Shown: positions 1 to 39,205 of the stretch, one piece after another
How the letters are laid out: the number at the start of each line of letters is the position of its first letter
Numbering within the stretch: the first letter of the stretch is position 1
From: Candidatus Zymogenus saltonus
GTDB lineage: Bacteria > Desulfobacterota > Zymogenia > Zymogenales > Zymogenaceae
Assembly (NCBI GenBank): GCA_016929395.1
Contig: JAFGIX010000047.1
Coordinates: 1 to 39,205 of the forward strand
Direction: 5' to 3'
Length of the DNA stretch: 39,205 nt
The notes under the pieces: model-generated
Told to the model about the DNA's origin: nothing
What the model saw: only the letters and a program-made list of their open reading frames with translations
The model's database searches: none
Position numbers and translations under genes: made by a program

Positions 1-42
1 AAAAAAAGGAACTATGAAAAACTCATAACCCCTTGAAATCAC

Positions 43-117
43 TGGAGCCGGAGGGGGGAGTTGAACCCCCGACCTGATGATTACGAATCAACTGCTCTAC
101 CTCTGAGCTACTCCGGC
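43..117 (-). tRNA. tRNA-Thr, anticodon CGT
   Basis: Read on the minus strand this folds as a full cloverleaf with a GCCGGAG/CTCCGGC acceptor stem, a D-arm closed by GCTC/GAGC, and a T-arm of GGGGG, a TTCAACT loop and CCCCC. The 3' CCA is encoded. The seven-base anticodon loop TTCGTAA gives anticodon CGT, which reads the threonine codon ACG. The anticodon stem GTTGA/TCATC has one T-T mismatch at its second pair. No neighbouring tRNA is visible, so it appears to be a single-gene unit. Confidence 0.95.
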
Positions 118-130
118 AAAATGCTATGAT

Positions 131-159
131 AAAATATACCCTTTTGTTTTTTTTGTCAA
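131..159 (-). promoter_or_regulatory. sigma-70-type promoter of the tRNA-Thr gene
   Basis: On the minus strand there is TTGACA (154-159), a 17-base spacer and TATTTT (131-136). The -10 lies 13 bases before the first base of the tRNA. The -35 is a perfect consensus match, as expected for a stable-RNA promoter. Confidence 0.75.
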
Positions 160-269
160 GACGTTAGATGATCAAAAGAATATTTTGTTCACACCGTTTT
201 GAAACTCAAGACATCTGTATCTATTACCCCGCCTTATCTAAAATTCCATCAAAAAACTTTCTTACCCAC

Positions 270-297
270 TTGTCTAACACTCCTTTTCTGCTATAAT
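270..297 (+). promoter_or_regulatory. promoter of the glucokinase/phosphoglucose isomerase unit
   Basis: TTGTCT (270-275), a 16-base spacer and TATAAT (292-297). The -10 is extended by TGC immediately upstream, so a good -35 is not strictly needed. A start near 304 would leave a leader of about 110 bases before the GTG at 413. I see no terminator or riboswitch in that leader. Confidence 0.6.
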
Positions 298-412
298 ATA
301 CCATTGAAAAACCGAAACGCTGTTCAAGTGAAAATTTGATTTATATATATCGGCCATACAAGTAAAACGCAATTAAGCGAGCTCAACTCAATCGATACAA
401 TGGAGGTTACCA

Positions 413-1411
413 GTGTTGCTTGTCGGCGATATAGGCGCCACCAAGACCATCTTGGGAATCTACTCGGCCGACAGCCGGCCGCAAAACCCCATAACCTCGG
501 CAACATATCCAAGCGATCGGTATCCGGACCTCGATACGCTCCTTAACGAGTTCATCAAGGAGAACAGAGTCAAGATAACCAGGGCGAGCTTCGGTGTGGC
601 GGGTCCGGTCATTGACCGCCGAGCGAAGATAACAAATCTCCCGTGGACGGTGGACGTGGAGAGGCTAAAAGAAACCCTGAACGTTGAAAACGTGGACCTC
701 TTCAACGACATCTGCGCCATAGCGTACAGCATTGCCTGCCTTGAGGACAAAGACCTGACAACCCTGAATAAGGGTGTGCCCGTCAATCGGACTCCCATCG
801 CCGTCATCGCCCCGGGCACTGGCCTCGGTGAGGCGTTCCTGACATGGGACGGAGATCGCGACCGCTATCGCCCGCACGCCTCCGAGGGGGGACACGTCGA
901 TTTCGCCCCGAAGACCCAACGCGAAATCGAATTGATGCAATACCTTTACCGGAGCCACAAACACGTAAGCTACGAGGACGTTTGTTGCGGAAAGGGGATA
1001 CCGAACATATATAACTTCTTAAAGGACTGCGGAGACTTTAGAGAGTCGGTCTGGCTTTCCGATGAGCTTAAAGGGGCGAACGACCCGACGCCGATCATAG
1101 TCGGCGCCGCCCTCTCCACGGAGAGGGAATGCAAGATCTGCGAGGAGGCGCTCTCCATATTTATCTCGGTATTGGCGAGGGAGGCGGGAAACCTCGTCCT
1201 CAAGGTGGCCGCCACCGGAGGCCTTTACATAGGCGGCGGGATTCCGCCGCGAATCATCTCCCGTCTCAAGGAAGAGCGCTTTATGGAGGCTTTTCTTGAC
1301 AAAGGGGCATTTGCGGAGCTCCTATCCGCCGTTCCCGTAAAGGTGATTATGAATCCAAAGGCCGCCCTGATCGGCACCGCCCGTTATGGCCTCGATCTTT
1401 ATAGAGAGTAA
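413..1411 (+). CDS. glk: glucokinase (Glk family)
   Basis: The 332-residue product phosphorylates glucose with ATP to glucose-6-phosphate in the cytoplasm. It opens with the phosphate-binding motif GDIGATKT (residues 5-12), has a FNDICAIAY segment in the position of the family FINDF region, then APGTGLGEAFL, a glucokinase EGGHVDFAP motif and a C-terminal GLYIGGGIPPRI motif. The length is close to the 320-330 residues usual for bacterial Glk. The start is the GTG at 413, served by GGAGG at 402-406; a TTG follows directly at 416 but is worse spaced. It is followed by phosphoglucose isomerase on the same strand, so the pair would feed free glucose into glycolysis. Nothing is missing from the motifs. 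Confidence 0.9.
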   Translation: MLLVGDIGATKTILGIYSADSRPQNPITSATYPSDRYPDLDTLLNEFIKENRVKITRASFGVAGPVIDRRAKITNLPWTVDVERLKETLNVENVDLFNDICAIAYSIACLEDKDLTTLNKGVPVNRTPIAVIAPGTGLGEAFLTWDGDRDRYRPHASEGGHVDFAPKTQREIELMQYLYRSHKHVSYEDVCCGKGIPNIYNFLKDCGDFRESVWLSDELKGANDPTPIIVGAALSTERECKICEEALSIFISVLAREAGNLVLKVAATGGLYIGGGIPPRIISRLKEERFMEAFLDKGAFAELLSAVPVKVIMNPKAALIGTARYGLDLYRE

Positions 1412-1576
1412 GATATTGGGCCAACGGGCGACTTTTTTACGAATCGATCTCGATTCACCGAGACCGGCCTTGTCGAGGCCAAGACCGGCCCGGATTTCCG
1501 TTTGTAACGGGGAAATGAGAGATACCGTTTTTGGCCTAAAAAATAATACACCGCTTTTATACATTAGGAGTTGCGA

Positions 1577-3277
1577 ATGAAGGAAGGAAAAAAGGCCTCC
1601 TTTTTTACGGGAGATTTTCAGGATGAGCTGAACCGCGCTCTCCACGATATGGAAAGAGAGAAGGTAGTCTCGAGGATATGGGGGCACGACCACATGGTAT
1701 GGAAGCCGGAGCCGAGGGAGATTACAAACCGCCTCGGGTGGCTTGAGATAGCCGACGCTATGATGGAAAACGTGGGGGAAATCGTTAAGTTCGTGGAGGA
1801 TGTGAAGTCGGCCGGTTACACAAACGCCCTCCTCATGGGGATGGGCGGTTCGAGCCTCGCCCCCGAGTTTTTCAGAAAGACCTTCGGCGTCAAAAAGGGA
1901 TTCCTCGACCTCGCCGTCCTCGACAGCACCGACCCCGGGGCGGTGTCGGGATTCGCCGACCGGCTCGATATCGAAAAGACCCTCTTTATCGTCTCCACGA
2001 AATCGGGAACGACCGTGGAGACCCTCTCCTTTTTCAAATGCTTCTACAACCTCGCCCTAAAGAGGCTCGGAGCAAAACGGGCGGGGGAGGGTTTCATCGC
2101 CATAACCGACCCAGGGTCATCCCTGGCGGAGGTAGCCGGGATGTTGAATTTCCGCAAGGCATTCCTCAGCGACCCGAACATCGGGGGGCGTTATTCCGCC
2201 CTCTCCCATTTCGGGCTCGTGCCGGCGGCCCTGATAGGCATGGATATAGAAACGCTTCTTGAAAGGGCAGTCGAGGTCGCCTCCGAATCGAGGGATTCTG
2301 GCCCTGAAGGGGGAGAAAGCGACGCCGTCAGGCTTGGGGCGCTGATGGGGGCGCTTCACGGCGCCTCCGTAAACAAGGCCACGTTTATCATCTCGCCGGA
2401 GTTCGCCTCCTTCGGCGACTGGGTCGAGCAGCTGATCGCTGAGAGCACCGGAAAGGAGGGAGTGGGTATATTACCTGTGGTAAACGAGCCTTTGGGAGAT
2501 CCGAGCCTCTACGGAGACGACCGGTTTTTCGTAAAAATAGGGCTTGAGGGGGACACGGCTCAAGACTCCTTTATCGCCGATATTGAGGGGGCCGGCCGGC
2601 CCGTGGTCAGACTTTCCCTGTCTGACCTCTACGACCTCGGGGGGCAGTTCTTCCTCTGGGAGATGGCGGTGGCGGTCTCCGGCCACCTCCTCAAAATAAA
2701 TCCCTTCGAGCAGCCGGACGTGGAGGCGGCAAAGGTCCTGGCCAAGGAGGCGGTTGCCCGATATAAAGAGGAGGGAAGGCTCCCGGAGGAGACTTTGACC
2801 GCTGCGGGTGACAACATAACCGTCTACGGGGGGATGACCGCGGCCGACCCGGGGATGGCGATGATCTCGTTTCTAGAAAACGTCAAACCCGGGGGGTACG
2901 TGGCGCTTATGGCCTACCTCAAGCCGGAAGAAGAGATAGGAAAAAACATGTCGCGTTTCCGCCAAAGAATCAGGGAGAGATTCGGGGTCGCCACCACGTT
3001 CGGATACGGCCCCCGCTTTCTCCACTCCACCGGCCAGCTCCACAAGGGGGACTCCGGCGGCGGCATCTTCATCCAGTTTACCGCCGACGACGAGCTGGAT
3101 GTCCCGATTCCTGACGAGGCTGGGGGAAACGAGTCTAACATTACGTTTGGCGTTTTGAAGGCCGCCCAGGCGATGGGGGACATGAACGCCCTCACAAACG
3201 CCGGGCGAAAGGTCGTCAGGTTTCATTTAGGCGGGAACATAAAAGGGGGACTGGAGCTGTTATTGAGGGCGTTCTGA
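1577..3277 (+). CDS. pgi: glucose-6-phosphate isomerase (Tal-Pgi C-terminal type)
   Basis: This 566-residue protein should interconvert glucose-6-phosphate and fructose-6-phosphate. It has two SIS-type sugar-isomerase halves: GMGGSSLAPEFF near residue 88, KSGTTVETLSFF at 142-153, GGRYSALSHFG around 205 and FEQPDVEAAK further on. These match the isomerase half of the bifunctional transaldolase/phosphoglucose isomerase family better than classic Pgi, but no transaldolase domain is present here. The ATG at 1577 is preferred because AGGAG sits six bases upstream; a TTG at 1571 would abut that site. It lies 165 bases after glk, probably in one transcript. A GGCCT/AGGCC hairpin in the gap is not followed by a T-run. 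Confidence 0.88.
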   Translation: MKEGKKASFFTGDFQDELNRALHDMEREKVVSRIWGHDHMVWKPEPREITNRLGWLEIADAMMENVGEIVKFVEDVKSAGYTNALLMGMGGSSLAPEFFRKTFGVKKGFLDLAVLDSTDPGAVSGFADRLDIEKTLFIVSTKSGTTVETLSFFKCFYNLALKRLGAKRAGEGFIAITDPGSSLAEVAGMLNFRKAFLSDPNIGGRYSALSHFGLVPAALIGMDIETLLERAVEVASESRDSGPEGGESDAVRLGALMGALHGASVNKATFIISPEFASFGDWVEQLIAESTGKEGVGILPVVNEPLGDPSLYGDDRFFVKIGLEGDTAQDSFIADIEGAGRPVVRLSLSDLYDLGGQFFLWEMAVAVSGHLLKINPFEQPDVEAAKVLAKEAVARYKEEGRLPEETLTAAGDNITVYGGMTAADPGMAMISFLENVKPGGYVALMAYLKPEEEIGKNMSRFRQRIRERFGVATTFGYGPRFLHSTGQLHKGDSGGGIFIQFTADDELDVPIPDEAGGNESNITFGVLKAAQAMGDMNALTNAGRKVVRFHLGGNIKGGLELLLRAF

Positions 3278-3634
3278 CCCTTGCCGATTTGATCTCAACG
3301 GTCAAGGTCCGCCTTCCCGATCCTCTCCCGATGTCCCGCACCCGATGAAATGAAACCGCCCGATTTGAACCGCGAGCGGGGAACGGAAACCACCTTTGAC
3401 ATTCAGGGGATTGATCAAGTACAAAAGGAAATGCCCGCCTTAAAGGCCGGGAGTCAAGAAATTTTGGATCGAAGAGACCGCCGGGACCGCCCTTTAAAAA
3501 TCCCGCAGGGTGAAAGGATGTCCCTCACGTTCTATAAAAATGGTCTAAAAAAATGGCCCTCTCAAGTTATCAAAAAAAACCGCCTGTCTTTTCACGGAAC
3601 AACACTTTCCCAACCTCACACAAACCCCCACCCC
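3278..3634. other. gene-free gap between convergent genes
   Basis: The end of pgi (plus) faces the end of a rubrerythrin-like gene (minus). No credible ORF with a ribosome site is seen. An imperfect hairpin, CCCGCC and GGCCGGG around TTAAA, lies near 3433-3450 and is followed after some bases by ATTTTGG. On the minus strand a T8 run follows a weak CCG/CGG pair near 3575-3590. Either could end transcription, but neither is a textbook terminator. Confidence 0.4.
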
Positions 3635-4123
3635 TCATTTCAGAGAGACAAGCTTTTCCTTCAAGATCCTGACGTGTCCCATCTCCTCGATCACAACACT
3701 GCTGACCTTGTCCTTGCCCAGCCTGTCCGGGACCGCCTCGCGGATGCCGGTATAGAAGGCTATGGAGTCGTTTTCGAGTCCGATGGCGATTTTTAAAACA
3801 TCTTCCATCCTCTCGGTACCCTTGAGCTTTTCCGAGGGGTCCTCGTCAAACTTGAAGACGTAGCCGTCGGCAATCGCCTGCAGATAGAGGGCCGCCTCCC
3901 CGTTTGGATCGAACGATTCGGGCAGCTTGGACTCCTCGGCGAAATCACGCCTCATCTCTGAAAAAAGTCTTTCGTGATTTTCTTCCATCTCCGCAAGGTC
4001 GAGGAGCATCTTTTTGCCGTCCTCGTCAAAAGACCGGGCGGCCTTCCTGTAAAACTTGGCCCCGTTCCTCTCTATCTGCTCCGCGATTTCAAAGACCTCG
4101 TCCATGCTAAAAACATAGGCCAT
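3635..4123 (-). CDS. rubrerythrin-like ferritin-fold diiron protein
   Basis: The 162-residue product is a four-helix ferritin-like protein. Two helix pairs carry carboxylate and His ligands typical of rubrerythrin-type diiron sites: an E in IAEQIERNGAKFY, EENH in the second helix, an E in AIGLENDSIAFY and EEMGH in the last helix. It lacks the C-terminal rubredoxin domain of classical rubrerythrin, so electrons would come from a separate protein such as the rubredoxin at 9750-9911. The likely role is peroxide reduction or iron handling in the cytoplasm. The ATG at 4123 has an AGGAG site seven bases upstream; the open frame continues farther upstream without a better start. Its peroxidase activity is inferred from the family only. 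Confidence 0.8.
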   Translation of the reverse strand: MAYVFSMDEVFEIAEQIERNGAKFYRKAARSFDEDGKKMLLDLAEMEENHERLFSEMRRDFAEESKLPESFDPNGEAALYLQAIADGYVFKFDEDPSEKLKGTERMEDVLKIAIGLENDSIAFYTGIREAVPDRLGKDKVSSVVIEEMGHVRILKEKLVSLK

Positions 4124-4350
4124 TTTCAACTCCTTTGTGAAATCGGATTTTCCGATTAAGGATTGTTCTATCAACAGGTCATAAAACCAAGCCGACCCAA
4201 TACCTGCATCTGACTGACGCCCCCCACCCTCTCCCAAACCACTCCCCCTCCACTCCCTCTCAAAAATACGATCCTCTATCCGAGCCGCCCGCCGTGAATC
4301 TCCCGCCAGCTCAATCTGAAAATGAAAAATCCCAGATCCCGAAACCCGGC

Positions 4351-4890
4351 TTACTTCTCAGCCTCGAGGGCACAGCTGTGAATATATTTCATCCTCCCTT
4401 CCGTGGCGCCGAAGAACTTCTTGAGCTTGCCTATATCACCCTTGTCCTCCATGAGCTGTTTCATACTGTCTTCATAGCCGAGGGCTGCATAATATATCGC
4501 CCTGTCGAAATAGAGAACCGCCTTGTTATTCAACTCCTGAAGCTGATAGAGCTCAAAGGCGGTGCTGAAAAACCCCTCCGTCGTCACCACCTCCATAATC
4601 ACCTTCTTCAGTATTGTGAGGGCGTTGACAATATCGTGAATGGCGTAGTTGTCCTTGAAGAACTCGTCGCCGATTCTCGTGAAATCGAGACAGAGCCTGT
4701 ACTTGGAGACATCTTTCTCCATCACATTGTCGAATCCCTCAAGCACATCCGCCATCATCAGCTTAAATTTGGTTTCATCTACTCCCTCTTCCGTCCTCAG
4801 GGTCCTGGCCTCTTTGAAGTCCTTCAACCAGAGGCCCAAAATATTATCCTTTTTGCCTCTAACGATTCTTACAAGTCTTTCATTAATCAT
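4351..4890 (-). CDS. alpha-helical protein resembling an RsbRD-type sensor domain
   Basis: The 179-residue product is predicted almost entirely helical. It contains GDEFFKDNYAIHDIVNALTILKKVI and then ELYQLQELNNKAVLYFDRAIYYAALGY in separate segments. This pattern resembles the N-terminal sensor module that precedes RsbR-like STAS domains or PAS histidine kinases. Here the module stands alone, with no STAS or kinase domain, so its output is unknown. The ATG at 4890 has AAGGA seven bases upstream; the TTG two codons earlier would be too close to it. It sits between the rubrerythrin-like gene and the peroxiredoxin pair. A role in stress sensing is only an inference from these neighbours. Confidence 0.55.
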   Translation of the reverse strand: MINERLVRIVRGKKDNILGLWLKDFKEARTLRTEEGVDETKFKLMMADVLEGFDNVMEKDVSKYRLCLDFTRIGDEFFKDNYAIHDIVNALTILKKVIMEVVTTEGFFSTAFELYQLQELNNKAVLYFDRAIYYAALGYEDSMKQLMEDKGDIGKLKKFFGATEGRMKYIHSCALEAEK

Positions 4891-4949
4891 TTTCAAATCC
4901 TTACATCAAGTTCCTTGTCGTGTTCCTGTTTAAATCCGCGTTAATACGG

Positions 4950-5567
4950 TTAATCCTTCAGCTTCTTCAATTCGTTTATTATGACCTCAAGCTTGGGCCT
5001 CTCATTTATATCGTTTATCTTGATGAACCTTATAGCGCCTTTTTTGTCTATAATGAATATAGCCCTTTCCGAAAGGCCGTCGGACCTCAGAATCCCGAAT
5101 TTATCGGCCACCTCGCCGTGGGGCCAGAAATCGGAGAGAACCGGAAACCATATCTCCCCCATGGCCCTCGTCCACGCAAAGAGGGTGGGGACGTTGTCCA
5201 CGGTTATCCCCAAAAGCACCGCGTCGTATTGATCGAACATTTCCTTGGCGATGTTGTATCCGGGCCACTGCTCGGAGCAGACCGGCGTCCACGCCGCCGG
5301 GACAAAGGAGATAACAACGTTTTTTACGCCGCGAAATTGACTCAGCGTGACCTTTTCCCCGCCAACTGCGGGAAGGGTAAAATCGAAGGCCTCATCGCCC
5401 ACCTTTACCTTAAGCCGGCTGTCTGTCGGCTTCAGCCTTCCAGGATCGTAAATGCTGCCCGCCATCGCCCCGGATTCCGCAAGGGCGCCGGGAGATACAA
5501 GGATCAGAGACAGGGCGACAACTGCCAGCAGGGTAAATATCCATCCTGTTTTATTTATGAAAAACAT
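4950..5567 (-). CDS. exported AhpC/TSA-type peroxiredoxin
   Basis: A 205-residue thioredoxin-fold peroxidase with an N-terminal signal peptide: a charged start, a hydrophobic core at residues 9-24 and a likely cleavage after PGALA (about residue 30). The mature part begins with GDEAFDFTLPAVGGEKVTLSQF, typical of AhpC/TSA, and carries the peroxidatic signature P90, T94 and C97 in FVPAAWTPVC. No obvious resolving cysteine follows, which suggests a one-Cys mechanism needing an outside thiol. That partner could be the thioredoxin-like protein encoded directly upstream: its stop abuts this ATG with no gap. The expected job is removal of peroxide in the cell envelope. Confidence 0.82.
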   Translation of the reverse strand: MFFINKTGWIFTLLAVVALSLILVSPGALAESGAMAGSIYDPGRLKPTDSRLKVKVGDEAFDFTLPAVGGEKVTLSQFRGVKNVVISFVPAAWTPVCSEQWPGYNIAKEMFDQYDAVLLGITVDNVPTLFAWTRAMGEIWFPVLSDFWPHGEVADKFGILRSDGLSERAIFIIDKKGAIRFIKINDINERPKLEVIINELKKLKD

Positions 5568-6149
5568 CTATTTACCCCCCGAAAATTCGAGCTTATAAAT
5601 CATATCGAGAAAGACTTTTGGGTCCTCCAGTCTCCCCGCCTCGGAAAAGATGACCCTTGTCCTTCCATCGCCGGTTATCCTCACAACCACGTAGTGGGGA
5701 GTAAGGACCTTTCCGACCGTCTTCTCCACCATGTTTTCGTCGTCTGAGACGAGAGGAAACGGAATTTTGTATTTCTCCTTGAAAAAGTTCACCTCAAAAT
5801 CGGAGTTATTGATCCCGATCCCTATAATCTTGAACCTCCCCTTGAGCCTCCGATCGGCCTCGATTATCTCATACAGCTTCCTCGTAAGGGGCGCTTCGTT
5901 CTGGCAATGGGAACAGTACATGGAGAAGAGCTCGATGATTACCACCTCCGCCCCTATATCCCCTATTGTGAAACCGCCCCAGCCCTTTAAACCGAGGTAT
6001 TTCTTGTCTTCCGAACCTTTTGGCTTTTTAAGCTCTATATCCGGGAAAGAATCCCCCGGCTTCAGATTCACCTTACCCCACAAGGGCGGGGTAGATGAGA
6101 ATAAAAACACCAAAAGGAGGAAGAATGCAATGGTTTTCAGCTTAGACAT
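5568..6149 (-). CDS. TlpA-like exported thioredoxin-fold protein
   Basis: A 193-residue protein with a signal peptide (hydrophobic stretch at residues 7-19) and a redoxin domain beginning GDSFPDIEL. The active site is CSHC (C79 and C82) in FSMYCSHCQNEAP, the TlpA/ResA type of CXXC. A conserved cis-proline region appears as VLTPHYVVV. It probably reduces or oxidises thiols in the periplasm and may recharge the peroxiredoxin encoded immediately downstream. The start MSKLK at 6149 is chosen because GGGGGT lies about five bases upstream and it gives a clean signal peptide; an ATG four codons earlier has no ribosome site. Confidence 0.8.
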   Translation of the reverse strand: MSKLKTIAFFLLLVFLFSSTPPLWGKVNLKPGDSFPDIELKKPKGSEDKKYLGLKGWGGFTIGDIGAEVVIIELFSMYCSHCQNEAPLTRKLYEIIEADRRLKGRFKIIGIGINNSDFEVNFFKEKYKIPFPLVSDDENMVEKTVGKVLTPHYVVVRITGDGRTRVIFSEAGRLEDPKVFLDMIYKLEFSGGK

Positions 6150-6188
6150 TATAACCCCCATCAAATCGATTTTGCAAATAAAAACGTT

Positions 6189-6217
6189 TATATACTTAAT
6201 TTCAATCTTACACACAA
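6189..6217 (-). promoter_or_regulatory. promoter of the TlpA-like/peroxiredoxin pair
   Basis: Minus-strand TTGTGT (6212-6217), a 17-base spacer and TATATA (6189-6194) in the 76-base gap after the rubrerythrin-like gene. This indicates that the pair is not solely dependent on readthrough from the superoxide reductase transcript. Confidence 0.5.
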
Positions 6218-6225
6218 GCGCCGTA

Positions 6226-6759
6226 TCAGGCGCCGTCCAAGCCGCTCTTTTCCATCTCCATGAACCAAGCCTCCGGATCGGTCAGATAAAACCTCATATC
6301 GTCGAGTATCTTGAAATGACTCCTCTCCTCCTTCACCATAAGCTCCAGAAACTCCCGCTCCTTCGGGTCTTCGGCCCTCTCGAGGTGCTTCAGGTAGAAG
6401 TCCACTGCCGTAAGCTCAAAATCGACCCCAACATCCAGGGCCTGGATGTCATCGGCGTCGGCGGTAAAATCTTTGCCGTGCCTCTTTGTAAGGTCGACAA
6501 ACAGGCCGCCCAGGTCGCCGTGGGAGAGCTTTTGGCCCTTCCACTCCTCGATCCAGTCGCTCCCAGCCTCCAGGGAGGAATATATCTTCATTATCCTGTC
6601 GATATGGACCCTCTCGTCATCTCTGAGCATCGTATATATTTCCCTGCCCACCTCGTTCCTGCATTTTGAAAGGGCCTGTTCGTAAAACGATATTCCCTTC
6701 TTCTCCATCTCAAGCGCCGTACTAAGCATCTTCAAGGATACCTCTTTTTCATCAGTCAT
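6226..6759 (-). CDS. rubrerythrin/ferritin-like diiron protein
   Basis: A 177-residue four-helix protein. Diiron ligand motifs are visible as E in LEMEKKGISFYEQAL, DDERVH in the second helix, E in DVGVDFELTAVDFY and KEERSH in the fourth, the E/EXXH pattern of the rubrerythrin superfamily. No rubredoxin domain is fused. A middle insert rich in acidic residues (WIEEWKGQKLSHGD) separates the helix pairs and is unlike the rubrerythrin-like protein at 3635-4123. It follows ferritin by 112 bases, with a very strong hairpin in between. A role in peroxide removal or iron mobilisation is inferred. Confidence 0.8.
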   Translation of the reverse strand: MTDEKEVSLKMLSTALEMEKKGISFYEQALSKCRNEVGREIYTMLRDDERVHIDRIMKIYSSLEAGSDWIEEWKGQKLSHGDLGGLFVDLTKRHGKDFTADADDIQALDVGVDFELTAVDFYLKHLERAEDPKEREFLELMVKEERSHFKILDDMRFYLTDPEAWFMEMEKSGLDGA

Positions 6760-6778
6760 TTTATCACCACCTCTTTCT

Positions 6779-6804
6779 CAAGGGGGAGTCTAGGCTCCCC
6801 CTTG
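6779..6804 (-). repeat. perfect 10-bp inverted repeat (hairpin) between ferritin and diiron genes
   Basis: CAAGGGGGAG at 6779-6788 and CTCCCCCTTG at 6795-6804 enclose a six-base loop. The stem would be very stable in RNA. On the minus strand the stem is followed by GAGAAAG and not by a T-run, so it is not a standard intrinsic terminator. A processing site or mRNA-stability element that lowers expression of the downstream gene relative to ferritin is plausible. Confidence 0.7.
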
Positions 6805-6871
6805 CATATATAATATGATAAAACTCTCCTCGATCGCCGTCAAATAGGAGAGACACCCGGTTTATGCATTA

Positions 6872-7393
6872 TCATTCCGCCGCGGCTTCGGCGCCTGGCC
6901 AGATGTATCCCCTCTGACCCAGCTTCTCGTCCAGCATGTAGAGGCCGCCCGGGGCGTCCGCCATGAGCTTCAACTTGTTCACTATCTCGTCGGCGTTGGC
7001 CTCCTCTTCCACCTGCTCGTCTACGTACCAGCCCAAGAAAGACTCCGTGGCCTTGTCGTTCTCGCTTCTTGCTATATCAACAAGGTTGTTGATCATATCG
7101 GTGACCTTCAGCTCGTGGCCATAGGCGGCCTCGAATACGGCGAGTGGAGATTTCCACTCCTTGGGCGGCTGATCTACGGCGGAAAGAACGGCCCTTCCCC
7201 CGCGCTCGTTGACGTATTCGTAGAACTTGATTGCATGATACAGCTCCTCGAAGGCCTGGGCCTTCATCCACTGTCCCATCCCCTTAAGGCTCTCGGACTC
7301 GAAATAGGCCGCCATTGACAGATACAGGTAGGCGGAATAGAGCTCCGCTACGATCTGTTTGTTTATCGCCTCTTCCACCTTCTTGTTTAACAT
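6872..7393 (-). CDS. ferritin
   Basis: A 173-residue non-haem ferritin that oxidises and stores iron as a shell-forming complex. Ferroxidase ligands E17 (in INKQIVAELYSAY) and E50 with H53 (in FEELYHAIKF) are present, and the C-terminal half has GWYVDEQVEEE, which carries the remaining acidic ligands. Length and motifs match FtnA-type bacterial ferritin. The ATG at 7393 is preferred because GGAGG lies nine bases upstream; a TTG further upstream would overlap the superoxide reductase gene. It starts five bases after that gene ends, so both are on one message, and a Fur-like operator controls the unit. Storage of iron would limit Fenton chemistry during oxygen exposure. Confidence 0.92.
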   Translation of the reverse strand: MLNKKVEEAINKQIVAELYSAYLYLSMAAYFESESLKGMGQWMKAQAFEELYHAIKFYEYVNERGGRAVLSAVDQPPKEWKSPLAVFEAAYGHELKVTDMINNLVDIARSENDKATESFLGWYVDEQVEEEANADEIVNKLKLMADAPGGLYMLDEKLGQRGYIWPGAEAAAE

Positions 7394-7398
7394 GTTTC

Positions 7399-7776
7399 TT
7401 ACCCCCTCCAAAGACCGTGAATATTACAGTACTCCCTGACCGTAAGGCCAGACCCGGAGATATTAAAAGACGCCTCGGGGCTGTCACCCGGCTTCAGGAA
7501 CCTGCGGTAGGCCCTCCCCTTGTCGTCGATTACCTCCACCCACTCTATGTAGTGTTTCTCCTCCATCGGGTGGGGAACCTCCCCGACCTTTACCAATAGC
7601 CCCTCCGAGGTTTTTTCGGAAACAGGGACGTGTTTCTCTTTGGCGGCGTCGACCGTGTTCTCTTTGTAGAGCTTCATCGGTTGTTTACAACAGACCAGCT
7701 CCCCGACGCCCTCGTGAAGTACCTCCACTATGTTCCCGCATACCTCGCACTTGTAAATCTGTAGTCTTTCTGTCAT
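7399..7776 (-). CDS. dfx: desulfoferrodoxin (superoxide reductase, 2Fe type)
   Basis: A 125-residue superoxide reductase that converts superoxide to hydrogen peroxide without making oxygen. The N-terminal desulforedoxin centre has C10, C13, C29 and C30. The catalytic centre II has the expected ligands H49 (in EKH), H69, H75, C117 and H120. Length and spacing are those of Desulfovibrio desulfoferrodoxin. Electrons normally come from rubredoxin, and a rubredoxin gene lies at 9750-9911. The gene leads a unit with ferritin and a rubrerythrin-like protein, so superoxide, its peroxide product and free iron would be handled together. The ATG has a GGGGAGG site upstream. Confidence 0.95.
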
Positions 7777-7821
7777 GATTACCTCCCCTATTATTTTAGG
7801 TTGTTAAAAAATTGAAAACCT

Positions 7822-7850
7822 ATTATAGGTTGCCCTCATTCACAATAATG
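7822..7850 (-). promoter_or_regulatory. likely dfx promoter
   Basis: Minus-strand TATAAT (7822-7827) lies within the small palindrome CCTATTATAGG. A 17-base spacer leads to CATTAT (7845-7850) as a weak -35. The -35 lies inside the Fur-like inverted repeat, so a bound repressor would block RNA polymerase. Confidence 0.5.
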
Positions 7851-7870
7851 ATACTGGTTATCATTATTGT
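7842..7870. promoter_or_regulatory. Fur/PerR-like inverted-repeat operator upstream of dfx
   Basis: A perfect 12-bp inverted repeat, ACAATAATGATA and TATCATTATTGT, separated by CTGGT. The half-site AATGATA/TATCATT matches the Fur box half (GATAATGAT), but the five-base centre is longer than in the classical 19-bp Fur box. It overlaps the -35 of the superoxide reductase/ferritin unit. Iron- or peroxide-dependent repression by a Fur-family protein is the simplest reading. Confidence 0.6.
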
Positions 7871-8238
7871 ATATAATCTATCAACTAAATGAAAAATGTC
7901 AACGCCGTTTCGGAGGAATCTGAAATTTCATCAAGGCAGTACAGGCTATTGACACCCCTTTAAACAGATTTCTTCCGAATTTTCGGCGGCAAACCACACA
8001 GAAATGTCCTCCGGGAAATGGAGACAATATTTTTTCGGCCGCCGTTCATCGACTCAAAAACGGGGTCAACCGTTTCGGGACAATCGGGTCAAGGGGAAAT
8101 GGTTGTGAAAATCAGACAGCGATTTTTTAAAAGCTTCCGTCGTAGAAAGATAGGATGACAAAATGATATTTGATCTTGATAAATGACCTCTCGGCCTATA
8201 GCCTCCGCGGGCCGATTCACAATAATCCCCCCGAAAAA

Positions 8239-9426
8239 CTACTTCCTGCTTATTATATAATTATATGCCGAGAGAGCGGCCTTCGCGCCCTCCCCCGTCG
8301 CTATTATCACCTGTTTGAACAGGACATCGGTGACGTCACCGGCGGCGAAGACCCCGGCCATCCCCGTCCTGCACTGGGAATCGACGACGATCTCGCCTAT
8401 CGCATTTGTGGTCAGGGTGTCCACCACGAGCTCCGAGTTGGGGAGAAGCCCTATCTCGATGAAGACCCCGTCCACCTCGAGAACCCTTGTATTGCCGTCT
8501 TTCAGGGACTTTATCTCTATACCGGAAACCACCTTGTCCCCCTTGATGCCGAGCGTGTTGTGCTCGGTGATGATCTCCGATTTTTCGGAAGCCATAACCT
8601 TGTCTATCAATATCGGATCCCCCGTAAGGGGCGTCAGCGATATCAGGTACACTTTTTTTGCCACGTTGATGAGATCCAGGGCGGCCTCCAGGGCCGAATT
8701 GCCCCCTCCCACCACTGCGGCCTTAAGCCCCTTGAACAGGGGGGCGTCGCAGGTCGAGCAGTACGCCACGCCCTTGCCGACCAGCTCCCTTTCCCCCGGA
8801 ACGCCCAGCGATCTCGGGCGCTTTCCCATCGCCAGGATGACCGTCTTTGCGTTGTAAAGGGCGCCGTCGTCGCAAAAGACCTTCTTTATCGAGCCGGCGA
8901 GGTCTACCGATACCACCTCGACCCCCTCCATCTTCTCGACCCCGTATTTCCCGACGTGCTCTTCGAACTTCGAGATGAGTTCCACGGTGTCGATCTCTGA
9001 GAACCCGAGGTAGTTGTCTATGTCGTAGGTCCAGGTTACCTGTCCCCCGATATCCTTGCTGATGATAATGGTCTTCATGAGCTTTCTGGCGGCGTATATG
9101 GCGGCGCTCAGGCCCGCCGGCCCGCCCCCTATTATTATCAGGTCGTATATCTGCGGCGCATCTCCCGGCCTCGGCCTGCCCAGCTTGTCCCAGAGCTCGC
9201 CTACCGCCTCCAGGGTAACGAGGTTGCCGTAGCCCCCTATCGGCTCACCGCCCACGATTATCTGCGGAAGGGAGCCGCTGCCTGTTGCGGCCTTCATCTC
9301 CTTCCACCCCTCGGACCTCGGCTCCACTTCTATCTCGTGAAACTCTATTCCCTTTTCGGTCAAGAACGCCTTTGCCCTGCTGCAAAAGGGACACCCCCTA
9401 AGGGTATATATCGTTACGCCTTTCAT
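8239..9426 (-). CDS. glutaredoxin-thioredoxin reductase fusion
   Basis: A 395-residue fusion. Residues 1-80 are a glutaredoxin/NrdH-like domain with CPFC (C12, C15) and SLPQIIVGG, the cis-proline and glutathione-loop region. Residues 92-395 are a thioredoxin reductase with the FAD motif IIIGGGPAGLSAA, the redox pair CSTC (C223, C226), a second nucleotide motif VVGGGNSALEAA and the C-terminal FAAGDVTD motif. The enzyme would move electrons from a pyridine nucleotide through FAD and the CXXC to its own glutaredoxin domain, and possibly to the selenocysteine glutaredoxin encoded 26 bases upstream. The NAD(P)H preference cannot be settled by eye. It lies last in a unit with a molybdoprotein, rubredoxin and that glutaredoxin. 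Confidence 0.88.
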   Translation of the reverse strand: MKGVTIYTLRGCPFCSRAKAFLTEKGIEFHEIEVEPRSEGWKEMKAATGSGSLPQIIVGGEPIGGYGNLVTLEAVGELWDKLGRPRPGDAPQIYDLIIIGGGPAGLSAAIYAARKLMKTIIISKDIGGQVTWTYDIDNYLGFSEIDTVELISKFEEHVGKYGVEKMEGVEVVSVDLAGSIKKVFCDDGALYNAKTVILAMGKRPRSLGVPGERELVGKGVAYCSTCDAPLFKGLKAAVVGGGNSALEAALDLINVAKKVYLISLTPLTGDPILIDKVMASEKSEIITEHNTLGIKGDKVVSGIEIKSLKDGNTRVLEVDGVFIEIGLLPNSELVVDTLTTNAIGEIVVDSQCRTGMAGVFAAGDVTDVLFKQVIIATGEGAKAALSAYNYIISRK

Positions 9427-9452
9427 AACCCCTCCGTACGATATTTTACGCC

Positions 9453-9692
9453 CTATCCAAGGAGTTCCTCTATCCGCCCCTTGTCAAAACCGACGATTAC
9501 CTCATCGCCAATCTTGATTACCGGGACGCTAAGCCCGCCCTCGGTCAACTTCCTCATTTCTTCCATGGCCTCGTTATCCGAGGTCACGTCATGGTCCACA
9601 TATTCGATCCCCTTCTGCGAAAGGAACTCTCTCGCCCTCTTGCAAAAGGGTCACGTGGGAGTTGAAAATAGAGTTACCTTCTTCTGCTCCAT
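9453..9692 (-). CDS. Uxx-star type glutaredoxin-like selenoprotein (in-frame UGA = Sec14)
   Basis: The 79-residue frame is interrupted only by TGA at 9651-9653, exactly where the first Cys of a glutaredoxin CPFC motif belongs: residues 9-19 read FSTPT-U-PFCKR. After the TGA the frame runs on as a complete glutaredoxin domain, including SVPVIKIGDEVIVGF (cis-proline loop), to a TAG. Directly 3' of the UGA a stem-loop fits a bacterial SECIS, listed separately. The family is known to use selenocysteine at this position. An ordinary stop would leave a 13-residue peptide and an unstarted domain. AGGAGG lies upstream of the ATG at 9692. A sequencing error from TGC or TGT is the main alternative. The gene sits between rubredoxin and the thioredoxin reductase fusion. 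Confidence 0.85.
9617..9635 (-). promoter_or_regulatory. SECIS-like stem-loop downstream of the Sec UGA
   Basis: On the minus strand GCGAGA (9635-9630) pairs with TTTCGC (9622-9617), including one G-T pair, around the loop GAGTTCC. The loop begins 22 bases after the UGA and its first base is G. A short stem, that distance and an early loop G are the features of bacterial SelB-binding SECIS elements. Confidence 0.65.
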
Positions 9693-9749
9693 TAAAAAAA
9701 ACCTCCTTGTTCTCTTGATAATAAAAACACCTTCCCTGTTTATTTGCGC

Positions 9750-9911
9750 CTACTCCTCTTTTTCAAACTCGTCCTTGGACGCCCCGCAGACGGGACAAAC
9801 CCAGTCTTCGGGCAGATCGTCGAAGGGAGTCCCCGGCTTGATTCCGCCGTCGGGATCCCCCTCGGCGGGATCGTAAACGTATCCGCATACGGTACATACA
9901 TACTTGTCCAT
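9750..9911 (-). CDS. rubredoxin
   Basis: A 53-residue one-iron electron carrier with the canonical two knuckles: C6-TVCG (C6, C9) and C39-PVCG (C39, C42), plus [14 protein letters not shown] and [14 protein letters not shown] between them. Size and motifs are those of a standard clostridial or sulfate-reducer rubredoxin. It would pass electrons to superoxide reductase (7399-7776) and to rubrerythrin-like peroxidases in the same island. An AGAGGAGG site lies upstream of the ATG. The neighbouring genes are co-directional and closely spaced, so one transcript is likely. Confidence 0.96.
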
Positions 9912-9995
9912 GAAAAACCTCCTCTAAAGTCTATCAGACTCCTCTTTTGAAACTCCATCAAAATCTATACAAACCGACCTCCTCACATCGGATCA

Positions 9996-10625
9996 TCATT
10001 TCACATCGGCCTCGTTGGAGTAGCCCCTCTTCTCCCAAAAGCCCTCGTAGTCGGTGTCTATTAGTTCTATCCTTGTCACCCACTTGACCCACTTATAACC
10101 CAGCTTCGATTCCGCCACCACCTGAAAGGGAAAGCCCCTCCTCTCGTCCAAAATCCTCCCGTTGATCGAATAGGCGAGCATCAAATCCTTTTTTACGATA
10201 AAATCATAGGGGAGAGAGGAAGAATATCCGTCCTCGGCGTAAAACACGACGTTCTTTACTCCCTCCTTCGGCCTTACCTTCTCGAAAATGTCGTGAAATC
10301 TGACCCCCTCAAAGAGAAGAGCTTCCTTCCATCCCTCGACGCAGTGGAGCGTAATCGCCTTCTTCACGTGCGGCAGCGACAGCACCTCGTCATAGGTAAG
10401 GGATACGGGCTCTTCCACAAGACCCTTTATTTCGAGCCTGTATTTGTCTTTGTCTATCTTCTGAGGCCCGCGAATTGAATTGTCGTAGGCGCGGTCGAAT
10501 TTGTCAAGGTGCTTCCCCTCGTAGTTCCTTATCTCCTCGCCCTCCGTGCATGAGGCGAAGGTGAGAAAGAGCGCCACGAAAATGGAGGCGAAAAGGGCGC
10601 CCCTCTTGATCTCCATTATATTCAT
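9996..10625 (-). CDS. sulfite-oxidase-fold molybdopterin lipoprotein
   Basis: A 209-residue protein with a short hydrophobic leader ending FASC (C26), a plausible lipobox, so it is probably anchored on the outside of the inner membrane. The mature part has the SUOX/YedY molybdopterin fold signature: LHCVEGW with C95 as candidate molybdenum ligand, then YEGVRFHDIF-type segments, VVFYAEDGY, LMLAYSINGR and GYKWVKWVTRIEL. It lacks the dimerisation and haem domains of sulfite oxidase, as in YedY-type methionine sulfoxide reductases. The substrate is unknown; repair of oxidised methionine would suit the neighbourhood. The ATG at 10625 follows an AGAGG site; the TTG upstream is too near it. Confidence 0.8.
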   Translation of the reverse strand: MNIMEIKRGALFASIFVALFLTFASCTEGEEIRNYEGKHLDKFDRAYDNSIRGPQKIDKDKYRLEIKGLVEEPVSLTYDEVLSLPHVKKAITLHCVEGWKEALLFEGVRFHDIFEKVRPKEGVKNVVFYAEDGYSSSLPYDFIVKKDLMLAYSINGRILDERRGFPFQVVAESKLGYKWVKWVTRIELIDTDYEGFWEKRGYSNEADVK

Positions 10626-10649
10626 TTTCAACCTCTTTTGTAATTTTTT

Positions 10650-10678
10650 TCTAAATTAATCTCGCACTAATGTTTCAA
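10650..10678 (-). promoter_or_regulatory. possible promoter of the molybdoprotein-rubredoxin-glutaredoxin-reductase unit
   Basis: Minus-strand TTGAAA (10673-10678), a 17-base spacer and TTTAGA (10650-10655). The -10 is a poor match, so this is tentative. Confidence 0.3.
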
Positions 10679-10691
10679 ACCTATAATCAGG

Positions 10692-12749
10692 CTATGTTAA
10701 TGCCTTATTTAGGGTCTCGATGTCGTAAATCGGGGCCCTGCACGCGTAGCCCTCGCAGATGTAGGCCGCGGGCTTATCACTTGCCATATCCATATTCGAC
10801 AGGAACAGGGAGATCTCTGACAGCTCCTTTAAGTCACCATCGCTAAGGGCGTGGATCAAGACCTTATTTGGGATGAACCTCCTCTGTACCGACTCCACCA
10901 TTCCCCTCGTTATCGGATTATCCGGATAGCCCGAGATGACTATCTCCCTTGACGGCCCCATCAAAAAATCCAGCGCCTCGAGAAACTGGGTGTAGGCGTG
11001 AGGGTCCCGCCCGACTGTCGGCAGAAACGATCTTATCAGCTCCTCCGCCCTCTCCTCAAGCCTGACGTCTCCCGTTATCTTCGCGAGCCTCAGCAGATTT
11101 TTAGCCGCCACGGAGTTTCCTGACGGCGTCGCCCCGTCGTATATCTCCTTCTTCCTTATGATCAGCTTCTCCCCGTCGTTTCTGGAGAAGAACAATCCAC
11201 CACCGTCTTCGTCCCAGAAGAGACCGAGCATGACATCGTTTAGGGCCACCGCCTCCCTCAAGAAGTCGATTCGGAATTCGGCCTCGTAAAGCTCGACCAA
11301 CCCCCAGACAAAGAAGGCGTAGTCGTCTACGAATCCCGGGAATGCCGCCTCCCCGTTCCTGAAGCGCCTCTTTAGTCTCCCCCCTTTTGATTTGAGGTTA
11401 TTCAGGACGAAAAGCGCCCCCCTTTCGGCCGCATCTAGATAATCGCGGTCCCCAAGGGCCTGATACCCCTTGGCCAGGGCGGCCACCATAAGGCCGTTCC
11501 ACGCCGTTATGATCTTATCGTCCTTTAAGGGCTTCGCCCTCTTCTCCCTCACGGCATGAAGCCTTGCCCGAGAACCATCTATAAATTTCTTAAAGTCCCC
11601 GACATCGATACCCTCCCTCTCCGCAAACTCCCCCATCGGAGTCTTGACGTTGGGGATGCTCATCCCGTCCTCGAAGTTCCCCCCATCCTTAATATCGTAA
11701 AAGCGGCAGAAGAGATCTCCGTCTTTCTCCCCCAGAACGTCTCTGACCTCGCCCGGAGTAAATAGGTAGAAGAGGCCCTCCCTCCCCTCGGTGTCGGCGT
11801 CCTCCGCGGAATAGAAGCCCCCCTCTGGAGACGTCATATCCCTCAAAACGTAGGTAAATATCTCCCGCGCCGTCTCTGCGAACCTCGCATCACCCGTGAC
11901 CTGAAAGGCCTCGATATAGACAACGGCGAGGAGCGCCTGATCGTAGAGCATCTTCTCGAAGTGGGGGACAAGCCACCTCTCATCCGTGGAGTAGCGGTGG
12001 AAGCCGAAGCCGACCTGGTCGAATATGCCGCCACCCCTCATTTCGTCGAGGGTCTTTACGACCATCTCGAGGGCGAGCTTGTCGCCGCTCCTCTTATACC
12101 AGCGGAGCAGAAACGTGAGGCGGTGGGGCACTGGAAACTTTGGTGCCCGGCCGAATCCTCCCCGATTCTTATCAAATATGTCGGCAATTCCCCTGTAGGC
12201 CTTTTCCATGATTGCCGATTCCGGCGCGGCCTCGCCAACGGATTTTAGGGAATCACTCCTTAAAAGGCTCGTAACGTCCTCTCCCACCTTAACGAGACGT
12301 CCCCGATCGTCCCGCCACAGGGCCGCAATCTCCGCTATAATATCTATAAATCCAGGCATCCCCATTCTACCCCTCTTGGGAAAATATGTTCCGGCGTAAA
12401 AGGGCTTCCCTTCGGGAGTCATGAATATCGAGAGGGGCCAGCCGCCGCTTCCGGTCATGGCGTGGCAAACCGTCATGTAAATATTGTCTATGTCGGGGCG
12501 CTCCTCCCTGTCCACCTTTATCGAGACGAAGTGCTCGTTCAATATCCCGGCCAGATCGGCGTCTTCAAAGGACTCTTTCTCCATGACGTGGCACCAGTGA
12601 CAGGTTGAATAGCCTATGGAGAAGAAGATCGGCTTGTCCTCGTCCTTCGCCTTTCTGAACGCCTCGTCACCCCAGGGATACCACTCCACGGGATTTTCCG
12701 CGTGCATAAGGAGGTAGGGACTCTTTTCCTTTTTTAGACGATTTGTCAT
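10692..12749 (-). CDS. YyaL/SSP411-family protein (DUF255 thioredoxin domain plus glycosidase-like barrel)
   Basis: The 685-residue product begins with the conserved [19 protein letters not shown] and WYPWGDEAF segments, then a thioredoxin-fold domain with CHWCHVME (C50, C53), [10 protein letters not shown] and [11 protein letters not shown]. From about residue 170 an alpha/alpha six-hairpin region resembling glycosidases or N-acylglucosamine epimerases follows, with YDQALLA and [11 protein letters not shown]. The family is widespread and its biochemical role is not settled. The length is normal. The ATG at 12749 gives the conserved N-terminus; a TTG four codons upstream has no better site. 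It follows flavodoxin by 43 bases, which suggests co-transcription and a redox context. Confidence 0.85.
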
Positions 12750-12792
12750 TTCATCTTCCAAATTTTTTCAGCTTCTTCTGCCCGGCAATAAG

Positions 12793-13230
12793 CTATCTCC
12801 TAAGCTTCTTTACTATTGTGCGGCCGTAGTCATGCGACGCCTTTACAGCGCCCTTAGCCTCCGGCGATTTCAACCTGAACGCCCCGCCCATCACTTTCAT
12901 ATCGAAGATATTTCTCATTGTATTGTAAATCCTGTCCTGCGCCTCGCCGCTCCATCCGTAGGAGCCAAATACCCCGCCAACCTTCTCCTTCAGCTTGGCC
13001 TCCTCCATAAGAAAGAGAAAGGTCTTAACCGACTGGAGCATCTCCCCGTGGTAAGTCGGTGAACCCAATATGATCGCGGCGTAACCGTCCAGCTCCTCGA
13101 CCTCTTTAATCTCCTTTACATCCTTTACCACCGCCTCCGCCCCGCCGAGGCGCACCCCCTCGGCGATCTGCTCGGCGATCTGCTGGGTATTGCCCGTCCT
13201 CGAAGCGTATGCAATTAATACCTTTTTCAT
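12793..13230 (-). CDS. flavodoxin
   Basis: A 145-residue FMN electron carrier. The phosphate-binding loop SRTGNTQQIA starts at residue 10, and the flavin loops SPTYHGEM (about 57-64) and GSYGWSGEA (about 90-98) are present. The length matches short-chain flavodoxins of Desulfovibrio and clostridia. It can replace ferredoxin when iron is scarce, which suits the iron and oxygen-stress setting. The ATG follows GGGGGTGTTATAGA. It appears to lead a two-gene transcript with the YyaL-type gene. Confidence 0.92.
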   Translation of the reverse strand: MKKVLIAYASRTGNTQQIAEQIAEGVRLGGAEAVVKDVKEIKEVEELDGYAAIILGSPTYHGEMLQSVKTFLFLMEEAKLKEKVGGVFGSYGWSGEAQDRIYNTMRNIFDMKVMGGAFRLKSPEAKGAVKASHDYGRTIVKKLRR

Positions 13231-13365
13231 TCTATAACACCCCCTTTACTTTTTAGCTGTAACTTTATTAAACCGTAAGAGCAGGGACTTAGACCCTTTT
13301 ATTTTTTTAAAGCGCCTTCCATAAACCATCCGCCTATTACGCATTCATATTATATATTACATAAT

Positions 13366-13394
13366 ATAATACCGAAACCTTAAATTACAATCAA
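13366..13394 (-). promoter_or_regulatory. promoter of flavodoxin
   Basis: Minus-strand TTGATT (13389-13394), a 17-base spacer and TATTAT (13366-13371). It is surrounded by very AT-rich sequence and lies about 135 bases before the flavodoxin ATG. A small inverted repeat TATATTA-CA-TAATATA just downstream could be an operator. Confidence 0.55.
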
Positions 13395-13423
13395 TAATAA
13401 TTACTATTTGTGTAATTTTTTCG

Positions 13424-13549
13424 CCATCTGCGATGGAGCCGCTTGCCGTCCTTCGGCAGCCCTGGAAGTTCCCATGACTTCGGAATTCGGCCCGATAATA
13501 TTATAGCTCCCACCCGAAGGGAAAATCTCAGCCATTGCCATTGAGATTT
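13424..13549 (-). ncRNA. candidate structured RNA between histidine kinase and flavodoxin genes
   Basis: Perfect short stems are visible: CCATC/GATGG (13424-13436), TGCCG/CGGCA (13444-13458), a long-range GGAGC/GCTCC pair (13435-13439 with 13506-13510) and an 8-bp AAATCTCA/TGAGATTT hairpin (13523-13549). The first and third share bases and could exclude each other, as in a switch. The 13523-13549 hairpin may simply be the terminator of the kinase gene. No known family is recognised. Confidence 0.25.
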
Positions 13550-13616
13550 CTGGAAGCGAAAAAGGCGCCTATTGCGATGGATTTGGAAAGACCGGTAACT
13601 ACTGTCAGAATCAAGC

Positions 13617-16373
13617 CTAAGTGTAATCTTTGGTCAATGCGAGTTTGTGAGAAATTGTAAAAATAAAGGTTGTGCCGACGTCCGGCTCCGACACACACCA
13701 GATTCTGCCTTCGTGACGCTCGACCATGGTCTTTACGTAGGCAAGGCCCATTCCCTCGCCGGGCCTGTCATCTCTTCCGGCCTTATGAAAGATCTGGAAA
13801 ATCCTGTCGAAATCTTCCTTCCTAATTCCCCTCCCGTTATCCTTGACGTAAAAGGTGGTCTCGTTATAACCCCTCTCCCCGCTTATCTCGATCCTGCCGG
13901 ACCTCTTCGGATCGAGAAACTTGGTGGCGTTATCCAACAGATTCCCTAATATCTGTTCCATCGAGGTCTGGTCGGCTGTTACATCCGGGAGCTCTTTTAT
14001 CTCAACCTTTATTTTACCCTCTTCTATCTGATGAGCGATGCTCTTGAGTGTAACATCTATGATCTTTTTCATATTCACTTTTTCAAATACGAGTTCTCTC
14101 CTACCCAGCCGGGACAGCTTCAAAATCGCCTTTATGAGATTATCTATCCTGGTCACCGAGGAGTTGATGAACTCCATGCTCTGGGGAATATCATTGGTTA
14201 ATGCCGCTTCAATTTCTTCTTTATTCTGAGGAGAAAGGTGGGGAACGACCAAAGCAAGATTTGAATTAATCTTTTCTATTGCGGATTCCAACTCTCTGGA
14301 AAATCCTTTCAGGTTTATAAGAGGGGCCTTGAGATCGTGAGAGACTATATATGTAAAGCTCTTGATCTCTTCGTTGGCCCTCTTCAGCTCATCGGCGTAG
14401 TGTCTCAACTCCTCTTCCATTCTTTTGCGCTCGGTGACGATTCTGGTAATTCCGAGAATTTCCACCACCTTGCCGTCTTCAAAAATAGGTCTTGCCAGGA
14501 ACTCTATCGTCTCCATTTGGCCGTTCTTATCGTATACATCAAGCTCTTTGTGGCCTATCTCTTCGCCCGCCATGAGCCTTGACAAATACCCTTCCGCGGT
14601 TTTAGACGAATCGGGCGTTACGGTATCCCAGAAACTTGTTCCGATCAACTCGTCTGTCGTATATCCGGTCAGCTCTTCCAGGGCCTTGTTCAAGAATTTG
14701 TAATTCCCAAATTCGTCCGTCACGTAAATAATATCCCGGACGTTCTCGACTATAAACCTGTATCTCTTCTCGGACTCCTGGAGGGCCTCTTCCGCCCTCT
14801 TTCTGTCGGTGATATCGACTATGATTCCCTCTACATATCCTTTTTCCGGAAAGACCTTCGCTGATATTGAAACATGCTTTTCGGATCCGTCCTTTTGGCT
14901 CAAGCGTGTTTCAAAATCGGACAGCTCTCCCATCTCTTCGAGCAGGACAAGGTTGTTTATCCTGTCTTCGAGGGGGAAAAAATCGGAGGTCTTGTAATTG
15001 TTTAACAACTCATCGACCGACTCCACTCCGACAATCTCCGCGCATTTAGGGTTTGCCCTAAGGAGACCGCCGTCTTTGATACTCGCCCTCCATATTCCGA
15101 CGAGGGCGGTTTCAAAAAGATTCCTGTACAGCTCCTCGCTCTCCTTTAGGGCCTTCTCTATGCGCTTCCTTCCCGTGATATCGAGCATTGTCCCGGTTAT
15201 CTTAAGGGGATTGTTGTTGCCATCGCGTTCAACGACCCGTCCCCGGTTTTGAATCCATCTCCACTCCCCGAATTTATCCCTCACCCTGTATTCATCCTCA
15301 AAAAAACTCGTTCTCCCCTCGATGCTGTCCGACAGCTTCTTGGTAAATGTTGGGTAATCTTTTGGATGAATCAACTCGTACCAATTATTATGAAATACCT
15401 TGAACTCCTCCTCGCTGTACCCGAGAGTCTCGCCCCATCTGTAGTCGAAATAACTCTCTCCCGTCCGAAAGTCCGCGCCCCAGATACAGAGATTTGTGGC
15501 GTTAATGGCAAGATCCAACCTCTGTTGACTCAGTTTGAGCTCCTCCTCGGTCCGCTTCCTCTCCGTGATATCGAGCATTGTCCCTACTATTTTTAGGGGA
15601 TTGTTGTCACTGTCACGCTCAACAACGCTTCCCCGGGCGTAAATCCACCTCCATTCCCCGGACTTATCTTTTACCCGATATTCACACTCAAAATAAGGAG
15701 TCCTATCTTCTATATTGTCGACAATGCTTTTTTCAACAATCTCAACATCTTCGGGATGAATTAACCTGATCCACGAATTTAGATACTCCTTGAACTCCTC
15801 CTCGCTGTACCCGAGGGTCGCGCCCCATTTGTAATCGGAATAAATCTCCCCCGTTTGAAAGTCCGCGCCCCATATCCCAAGGTTCGTGACGTTCATGGCG
15901 AGCTCCAACCTCTGTTGATTTATCCTGAGCTCTTCCTCGGCATGTTTTCGGGCCAGGCGTTCATTATATTTCCTTACAACCTCCGGAAGTATCAGGGGAA
16001 GGAGCTTTAGATAACCCTGGTTCGGATCCTTGATTATATAATCGTCTACGCCAAGTTTTAGGGCCTCCACGGCTATCTCCTCCGAGCCGCTCCCCGTCAA
16101 TAGCACCAATGGGAGGGGTATCTTTTCATTAATCAGATCCCTGACCAGATCGAGACCGGATATTCCCGGCAGTTGGAAATCTATAACCACAATATTAGAA
16201 GTATATTTGCCCAAATGAAGCATCTCATATGCTTCCTCGGCCCTTTCACACTCCGTTATCTCAAAGGAGACGTTGCTCTTCTCAAAGGCCCTGCGAAACG
16301 ATAATCTGTCGTGCTTATTATCCTCGACAAGCAGGATGTCAATTGAGGGGGCTTTTTCGTTATTAGTCAACAT
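13617..16373 (-). CDS. hybrid sensor histidine kinase: REC-PAS x4-HisKA-HATPase
   Basis: A 918-residue soluble kinase without membrane segments. Residues 11-130 form a receiver domain with acidic E17/D18, phosphoacceptor D65 in VVIDFQLPG, T93 and K115. PAS domains follow at about 151-275, 281-405, 410-525 and 535-650, most ending in DITxRKR-type PAC linkers. The histidine box FTYIVSHDLKAPL has H679. The ATPase has NLLDNATKF (N box), DNGRGI (G1) and GEGMGLAY (G2). The first two PAS domains are a tandem duplication. An N-terminal receiver suggests that it is driven by another kinase as well as by PAS ligands. No DNA-binding regulator is adjacent. The ATG is only two bases after GGAGG, so the TTG directly after it may be the real start. 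Confidence 0.9.
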   Translation of the reverse strand: MLTNNEKAPSIDILLVEDNKHDRLSFRRAFEKSNVSFEITECERAEEAYEMLHLGKYTSNIVVIDFQLPGISGLDLVRDLINEKIPLPLVLLTGSGSEEIAVEALKLGVDDYIIKDPNQGYLKLLPLILPEVVRKYNERLARKHAEEELRINQQRLELAMNVTNLGIWGADFQTGEIYSDYKWGATLGYSEEEFKEYLNSWIRLIHPEDVEIVEKSIVDNIEDRTPYFECEYRVKDKSGEWRWIYARGSVVERDSDNNPLKIVGTMLDITERKRTEEELKLSQQRLDLAINATNLCIWGADFRTGESYFDYRWGETLGYSEEEFKVFHNNWYELIHPKDYPTFTKKLSDSIEGRTSFFEDEYRVRDKFGEWRWIQNRGRVVERDGNNNPLKITGTMLDITGRKRIEKALKESEELYRNLFETALVGIWRASIKDGGLLRANPKCAEIVGVESVDELLNNYKTSDFFPLEDRINNLVLLEEMGELSDFETRLSQKDGSEKHVSISAKVFPEKGYVEGIIVDITDRKRAEEALQESEKRYRFIVENVRDIIYVTDEFGNYKFLNKALEELTGYTTDELIGTSFWDTVTPDSSKTAEGYLSRLMAGEEIGHKELDVYDKNGQMETIEFLARPIFEDGKVVEILGITRIVTERKRMEEELRHYADELKRANEEIKSFTYIVSHDLKAPLINLKGFSRELESAIEKINSNLALVVPHLSPQNKEEIEAALTNDIPQSMEFINSSVTRIDNLIKAILKLSRLGRRELVFEKVNMKKIIDVTLKSIAHQIEEGKIKVEIKELPDVTADQTSMEQILGNLLDNATKFLDPKRSGRIEISGERGYNETTFYVKDNGRGIRKEDFDRIFQIFHKAGRDDRPGEGMGLAYVKTMVERHEGRIWCVSEPDVGTTFIFTISHKLALTKDYT
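15144..15923 (-). repeat. tandem duplication of a 390-bp PAS-coding unit
   Basis: Residues 151-280 and 281-410 of the kinase align without any gap, exactly 130 residues (390 bases) apart, with about two thirds identity by my count (for example NVTNLGIWGADF against NATNLCIWGADF and WRWIYARG against WRWIQNRG). Similarity is also clear at DNA level, for example around 15415-15490 and 15805-15880. This is a duplication inside the gene, not two independently acquired domains. Confidence 0.85.
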
Positions 16374-16822
16374 GTCCTCCCCGAAGATCGATTAAGTTCC
16401 AAAAAAGATGTTGATCTTCATTTCATAGTTCAGGTGTTCGGCTTTCACCTGTTTGACAATAGAGGCATCAATGCCGAGAGCGCATCCTTTAAACCAGTTT
16501 TCCATAGACATTGACCTCCCCAAAAATGATGAGATGTAATTGATTTAATGCCTTATAATTCCCCTTCCAGATTCCACCCAAGACCGTCTGGCCGCCCATA
16601 ATAAGTATAGCTATTTCAAAAAGGAAAGTGCCCTGACTGGATTATGAAACAGGATTCTCGAATCTTTAACGCCGACAGGGGAGTTCAAGGCACTCCTTAT
16701 TATCGAGAACGATTACGAGCGGATTTGATATGTTATATCATTACCCACCTTTTCAGTGGTCGGAACACTTTATCTTTAGCCCTCATCCATGAGAGGAACA
16801 AAGCCCGGTCTTTCTTCCACAC
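16374..16822. other. gap between the two histidine kinase genes
   Basis: Apart from the 39-residue ORF near its left end, this region shows no gene. AGTGCC (16627-16632) and GGCACT (16689-16694) can close a stem-loop containing the small hairpin GATTC-TC-GAATC (16653-16664). No strong promoter or terminator is visible. Confidence 0.4.
16392..16511 (-). CDS. small 39-residue ORF in the leader of the hybrid kinase
   Basis: ATG at 16511 follows GGGGAGG with a short spacer, nearly the same ribosome site as that of the kinase gene. The frame (MSMENWFKGCALGID... to IFFGT) ends in TAA 18 bases before the kinase ATG. A second in-frame ATG lies at 16505. The peptide has one Cys and no membrane segment, and I recognise no family. 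It could be a real small protein or a leader peptide coupling translation to the kinase. Placement and ribosome site are seen; function is unknown. Confidence 0.4.
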   Translation of the reverse strand: MSMENWFKGCALGIDASIVKQVKAEHLNYEMKINIFFGT

Positions 16823-19468
16823 TCATCCCGCCACCTGTGATTTGGGCAGGATCACGATAAACGTGCTTCCGACGTTCGGGTCCGATTCCACCCGGACTTT
16901 GCCCTTAAGCTTATTGACCGCCTTTTTGACAATGGCAAGCCCTATCCCCGTGCCCTCATACTCCCTCTTGGTGTGGAGACGCATAAAGACGCTGAATATC
17001 TTGTCTAAAAAGCGCGGGGCAATCCCTATCCCGTTATCCTTGACGTAAAATTCGTAAAAATCTCCGGAGTAGGGTCGCCAGCCCAGCTCGATCCGTTTCA
17101 CCTTCGATGTATTGAACTTTACGGCATTATCGATAAGGTTCTGGAAAATCTGTTTGAGGATGACGGGGTCCGCTTCTATTTCCGGCCAATCATCCCCCAT
17201 TATAATCTCGACGTCTTCGGGCAGGCTGAGTGAGCTTATCAATTCCCCAAGGATTTCCCCAATATTTATCGGCAATAAAAAGATATCCTTTCTTTCCAGT
17301 CGCGAGTATTCCAAAAGGTCATCGACCAGCTCTTCACCATGACGGACAGCTTGGTTGAGGGCCTCGATGTAAACCTTCTGATCGCCCTTGAGAATATCCT
17401 TCAGGTCTTCCTGCAAGAAGTCCGAATAGTTATGAATGGCCCGAAGGGGGGCCTTGAGATCGTGGGATACGATATGGGCGTACTGTGTCAGCTCCTCATT
17501 GGCCAGCTCCAGCGCCCTCGCCTTTTCTTCGAGCTCCCTGTGTGCCTGATTCAGGGCGGCCTCGAATCGCTTGCGATCGGTTATATCGCGTGCAACGATG
17601 GTAACGCCGCAAAACTCGTTCTTGATATCCCTGCGACCCGAGACCATGGCGTCATACCACAGCTCCTCATCACCTGCGACCATAGAATAGTCAAACTGTG
17701 CGACCTCTCCCGATTTAAGGACGTCTTCTATGGCATGGCCCAGAAGTTTCGCGATCTTTTTCGGGAAAACATCCTTGAAAGATTTTCCGATGAACAGATC
17801 GTTGGAATGCGATTTAAGCGAGCCCGATGGCTTATGGCGCTCGATAAACACCCCGTCCTTATCCAGCAGGAAAACCATGTCGTTCATTGAATCAATGGTG
17901 GATCTCAACCTCTCTTCGCTCTCCCGAAGCGCCTCCTCGGCCCTCTTTTTTTCAGTAATATCTATAATCGAGGCGATAACGCTTATCGGTTTTTTAAAAT
18001 CATCCAAGACCACATTTATTGAAACCTGGGCGTCAAACGTTGAGCCGTCCTTTTTTATGGCAACCATCTCTCCCTTCCATATCCCCTTTTCAATCAAAGC
18101 CTTCGCCACCTCCTCAAACTCCTCCTCATACCGCCAGAATTTGGTAACACTTCTTCCTATTATCTCCTCTTCATGGTCGTACCCCCACATCTTTACTGTC
18201 ATGGGATTCACGTAGGTGACTTTCGAATTCACCTTGGGCTCTGCAAGCACAATCGAGCTGATCGTCGAGTGAATCGCCGAATCCCTGATCCGAATCGTCT
18301 CTTCGGCCTCCTTTCGGCTCGTAATGTCCATTTGAGTTCCAACGGCTCTTACGGGTCCTCCCTCCTTTTTTATGCTCATGCCCCTGTCCAAGACCCAAAT
18401 CCATTTGCCGGACTTATGACGAACCCGGTGCTCCGTCTCGTAGAAAGGGGTCCGTCCTTCAAAGTGATCCATCCACGCCCTGACAACCTTCTCCTTGTCG
18501 TCGGGATGAATAATATTTTGCCACAAGAGCTCTTCGGAACCGATCTCGTCGATCGTGTAACCATGCATCTCCGCCCAGCACCTGTCCCGGACGACCTCTC
18601 CTGTAATAAAATTCCAGTCCCACAGGCCGAGGTCAGCGCCCCGAAGCGCCAGCTCCAACCGCTGCTCGCTCTCCCTAAGCGTCTCCTCGTCCATCTTTTT
18701 ATCGGTGACATCACTCACGGTATGAACAACCTGGACCACCCTCCCCCGCTCATCTTTGATCGGGTAGGTATGAACATCAAGCCAGCGATTGCCGAGACGG
18801 CTTTCCTGGATCTCCATATGCTCGGCAGCGCATGACATCAAGGTCTTTTCGTGGGGACAACCCTCTATGGGTCTGTCGGTTCCGTGAAACAGATCATAAC
18901 ACAATCTCCCTACGACTTTTTCTTTGCCAAAAAACTCCAACATTCCCTTATTGGCCCTGATTATCCTGTAATCCCCGTCTATGATTGCAACGAGATCGCC
19001 GATGGCATCGAAGGTCGTCTGCCATTTGTCGCTCGCCTTCGCCAGCTCTTCCTCTATCCGGTGTTTCTCGGTAAAGTCGTGCCAGATGCTGATTGTTACC
19101 CCTTCCTCTCCCTTGACGGCCTTCCCTATGAGCGACGCATTGACGTTGAAATACCTAATCGAATCTTTATCCGTCTTTGAAAACTCAATGTTCCGGCACT
19201 CTCCCTTCTCCCCGATGACTTTTTCCAATTCCATCCAACGTGAAGACGCATCGCCCTCCATATCCTTAAGCCAGTCGAAAATGGAAGTGTCCGTCATCTC
19301 CCCGGGAGTGACTCCAAAGATCGAGGAAAATTCCTTGTTGACCATGATGATCTTCTGCGAGGGAGTCGTGATCGCGATCCCGTCCACGAATGCTCCAAGG
19401 AGCGTCTCGCAGAATTCCATCGACTGGCGGTCGTCCCTCAATCCTTTTTCAATTTCAGATTCTTTCAT
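16823..19468 (-). CDS. multi-PAS sensor histidine kinase
   Basis: An 881-residue soluble kinase without a receiver domain or membrane segment. Five PAS-type domains lie at about 15-138, 146-258, 265-385, 393-508 and 515-632. The second carries Cys-rich text around CPHEKTLMSC (C204, C213) and LCYDLFHG, a pattern seen in PAS domains that may bind haem or a metal cluster; this is inference. A coiled linker (AHRELEEKARALELANEEL) leads to the histidine box AHIVSHDLKAPL with H669, and the ATPase has NLIDNAVKF, DNGIGI and GTGIGLAI. The C-terminal kinase half resembles that of the neighbour kinase. No partner regulator is adjacent, so the target is unknown. Confidence 0.9.
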   Translation of the reverse strand: MKESEIEKGLRDDRQSMEFCETLLGAFVDGIAITTPSQKIIMVNKEFSSIFGVTPGEMTDTSIFDWLKDMEGDASSRWMELEKVIGEKGECRNIEFSKTDKDSIRYFNVNASLIGKAVKGEEGVTISIWHDFTEKHRIEEELAKASDKWQTTFDAIGDLVAIIDGDYRIIRANKGMLEFFGKEKVVGRLCYDLFHGTDRPIEGCPHEKTLMSCAAEHMEIQESRLGNRWLDVHTYPIKDERGRVVQVVHTVSDVTDKKMDEETLRESEQRLELALRGADLGLWDWNFITGEVVRDRCWAEMHGYTIDEIGSEELLWQNIIHPDDKEKVVRAWMDHFEGRTPFYETEHRVRHKSGKWIWVLDRGMSIKKEGGPVRAVGTQMDITSRKEAEETIRIRDSAIHSTISSIVLAEPKVNSKVTYVNPMTVKMWGYDHEEEIIGRSVTKFWRYEEEFEEVAKALIEKGIWKGEMVAIKKDGSTFDAQVSINVVLDDFKKPISVIASIIDITEKKRAEEALRESEERLRSTIDSMNDMVFLLDKDGVFIERHKPSGSLKSHSNDLFIGKSFKDVFPKKIAKLLGHAIEDVLKSGEVAQFDYSMVAGDEELWYDAMVSGRRDIKNEFCGVTIVARDITDRKRFEAALNQAHRELEEKARALELANEELTQYAHIVSHDLKAPLRAIHNYSDFLQEDLKDILKGDQKVYIEALNQAVRHGEELVDDLLEYSRLERKDIFLLPINIGEILGELISSLSLPEDVEIIMGDDWPEIEADPVILKQIFQNLIDNAVKFNTSKVKRIELGWRPYSGDFYEFYVKDNGIGIAPRFLDKIFSVFMRLHTKREYEGTGIGLAIVKKAVNKLKGKVRVESDPNVGSTFIVILPKSQVAG

Positions 19469-19570
19469 AAAATATCCCGTCTCCCCGATTGTTTGATCCG
19501 ACCCCGAGCCCCTCTATTTTTTCACGTTTATTTGAACAAATAAGTGATTGAAAAAAATCCATCTCGTAAT

Positions 19571-19579
19571 ATTATAGCA
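19571..19579 (-). promoter_or_regulatory. extended -10 promoter of the multi-PAS kinase
   Basis: Minus-strand TGCTATAAT with no good -35. The same nine bases form the -10 of the glk unit and of the sigma-54 activator. The leader of about 95 bases contains a hairpin TTATTTG-AA-CAAATAA near 19528-19543. Confidence 0.45.
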
Positions 19580-19909
19580 CAGATTATTAGAGAATAAGTT
19601 TTATTGCACACGGCCCCTCTCCAAACGTGCCACTAACTCGGCCATTAGATTAATAGAACTATTTTTTTGATCAAAGCGGTTCAAAACAGATAAATTCTGG
19701 GATATTTACCGGCAGCTTATCCTTAATGCCTTTAACGGCCGTTCCGATCTAATCGGCCCCGGCACTGTGGAAGCGGTGATTTTTTTGCCGAAACATAAAG
19801 GGGGGGTATTGAGGAGAGCGGATTGAGGGTGTTTAAGGATTTCGCTGTTTTAGGTTGATCTTCGATATGTGGGAGCCGATGAAGCGGCCGTCAATTGCAG
19901 GATCAAGTC

Positions 19910-20074
19910 ATGGAAAGATACGAAGGGATTCGCCGGGCCGTTATTGAATCGGCCCAATTACTAATATCACAAGGCTATTTCGGGCCGGAGCTGGATATTT
20001 CAAATATTAATCGAGGAGGAAGGTCCGATACTATAAGCACCCTATCTTCGGGTGAAGGGAAGGAGGGGGAATAA
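19910..20074 (+). pseudogene. short ORF vaguely like a TetR N-terminal helix-turn-helix
   Basis: A 54-residue frame starting at ATG 19910 with AGGA eight bases upstream. Residues 7-36 (IRRAVIESAQLLISQGYFG... onward) resemble the first helices of TetR-type regulators, but the recognition helix is poorly kept and no ligand domain follows. It may be a regulator remnant or chance. Confidence 0.15.
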
Positions 20075-20271
20075 TCGATACTTGTATTTAAAGAAGCTCA
20101 AAATCCTCCGAGGACCCTATTCAATTTATTAGCGACCGCCCCGCCCATTAGCGGCACATTAGACATATGCCCTTCTGAACAAAAAACCCGGGGCTTCATC
20201 ATAACGATCAGAGTAATCTAAAACAGGTCGAGACGGAGTCGACCTCAAATTTTTCCCGGGTGACATTTATT

Positions 20272-20325
20272 CAAAAAAAACTGAGATATTCGATCCCTTC
20301 GGCCATCCCCGGAAGGTTCGAGACT
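20272..20325 (-). terminator. possible terminator after the FmdB-type gene
   Basis: On the minus strand an interrupted stem (TTCGA and CCTTC pairing with GAAGG and TCGAA) is followed within about nine bases by eight T residues. The stem has an internal mismatch, so strength is moderate. Confidence 0.45.
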
Positions 20326-20348
20326 GGGAGGTCAGCAGGTCCGCCCCG

Positions 20349-20600
20349 TCACTCCTTGTCCGCGCCGCAGCACATCCCTGGCGTACAGTCCCCCCTGAGC
20401 GCATCGGCCCCGCAGCAGCGGGCGGGCGAGTCGTTTTTTTTGCCCGTCGTGTTCATTGCGAAGTTTGAGGTGGACATCAATTTCTGGAATCCCTCCCCGC
20501 CGCAGCTTTTACAGACCATAGGATCGTCCTTCGACCCCATTTTGGTCATGAATTCATTTATCTCACCGCAGTTGATGCACCTGTATTCATGTATCGGCAT
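20349..20600 (-). CDS. FmdB-family zinc-ribbon protein
   Basis: An 83-residue protein with the family start MPIHEYRC and a zinc ribbon made by C8/C11 (CINCG) and CKSCG near residues 30-33, followed by GFQKLMST. The C-terminal tail is unusually Cys-rich (RCCGAD, CTPGMCCGAD), with the CCGAD motif twice, which could hold a metal. FmdB proteins are small putative regulators or assembly proteins with no settled function. It ends the unit that starts with the IscU-like scaffold, 15 bases after the ferredoxin-type ATPase. Confidence 0.85.
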   Translation of the reverse strand: MPIHEYRCINCGEINEFMTKMGSKDDPMVCKSCGGEGFQKLMSTSNFAMNTTGKKNDSPARCCGADALRGDCTPGMCCGADKE

Positions 20601-20615
20601 AGGTATATCTCCTCC

Positions 20616-21500
20616 CTATCCGTGATTCGAGAGCTCTCGTTTCACGGTCTCCCAAATTTTTACGATCTCCTCTTTTATCTCCGGCGGCCCCGCCTCCATC
20701 AACGTCTTTGCCTTGCGGATCGAGTCCATAACCTCCAGGCTGTACGGGATCTCCCCCGCGACCCTTGCGTTCAGCTTCTTCGATTCGTCTTCTATAGATC
20801 TCGTGATCTCCCTGTTTATGTCGAACTTGTTTACGATGACCAAGGACAAAAGGTTGAACCGCGCCGCCAGCTCCAACACCCTCTTCAGGTCGTGTATGCC
20901 GCTTACGGTGGGCTCCGTAACCACGATAAGGAGATCGACGCCGGTAATGGAGGCTATCACCGGGCAGCCTATCCCCGGCGGGCCGTCGATTATGATAGTG
21001 TCGAGCCCTTCTCTTTCCGCGATCGCCAGCGCCTCCTTGCGGACCTCGCTGACCAGCTTTCCCGAGTTGTCTTCAGCGATACCCAGCTTCGCATGGACCA
21101 TCGGCCCCATGCGCGTCTTAGAGACAAAAAGGTCGCCCGACTTGTTTTCGACCATCTCAACGGCGTCCACCGGACAGACGTAGAGACAGGCCGCACACCC
21201 CTCGCAGAACTCGTCGACCACCTCGGGCGGATCGCCGACGATAGCGTTCGACCTGCAGACCCCGACGCACTCCATGCACCGGCTGCATTTGTCCTGGTCG
21301 ATCTTGGCAAGCTCCCCGCCGAAAAACTCCGTGGATTTCTCGACCTCCGGTTTCAGGAGCAGGTGGAGGTTTGCCGCGTCCACATCGCAGTCGCAGATGA
21401 CCTTACTGTCGATCAGGCTGGCCAGGGCCGCGGTGATAACCGTCTTTCCGGTACCGCCCTTGCCGCTAACTATCGCTACCTCTTTTACCTTCTTTTCCAC
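20616..21500 (-). CDS. MinD/NBP35-type ATPase with inserted ferredoxin domain
   Basis: A 294-residue cytoplasmic P-loop ATPase. The deviant Walker A is GKGGTGKT (13-20). A two-cluster ferredoxin insert follows, with C72, C75, C78, C82 and C99, C102, C105, C109, then IIIDGPPGIGCPVI (Walker B region) and VTEPTVSGIHDLKR. Such proteins occur in pairs in anaerobes and belong to the Orp complex in Desulfovibrio. They are thought to couple ATP hydrolysis to metal-cluster assembly or placement. The GTG start at 21500 is chosen because GGAG lies four bases upstream and it starts just before the conserved VAIVSGKGG; this overlaps the IscU-like gene by 35 bases. A longer frame to 21566 exists but is less likely. 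Confidence 0.88.
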   Translation of the reverse strand: MEKKVKEVAIVSGKGGTGKTVITAALASLIDSKVICDCDVDAANLHLLLKPEVEKSTEFFGGELAKIDQDKCSRCMECVGVCRSNAIVGDPPEVVDEFCEGCAACLYVCPVDAVEMVENKSGDLFVSKTRMGPMVHAKLGIAEDNSGKLVSEVRKEALAIAEREGLDTIIIDGPPGIGCPVIASITGVDLLIVVTEPTVSGIHDLKRVLELAARFNLLSLVIVNKFDINREITRSIEDESKKLNARVAGEIPYSLEVMDSIRKAKTLMEAGPPEIKEEIVKIWETVKRELSNHG

Positions 21501-22014
21501 TTGTCTCCATCCGCCGCGCAAAATCGTCTTCAACCAAATAGTTCTCACCAAGCTCCCCGCCGCCATTGACCGTTCCCTCGCTTACGGCGAACTCCCTCAT
21601 GATAAACTCCGTGAGGGCCTGCCTCAAGGCGGTAATCGACAGGAGGGAGCAGTGTCTCTTCCCGTCTGGAAGCTCTCCCAGGGCCTCTATCACGTCATCG
21701 TCCGAAATGGACAGGGCGGATACGAAGTCCTTTCCCTTTACGAGCTCCGTGGCCACGCTCGACGTGGCTATAGCCCCTGGGCACCCGAACACCCTGAACT
21801 TGGCGTCGGTGACTATCTCTCTCTCCCTGTCCAGCTTCAGAAAGATCTCCATGAAGTCGCCGCAGGAGGAATCCCCGACCCTGGCAAAGGCGTCGGCGTC
21901 CTCGATAATCCCGACGTTTCTCGGATTGAGGAAGTGGTCAAGGGCGATATCGGAGTAGATCTCGCCCCTGTCCCTTCCCTTGGCCCTGTCGTAAATCTCC
22001 TTAAAATCTCTCAA
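21466..22014 (-). CDS. IscU/NifU-like Fe-S cluster scaffold
   Basis: A 182-residue scaffold with the three cluster-binding cysteines in context: C51 in SSCGD (with the assisting D53), C78 in FGCPGAIATSS and C122 in KRHCSLL. The N-terminus has the family motif YSDIALDHFLNPRNVG at residues 20-35. About 45 residues after the core are divergent and partly acidic or basic. The start must be TTG at 22014: an in-frame TAG lies three codons upstream and no ATG or GTG precedes the conserved region. No cysteine desulfurase gene is adjacent. Its 3' end overlaps the ferredoxin-type ATPase gene, so the two are translationally linked, a hint that the ATPase takes clusters from this scaffold. Confidence 0.88.
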   Translation of the reverse strand: MRDFKEIYDRAKGRDRGEIYSDIALDHFLNPRNVGIIEDADAFARVGDSSCGDFMEIFLKLDREREIVTDAKFRVFGCPGAIATSSVATELVKGKDFVSALSISDDDVIEALGELPDGKRHCSLLSITALRQALTEFIMREFAVSEGTVNGGGELGENYLVEDDFARRMETSGKEGKRGSDS

Positions 22015-22387
22015 TTCAACCTACCAATTCAACGCTTTTTCACATCTATCTCTCATCACAGGGACATGATAAAATCCCTCATCCCATGAACCCGTTCTCT
22101 TCGACCGAGAGACCCTCAAGAAATCTCCGGCCTGAAACAAGCCGTCTCTCCAATTCCGCTTTCACAACCTGTATCAGGGGCTATCATATAAAACCGGGCA
22201 ATTTCCAAATACAGATATTTTTATAAGAACATGAACCTCAACAAAACGCCCCTTTTATCCACATGAAATGCAGCCCGCCGTTCTATATCCGAGGAGAGGA
22301 TGAGCTTTCGACAAAAGTAGTGTCCCGCCGCCGTATCTTTACGATGGTCGGAGTACCGGAACTCATTCCTGATTTGAAGAGGTTATG
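22015..22387. other. gap between the flavoprotein and IscU-like genes
   Basis: This contains no credible ORF. No perfect promoter or sigma-54 site is seen, though a promoter for the IscU-like unit is expected here. TATGAT near 22190 on the minus strand could be a -10. Confidence 0.35.
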
Positions 22388-23737
22388 CTATTTCCTCTTC
22401 AAGCTTGCGATGGCCATATCGGCCGCGTTGACAAGCTGATACGCGATGGGCGAAGCGGTCAGCGCGGGATGCGTCCCCATCTGGAACGTCGCGATATCGT
22501 CAATCGTCATGTGCTGGTGCAGACACGCACTGATGGCGTTGATCAGCTCCCCTCCACTCCTGGCCCCTATTACCTGGCCGCCGATGAGAACCCTGGTGCC
22601 CGCCTCGAATATCAGCTTGACCTTTAGATTCGCCGATCCGGGCATCCCACCGGGATGGCGGTTGACCGCCTCGGATTCGCCCACTATTATCGCATAACCC
22701 TTTTCCCTGGCGCCCGCTTCGGTCATCCCCGCCGCCGCAAAGGAGATGTCCCCAAGGATGGTGGAGTAGATGCCGATTGCGCCCATATTCGCCCTGCTTG
22801 GCCCAAAAAGATTGGCCCCGGCGATGCGCGCCTCCATCGTGGCGATGGAAGCCAGCTTCAGGCCGCTCGGCTTGCCGTCAAAAAAACTCACCTTTTCCGC
22901 GCAGTCCCCGCAGGCGAAGATGTTCTCATCGTTGGTCTGCATATAACGATTTACTTGGAAGCCTCCCGTCGGTCCGATCTCGAGCCCCGCCTTTTTCCCT
23001 ACCTCCGAATTCGCCTTTGCGCCTATTCCGAGGATCACCATGTCCGCGTCGATATCCTTGCCGCTTGCAAGGTTTATCTTTTCCACTTTCGCATTGCCTG
23101 AAATAGACTTAACCTTCTCGTCCAGCAGGACCTCTATTCCCTTGTCCTTCAGTATCTCCTCGCACTTAAGGCAGAACTCCTCGTCGAACACGAGCTGGAG
23201 GCAGTTTTTCTGCATCTCGACGATCTTGATGTTGAGGTCGCTCTTCCTCTTCTGGCACTCCTCGGCGAACTCGATGCCGATAAAGCCGCAGCCTACGATC
23301 ACTACGTTTTTGCTGTCTTCCATTTTGTCCAGCACGCCCTGGATATATCCAACGTCCTTTTCAATGGCGAAGACGTTTTTCTTGTCGACGCCGGGTATCG
23401 GCGGGACGAGGGGCTTTGAGCCCAACGCAAGTATGAGCTTGTCGTACTGGATCTCCTCGCCGTCCTTTGTCGTTATCGATTTCTTTTCACGATTAATGCT
23501 ATCAAGCTCCCCGATAACAAGCTTGATATTTTCCTTCTCGTAAACCGCATCCGGTATCAAATTGTTTTCGGGCTTCTGCACGGTCCCAAATATATAGGGT
23601 ATCCCGCACGGAATCAACACCTGTTTTTCTTTCCGCAGCAGCAATATCTCCTTGTCGGGATTATGCCGACGAGCGGTTATCGCCGCGGTCAAACCGGCCG
23701 CACTGCCACCGACGATTACCACATCAGATTTCATCAT
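22388..23737 (-). CDS. CoA-disulfide reductase/NADH oxidase-like flavoprotein
   Basis: A 449-residue pyridine nucleotide-disulfide oxidoreductase. The FAD motif VVIVGGSAAGLTAA starts near residue 6. The single redox cysteine C44 sits in LIPCGIPYIFG, as in CoA-disulfide reductases, NADH oxidases and NADH:polysulfide reductases. The NAD motif VVIVGCGFIGIEFAEE is near 145, the FAD-proximal IFACGDCAE near 300, and the dimerisation domain has PGGMPGSANLK and HPALTASPI. The substrate (CoA disulfide, polysulfide or oxygen) cannot be told by sequence reading. The start overlaps the end of the second ferredoxin-type ATPase by 14 bases, so it may supply electrons or sulfane sulfur to the cluster machinery; that is inference. 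Confidence 0.85.
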   Translation of the reverse strand: MMKSDVVIVGGSAAGLTAAITARRHNPDKEILLLRKEKQVLIPCGIPYIFGTVQKPENNLIPDAVYEKENIKLVIGELDSINREKKSITTKDGEEIQYDKLILALGSKPLVPPIPGVDKKNVFAIEKDVGYIQGVLDKMEDSKNVVIVGCGFIGIEFAEECQKRKSDLNIKIVEMQKNCLQLVFDEEFCLKCEEILKDKGIEVLLDEKVKSISGNAKVEKINLASGKDIDADMVILGIGAKANSEVGKKAGLEIGPTGGFQVNRYMQTNDENIFACGDCAEKVSFFDGKPSGLKLASIATMEARIAGANLFGPSRANMGAIGIYSTILGDISFAAAGMTEAGAREKGYAIIVGESEAVNRHPGGMPGSANLKVKLIFEAGTRVLIGGQVIGARSGGELINAISACLHQHMTIDDIATFQMGTHPALTASPIAYQLVNAADMAIASLKRK

Positions 23738-24632
23738 ACTGATCTCCTCTATATAAAATTACTCTGTTAAGAAGCTCTCTAAAGAGATTTTTCATCTCCA
23801 TATCTTCATCGATAAGCAGCCCGCCCCTCGAAATAATCTCGGCGATGGACCTCCTAAGGGGTATCTCCGCCAGAACCGTAAGCTTTTTATCCTCCATATA
23901 TTCCAGAAGCTCCCTTCCCCTTTCATCATCCTGGTACCTGTTTATGACGATACCGAAGGGAAGGCCGAGGGTCTCGACCATCCCCACAGCAAGCTTGAGG
24001 TCGTTAAGGCCGAAGGGCGTGGGCTCGGTAACCAGGACGACATAATCGGTATCCCTCACCGCCTCGATGACGGGACACGAGGTCCCGGGCGACGCATCGA
24101 TGAACACAATATCGTCACCTTTGGCGGCGCTCTCTATCCTCTCCCTGACTATCTTGATCAGCGGGGGAGACATGTGCTCCCCGACGTTCAGGACCCCGGC
24201 AACGTAGTTTATCCGGCCGGAGCCTCCGGCGCCAGCTTTTCCCTCGTCAATCACGCCGATCTCCCTCTCCCTCTCGGAAACCGCGTCATCCCCGCACACA
24301 ATCTTGCAGGTGCCGCAGCCGTGGCAGAGCTCATCAAAAACTATGACGTTTTTCCTCGTAACAAGAAGGGCGTTGAAGCGACATGCCTCCGCACACTTGC
24401 CGCAGAGTGTGCATTTATCGGGGTCAACCTTGGGAATTAGAGTATGAGCCTTGGTACTGTCTTCAATATCCGGCTTTAGAAAAAGGTGCCCGTCCGGCTC
24501 CTCCACATCGCAGTCGGCGTAAAAAACTCCCCTTTTTTCGCCGCCGTAGATCTCCGCCGCCAATGCGGCGAGATTCACTGCAACGGTCGTCTTGCCGGTG
24601 CCGCCCTTTCCGCTCGCTATGCTGATAATCAT
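23724..24632 (-). CDS. second MinD-type ATPase with ferredoxin insert
   Basis: A 302-residue paralogue of the ATPase at 20616-21500. It has GKGGTGKT (8-15), ferredoxin cysteines C74, C77, C80, C84 and C103, C106, C109, C113, then FIDASPGTSCPVIEA and VTEPTPFGLNDLK. A Gly-rich stretch (KAGAGGSGRI) after the ferredoxin insert differs from its paralogue. The presence of two such ATPases in one locus is characteristic of Orp-type clusters, where they probably act as a pair. It lies 31 bases after a NifX-like gene and overlaps the flavoprotein gene. Confidence 0.88.
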   Translation of the reverse strand: MIISIASGKGGTGKTTVAVNLAALAAEIYGGEKRGVFYADCDVEEPDGHLFLKPDIEDSTKAHTLIPKVDPDKCTLCGKCAEACRFNALLVTRKNVIVFDELCHGCGTCKIVCGDDAVSEREREIGVIDEGKAGAGGSGRINYVAGVLNVGEHMSPPLIKIVRERIESAAKGDDIVFIDASPGTSCPVIEAVRDTDYVVLVTEPTPFGLNDLKLAVGMVETLGLPFGIVINRYQDDERGRELLEYMEDKKLTVLAEIPLRRSIAEIISRGGLLIDEDMEMKNLFRELLNRVILYRGDQYDEI

Positions 24633-24663
24633 ATTAATACTATTTTCCGCTCCTGGCCTTTTC

Positions 24664-25038
24664 CTATATCTCTCTCAAACCTGCATGGGCGGCCGCGGAC
24701 GCCGATTCGAGGAGCCTCGCCTTGCCCGAACCGAGGGCATCTACCGCATCCTTGACGGTCGCCACATCGGCGGTATAGAGCTTTACGCCCCCGGAATAGA
24801 GGGCGTCAAAGGCGTTCGGTCCGAAATTTCCGCTTATAACCGCCTCAACCCCCTCGTTTATCACGGTTTGCGCCGCCTTGATCCCCGCACCTCCGCCGCT
24901 CGATACGGCATCGTTGGAAAGGGCCTTGAAATTCTGAAGGTCATCACTGTCAACGATAATGAAGTATTGACACCTGCCGAACCTCGGGTCAAGCCCCGAT
25001 TCAAGGCTGTCCCCCTTGGATGTTATGGCAATCCTCAT
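24664..25038 (-). CDS. NifX/NafY-like metal-cluster protein (third copy)
   Basis: A 124-residue protein of the dinitrogenase iron-molybdenum cofactor biosynthesis family, starting MRIAITSKGDSLES with the characteristic DPRFGRCQYFIIVD motif and a central VISGNFGPNAFDAL. Proteins of this fold bind metal-sulfur clusters; the Desulfovibrio orange protein binds a molybdenum-copper sulfide cluster. No nitrogenase gene is in the window, so nitrogen fixation is not implied. An AGGAG site precedes the ATG. It shares the typical HFGRC/RFGRC motif with the copy at 25345-25731, but not with the one at 27437-27850. Confidence 0.85.
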   Translation of the reverse strand: MRIAITSKGDSLESGLDPRFGRCQYFIIVDSDDLQNFKALSNDAVSSGGGAGIKAAQTVINEGVEAVISGNFGPNAFDALYSGGVKLYTADVATVKDAVDALGSGKARLLESASAAAHAGLREI

Positions 25039-25076
25039 CTATTATTCTCCTGTCTGTTCTGTATTTCTTAAGAAAC

Positions 25077-25316
25077 CTATTCCTTCATCATGCCGCTTCC
25101 GCACTCCGGGCATTTCTGTTGAAAGCAGGGAACCCCCCGCTGATGGGGCGATTTGGTCCCGCACTTGGGGCACACACAGTTTCCCCCCGGCCCCGATCCG
25201 GGCCTGTTTCCTCCCCCCGCACCCCCTCCGCCTCCACGGCCCGCTCCTACCCCCCTGCCGCCCCCGGCACCTCCTCCGCCGCCTCCGGCACCCTGTCCCC
25301 TTCCACGTGCATTCAT
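25077..25316 (-). CDS. Gly/Arg-rich small protein with C-terminal zinc ribbon
   Basis: A 79-residue protein. Residues 1-46 are almost only Gly, Ala and Arg and probably unfolded. The tail has CVCPKCGTKSPHQRGVPC and then CPECGSGM, two CXXC knuckles plus further cysteines, which should bind zinc or iron. Small proteins of this build are usual beside NifX-like and Mrp genes in anaerobes; no function is established. AAAAGGAGAT precedes the ATG. It sits between two NifX-like genes. Confidence 0.8.
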   Translation of the reverse strand: MNARGRGQGAGGGGGGAGGGRGVGAGRGGGGGAGGGNRPGSGPGGNCVCPKCGTKSPHQRGVPCFQQKCPECGSGMMKE

Positions 25317-25344
25317 TTTTATCTCCTTTTATATTTTCGGTTTA

Positions 25345-25731
25345 CTATTCGCCGCATCCGTCGTCATGGTCGTGAGCGCAGGGAACGGTCCCCTTGACCC
25401 TTCCGGCAAGGTATGCCTTCAGGATATCCTCGATCTTTCCGGCATAACCGGTTACCACCTCTATGCCCATTCCGTTAAAAAGCTCGATTGCCCTGGGCCC
25501 CATCCCTCCGGCGATCATCACATCGGCCCCGAGCGACTGGATGAATTCCGGCATTATCCCCGGCTGGTGGTTGTTGAAGTGGGGATTTTCGACCACCTCG
25601 ACATCGCCCGCCGACAATTCCACGGCGTCATTGAAATCCGCGACAACATAATATGGGCATCTCCCGAAATGGGCCGAGAGCCTCCCATCAAGCCCCAGAT
25701 TGTCCTCCGAAGCCATCACTATTTTTTTCAT
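25345..25731 (-). CDS. NifX-like metal-cluster protein (second copy)
   Basis: A 128-residue NifX/NifB-C-terminal-like protein with SAHFGRCPYYVV (about 19-30), NPHFNNHQPG, MIAGGMGPRAIELF and a His/Cys-rich tail (PCAHDHDDGCGE) that may bind metal. Of the three copies here this is closest in motif layout to the Orp orange-protein type. It follows Mrp by 23 bases and so is very likely co-transcribed with it. Cluster identity (Mo-Cu, Fe-S or other) is unknown. Confidence 0.87.
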   Translation of the reverse strand: MKKIVMASEDNLGLDGRLSAHFGRCPYYVVADFNDAVELSAGDVEVVENPHFNNHQPGIMPEFIQSLGADVMIAGGMGPRAIELFNGMGIEVVTGYAGKIEDILKAYLAGRVKGTVPCAHDHDDGCGE

Positions 25732-25754
25732 GAGTTTTTATTCTCCTGTTACTT

Positions 25755-26660
25755 TCAAGTTTTTGCTTTTTTTCGCACCTTTCCGACATCGAGCCTTTTC
25801 ATGAGAGAATCCATTATATCAGAAAAGGCCGAAAACGTCTCCGAATCCCTCAAATATCTGACAAATGGCCTCCCCGAATCGCCGCTCTCCATAATCTCCG
25901 TATCGACAGGTATCCTTCCGAGAAACGGGACGCCCATCTCTTTGGCCGCCTTCTCGCCGCCCCCAACCTTGAAGAGGTTTATCTCCTTTCCGCAGTGGGG
26001 GCATTTGAATCCGCTCATATTCTCGACTATACCCAGTACGGGAACATTAAGCCTCTTGGAGAAGTTGACCGATTTCCTGCTGTCCAGAAGCGCCACATCC
26101 TGGGGGGTGGTGACAACGATCGAGCCTTCCGACGATCCGATCAGCTGCGCCACCGAGAGGGGCTCGTCGCCCGTTCCGGGGGGTAGGTCGACTATCAGGA
26201 AATCGAGGTCTCCCCAGTTTACTTCCCCAAGAAACTGTTTGATGACACCGTGCTTCATTGCCCCCCGCCATATCACGGGGGTATCCCGATCCTCCAGAAG
26301 ATACCCCACGGAGATGACGGAAAGGCCCTCCATGACCCTTACAGGGATAATCCCCTCTTCGGAGCCGCGGAGCCTCTCGTCCTCCAGTCCCAGCATCTTC
26401 GGGATGTTCGGGCCGTGTATGTCCGCATCCAGAAGGCCGACTTCAAAGCCCTCCATCGCGAGAAAGACCGCGAGGTTCGCGGCGACGGTGGATTTTCCCA
26501 CGCCCCCCTTTCCGCTCATCACCATGATCTTTTTGCCGATGCGGCCGAGCCTCATTTTTAAGAGATCCTCAGCATGTCTCTCCTTATCTTTCTCGGTGCA
26601 GCTCTCGCTTGCGTTACATGTGCTGCATGTCGAATCTTTATCGCACTCTTTATTGCTCAT
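25755..26660 (-). CDS. mrp: Mrp/ApbC-type Fe-S carrier ATPase
   Basis: A 301-residue Mrp/NBP35-family ATPase. The N-terminus has a Cys cluster (C6, C12, C15, C21), then GKGGVGKS (50-57), [10 protein letters not shown] (78-87), [11 protein letters not shown] (157-167), [10 protein letters not shown] and the cluster-bridging pair C220/C223 in FKCPHCG. It would carry [4Fe-4S] or related clusters between scaffold and target. The upstream in-frame sequence has stops, so the ATG at 26660 is the only good start, although the ribosome site is weak. The leader carries a row of short repeats. It is followed by NifX-like and zinc-ribbon genes, in the order seen in Orp-type loci. Confidence 0.92.
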
Positions 26661-26665
26661 ATATT

Positions 26666-26743
26666 TACCAATTTCATCAATGTCACCAATGTCTCACCAA
26701 CGTCACCAATCTTTCACCAATACCCCGCCAATTCCCCGGCAAT
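26666..26743 (-). repeat. degenerate ATTGGTGA repeats in the mrp leader
   Basis: On the minus strand the motif (A)TTGGTGA occurs four times, with two or three weaker relatives (ATTGATGA, ATTGGTAA, ATTGGCGG), at steps of about 10-12 bases. The spacing is near one helical turn. It ends only a few bases before the ATG of mrp. Confidence 0.55.
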
Positions 26744-26923
26744 TACATATCTTTGCCCGATCTCCTTTGAAAAGCCGGATGTCCGCCCCGTCCCGCCTTT
26801 TTGTCGAAAAAAAGGAGTCGAGAAAAGGAAAACTGAGCGAGGGAGGCAAAGATCGTACTCCTCCCTCGCCCCCCCCCCCAACGCCCCCTCACACATCCTC
26901 ATGCCCCCCCACTCAAAACAGCC

Positions 26924-27307
26924 TTATTTTTTCTCCTCAGCGGAAAGCTCAGAGAGCCTCTTCTCCATAGTCTCCATTTCCATCCTGATCCCCTTGAGCT
27001 GACCTTCTATGAAGGCCCTTTCCTGTTCGGGATTCTGCGAGTATGGCGTGCCGTATCCCGTCCCGTATCCCGTGCCATATCCATATACCGGGGGCGCGTA
27101 CCAGCGCCCTCCGCCTCCCCTTCCCCAGGCCATGCCGCGGCCCATCCCGCGGCCCCGGCCTCCGCCAAATCCCATACCCCTCCCCATGCCGAATCCTCCA
27201 GCTCCCGGATTGGCATAACCCGGCGCATCGTATCCGGCACAGAAACCCATTCCCCTTCCGGTCATCGGCCCCATCCCCTGGGGACCTGTTCTGTCTCCCC
27301 TCGGCAT
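26924..27307 (-). CDS. DUF5320-like Gly/Arg/Met-rich protein with C-terminal coiled coil
   Basis: A 127-residue protein. It starts MPRGDRTGPQGMGPMTGRGMGFC, the hallmark opening of small proteins that accompany NifX-like genes in anaerobes. The middle is a run of Gly-Arg-Met and then Tyr-Gly-Thr repeats (GYGTGYGTGYGT). Residues about 92-127 form a charged helix suited to a coiled coil (ERAFIEGQLKGIRMEME onward). Function is unknown; a partner of NifX-like or Mrp proteins is possible. The ATG at 27307 has GGAGG eight bases upstream; the GTG three codons earlier would overlap that site. Confidence 0.8.
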   Translation of the reverse strand: MPRGDRTGPQGMGPMTGRGMGFCAGYDAPGYANPGAGGFGMGRGMGFGGGRGRGMGRGMAWGRGGGGRWYAPPVYGYGTGYGTGYGTPYSQNPEQERAFIEGQLKGIRMEMETMEKRLSELSAEEKK

Positions 27308-27436
27308 GATAAACACCTCCTTTATATGCTGTTTAACATATCTATCAACTCTCTACCATCATTAAATCAATTAATCTGCTACCCCTCCCCCACTATTTCT
27401 CACTCCCTGCCCTTTGCCGGTCCCTCATTCATTTCT

Positions 27437-27850
27437 TCATCTTCCCCCACGAAACCTCCTCCTACAAGACCCGAACCTATCCACAGGAATCGCCATGCTG
27501 CTCAAAGTCCCGTCTATATATGCCCTGATCGCCTCCCTCGCATTCCCCGCTATCCACGAAACGAGATCGATGCCGCTCTCGAGGAGCAGACTGCTGCACG
27601 TGCAATCGACTCCGCAGCATATCACGACCTTTATCCCCTCGTCCTTGAACCAGTGGGCGATATTCAATGGATGCACCCCGACAATCCTGACCTCTTCTTC
27701 ATCTACGACTTTTCCGTCCTCGACTGTGGCAAAGAGCATCTTTTCTGCCGTATCGAGCCTGGGCGCCACCCTCCACTCGAATATTGGAACCGCGATCTTG
27801 TAGCATTTCTTATCCTTCATGTATATTTTATATTGCAAATTGAATGCCAC
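27437..27850 (-). CDS. divergent NifX-like protein (first copy)
   Basis: A 137-residue protein with the fold pattern of the NifX family (KIAVPIFEWRVAPRLDTAEKMLFATVEDGKV in segments, then IKVVICCGVDCTCSSLL and ARAIDG-type helices). It replaces the FGRC motif by a Cys-rich CCGVDCTC stretch near residues 78-86, so its metal site must differ from the other two copies. The GTG at 27850 has GGAGGG just upstream; an internal ATG at 27820 has no ribosome site. It is the first gene of the cluster after the sigma-54 activator and the candidate -24/-12 promoter. Confidence 0.75.
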   Translation of the reverse strand: MAFNLQYKIYMKDKKCYKIAVPIFEWRVAPRLDTAEKMLFATVEDGKVVDEEEVRIVGVHPLNIAHWFKDEGIKVVICCGVDCTCSSLLLESGIDLVSWIAGNAREAIRAYIDGTLSSMAIPVDRFGSCRRRFRGGR

Positions 27851-28005
27851 AAGCCCTCCGTAATCTATATTATATAAAGCTTAATGATTTCGAGGCATTA
27901 TGAAAGGGTAGGACGAGCGCAAAAGGATTAATAGGTAAAATGGTTTCAAAATTGAAACTCCATGACAGGGAAATCATTACATACATGTAACTCCATTGGT
28001 CAGGA

Positions 28006-28022
28006 AGCAATTAAAAAACCGT
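28006..28022 (-). promoter_or_regulatory. candidate sigma-54 (-24/-12) promoter of the Orp-like cluster
   Basis: On the minus strand CGG, T6, AATTGCTT gives the invariant GG-N10-GC spacing, with a good TTGC at -12 but a weak GGTTT at -24. It lies between the activator gene and the first NifX-like gene, in the right direction. Inverted repeats GTTTCA/TGAAAC (27943-27958) and TTACAT/ATGTAA (27977-27990) lie downstream of it. The T6 could alternatively be part of a terminator. Confidence 0.4.
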
Positions 28023-28090
28023 CCGGTCATTCTTCACAATAATATTTCACTTGGCTCAAACGGTTAAAAGGCCAGGGACAAAACACCTCT

Positions 28091-29434
28091 CTAAATGAGG
28101 CCGTACTCCTTCATCTTCCTCCACAGGGTTACCTTGGTCATCTTCAAGGCCCTGGCGGTCTTGACCCGGCTTCCGTCGTAACGGGAGAGGCACTCGGCTA
28201 TCATCTGTCTCTCCTTGTTTTTCAAGCCCTCCTTCAACGACGAAGAGCCGCCGTCGGCGACGACCGCCTTGCCCGCCAACTCTCCGGGGAGGTTCTCCCT
28301 GGTGATAACGCCGTCCCTGCAGAGGATCACGGTGTGCTCGATGATATTCTCGAGCTCCCTCACGTTTCCCGGAAAATCGTACCTCATCAGGAAATCCAAC
28401 ACATCATCCGAGATCTCCTTGATATCCTTTCCCATCCTGATGGACATCTTGTCGATGAATTGTTCCACAAGGAGCGGAATATCCTCCCTTCGCTCCTTCA
28501 GCTCCGGCAGGGCTATCCTGACTATGTTCAGCCTGTAGTAGAGATCCTCCCTGAAGTTGCCGGATTGCACCTCCTCGGTCAGGTTCCTGTTCGTGGACGC
28601 AATAATCCTCACATCGGCGTTTACGCTCTTGACCGATCCGAGGGGCTCATACTCCCTCTCCTGGAGGACTCGAAGCAGTTTGACCTGAAGGGTCTTCGGC
28701 AGGTCCCCGATCTCGTCGAGGAGCAGCGTCCCGCCTTTTGCCATGGCAAAGCGCCCCGGCTTGTCCTTAACCGCATTGGTGAAGGCCCCCTTTACGTATC
28801 CGAAGAGCTCCGACTCCAGGAGGTTCTCCGGGAGGGCGGACGAGTTGACGGCGACAAACGGCCCCGACTTCCTGTGGGAGAGGTTATGAATCGCCCTGGC
28901 GAAGAGCTCCTTTCCCGTACCGCTCTTCCCCTCGATCAAGACCGTGCTGTCGCTCTCCGCTATATCGGGAAGGATATCGAATATCTCCAATATCTTCTTG
29001 TTCTTGCTAATAATGTCCTCAAAGGTGTACTGGGCCTTTACCTCCTTTTTCAGCTCCTCGATGTAGGACAGGTCGCGAAAGGTCTCCACCCCGCCCATTA
29101 CCTCCCCGTCCTTGTCCCTCAAGACGGCCGTGCTTATCGAGACCGGCACCTTCTGTCCCACGCCGTTTATGATGTCTATCTTCTGGTTGATGATCTCGAT
29201 TCCGGTCGAGATGGACCTCCTCAGGGCGCAGTTCTGGGTGCAGATGCTGGCGTGAAAGATATCGCTGCAGCTCCTGCCGATCGCCTCCTTTCGGGAGATG
29301 CCGGTTATCCTCTCGGCGGCGGTGTTAAACGACGTTATCTTCCAATCCCTGTCAACGGTGAAGACGCCGTCTGCTATGCTTCCGAGAATGGTATCGACAA
29401 ATCTGTCCCTGTTTCCGTTATCCGTTTTAGCCAT
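28091..29434 (-). CDS. PAS-AAA+-Fis sigma-54-dependent transcriptional activator
   Basis: A 447-residue enhancer-binding protein. Residues 10-125 form a PAS domain with Cys residues C56, C65 and C69 (ICTQNC), which may sense redox state or hold a cluster. The AAA+ domain has a Walker A variant GKSGTGKE (169-176), a sigma-54 contact loop GAFTNA (216-221; usual GAFTGA), Walker B LLLDEIGDLP, the R-finger region REDLYYRLN and DFPGNVRELEN. A Fis-type helix-turn-helix ends the protein (SRVKTARALKMTKVTLWRKM). The ATG at 29434 fits a leaderless transcript. It lies between the ornithine operon and the Orp-like cluster; the analogous Desulfovibrio orp operons are driven by such an activator, so the cluster is the favoured target. 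Confidence 0.9.
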   Translation of the reverse strand: MAKTDNGNRDRFVDTILGSIADGVFTVDRDWKITSFNTAAERITGISRKEAIGRSCSDIFHASICTQNCALRRSISTGIEIINQKIDIINGVGQKVPVSISTAVLRDKDGEVMGGVETFRDLSYIEELKKEVKAQYTFEDIISKNKKILEIFDILPDIAESDSTVLIEGKSGTGKELFARAIHNLSHRKSGPFVAVNSSALPENLLESELFGYVKGAFTNAVKDKPGRFAMAKGGTLLLDEIGDLPKTLQVKLLRVLQEREYEPLGSVKSVNADVRIIASTNRNLTEEVQSGNFREDLYYRLNIVRIALPELKERREDIPLLVEQFIDKMSIRMGKDIKEISDDVLDFLMRYDFPGNVRELENIIEHTVILCRDGVITRENLPGELAGKAVVADGGSSSLKEGLKNKERQMIAECLSRYDGSRVKTARALKMTKVTLWRKMKEYGLI

Positions 29435-29440
29435 GGTTTC

Positions 29441-29469
29441 ATTATAGCAAAACAGTTTCAATTATGCAA
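29441..29469 (-). promoter_or_regulatory. promoter of the sigma-54 activator gene (leaderless)
   Basis: Minus-strand TTGCAT (29464-29469), a 17-base spacer and TATAAT (29441-29446) extended by TGC. Only six bases separate the -10 from the ATG at 29434, so the expected transcription start is the A of the ATG itself. There is no Shine-Dalgarno sequence. Confidence 0.65.
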
Positions 29470-29585
29470 CTATTTTATATAACGCATCAAAAGCCGTCCG
29501 ATTACAGATAAGGGTGTCTTTTGATCTCTTAAACGGAAGCGAGGATGGATAAGGTCGATTCCCTTGGAGTTGCGCCGAACGTGCG

Positions 29586-29617
29586 GATTGTCCGATTGTT
29601 CAATTGTTCGATTGCTA
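29586..29617. repeat. four tandem copies of an 8-bp unit
   Basis: GATTGTCC, GATTGTTC, AATTGTTC and GATTGCTA follow one another without gaps, between the orr gene and the sigma-54 activator promoter. Function is unknown; slippage-generated repeat or protein-binding array are both possible. Confidence 0.8.
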
Positions 29618-29658
29618 TTAGAGGGCGGGCCTAAATATCGAGGGCCTTTACTTTGACT

Positions 29659-31710
29659 TTATCCCCTCCTTTTGACGATCTTCTTGCCGAACGCGGAGAG
29701 GATAAACTCCACGGCGACCTGGGCCGTTGAGTTGTCTGCGTCCCGTTCCGGATTGATGCCCACCACCCCCAGTGCCACCATGAGGCCGGACTGGGCAACG
29801 AGCTCCATGGCGAGGTGGGTCTCTCGATATGTTATCCCCCCCCGAATGGGGGTGTCAACGCCCGACGCCACTTGGGAGTCGACGACGTCCATCCCCAGGC
29901 TGACGTAGATCCCCCCCGTCCCGCTTCCGGCGGCCCTGAGTCCCTGATAGATCGTCTCCTTCATGCCGAGGTTGTCTATGTCCTCCATCGTGAATATCCT
30001 GATCCCCGATTCGGAGATGAGATCGGCCTCCTCCTGGTCGATGTCGCGAAGCCCTATAATGGCTACGTTTTCGGGGGAGAGCTTCGGCGATATCCCCCCC
30101 ATCTTGAAGAGACGCTCGTTCCCCCCCTCCCCGTGAAAGCCGAGAGCATGGGCCAAGACCGAGCTGGTGATCCTCTCCCCCATTTCGTCTCCTCCGCCGC
30201 TTCCCCGATCATCTTTCCCCGAAATCTTAAAGTCGCCGTGGGCATCGAGCCACATGAGGCCGAAGGGGCCAATGATTCTCGCGAGTCCCAGAAAGACGCC
30301 GAAGCTCGCCGTGTCGTCCCCCCCGAGGATCAGGGGGACAAGCTTGCCTTTTATCGCCTCTTCCACGAAAGTAGCCGTCTCCTCAGAAATCCTCACGATC
30401 TCGCTCACGTTTTCATCGTAGTCGCCTCCGGATATGGCCTCGTCAAGCCGGACATCACCCCGATCATCCACGGTCAGGGCCAAGGATTTGAGCCTCTCCA
30501 CAAGCCCCGCGTCCCTGACGGCCCTGGGGGCGTGTCTCACGCCTGGGGATAGAGACCCCACCCAGCTCGGAACCCCGATGACGGCAACTCCCTTTAGATT
30601 GTCCAAATCCCCCTCCTTGGACACCATTTGTTTCTCCACATAAGAAGAGGTCATCGCGGCGAGGAGCGAGGCGTAGTTCATCAGAAATCCGAGCCTCATG
30701 CCAAGCTCGATCTCGCCCTTGGCCGTGGTAACGTCGACGATGAGGTGGTCGCTGGAGGCCCCGATGATCTTAAGCCTGTCGTCCACGGGGAAAAGCCCCT
30801 CTATCTCCACGTCCTCCCGCCCCACGTTCAAGATCGCTCTTGCCATCTCCCGCTTTGCTCCCTTGAAGGAAGATGAGGTGAAGTCAAAGGCGGGCTTATG
30901 CCCGAAGGCGTCCTGGCTTATCTCCCCAATCGGGACCCCGGGCTTATCCTTGAGCTCGATTACCTCCGCCTTAAGCATAAAGGCGTCCTGGGCAGTCCCG
31001 GGCCAGGGCCTCCTCTCTATCGTCTCTCGGCCTAAAAGGATCGCCTCTCCTATCCTCATGTTATTGACCCTCTTCGGCATCCCCCCTTCGCTGATGAGGG
31101 TGAGGGCGCTGGAGTTTCCCCCCGATATATATTTCAGCTCTATTCCGAACCTCCTCTCTATCTCGTCGGCGTAATCGACCAGAAGCCCCATGTTTTCCCT
31201 TGTGGGGATCACGCCGCCGTAGCAGCTGAGGTTGGTGCCCAAACCGACTATTCTGACCCCCTGAAAAAGCGCCACCTCCTTCACGGTGGGTATCAGGTCG
31301 TCCGGCCAGATTCCCTCCCTCAGGTCGCCGAGATCGACCATCAGGATTATGTCGTGGACTATTCCCCTCCTTATTCCCGCCTCGGAGAGCGCCCGGATCA
31401 CCGACAGCTCCGAGTTGAGGCTGATGTCGACCGAGACCACGACCTCGTCCGCCTCGGAGAGGGATGGGATGCGAAGGAGCATGATCGGGGCGTTTATGCC
31501 GTTGACCTTGAGGCGGCGGACGTTTTCCATCCTCGATTCGCCGATCCCCACGACCCCTCCCTTTATCATCGCCCTTGCCGCCTGGGGCATCCCGCAGGTC
31601 ACCTTGGTGACGCCGAAAACCTCGATGCCGAATCTCCCGCAGAGATCGGTGACCGCGCGAGCGTTCTCCTCGATCTTTTCAAGGTCTACCGTTACCGAGG
31701 GATTTGTCAT
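29659..31710 (-). CDS. orr: ornithine racemase fused to a degenerate arginase-fold domain
   Basis: A 683-residue fusion. Residues 1-370 are a PLP alanine/ornithine racemase-type barrel with the cofactor lysine in FGVTKVTCG, then GIGESRMEN, LGTNLSCYGG and ISGGNSSAL; it should interconvert L- and D-ornithine, the first step of the pathway. Residues about 378-683 match arginase throughout (LILGGDD, WLDAHGDF, TPIRGGITYRETHLAME). Metal ligands D489, H491, D493 and D608 are kept, but the GGDH His is D466, the HGMPL His is T515, the first Asp of SxDxD is G606 and the VEVNP Glu is G651. Arginase activity is therefore doubtful. The ATG lies two bases after the preceding stop. Confidence 0.87.
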   Translation of the reverse strand: MTNPSVTVDLEKIEENARAVTDLCGRFGIEVFGVTKVTCGMPQAARAMIKGGVVGIGESRMENVRRLKVNGINAPIMLLRIPSLSEADEVVVSVDISLNSELSVIRALSEAGIRRGIVHDIILMVDLGDLREGIWPDDLIPTVKEVALFQGVRIVGLGTNLSCYGGVIPTRENMGLLVDYADEIERRFGIELKYISGGNSSALTLISEGGMPKRVNNMRIGEAILLGRETIERRPWPGTAQDAFMLKAEVIELKDKPGVPIGEISQDAFGHKPAFDFTSSSFKGAKREMARAILNVGREDVEIEGLFPVDDRLKIIGASSDHLIVDVTTAKGEIELGMRLGFLMNYASLLAAMTSSYVEKQMVSKEGDLDNLKGVAVIGVPSWVGSLSPGVRHAPRAVRDAGLVERLKSLALTVDDRGDVRLDEAISGGDYDENVSEIVRISEETATFVEEAIKGKLVPLILGGDDTASFGVFLGLARIIGPFGLMWLDAHGDFKISGKDDRGSGGGDEMGERITSSVLAHALGFHGEGGNERLFKMGGISPKLSPENVAIIGLRDIDQEEADLISESGIRIFTMEDIDNLGMKETIYQGLRAAGSGTGGIYVSLGMDVVDSQVASGVDTPIRGGITYRETHLAMELVAQSGLMVALGVVGINPERDADNSTAQVAVEFILSAFGKKIVKRRG

Positions 31711-31712
31711 TT

Positions 31713-33098
31713 TCAGGCCCCCTTTTGATCAAGACCAAGGCTCATCTTCAGGGAGGAGAGAGCGCACTCCGGGTGTTTCTTTACCATCACCCCCGCCGCC
31801 GCCATTATGTAGTTGCTGTCGATAGAGACCTCGGCGTCCCCGGGCGGCAGGAGCTTTTTGTCCCTGATGTCCCTCCTGATCGATTTCAGGATGTCCCGGC
31901 CGCCATCGAGGCGGCAGAGCGCCCCCCCCGTTCCGATGATGCTTTTCACAGCCGTCAGGTCCCTCCCCTCGACAAGCTCGCTTCTCCCGAACGTCCCGTA
32001 GGCGACCTTTATCTCCCCGGCGTGGCGCCAGACGGCGAGGTCCACGGCCCATTTGCAGAGCAGGGATGTCCTCTTTACCTCCTCCTCATCCGTGGGAATT
32101 GGAGCTAACCCGTCTATACCGCCTTCCGCCGCGTCGACCGCTCCCCCCCCCCATTCCGCCGTGCTCATCTGTGACTGCTTCAGGATATTCTGAGCGTTGT
32201 GGAAGACTCCCAGGTCACCCTCCACCGTCCTCTTCGCCAGCGGCTCCGGGGCCGTCATCAGCCTTGTAAGTTTCGGGGAGCCGGATGTCACCGAGTGGAC
32301 GTCGGTGGTGGCGCCCCCCACGTCCACAACCATCAGGTCTCCGATCTCATCGTAAAGAAGCTCCGAGGCCGCCATCACCGCCCCAGGGGTCGGCATAACG
32401 TCCCCTTGAACCATCTCCTTTACCCTCTCCATCCCCGGGGCGTTGATTATGTGATCCGAGAAGGCCCGCTGGATAATCTCCTTTACCGGCTTCAGGTTCA
32501 GCTCGTCAATCCTCGGATAGACGTTGTCGCATGTCAGAAGCCTGAGTCGGCTCTCGCCAAAGATCCTCTCGATCTCCCCCTTGGCGCTCACGTTCCCGGC
32601 GTAGATGATTGGGATATTAAGCCCTATCGCTGAGAGGATTCTGGCGTTTTTTACAATCACGTCGCGCTCGCCGTAGTCGACGCCGCCGGCCAGAAGTATC
32701 AGCCTCGGCGACACCCTCTCTATCTCGGCGATGTCCTCATCCCTTATCTCTCCCACGGTGGTGTAGACGACGACCGCCCCCGCCCCCAGCGAGGCCTCGC
32801 TGGCGGCCCTGAGCGTCATGTCGCGGGTAAGCCCGTGGACGGTCATCTTGAGGCCCCCGGCGGCTGATGAGGCGGCCATCAGATTCGCCCCCTCGGTCTC
32901 AATCCCAAGGCGGGATTTGAGGTCTTCCATCGCCCTCGTGAGGCCGACCGTCACGTCCCCCTCGTCAACCGTCGTAAGGGATACCCCCTGTCCCAAAAAA
33001 GGGGCGGGAGAATCCCCTCCCCCCCCCTTCAGATCGAACGCCGAGAGCTTCGTTATCGTGCTCCCGATCTCCGCCACCAGTAAATCGGCCCTCCTCAT
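31713..33098 (-). CDS. GlmL/MutL-like reactivating ATPase for the B12 aminomutase
   Basis: A 461-residue ASKHA-fold protein with an actin-like phosphate-1 motif AEIGSTITKL near the N-terminus, a second nucleotide motif VVDVGGATTDVHSV near 250 and IIGTGGALCRL near 390. This family (methylaspartate mutase accessory protein GlmL) is found beside B12-dependent carbon-skeleton or amino mutases and is thought to reactivate them by exchange of damaged cobalamin. The gene lies between oraE and orr exactly as in clostridial ornithine clusters, so ornithine aminomutase is the probable client. Spacing is 11 bases from oraE and two bases to orr. A GlmS mutase gene is absent. Confidence 0.87.
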   Translation of the reverse strand: MRRADLLVAEIGSTITKLSAFDLKGGGGDSPAPFLGQGVSLTTVDEGDVTVGLTRAMEDLKSRLGIETEGANLMAASSAAGGLKMTVHGLTRDMTLRAASEASLGAGAVVVYTTVGEIRDEDIAEIERVSPRLILLAGGVDYGERDVIVKNARILSAIGLNIPIIYAGNVSAKGEIERIFGESRLRLLTCDNVYPRIDELNLKPVKEIIQRAFSDHIINAPGMERVKEMVQGDVMPTPGAVMAASELLYDEIGDLMVVDVGGATTDVHSVTSGSPKLTRLMTAPEPLAKRTVEGDLGVFHNAQNILKQSQMSTAEWGGGAVDAAEGGIDGLAPIPTDEEEVKRTSLLCKWAVDLAVWRHAGEIKVAYGTFGRSELVEGRDLTAVKSIIGTGGALCRLDGGRDILKSIRRDIRDKKLLPPGDAEVSIDSNYIMAAAGVMVKKHPECALSSLKMSLGLDQKGA

Positions 33099-33109
33099 CC
33101 TTAAAACCG

Positions 33110-35323
33110 TCAGACCTCCCCCCTGAGCCTCTTGACTATCAGGCTCGCCACGTTGTGGCCCTTCGTCCCCCTGCCGAAGCCGGCGTCCATCCCGGACTCT
33201 TTTGCGGTATCGTCGGTCACCTGCGTCCCCCCGGCAATGAGTATCAGGTCCTTCCTCAACCCCCGCTCAACGGCGAGATCGGCGAGCCTCCTCATGTTCA
33301 CCCTGTGTATGTCGTTGTGGGTGATGATGGTGGAGATGAGGATAATCTTAGAGCCTGTCTCCACGGTGGCGTCGATGAGCTTCGCGACCGGAACCGAAGT
33401 CCCGAGGTAGTGGCAGACAAAGCCGTACTTTTCGATCCCGCCGTGCTTTATATCAATGATCTCCCGCATCCCGACGGAGTGCTCGTCCTCCCCCACCGTG
33501 GCGGCGACGACCGAGACGTTTCTCTTTCTGATGTACTCCCTTATCTCGTCCTCTGCGACCAGCACCTCTTTTTTCGGGATCACGAGGTCCGCCCGTTTGA
33601 CGGCGAAGTCCAGTCTCCCCTTCACCTCGAAGAGGGTCCCCTCGGCCGGGTGCATCACCCTCCTGTGGATGACCTCAGGGTCTTTCAGCCCCATTTTCAC
33701 AGCCATCAAAAGGGCCGCCGCCTCCCCCACGTCGGGCGCTTCCGGGATCATCACCGTCACGCAGACCACCCCGTCGCCCGCCCACTCCACCTCCGGGCGG
33801 ATGAGGCCGGCCTCCTTTTCCTTTAACGGCGTCTCGAGGCGCCTCGCGACGTTGTCCTCCTCGTCCAGCTCGTCGATGTAGACGATCTTTCCGGGTTCGC
33901 AGAGGGTGCAGCCGTCGATCAAATCGCACGGCTTTTTCAGCTCCTCGGGGAGATGATTCTCGCCGAAGTGGCAGCAGACCGGGGCCATGTAGTCCGTCTC
34001 TCTCTCTACGATGCTTCCCGCCGCCACGCCGCCGTCGGCCGCCCTCTTTATCCCGTCGCCGACCCTCTCCGGGAAGTTGCCGGAGTCTACGAAGTGCCCC
34101 CCCTCCACCGCCGCGAAGTATCCCCCAATCTCCACGATCTCCTCTAAGAACAGCACCGCCCGCTCCTTTATCTCCCGAACCCTCCCGTCGAGGACGGGGT
34201 CTCCCTTCAGCTCCAGCATATCGGTCAGCCCGTCCACGCCCATCAGCGTCTGGCGGGCGGTGTTTACGCCGAGGACGTTGTTGTAGTGCCAGGGGACGTT
34301 TCTCCCCTCGTCCGGGGTGATGGTGCTCTGGATGTCTGCCGAGGTGAGCCGGGAGATCAATGTGTCCAGGACGTGGGTGATGGTGGCCTCCGCCGTGTCC
34401 GACTCCATGTAGCGGGTGTTCTGCTGCGCCCTAAACTTGAAGCCGTCAAAGAAGTCGCGCAGGGCGACGGCATACGGCAGGTCGATAGAGAGCTTCGGGG
34501 CCGGGGGCGCCGTCGGGGGAACGGTGGAGAGGGCGATGTTTTCTTTTGCCATCCCCGCAGCCAGGGAGAAGGCTGAGTTTATCCCATGCTGGACGAGAAG
34601 CTCCGGCATCACCTTCCACGCCTCCCTCGCCGTGGCGTTGGCGTTGTGGGCGCCGTCTATCTGGAGGATACCGGCGTCAGCCATCAGCGCCTTTGCGCAC
34701 GCGGCGTCCACAAACGAGCGGTGCATGTTGATGTTCCTGTAAAGAACGTTGTACTGGGGGTCCTGGTGGGCGCCGTTCACCCCCTCCTCGTTGAAGAGGA
34801 CGGCCATCTCCGGCCCGGCCACCCCGCTGACGTAGGAGTGAAAGTTGATCGGCCTTCCCACCTCCTCCTCGATCAGGTCGAGGGCCTTCCTCGACGCCCT
34901 GATCTGCTTTCTGCTGATCGGCACACCCCCCACCCCCTCCGGGGTTCCCTCGATCAGGCCGTCGAAGTGGGACTGGCCGGTAGTCCTTATCACCATGATG
35001 TGGTCCGCCCCGTGCCACGCGGCCATCCGCATCCTTCTGATGTCGTCCTCGAAGTGGCCGGAGGCGATCTCGGTAGTAATCACGAAGTCGCACTGGGGGT
35101 CGATGCCACCGAAATAATGGGCGGAGGGGAGGGGGACGGAGTTTTTCAGCCCCTCGGATGTGTCCCTGTACACGAACGGACCGATCTTCTGATTCGGGCT
35201 AATCTTCCTCCACGTCCACCCCTTCCTCTTGGGACGGTAGTCGGAAAGCCCCTCGATGATTTTTGCCACGTCTATCTTCTTGTCGGCCTCGAGCTTTATG
35301 GATCGCTTCATCGGTCGCCTCAT
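33110..35323 (-). CDS. oraE: D-ornithine 4,5-aminomutase, large E subunit
   Basis: A 737-residue PLP- and adenosylcobalamin-dependent subunit that shifts the terminal amino group of D-ornithine to give (2R,4S)-2,4-diaminopentanoate. The TIM-barrel part has EGTPEGVGGVPISRKQ and HGADHIMVIRTTGQSH. The C-terminal B12 domain has DEHSVG with H615 as candidate lower cobalt ligand and K626 in IDIKHGG as candidate PLP lysine. This 11-residue spacing equals that of H618 and K629 in the Clostridium sticklandii enzyme. GGTQVTDDTAKESGMDAGFGRG closes the domain in two segments. The ATG overlaps the oraS stop as ATGA. An in-frame ATG four codons later is also possible. Confidence 0.95.
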   Translation of the reverse strand: MRRPMKRSIKLEADKKIDVAKIIEGLSDYRPKRKGWTWRKISPNQKIGPFVYRDTSEGLKNSVPLPSAHYFGGIDPQCDFVITTEIASGHFEDDIRRMRMAAWHGADHIMVIRTTGQSHFDGLIEGTPEGVGGVPISRKQIRASRKALDLIEEEVGRPINFHSYVSGVAGPEMAVLFNEEGVNGAHQDPQYNVLYRNINMHRSFVDAACAKALMADAGILQIDGAHNANATAREAWKVMPELLVQHGINSAFSLAAGMAKENIALSTVPPTAPPAPKLSIDLPYAVALRDFFDGFKFRAQQNTRYMESDTAEATITHVLDTLISRLTSADIQSTITPDEGRNVPWHYNNVLGVNTARQTLMGVDGLTDMLELKGDPVLDGRVREIKERAVLFLEEIVEIGGYFAAVEGGHFVDSGNFPERVGDGIKRAADGGVAAGSIVERETDYMAPVCCHFGENHLPEELKKPCDLIDGCTLCEPGKIVYIDELDEEDNVARRLETPLKEKEAGLIRPEVEWAGDGVVCVTVMIPEAPDVGEAAALLMAVKMGLKDPEVIHRRVMHPAEGTLFEVKGRLDFAVKRADLVIPKKEVLVAEDEIREYIRKRNVSVVAATVGEDEHSVGMREIIDIKHGGIEKYGFVCHYLGTSVPVAKLIDATVETGSKIILISTIITHNDIHRVNMRRLADLAVERGLRKDLILIAGGTQVTDDTAKESGMDAGFGRGTKGHNVASLIVKRLRGEV

Positions 35324-35664
35324 GGGTCAATATCCTCCCAGTATTTTCCCTCGATAAGCCCCAACCCCGCGCTCCTGACGTCGACCTTGTTCTTTTGGGC
35401 GACCCGATAGACGATCCCCCCCGCCCCGCAGCCGAGGAGTCCCCGCTCCGAGATATTTGTCACAAGTCCCTTCGCCTCGATGCTCGAAAATCCCATCCTG
35501 AGAAGCACAGACCGCTCGATGGAGGGTGAGGTGTGGGTCCTCGCCTCCTCCACTATCGGCTCGACTATCTTGTTCAAAAGCTCCCAGAAGCGGTCCTTGA
35601 GCTCCTCGTCCGACAGTCCCTTTAACCTCTCCCGCCTCTGTTCGTAATCGTCGCCTCTCTCCAT
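35320..35664 (-). CDS. oraS: D-ornithine 4,5-aminomutase, small S subunit
   Basis: A 114-residue helical subunit that pairs with OraE. It has the family pattern RRERLKGLSDEELKDRFWEL near residue 10 and then SIERSVLLRMGFSSIEA, GLLGCGAGGIVYR and a C-terminal GKYWEDI. Length and order next to oraE agree with known operons. It starts 31 bases after ortB and its stop overlaps the start of oraE by four bases (ATGA), so equal translation of both subunits is likely. Confidence 0.93.
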   Translation of the reverse strand: MERGDDYEQRRERLKGLSDEELKDRFWELLNKIVEPIVEEARTHTSPSIERSVLLRMGFSSIEAKGLVTNISERGLLGCGAGGIVYRVAQKNKVDVRSAGLGLIEGKYWEDIDP

Positions 35665-35695
35665 TATTCCCCTGCTGTTTGCATATAAGATTCCT

Positions 35696-37108
35696 CTATT
35701 TCAGGCCGACCGCCTCCCTCACGCAGTCGGGGGTCGTCTTCGTATCTTCGGCCAGAAACCTGATCTCGTCATCTGTAATCTTTTCCCTGTCCTCGATACT
35801 TTCGAGGGCGTTTTTGTAGTACGATTTTCTGAGCCTTTCGAGGTCTACGTCAACAGCTTTAATCTGCGACGGATCCTCCGGGATTACGATCCTCACTCCG
35901 GGTACGTTCTCCTTAGGATTACCTCTCCTTACCTCTATCCCCATCCTTTTCGCGAGATTCAGCTGGGCTATGGGGTGCTTGCCCGCCCCGGTGTACTCGG
36001 TCTCCTGGACAACCACGATCTCATCCTCCCCCATCTCCCGCGCTACCGCAAAGGCCGCGGCCAGAGACGTGTTTCCCGCAGGCCCCCGCTCCATCCCCTC
36101 AAGCTCCGCCAGCGCCTGGGTAATGTAGAAGACCTCCCCCTGGGTCACCGTAACGAACCTGTCCATATATCTTAAGGGGCGGGCGGCGTTTTTCGGGACG
36201 TCCGCCCGGTCGGGCCAGGTGGCGAAGGGTATCCCGAAGCCGGTGTGCCCGGTGGTGAACGACTTCCGGTTGAAGTCGGTGTCCGACGCCATGTGGAGGC
36301 CCGAGAGGTCGACACTCGCGGCAACCAGCTTTGTGTCGGACGCCCCCGCCTTTATGAGCCCCCTGCCGGTGCCGGTGACGTTCCCCCCGCCGGCGTGGGT
36401 GGCGACGACGACGTCCGGAAAGCGCCCCTCCCTCTCCTTTATTTCCTTCGCCACTTCAAAGCCCAGTGTCTCTATCCCCAGGACGGAAAAGGGGGTGTAG
36501 AGGGAGGCGTTGAAGTAGCCAGTCTCTATGAGGATAAGGAGGAAGACGTAGAAAAGCTCCGGGCCGACGGAGAGCCTGATCACCTCCGCCCCGTACGCCT
36601 CGCACGCTCTGGTCTTCTCCGCTATCTCAGGCTGGGCGATACCCCTTCCGTCGAAGGCCTCCTGGACGATAATTGCGGGAAGCCCCTTCTTCGCCGCCTG
36701 GGAGGCGACGGCCGCCCCGTAGTTCCCGCTGGTGGCGGCGCTTACCCCCGGATACCCCTTCTTCCACGCCTCGTAGATAGACACTGAGGCCCTGCGGTCC
36801 TTGAAGGAGCCGGAGGGATTCTGCGCCTCGTCCTTCACGAATATGCGCCCACCCTTGCCTGGGTTGGAGACGGCCCTTACGAGGGCGGTGATGTTCTTCA
36901 GTTCGACCAGGGGGGTGTTTCCCACCGCCGTCTCTGACTGTATCTCGAAAACCCTTTCCAGGTCGTAGCCGGTCTTCGTCATCATCCCCTCGTAGTCGAA
37001 GGAGACGGGGCCGGTCTTGAAGGCGTCGTAGTCGATCCCCACCGAGCTCTTCATCACCTCCCCCTTCTTCGCCATGACGGCGTCGTAGCCCATATCGGCG
37101 GCGCTCAT
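35696..37108 (-). CDS. ortB: 2-amino-4-oxopentanoate thiolase, PLP (beta) subunit
   Basis: A 470-residue fold-type II PLP protein related to threonine synthase. The cofactor lysine is K103 in NPSGSFKDRRAS, the phosphate-binding part is THAGGGNVTGTG, and SAATSGNYGAAVA is also conserved. With OrtA it cleaves 2-amino-4-oxopentanoate with CoA to D-alanine and acetyl-CoA. A fragment ETEYTGAGKHPIAQLN near residue 373 is typical of OrtB. The ATG overlaps the ortA stop as ATGA and has a GGAGGAGGGG site upstream. The length is as expected. Confidence 0.94.
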   Translation of the reverse strand: MSAADMGYDAVMAKKGEVMKSSVGIDYDAFKTGPVSFDYEGMMTKTGYDLERVFEIQSETAVGNTPLVELKNITALVRAVSNPGKGGRIFVKDEAQNPSGSFKDRRASVSIYEAWKKGYPGVSAATSGNYGAAVASQAAKKGLPAIIVQEAFDGRGIAQPEIAEKTRACEAYGAEVIRLSVGPELFYVFLLILIETGYFNASLYTPFSVLGIETLGFEVAKEIKEREGRFPDVVVATHAGGGNVTGTGRGLIKAGASDTKLVAASVDLSGLHMASDTDFNRKSFTTGHTGFGIPFATWPDRADVPKNAARPLRYMDRFVTVTQGEVFYITQALAELEGMERGPAGNTSLAAAFAVAREMGEDEIVVVQETEYTGAGKHPIAQLNLAKRMGIEVRRGNPKENVPGVRIVIPEDPSQIKAVDVDLERLRKSYYKNALESIEDREKITDDEIRFLAEDTKTTPDCVREAVGLK

Positions 37109-37434
37109 CTTCCCCTCCTCCTCATATCGCCCTCCTTGCCTATGATCTTCTTTACCTCCCTCCCGATGGAGATGAGCTCCGGGATCGGCTCGCCGAAGCC
37201 GTGGTCATAGGGGGGGTTTACCGCCGTGAGTTTCCCAGAAACAACCCTTCCCACAGCGGTCGTTATCTCGACCTCGTCCCCCATCCCGGCGTCGTCGTTC
37301 AGGTAGCCCTTGACCCTCATCTCGAGGGGGACCTTCTTCGTGTCCTCAGGCACCTGGGGGGCGCGCTCCCCGGGTTCAAGGACAATCCTGTGGACCTCGA
37401 CCCAGCTCCCCTCCTTGACCATCTTATCCATCAT
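37105..37434 (-). CDS. ortA: 2-amino-4-oxopentanoate thiolase, alpha subunit
   Basis: A 109-residue small subunit. It begins VKEGSWVEVHRIVLEPGERAP (in two segments) and contains PLEMRVKGYL, GDEVEITTAVGRVVSG and NPPYDHGFGEPIPEL, all characteristic of OrtA. It has no cofactor site of its own and works with OrtB. The start ATG overlaps the ord stop by four bases, and the stop overlaps the ortB start by four bases, so the three genes are translationally coupled. Two ATG codons occur in tandem at the start. Confidence 0.93.
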   Translation of the reverse strand: MMDKMVKEGSWVEVHRIVLEPGERAPQVPEDTKKVPLEMRVKGYLNDDAGMGDEVEITTAVGRVVSGKLTAVNPPYDHGFGEPIPELISIGREVKKIIGKEGDMRRRGR

Positions 37435-38480
37435 TTTCCCCCTTTGATCATCTCCCTCACGTCCCCCATTATGGCTGCGGGAACCGGCATATCCGCCATC
37501 GTCATTAGCCCAGGGGGAGCGTTAATCACCTTGGGGATCATGTTTACCGAGAGGGCCACCGTCCCCACGCCCCCCGGAATCTCCGGGGAGCCGGAGAATG
37601 AGACATCGGGCACCCCCTTTATATCGATATAGTCGCCCGTGACCACACCCTCGAGATGGGGGTGAATCTGCTGCGGGTGGTCGAGGATTATGGCCGCCTT
37701 TTCCCCCATGTACCCAATGCCCCTGTGGTGGCAGCCGCAGGTCATCCCCGGCTCCACCTTAATAAACTTCGTCTCCCTCTTGACACTACTTATGATAGGC
37801 TCCCTTGTCTGCTCTATCCTGTCTATCTTCCACCCCAGGGCCTTTCCGATCATGCCGATCGACTCCGGAAAGCCGAAGTGCCCCACCACCGAGCCGTCCT
37901 CGATCCCCTTCTGAAACTCTTCCGGGATTATCCCCACACCCTGGGTCCTCAAAACGGAGGGGCCATAGGGGGAGAGGTCGTTCACCCTCCTTGCCGTGAT
38001 CGAGTGCACCTCGCTGCAGACGCCGGTCAGAGCTATGACGAGGAGGTCCAGCACGAACCCGGGGTTGATCCCCGTTCCTAAGACCGTGACCCCGGTATCC
38101 CTGGCGAGTCTGTCGATCTTTTCCGAAAGCTCCGGCGAGCCGTAGTGGGGGAAGCTCATCTCCTCGGCGATGGAGACGACGTTTATCCCGTGCCTTAAGG
38201 CCGTCTCGATCTCGCCGAAGGCGTCCTTTACGGTCGAAGTCGTGCACTGGACGACCGCATCGGGGGAAGAGCTTTTGAAGAGCTCCCCGGCGTCGGAGAA
38301 GACCCTTATCCCCAGCGGCTTATCCCTGCCTAGTATCTCCCCCACGTCCTTTCCGTTCCGATCCGCCCTCTTCGAAATCACCCCCACAAGCTCCATACCC
38401 TCCTTTTTGAGGATCAGCTCTATCGCGCCGCTCCCCATCTGTCCCGTTCCCCACACGGCAACCTTTACTCTACCTGTCAC
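37431..38480 (-). CDS. ord: (2R,4S)-2,4-diaminopentanoate dehydrogenase
   Basis: A 349-residue NAD(P)-dependent dehydrogenase of the dihydrodipicolinate-reductase-like fold. The Rossmann motif VAVWGTGQMGSGA starts at residue 7. Further marks are VVQCTTS, GTGINPGFVLDLL, RVNDLSPYGPSVLRTQG, HFGFPESI and GMTCGCHHRG. It oxidatively deaminates 2,4-diaminopentanoate to 2-amino-4-oxopentanoate, yielding ammonia and reduced cofactor. It heads the operon although it acts after the aminomutase. The start is GTG with AGGAGG seven bases upstream. A promoter with palindromes lies about 100 bases upstream. Confidence 0.94.
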   Translation of the reverse strand: MTGRVKVAVWGTGQMGSGAIELILKKEGMELVGVISKRADRNGKDVGEILGRDKPLGIRVFSDAGELFKSSSPDAVVQCTTSTVKDAFGEIETALRHGINVVSIAEEMSFPHYGSPELSEKIDRLARDTGVTVLGTGINPGFVLDLLVIALTGVCSEVHSITARRVNDLSPYGPSVLRTQGVGIIPEEFQKGIEDGSVVGHFGFPESIGMIGKALGWKIDRIEQTREPIISSVKRETKFIKVEPGMTCGCHHRGIGYMGEKAAIILDHPQQIHPHLEGVVTGDYIDIKGVPDVSFSGSPEIPGGVGTVALSVNMIPKVINAPPGLMTMADMPVPAAIMGDVREMIKGGK

Positions 38481-38552
38481 TTTTGAACCTCCTGTCTTGA
38501 TTTTATACTAGCTTTCGACCCAAACAGCCCCTCTTCGGCTCCTCAAGGATGA

Positions 38553-38586
38553 ATATTAATATCGTGACATTAATGTTAATATTAAC
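38553..38586. promoter_or_regulatory. cluster of three short palindromes at the ord promoter
   Basis: ATATTAATAT (38553-38562), ACATTAATGT (38567-38576) and GTTAATATTAAC (38575-38586) are each perfect palindromes with an ATTAAT or TTAATATTAA core. They cover the -10 and the predicted transcription start. An operator array for a dimeric repressor is likely. Partial likeness of the first to an ArgR half-site (TGAAT) is weak. Confidence 0.5.
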
Positions 38587-38607
38587 GCCATAATCCGGTA
38601 AAGTCAA
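38579..38607 (-). promoter_or_regulatory. promoter of the ornithine operon
   Basis: Minus-strand TTGACT (38602-38607), a 17-base spacer and TAATAT (38579-38584). This predicts a start near 38572 and a leader of about 90 bases to the GTG. The -10 lies inside a 12-bp palindrome, so binding there would block transcription. Confidence 0.65.
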
Positions 38608-38801
38608 AGGGATAATAAGAGGAGAGTTTGCTTATCCAATGACCATGAGCACAAACAACATCCTCGTGAATGATTGATTGACGCTATTCAAGATTGAAAA
38701 TGTAATATTGACTAACTTTCCCACTTCGGGGTGGGAATATAGTAGTACTAATGTTTATATGGTTTTCGGCTTGAAAAGAAATTGGGATTGGTTTATAGAA
38801 T

Positions 38802-38827
38802 AAAAAAGGCCGCCTAAATCGGCGACC
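38802..38827 (-). terminator. intrinsic terminator facing left
   Basis: On the minus strand GGTCGCC and GGCGGCC form a seven-pair stem (one G-T pair) around GATTTA, followed at once by six T residues. It is a clear rho-independent terminator, yet no minus-strand gene is visible to its right before the window ends, so the transcript it stops is unknown. Confidence 0.7.
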
Positions 38828-38855
38828 CAGGGAGGACATACTGTACGGAATGTAC

Positions 38856-38883
38856 TTGACTTTTGCACATAAAATGATACTTT
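38856..38883 (+). promoter_or_regulatory. promoter of the Gfo/Idh/MocA-type gene
   Basis: TTGACT (38856-38861), a 16-base spacer and TACTTT (38878-38883). The predicted start near 38890 leaves a very short leader holding GGGAG just before the ATG at 38903. Confidence 0.5.
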
Positions 38884-38902
38884 AAGTTTTTTTGGGAGCA
38901 CT

Positions 38903-39205
38903 ATGGAAAAAAGCAATAAAACAAAGATAGGTCTTATTGGTGCGGGAAATATCTGTCGAGTGGGCCATGGTCCAGCCATCACGGCGGACGGGAGGGCCTA
39001 TATTGCCGCAATCAGTGATCCCGACCAGCACAACAGAGATACCTTCGCAAAAAAGTACAGGGTAAACGGTGTTTATGAAGATCACCGCGCCATGCTTGAA
39101 CGTGAAGATCTGGATGCTGTTGTCATATCGTCGCCCCCATGGCTTCACGCGCGTCATGTTGAAGACAGCGCCGAAAAAGGTCTTCCTATCCTGTGCGAAA
39201 AACCG
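38903..39205 (+). CDS. Gfo/Idh/MocA-family oxidoreductase (5' part, cut by window end)
   Basis: The first 101 residues are open to the right edge. A Rossmann motif IGLIGAGNICRVGHGPAI follows a short charged start, then AAISDPDQ, a YEDHRAMLE segment and VVISSPPWLHARHVEDSAEKG with a terminal CEKP, the EKP motif of the family. Such enzymes oxidise or reduce sugars, inositols or sugar-nucleotides with NAD(P); the substrate cannot be told. GGGAG precedes the ATG. It is on the strand opposite to the ornithine operon, behind its own promoter, and starts a new region. Confidence 0.88.
   Translation, partial: MEKSNKTKIGLIGAGNICRVGHGPAITADGRAYIAAISDPDQHNRDTFAKKYRVNGVYEDHRAMLEREDLDAVVISSPPWLHARHVEDSAEKGLPILCEKP

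Follow-up and report, generated by a model that had tools for sequence, protein, structure and literature searches.

The question raised by this locus is whether an in-frame TGA at the first catalytic position of a glutaredoxin, found in a 39,205-nucleotide window (the whole stretch of DNA analysed) from Candidatus Zymogenus saltonus, is decoded as selenocysteine (Sec) or marks an error or a decaying gene. Translation of the minus strand from 9692 to 9453 with TGA read as U gives MEQKKVTLFSTPTUPFCKRAREFLSQKGIEYVDHDVTSDNEAMEEMRKLTEGGLSVPVIKIGDEVIVGFDKGRIEELLG*, in which the single in-frame TGA occupies the catalytic Cys of STPT-U-PFC and the second Cys (Cys17) is retained. The first-pass annotation had described exactly this replacement of the first Cys of a T-U-P-F-C motif, within an otherwise intact 79-codon frame preceded by a strong ribosome site, and these elements are borne out by the translation, by AAGGAGG just 5' of the ATG, and by a Pfam Glutaredoxin match (PF00462; E = 5.9e-20; 71.7 bits, cut-off 22.9) that runs across the TGA and thereby excludes chance. 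Structure prediction from the single sequence returned a glutaredoxin fold (beta-alpha-beta-alpha-beta-beta-alpha, mean pLDDT 87.8). As had been anticipated, the gene is missing from the mechanical ORF list, and a plain ORF caller loses a member of a redox cluster; among the listed read-through frames outside called genes in the window, no further in-frame-TGA selenoprotein was recognised by eye.

Features of the Sec-glutaredoxin locus and its immediate neighbours
Feature	Position	Strand	Basis
Probable Sec-glutaredoxin gene, 79 aa, motif T-U-P-F-C	9453..9692	-	Translation with TGA=U, Pfam match, predicted glutaredoxin fold
In-frame TGA, read as probable selenocysteine, residue 14 (U14)	9651..9653	-	Frame, U/C alternation, hairpin
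Ribosome binding site, AAGGAGG within the stretch, a few bases 5' of ATG	9701..9708	-	
Putative bSECIS hairpin GCGAGAG-AGUUC-CUUUCGC, 7 bp, +16 to +34 after UGA	9617..9635	-	Conserved in TGA relatives
Thioredoxin reductase with a fused glutaredoxin domain (CPFC); probable electron donor	8239..9426	-	AhpF/TRX_reduct models below their cut-offs; synteny
Rubredoxin, 53 aa, upstream, same direction	9750..9911	-	Synteny among the evidence

The genome, a 99.6% complete assembly of 3.76 Mb in 92 contigs, encodes a full set of Sec-decoding genes, including the selB and selC whose absence had been named as grounds for abandoning the Sec reading. The matches were to selA (593.9 bits), selB (397.1 bits) and selD (362.2 bits), the last carrying one in-frame TGA of its own in the motif GUAAK, and to the tRNA-Sec gene selC on contig C44 (74.9 bits), which ARAGORN identified as tRNA-SeC with anticodon TCA (UCA). 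Weaker RF01852 matches were considered as further tRNA-Sec genes and rejected at two loci, where ARAGORN found ordinary Gly, Cys, Leu and Ser tRNAs (L006) or none (L005), leaving the C44 match as the only tRNA-Sec among the loci checked.

Homologues alternate between Sec and Cys codons at the same column, as the first-pass annotation had suggested that an alignment might reveal. Within the order, the gene is present in all four genomes, with TGA in three (that of the window included) and TGT in one, and many TGA as well as many Cys homologues occur among 395 genomes of the phylum. A comparison sample of 86 homologues contained 43 with TGA, 28 with TGT and 15 with TGC, an even split that reflects choice from the matches, not frequency. 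On a tree of these sequences about 14 U/C changes were counted, at least seven of them forced by well-supported branches, while individual forks are unsure in a tree built on few columns. Named relatives in the contig scan came from Bacillota, Patescibacteria-type MAGs, two unclassified bacterial MAGs and one archaeal MAG. A sequencing or assembly error, or a decaying Cys glutaredoxin in which the TGA is an ordinary stop, might draw some support from a Cys paralogue with 55% identity on another contig of the same genome (G000:C1:31696-31920), which could cover the function. However, the same TGA recurs in two further genomes within the order and in dozens elsewhere, the remaining frame is intact, and a downstream hairpin is retained mainly alongside TGA; the conserved TGA in practice refutes such a reading, which is scarcely credible.

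Published constraints on the bacterial SECIS element (bSECIS) call for a loop of 3-9 nt with G in loop position 1 or 2, a stem of at least 4 bp, and a distance of 16-37 nt from the UGA (PMC13188914), and all 86 homologues were scored against them. The window's element falls within these limits, with 7 bp, the loop AGUUC and a distance of 22 nt. The hairpin thus lies downstream of the UGA as first proposed, while its description as a six-pair stem with a loop starting in G needs correction, G being second in the loop here. Most relatives have 8 bp and a GUU or GUA loop, and the element shared by TGA homologues is GCGAAAGA-GUU-UCUUUCGC at +16 to +34. The best bSECIS-type hairpin averaged -7.07 kcal/mol in the 43 TGA homologues vs -1.24 kcal/mol in the 43 with TGC or TGT, a difference whose p value of 1.5e-13 overstates independence, since the sequences are related and those with TGA are mostly closer homologues. 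A fixed 8-pair hairpin kept 7.1 pairs with TGA and 3.4 with Cys, and 34 of 43 TGA sequences, compared with one of 43 Cys sequences, did better than 95% of codon-order shuffles. Counted over 40 TGA sequences (three that lack the element at that register being omitted), the pairs from +18/+32 to +22/+28 form in 39-40; in the Cys sequences the pairs at +18 to +20 form in 4-14 of 43, and those at +21 and +22 in most. Compensatory changes occur at +17/+33 (CG, TA, AT) and +20/+30 (AT, GC), and two clostridial TGA sequences build an equivalent hairpin from different sequence.

Retention of the hairpin with TGA and its absence from most Cys sequences are strong evidence that it acts as a bSECIS. The TGA/Cys pairs offer a clean case in which a SECIS hairpin within a coding region comes and goes with the Sec codon. 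When the window RNA was folded in isolation, a longer competing hairpin was the minimum-energy form (-21.8 vs -15.9 kcal/mol for the conserved form). This competing helix partly uses +1 to +9, which would lie within the ribosome when the UGA is in the A site, and a paused ribosome should melt it because its 5' arm begins right after the UGA. One Cys homologue (L080, G074:C25, TGT) has a strong 8-bp bSECIS-like hairpin of -8.0 kcal/mol, which could reflect a recent Sec-to-Cys change, or chance. Four TGA homologues from G037 (L069, L071) and G197 (L073, L075) have the altered motifs EPG-U-LFS, QPG-U-GPC and ATG-U-ASC; three of them keep the same hairpin, in L069 two pairs are broken, and G197 holds five matches within one genome.

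Together, selA, selB, selC and selD, the U/C alternation and a hairpin tied to TGA agree with the initial proposal that the organism decodes UGA as Sec. Sec decoding of this UGA is strongly supported by comparative evidence and is almost certain, while its source of electrons and its part in the cell's physiology are inferred from neighbouring genes, the motif and the apparent lack of glutathione synthesis. A complex of SelB, Sec-tRNA(Sec) and GTP would bind the hairpin downstream of the UGA and deliver Sec to the N-terminal active-site position (residue 14).

Placement within the glutaredoxin-like families is less simple than the Uxx-star assignment made at first pass. The umbrella model NF041212 scores above its cut-off (74.6 bits; cut-off 66), in agreement with that label; families 1, 2 and 3 fall short (53.5, 51.2 and 45.3 bits; cut-offs 72, 100 and 97). 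TIGR02196 (GlrX_YruB) gives a better score than the umbrella model and narrowly misses its own threshold (86.2 bits; cut-off 88.55), and the NrdH-redoxin model TIGR02194 is well below (45.5 bits; cut-off 85.75). Because the motif is a canonical UxxC and no specific Uxx-star family is reached, the label is only partly apt, and 'Sec-containing glutaredoxin (UxxC)' describes the protein more accurately. A metal-ligand role has been suggested for the UXX-star family (PMC13188914), and the umbrella match would be in keeping with Sec serving here chiefly as a ligand for a metal or metalloid. That role is nevertheless very unlikely for a protein that has both active-site residues, falls below the models of families 1-3 and is surrounded by redox enzymes.

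Sec-containing glutaredoxins have been in bacterial listings since at least 2006 (PMC1794560) and are reported from Geobacter, Alkaliphilus, Moorella and Clostridium oremlandii (PMC1794560; PMC13188914; PMC7642778), so that a further example from an anaerobe is sound but ordinary and would be expected by a specialist. Those of the UxxC type from Geobacter sulfurreducens, Alkaliphilus metalliredigenes and Moorella thermoacetica (PMC1794560; PMC13188914) likewise have Sec first, a retained resolving Cys and full Sec machinery. The present protein differs from these three in its host and in its position beside a Grx-thioredoxin reductase (TrxR) fusion and a rubredoxin. The nearest solved structure is glutaredoxin 7c10 (E = 1.2e-16), whose chain can be aligned with residues 4-79 and has the ending VGFD...IEELLG in common with the present protein; we take 7c10, 7c12 and 7c13 to be Grx1 of C. 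oremlandii. That Grx1, a native selenoprotein of similar length, carries the motif U(or C)PXC, has H where the present protein has F in UPxC, and is the proposed reducer of methionine sulfoxide reductase A (MsrA), with glutathione (GSH) as its own reductant (PMC7642778).

A Sec-decoded but GSH-dependent glutaredoxin serving MsrA might be expected from this likeness and from the Cys MsrA encoded in the genome. However, MsrA lies on another contig, no match to glutamate-cysteine ligase was found with two family models (TIGR01434, PF04107) in the nearly complete genome, and the gene adjoins a TrxR, its recurrent neighbour; GSH dependence is unlikely. The Grx-TrxR fusion lies directly downstream of the Sec-glutaredoxin gene. 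A same-strand TrxR-like gene follows the glutaredoxin, in Sec or Cys form, at 13 of 45 flanked loci, distant genomes included and one locus being patescibacterial; the other 32 have no TrxR next door within the available flanks. At L054 (Sec) and L106 (Cys), the TrxR-like gene starts so close to the active-site codon (within ~240 bases) that there is no room for an extra fused Grx domain. NrdH-redoxins offer a precedent, being Grx-like proteins reduced by TrxR (PMC6187632). With these and GlrX_YruB-type redoxins the present protein has Grx-like sequence and probably TrxR dependence in common, differing from NrdH in its low model score and in a neighbourhood in which no ribonucleotide reductase was recognised. 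The downstream TrxR and its recurrent pairing, the missing ligase and the NrdH precedent favour TrxR over GSH, and TrxR is probably the donor.

The protein most likely functions as a TrxR-driven, GSH-independent selenol-thiol reductase. Its selenol would attack an oxidised target (a disulfide, sulfenic acid or similar), Cys17 would resolve the product as a selenenylsulfide within U-P-F-C, and the neighbouring Grx-TrxR with NAD(P)H, rather than GSH, would most likely reduce it. Judged from sequence and gene order, the account as a whole, a Sec-containing glutaredoxin with SelB-hairpin decoding and selenol redox chemistry, is highly probable, with TrxR as its probable donor. The wider cluster includes genes for desulfoferrodoxin, ferritin, rubrerythrin-like, peroxiredoxin-like and TlpA-like proteins, rubredoxin and flavodoxin, is largely conserved in the three relatives of the order, and suggests that the protein helps an anaerobe to withstand oxygen or peroxide. 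Tentatively, and at somewhat less than an even chance, Sec-glutaredoxin and Grx-TrxR may form a dedicated GSH-free, selenium-dependent NAD(P)H shuttle for the cluster's oxygen-defence proteins, in which Sec and Cys are swapped repeatedly while TrxR stays.

Further features were noticed elsewhere in the window. An ornithine fermentation cluster (31713-38480, minus strand) encodes a MutL-type protein, D-ornithine 4,5-aminomutase subunits, OrtA, a PALP-family enzyme (likely OrtB) and 2,4-diaminopentanoate dehydrogenase. Inside an ornithine-degradation cluster sits a 683-residue protein (29659-31710, minus strand) with an N-terminal alanine-racemase-type PLP domain joined to an arginase-family domain, a fusion that looks unusual. 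According to the ORF list, the region 20616-27850 carries a series of Mrp/NifH-like ATPases that have ferredoxin domains, along with small NifX-like proteins, several of them next to Gly-rich or Cys-rich neighbours, and a tRNA-Thr (CGT) lies at the window's edge (43-117, minus strand).

Follow-up and report, generated by a model that had tools for sequence, protein, structure and literature searches.

An ornithine racemase fused to a probably non-catalytic arginase domain in an oxidative ornithine degradation operon of Candidatus Zymogenus saltonus

Described arginase-family pseudoenzymes and the fused racemase

Catalytically dead domains of the arginase family are already known, and their roles are mostly unexplained. 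The closest precedent for the protein discussed here, when compared by description, would be the ODC/arginase of Fusobacterium (Oda; Mothersole 2022). Its arginase domain is reported to be dead through replacement of metal-ligand Asp residues, and to be conserved with an unexplained role (PMC12826042, PMC11271267). MetCb, a subunit of metformin hydrolase, is an arginase-family pseudoenzyme without a metal site that acts as a protein binder within a hexamer (PMC11271267). In Trypanosoma brucei, an arginase-like protein (PDB 4RHI, Hai 2015) is reported to have an arginase fold that evolved without a binuclear manganese site.

Here we describe a gene from Candidatus Zymogenus saltonus, located in a stretch of 39,205 nucleotides (positions 1 to 39,205 of contig JAFGIX010000047.1; hereafter the window). 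Its product is best read from its sequence as an ornithine racemase (Orr) with a C-terminal arginase-fold domain that would no longer hydrolyse arginine. As reported for Oda, an N-terminal PLP-dependent ornithine enzyme would thus be joined to a C-terminal, catalytically dead arginase domain. Unlike in Oda, the enzyme is a racemase rather than a decarboxylase, the pathway is ornithine fermentation instead of putrescine synthesis, and the gene lies in an operon, whereas oda is reported to be monocistronic. MetCb differs in being a separate subunit paired with an active ureohydrolase, the partner here being a fused PLP racemase, and the T. brucei protein in being free-standing and eukaryotic. 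The RocF arginases of Bacillus caldovelox (Bc) and B. subtilis share the short C-terminus and the interface residues and are the best match in sequence and fold; unlike our protein, they are active and unfused, with all catalytic residues in place. The racemase domain and its operon partners ord-ortAB-oraSE resemble those of the clostridial-type Orr (NF040742), which is free-standing, whereas an arginase domain is attached here. Within the open-access literature (subscription journals lay outside the scope of the search), no description of a racemase with a fused arginase domain was found. The preliminary description of this locus knew of no earlier account of the architecture; the search agrees for the racemase version, but the statement has to be qualified by the close analogue in Fusobacterium.

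The orr-ARG fusion gene (29659..31710, minus strand) is a single, uninterrupted open reading frame of 683 amino acids that matches both the Orr and the arginase profiles. The racemase domain comprises residues 1-362 (30625..31710, minus strand) and matches NF040742 over residues 3-362 (E 3e-125), covering the full profile (1-351 of 351) with 418 bits, which falls below the strict 'exception' cut-off of 480. It is thus an Ala_racemase_N/Orr domain and not an ornithine decarboxylase. The candidate PLP lysine, K36 in VTKVTCG, is present in all 24 fusions that we aligned. The arginase-fold domain spans residues 374-678 (29677..30591, minus strand). Here, Pfam Arginase (PF00491) matches over 374-673 with 174 bits, and the arginase family TIGR01229 (rocF) over 377-677 (E 6e-52), its 176.9 bits falling short of the equivalog cut-off of 227.6 bits. 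In sequence, the closest proteins of solved structure are Bacillus arginases. The full-length AlphaFold2 model has a mean pLDDT of 54 and is usable for the arginase part only, so that this domain was re-modelled alone. The resulting model (pLDDT 77.8, pTM 0.83) has the arginase alpha/beta fold, with Bc arginase (2cev) as its top PDB match (TM 0.83/0.88).

The fusion gene is the last of an ord-ortA-ortB-oraS-oraE-or4-orr operon for oxidative ornithine degradation, a pathway in which the D-ornithine used by the OraSE mutase is known to come from Orr. All genes of the operon lie on the minus strand. It begins with the 2,4-diaminopentanoate dehydrogenase ord (37431..38480; NF040740, 499 bits), followed by the two genes for 2-amino-4-oxopentanoate thiolase, ortA (37105..37434; NF040739, 140 bits) and ortB (35696..37108; NF040741, 800 bits). 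The small and large subunits of D-ornithine 4,5-aminomutase are encoded by oraS (35320..35664; PF16552, 163 bits) and oraE (33110..35323; NF040743, 1299 bits), and or4 (31713..33098; NF040744, 581 bits) encodes a GlmL/MutL-related ornithine degradation protein. In each of the 15 loci that we checked, including the window, or4 is directly upstream of the fused gene, and oraE precedes or4 in 14; the exception (G198) carries an aminotransferase gene in that place. Just beyond the fusion gene lies a sigma-54 regulator with a PAS domain (28091-29461, minus strand), whose best match is PrdR-like/NifA-like; two other genomes (G002 and G003) have a TrmB-like regulator at the downstream position instead. 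Elsewhere in the window, a 689-codon open reading frame (10692-12761, minus strand) had no family match in the NCBIfam scan, and a 605-codon frame (25153-26970, plus strand) without a Pfam match runs opposite other frames and may not be a gene.

Erosion of the active site and retention of the subunit interface

Catalytic residues were mapped by alignment to the arginases of B. caldovelox (1cev) and B. subtilis (6nfp). Bc H99, D122, H124, D126, H139, D226, D228 and E271 correspond to D466, D489, H491, D493, T515, G606, D608 and G651. D466 (30313..30315; all codons in this section are on the minus strand) replaces the metal-ligand His of GGDH, T515 (30166..30168) the catalytic His of HGMPL, and G651 (29758..29760) the substrate-binding Glu of VEVNP. 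In G606-M-D608 (29887..29895) the bridging Asp is gone and D608 is kept, as are the ligands of the DAHGD motif, D489-x-H491-x-D493 (30232..30246). The window protein therefore has four of the six arginase metal ligands (GGDH, DAHxD, SxDxD). The alignment gives the same four changed and four retained positions as the preliminary description, which had also recognised the fusion itself.

The same erosion is seen, to differing extents, throughout the 24 aligned fusions. None of these has the substrate Glu. The catalytic His is likewise missing in every one, a single H in one spirochaete copy (L060) being an alignment coincidence outside the HGMPL context. At the eight catalytic positions, the fractions of fusions with the arginase residue are 0.12, 0.58, 0.46, 0.21, 0.04, 0.29, 0.54 and 0.00, values that include the most eroded spirochaete copies, whose alignment is uncertain near the lost catalytic motifs. 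Between six and one of the metal ligands remain: five in G003, four in G000 and G001, and one to three in the spirochaete fusions. Only G002 keeps all six; its protein (L008:1501-3513) is the least eroded fusion and has likewise lost the catalytic His and the substrate Glu. Shifted residues that could supply the metal ligands were not seen in the 24-sequence alignment. None of the eight catalytic residues is lost in the ten free-standing arginases that these searches also yielded.

Strong purifying selection continues to act on the arginase domain. In the closest pairs, its dN/dS is 0.04-0.08, against 0.02-0.08 for Orr; over close pairs in general it is 0.04-0.09, similar to the racemase domain. 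Mean pairwise identity among the fusions is 0.38 for the arginase domain, against 0.63 for Orr. Over the 74 positions that do not vary among the ten arginases, the fusions show a mean retention of 0.48. This value falls to 0.28 for the eight catalytic positions and rises to 0.98 for four positions of the trimer/hexamer subunit interface (D579, R629, E630 and E636). That four random positions among the 74 would be equally well kept has P about 0.001, a value that is descriptive because the four were picked from the arginase literature after their conservation had been noticed.

These four residues lie in two kept motifs. TMEDIDNLG (574-582; 29965..29991) contains D579, equivalent to Bc D199 and human D204 and present in 22 of the 24 fusions. 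GGITYRETHLAME (624-636; 29803..29841) contains R629, E630 and E636, equivalent to Bc R249, E250 and E256 and human R255, E256 and E262, which are present in all 24. Retention of the D199, R249, E250 and E256 equivalents is thus 0.92, 1, 1 and 1. The mapping is based on sequence alignment and on a published description of the interface (PMC7925462). According to the latter, Arg308 of human arginase pairs with Glu262, and in the rat enzyme also with Asp204 of the adjacent subunit; Bc arginase stops before Arg308, and free L-arginine binds in that place (PMC7925462). By alignment, the fused proteins terminate at FGKKIL, also before any Arg308 equivalent. As judged from these comparisons, what remains conserved is the set of subunit-interface residues of arginase, among them two acidic ones at the free L-arginine site of Bc arginase. 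Since the same residues are conserved in active arginases too, they support quaternary structure as much as arginine binding. Two spirochaete fusions (L058 and L060) read TMEEIS and TMEDIS, with Ser at the D199 position, which suggests that the arginine pocket may not be universal and may be lost there.

Because catalytic residues are lost clade-wide, the domain remains under purifying selection and the interface residues are kept, the assignment of the arginase domain as a pseudoenzyme is strongly supported by the sequence comparisons.

Distribution and history of the fusion

A genome search first identified full-length fusions in a second Candidatus Zymogenus and in one spirochaete MAG. The fusion is present in all four Candidatus Zymogenaceae genomes searched, and in one genome of another family of the window's phylum (G198). 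Of the 198 genomes around the spirochaete MAG, 21 encode the two domains in a single frame, which in G441 is cut at a contig end; in two further genomes the copies are fragmentary or run into a contig end. When 296 genomes were drawn more widely from the phylum of the spirochaete MAG, several free-standing racemases were found, and fusions only in G297 and G368, which indicates that the fusion is concentrated in part of that phylum. One locus (L046) has a long open frame upstream of an arginase, in which no second domain was found. Racemase-ureohydrolase fusions, for which a profile search had been proposed in the preliminary description, thus occur in two phyla, with the substrate Glu and the catalytic His lost throughout. 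An assembly error that joined two genes is excluded by the presence of the fusion in more than 20 independent assemblies. This conserved two-phylum family and the oxidative ornithine operon around it are both missing from the earlier account.

The fusions form one clade in the tree of the arginase domain (support 100/100) and in that of Orr (92/93), lying on one side of a branch in each. Their nearest relative in the Orr tree is a free-standing Orr (L088 in genome G045), which is encoded in an ord-ortA-ortB-oraS-oraE-orr operon without or4. This free-standing Orr in the same type of operon indicates that racemisation does not need the arginase domain.

Going by the trees and the alignment, the simplest history would be a single old fusion event, followed by early loss of the Glu and the His and by separate decay of the metal site. 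The fusion, with a bacterial-type arginase, would predate the split between the Zymogenaceae and spirochaete copies. As no copy found has the substrate Glu or the catalytic His, these two were probably lost first, after which the metal site would have decayed lineage by lineage. The fusion family offers a natural gradation of the metal site, from all six ligands to one, in which the domain is still fused and conserved. Such a series separates what catalysis needs from what the retained role needs, and points to the subunit interface and the arginine pocket. The candidate residues named here bear on the same question in the Fusobacterium ODC/arginase.

Possible roles of the arginase domain and the supply of arginine

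We propose, with a probability of roughly 0.6, that the arginase part of an old fusion has become a non-catalytic oligomerisation domain of the racemase, possibly one that senses arginine. The fused racemase would supply D-ornithine to the OraSE aminomutase of the same operon, and the arginase domain would persist because its subunit-interface surface is used. Judging from the residues that are kept, oligomerisation via the arginase interface is the most likely role. This would place a trimeric domain on a probably dimeric racemase. More speculatively, the interface pocket, which is the free L-arginine site in Bc arginase, may let arginine tune the assembly or activity of the racemase.

Arginine could also be central to the role of the domain. 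It is possible, and we put it forward tentatively, that the domain is an arginine (or ornithine) sensor, in which free L-arginine bound in the pocket switches the racemase so that ornithine is degraded only in the presence of ample arginine. The acidic pocket residues D579 and E636 are kept while the active site erodes, and the fusions have their C-terminus at the point where, in Bc arginase, the site is accessible to free arginine. Moreover, arginine is the upstream substrate in the spirochaete fusions, whose operons lie near arginine deiminase and ornithine carbamoyltransferase genes. However, active arginases use these residues for trimer formation, and the D199 equivalent is missing in two fusions. 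That the dead domain is an allosteric arginine receptor, which re-used the inter-subunit activator site once the active site had been abandoned, seems to us rather doubtful; if it were true, the arginine level would gate entry into ornithine fermentation. A scaffold or sensor, as put forward in the preliminary description, fits the sequence data well, and the kept interface pocket would make an arginine sensor the more specific proposal.

A docking scaffold, in which the dead domain would hold Orr at OraSE or Or4 so that D-ornithine is channelled, is unlikely. The constant arrangement of or4 and oraE just ahead of the fusion gene and the precedent of MetCb as a protein-binding pseudoenzyme (PMC11271267) speak for it; the best-kept surface, however, is the arginase self-interface and not a new one, and the pathway of G045 has a free Orr in an operon without or4. 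Even less probable is a decaying passenger domain with no present role. The arginase domain does evolve faster than Orr and is shortened in spirochaetes, but its low dN/dS in close pairs, its persistence across two phyla and its sharply conserved C-terminal motifs argue otherwise. A hydrolase still active through changed chemistry or a single metal, at least in the Zymogenaceae with their four to six ligands, is very improbable, since the catalytic His and the substrate Glu are gone from all 24 fusions and the spirochaete copies keep the domain with one to three ligands, which also disfavours the 'new hydrolase' of the preliminary description.

Arginine deiminase is found in 18 spirochaete-related fusion genomes with 457-485 bits, all just below the TIGR01078 cut-off of 489, and two re-scored copies pass that of NF002381. 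Ornithine can come from arginine without an arginase in these genomes. A universal replacement of arginase by the deiminase is ruled out, as the enzyme was not found in G000-G003 (Zymogenaceae), G198, G297, G315 and G424. The genome of the window encodes ornithine carbamoyltransferase and one agmatinase-like protein; the latter is its only other PF00491 protein, which speaks against an active arginase elsewhere in that genome that would make the domain redundant. In the majority of the other fusion genomes, a further PF00491 protein is either absent or free-standing. In ten of the 18 deiminase-positive genomes the deiminase is encoded on the fusion's own contig, sometimes adjacent to it, and genes for ornithine carbamoyltransferase or carbamate kinase are found near the fusion in several spirochaete-related genomes. 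The fusion operons of L084, L082, L087, L081 and L078 adjoin arginine deiminase, ornithine carbamoyltransferase or carbamate kinase genes, which suggests a joined locus for the arginine deiminase pathway and ornithine fermentation.
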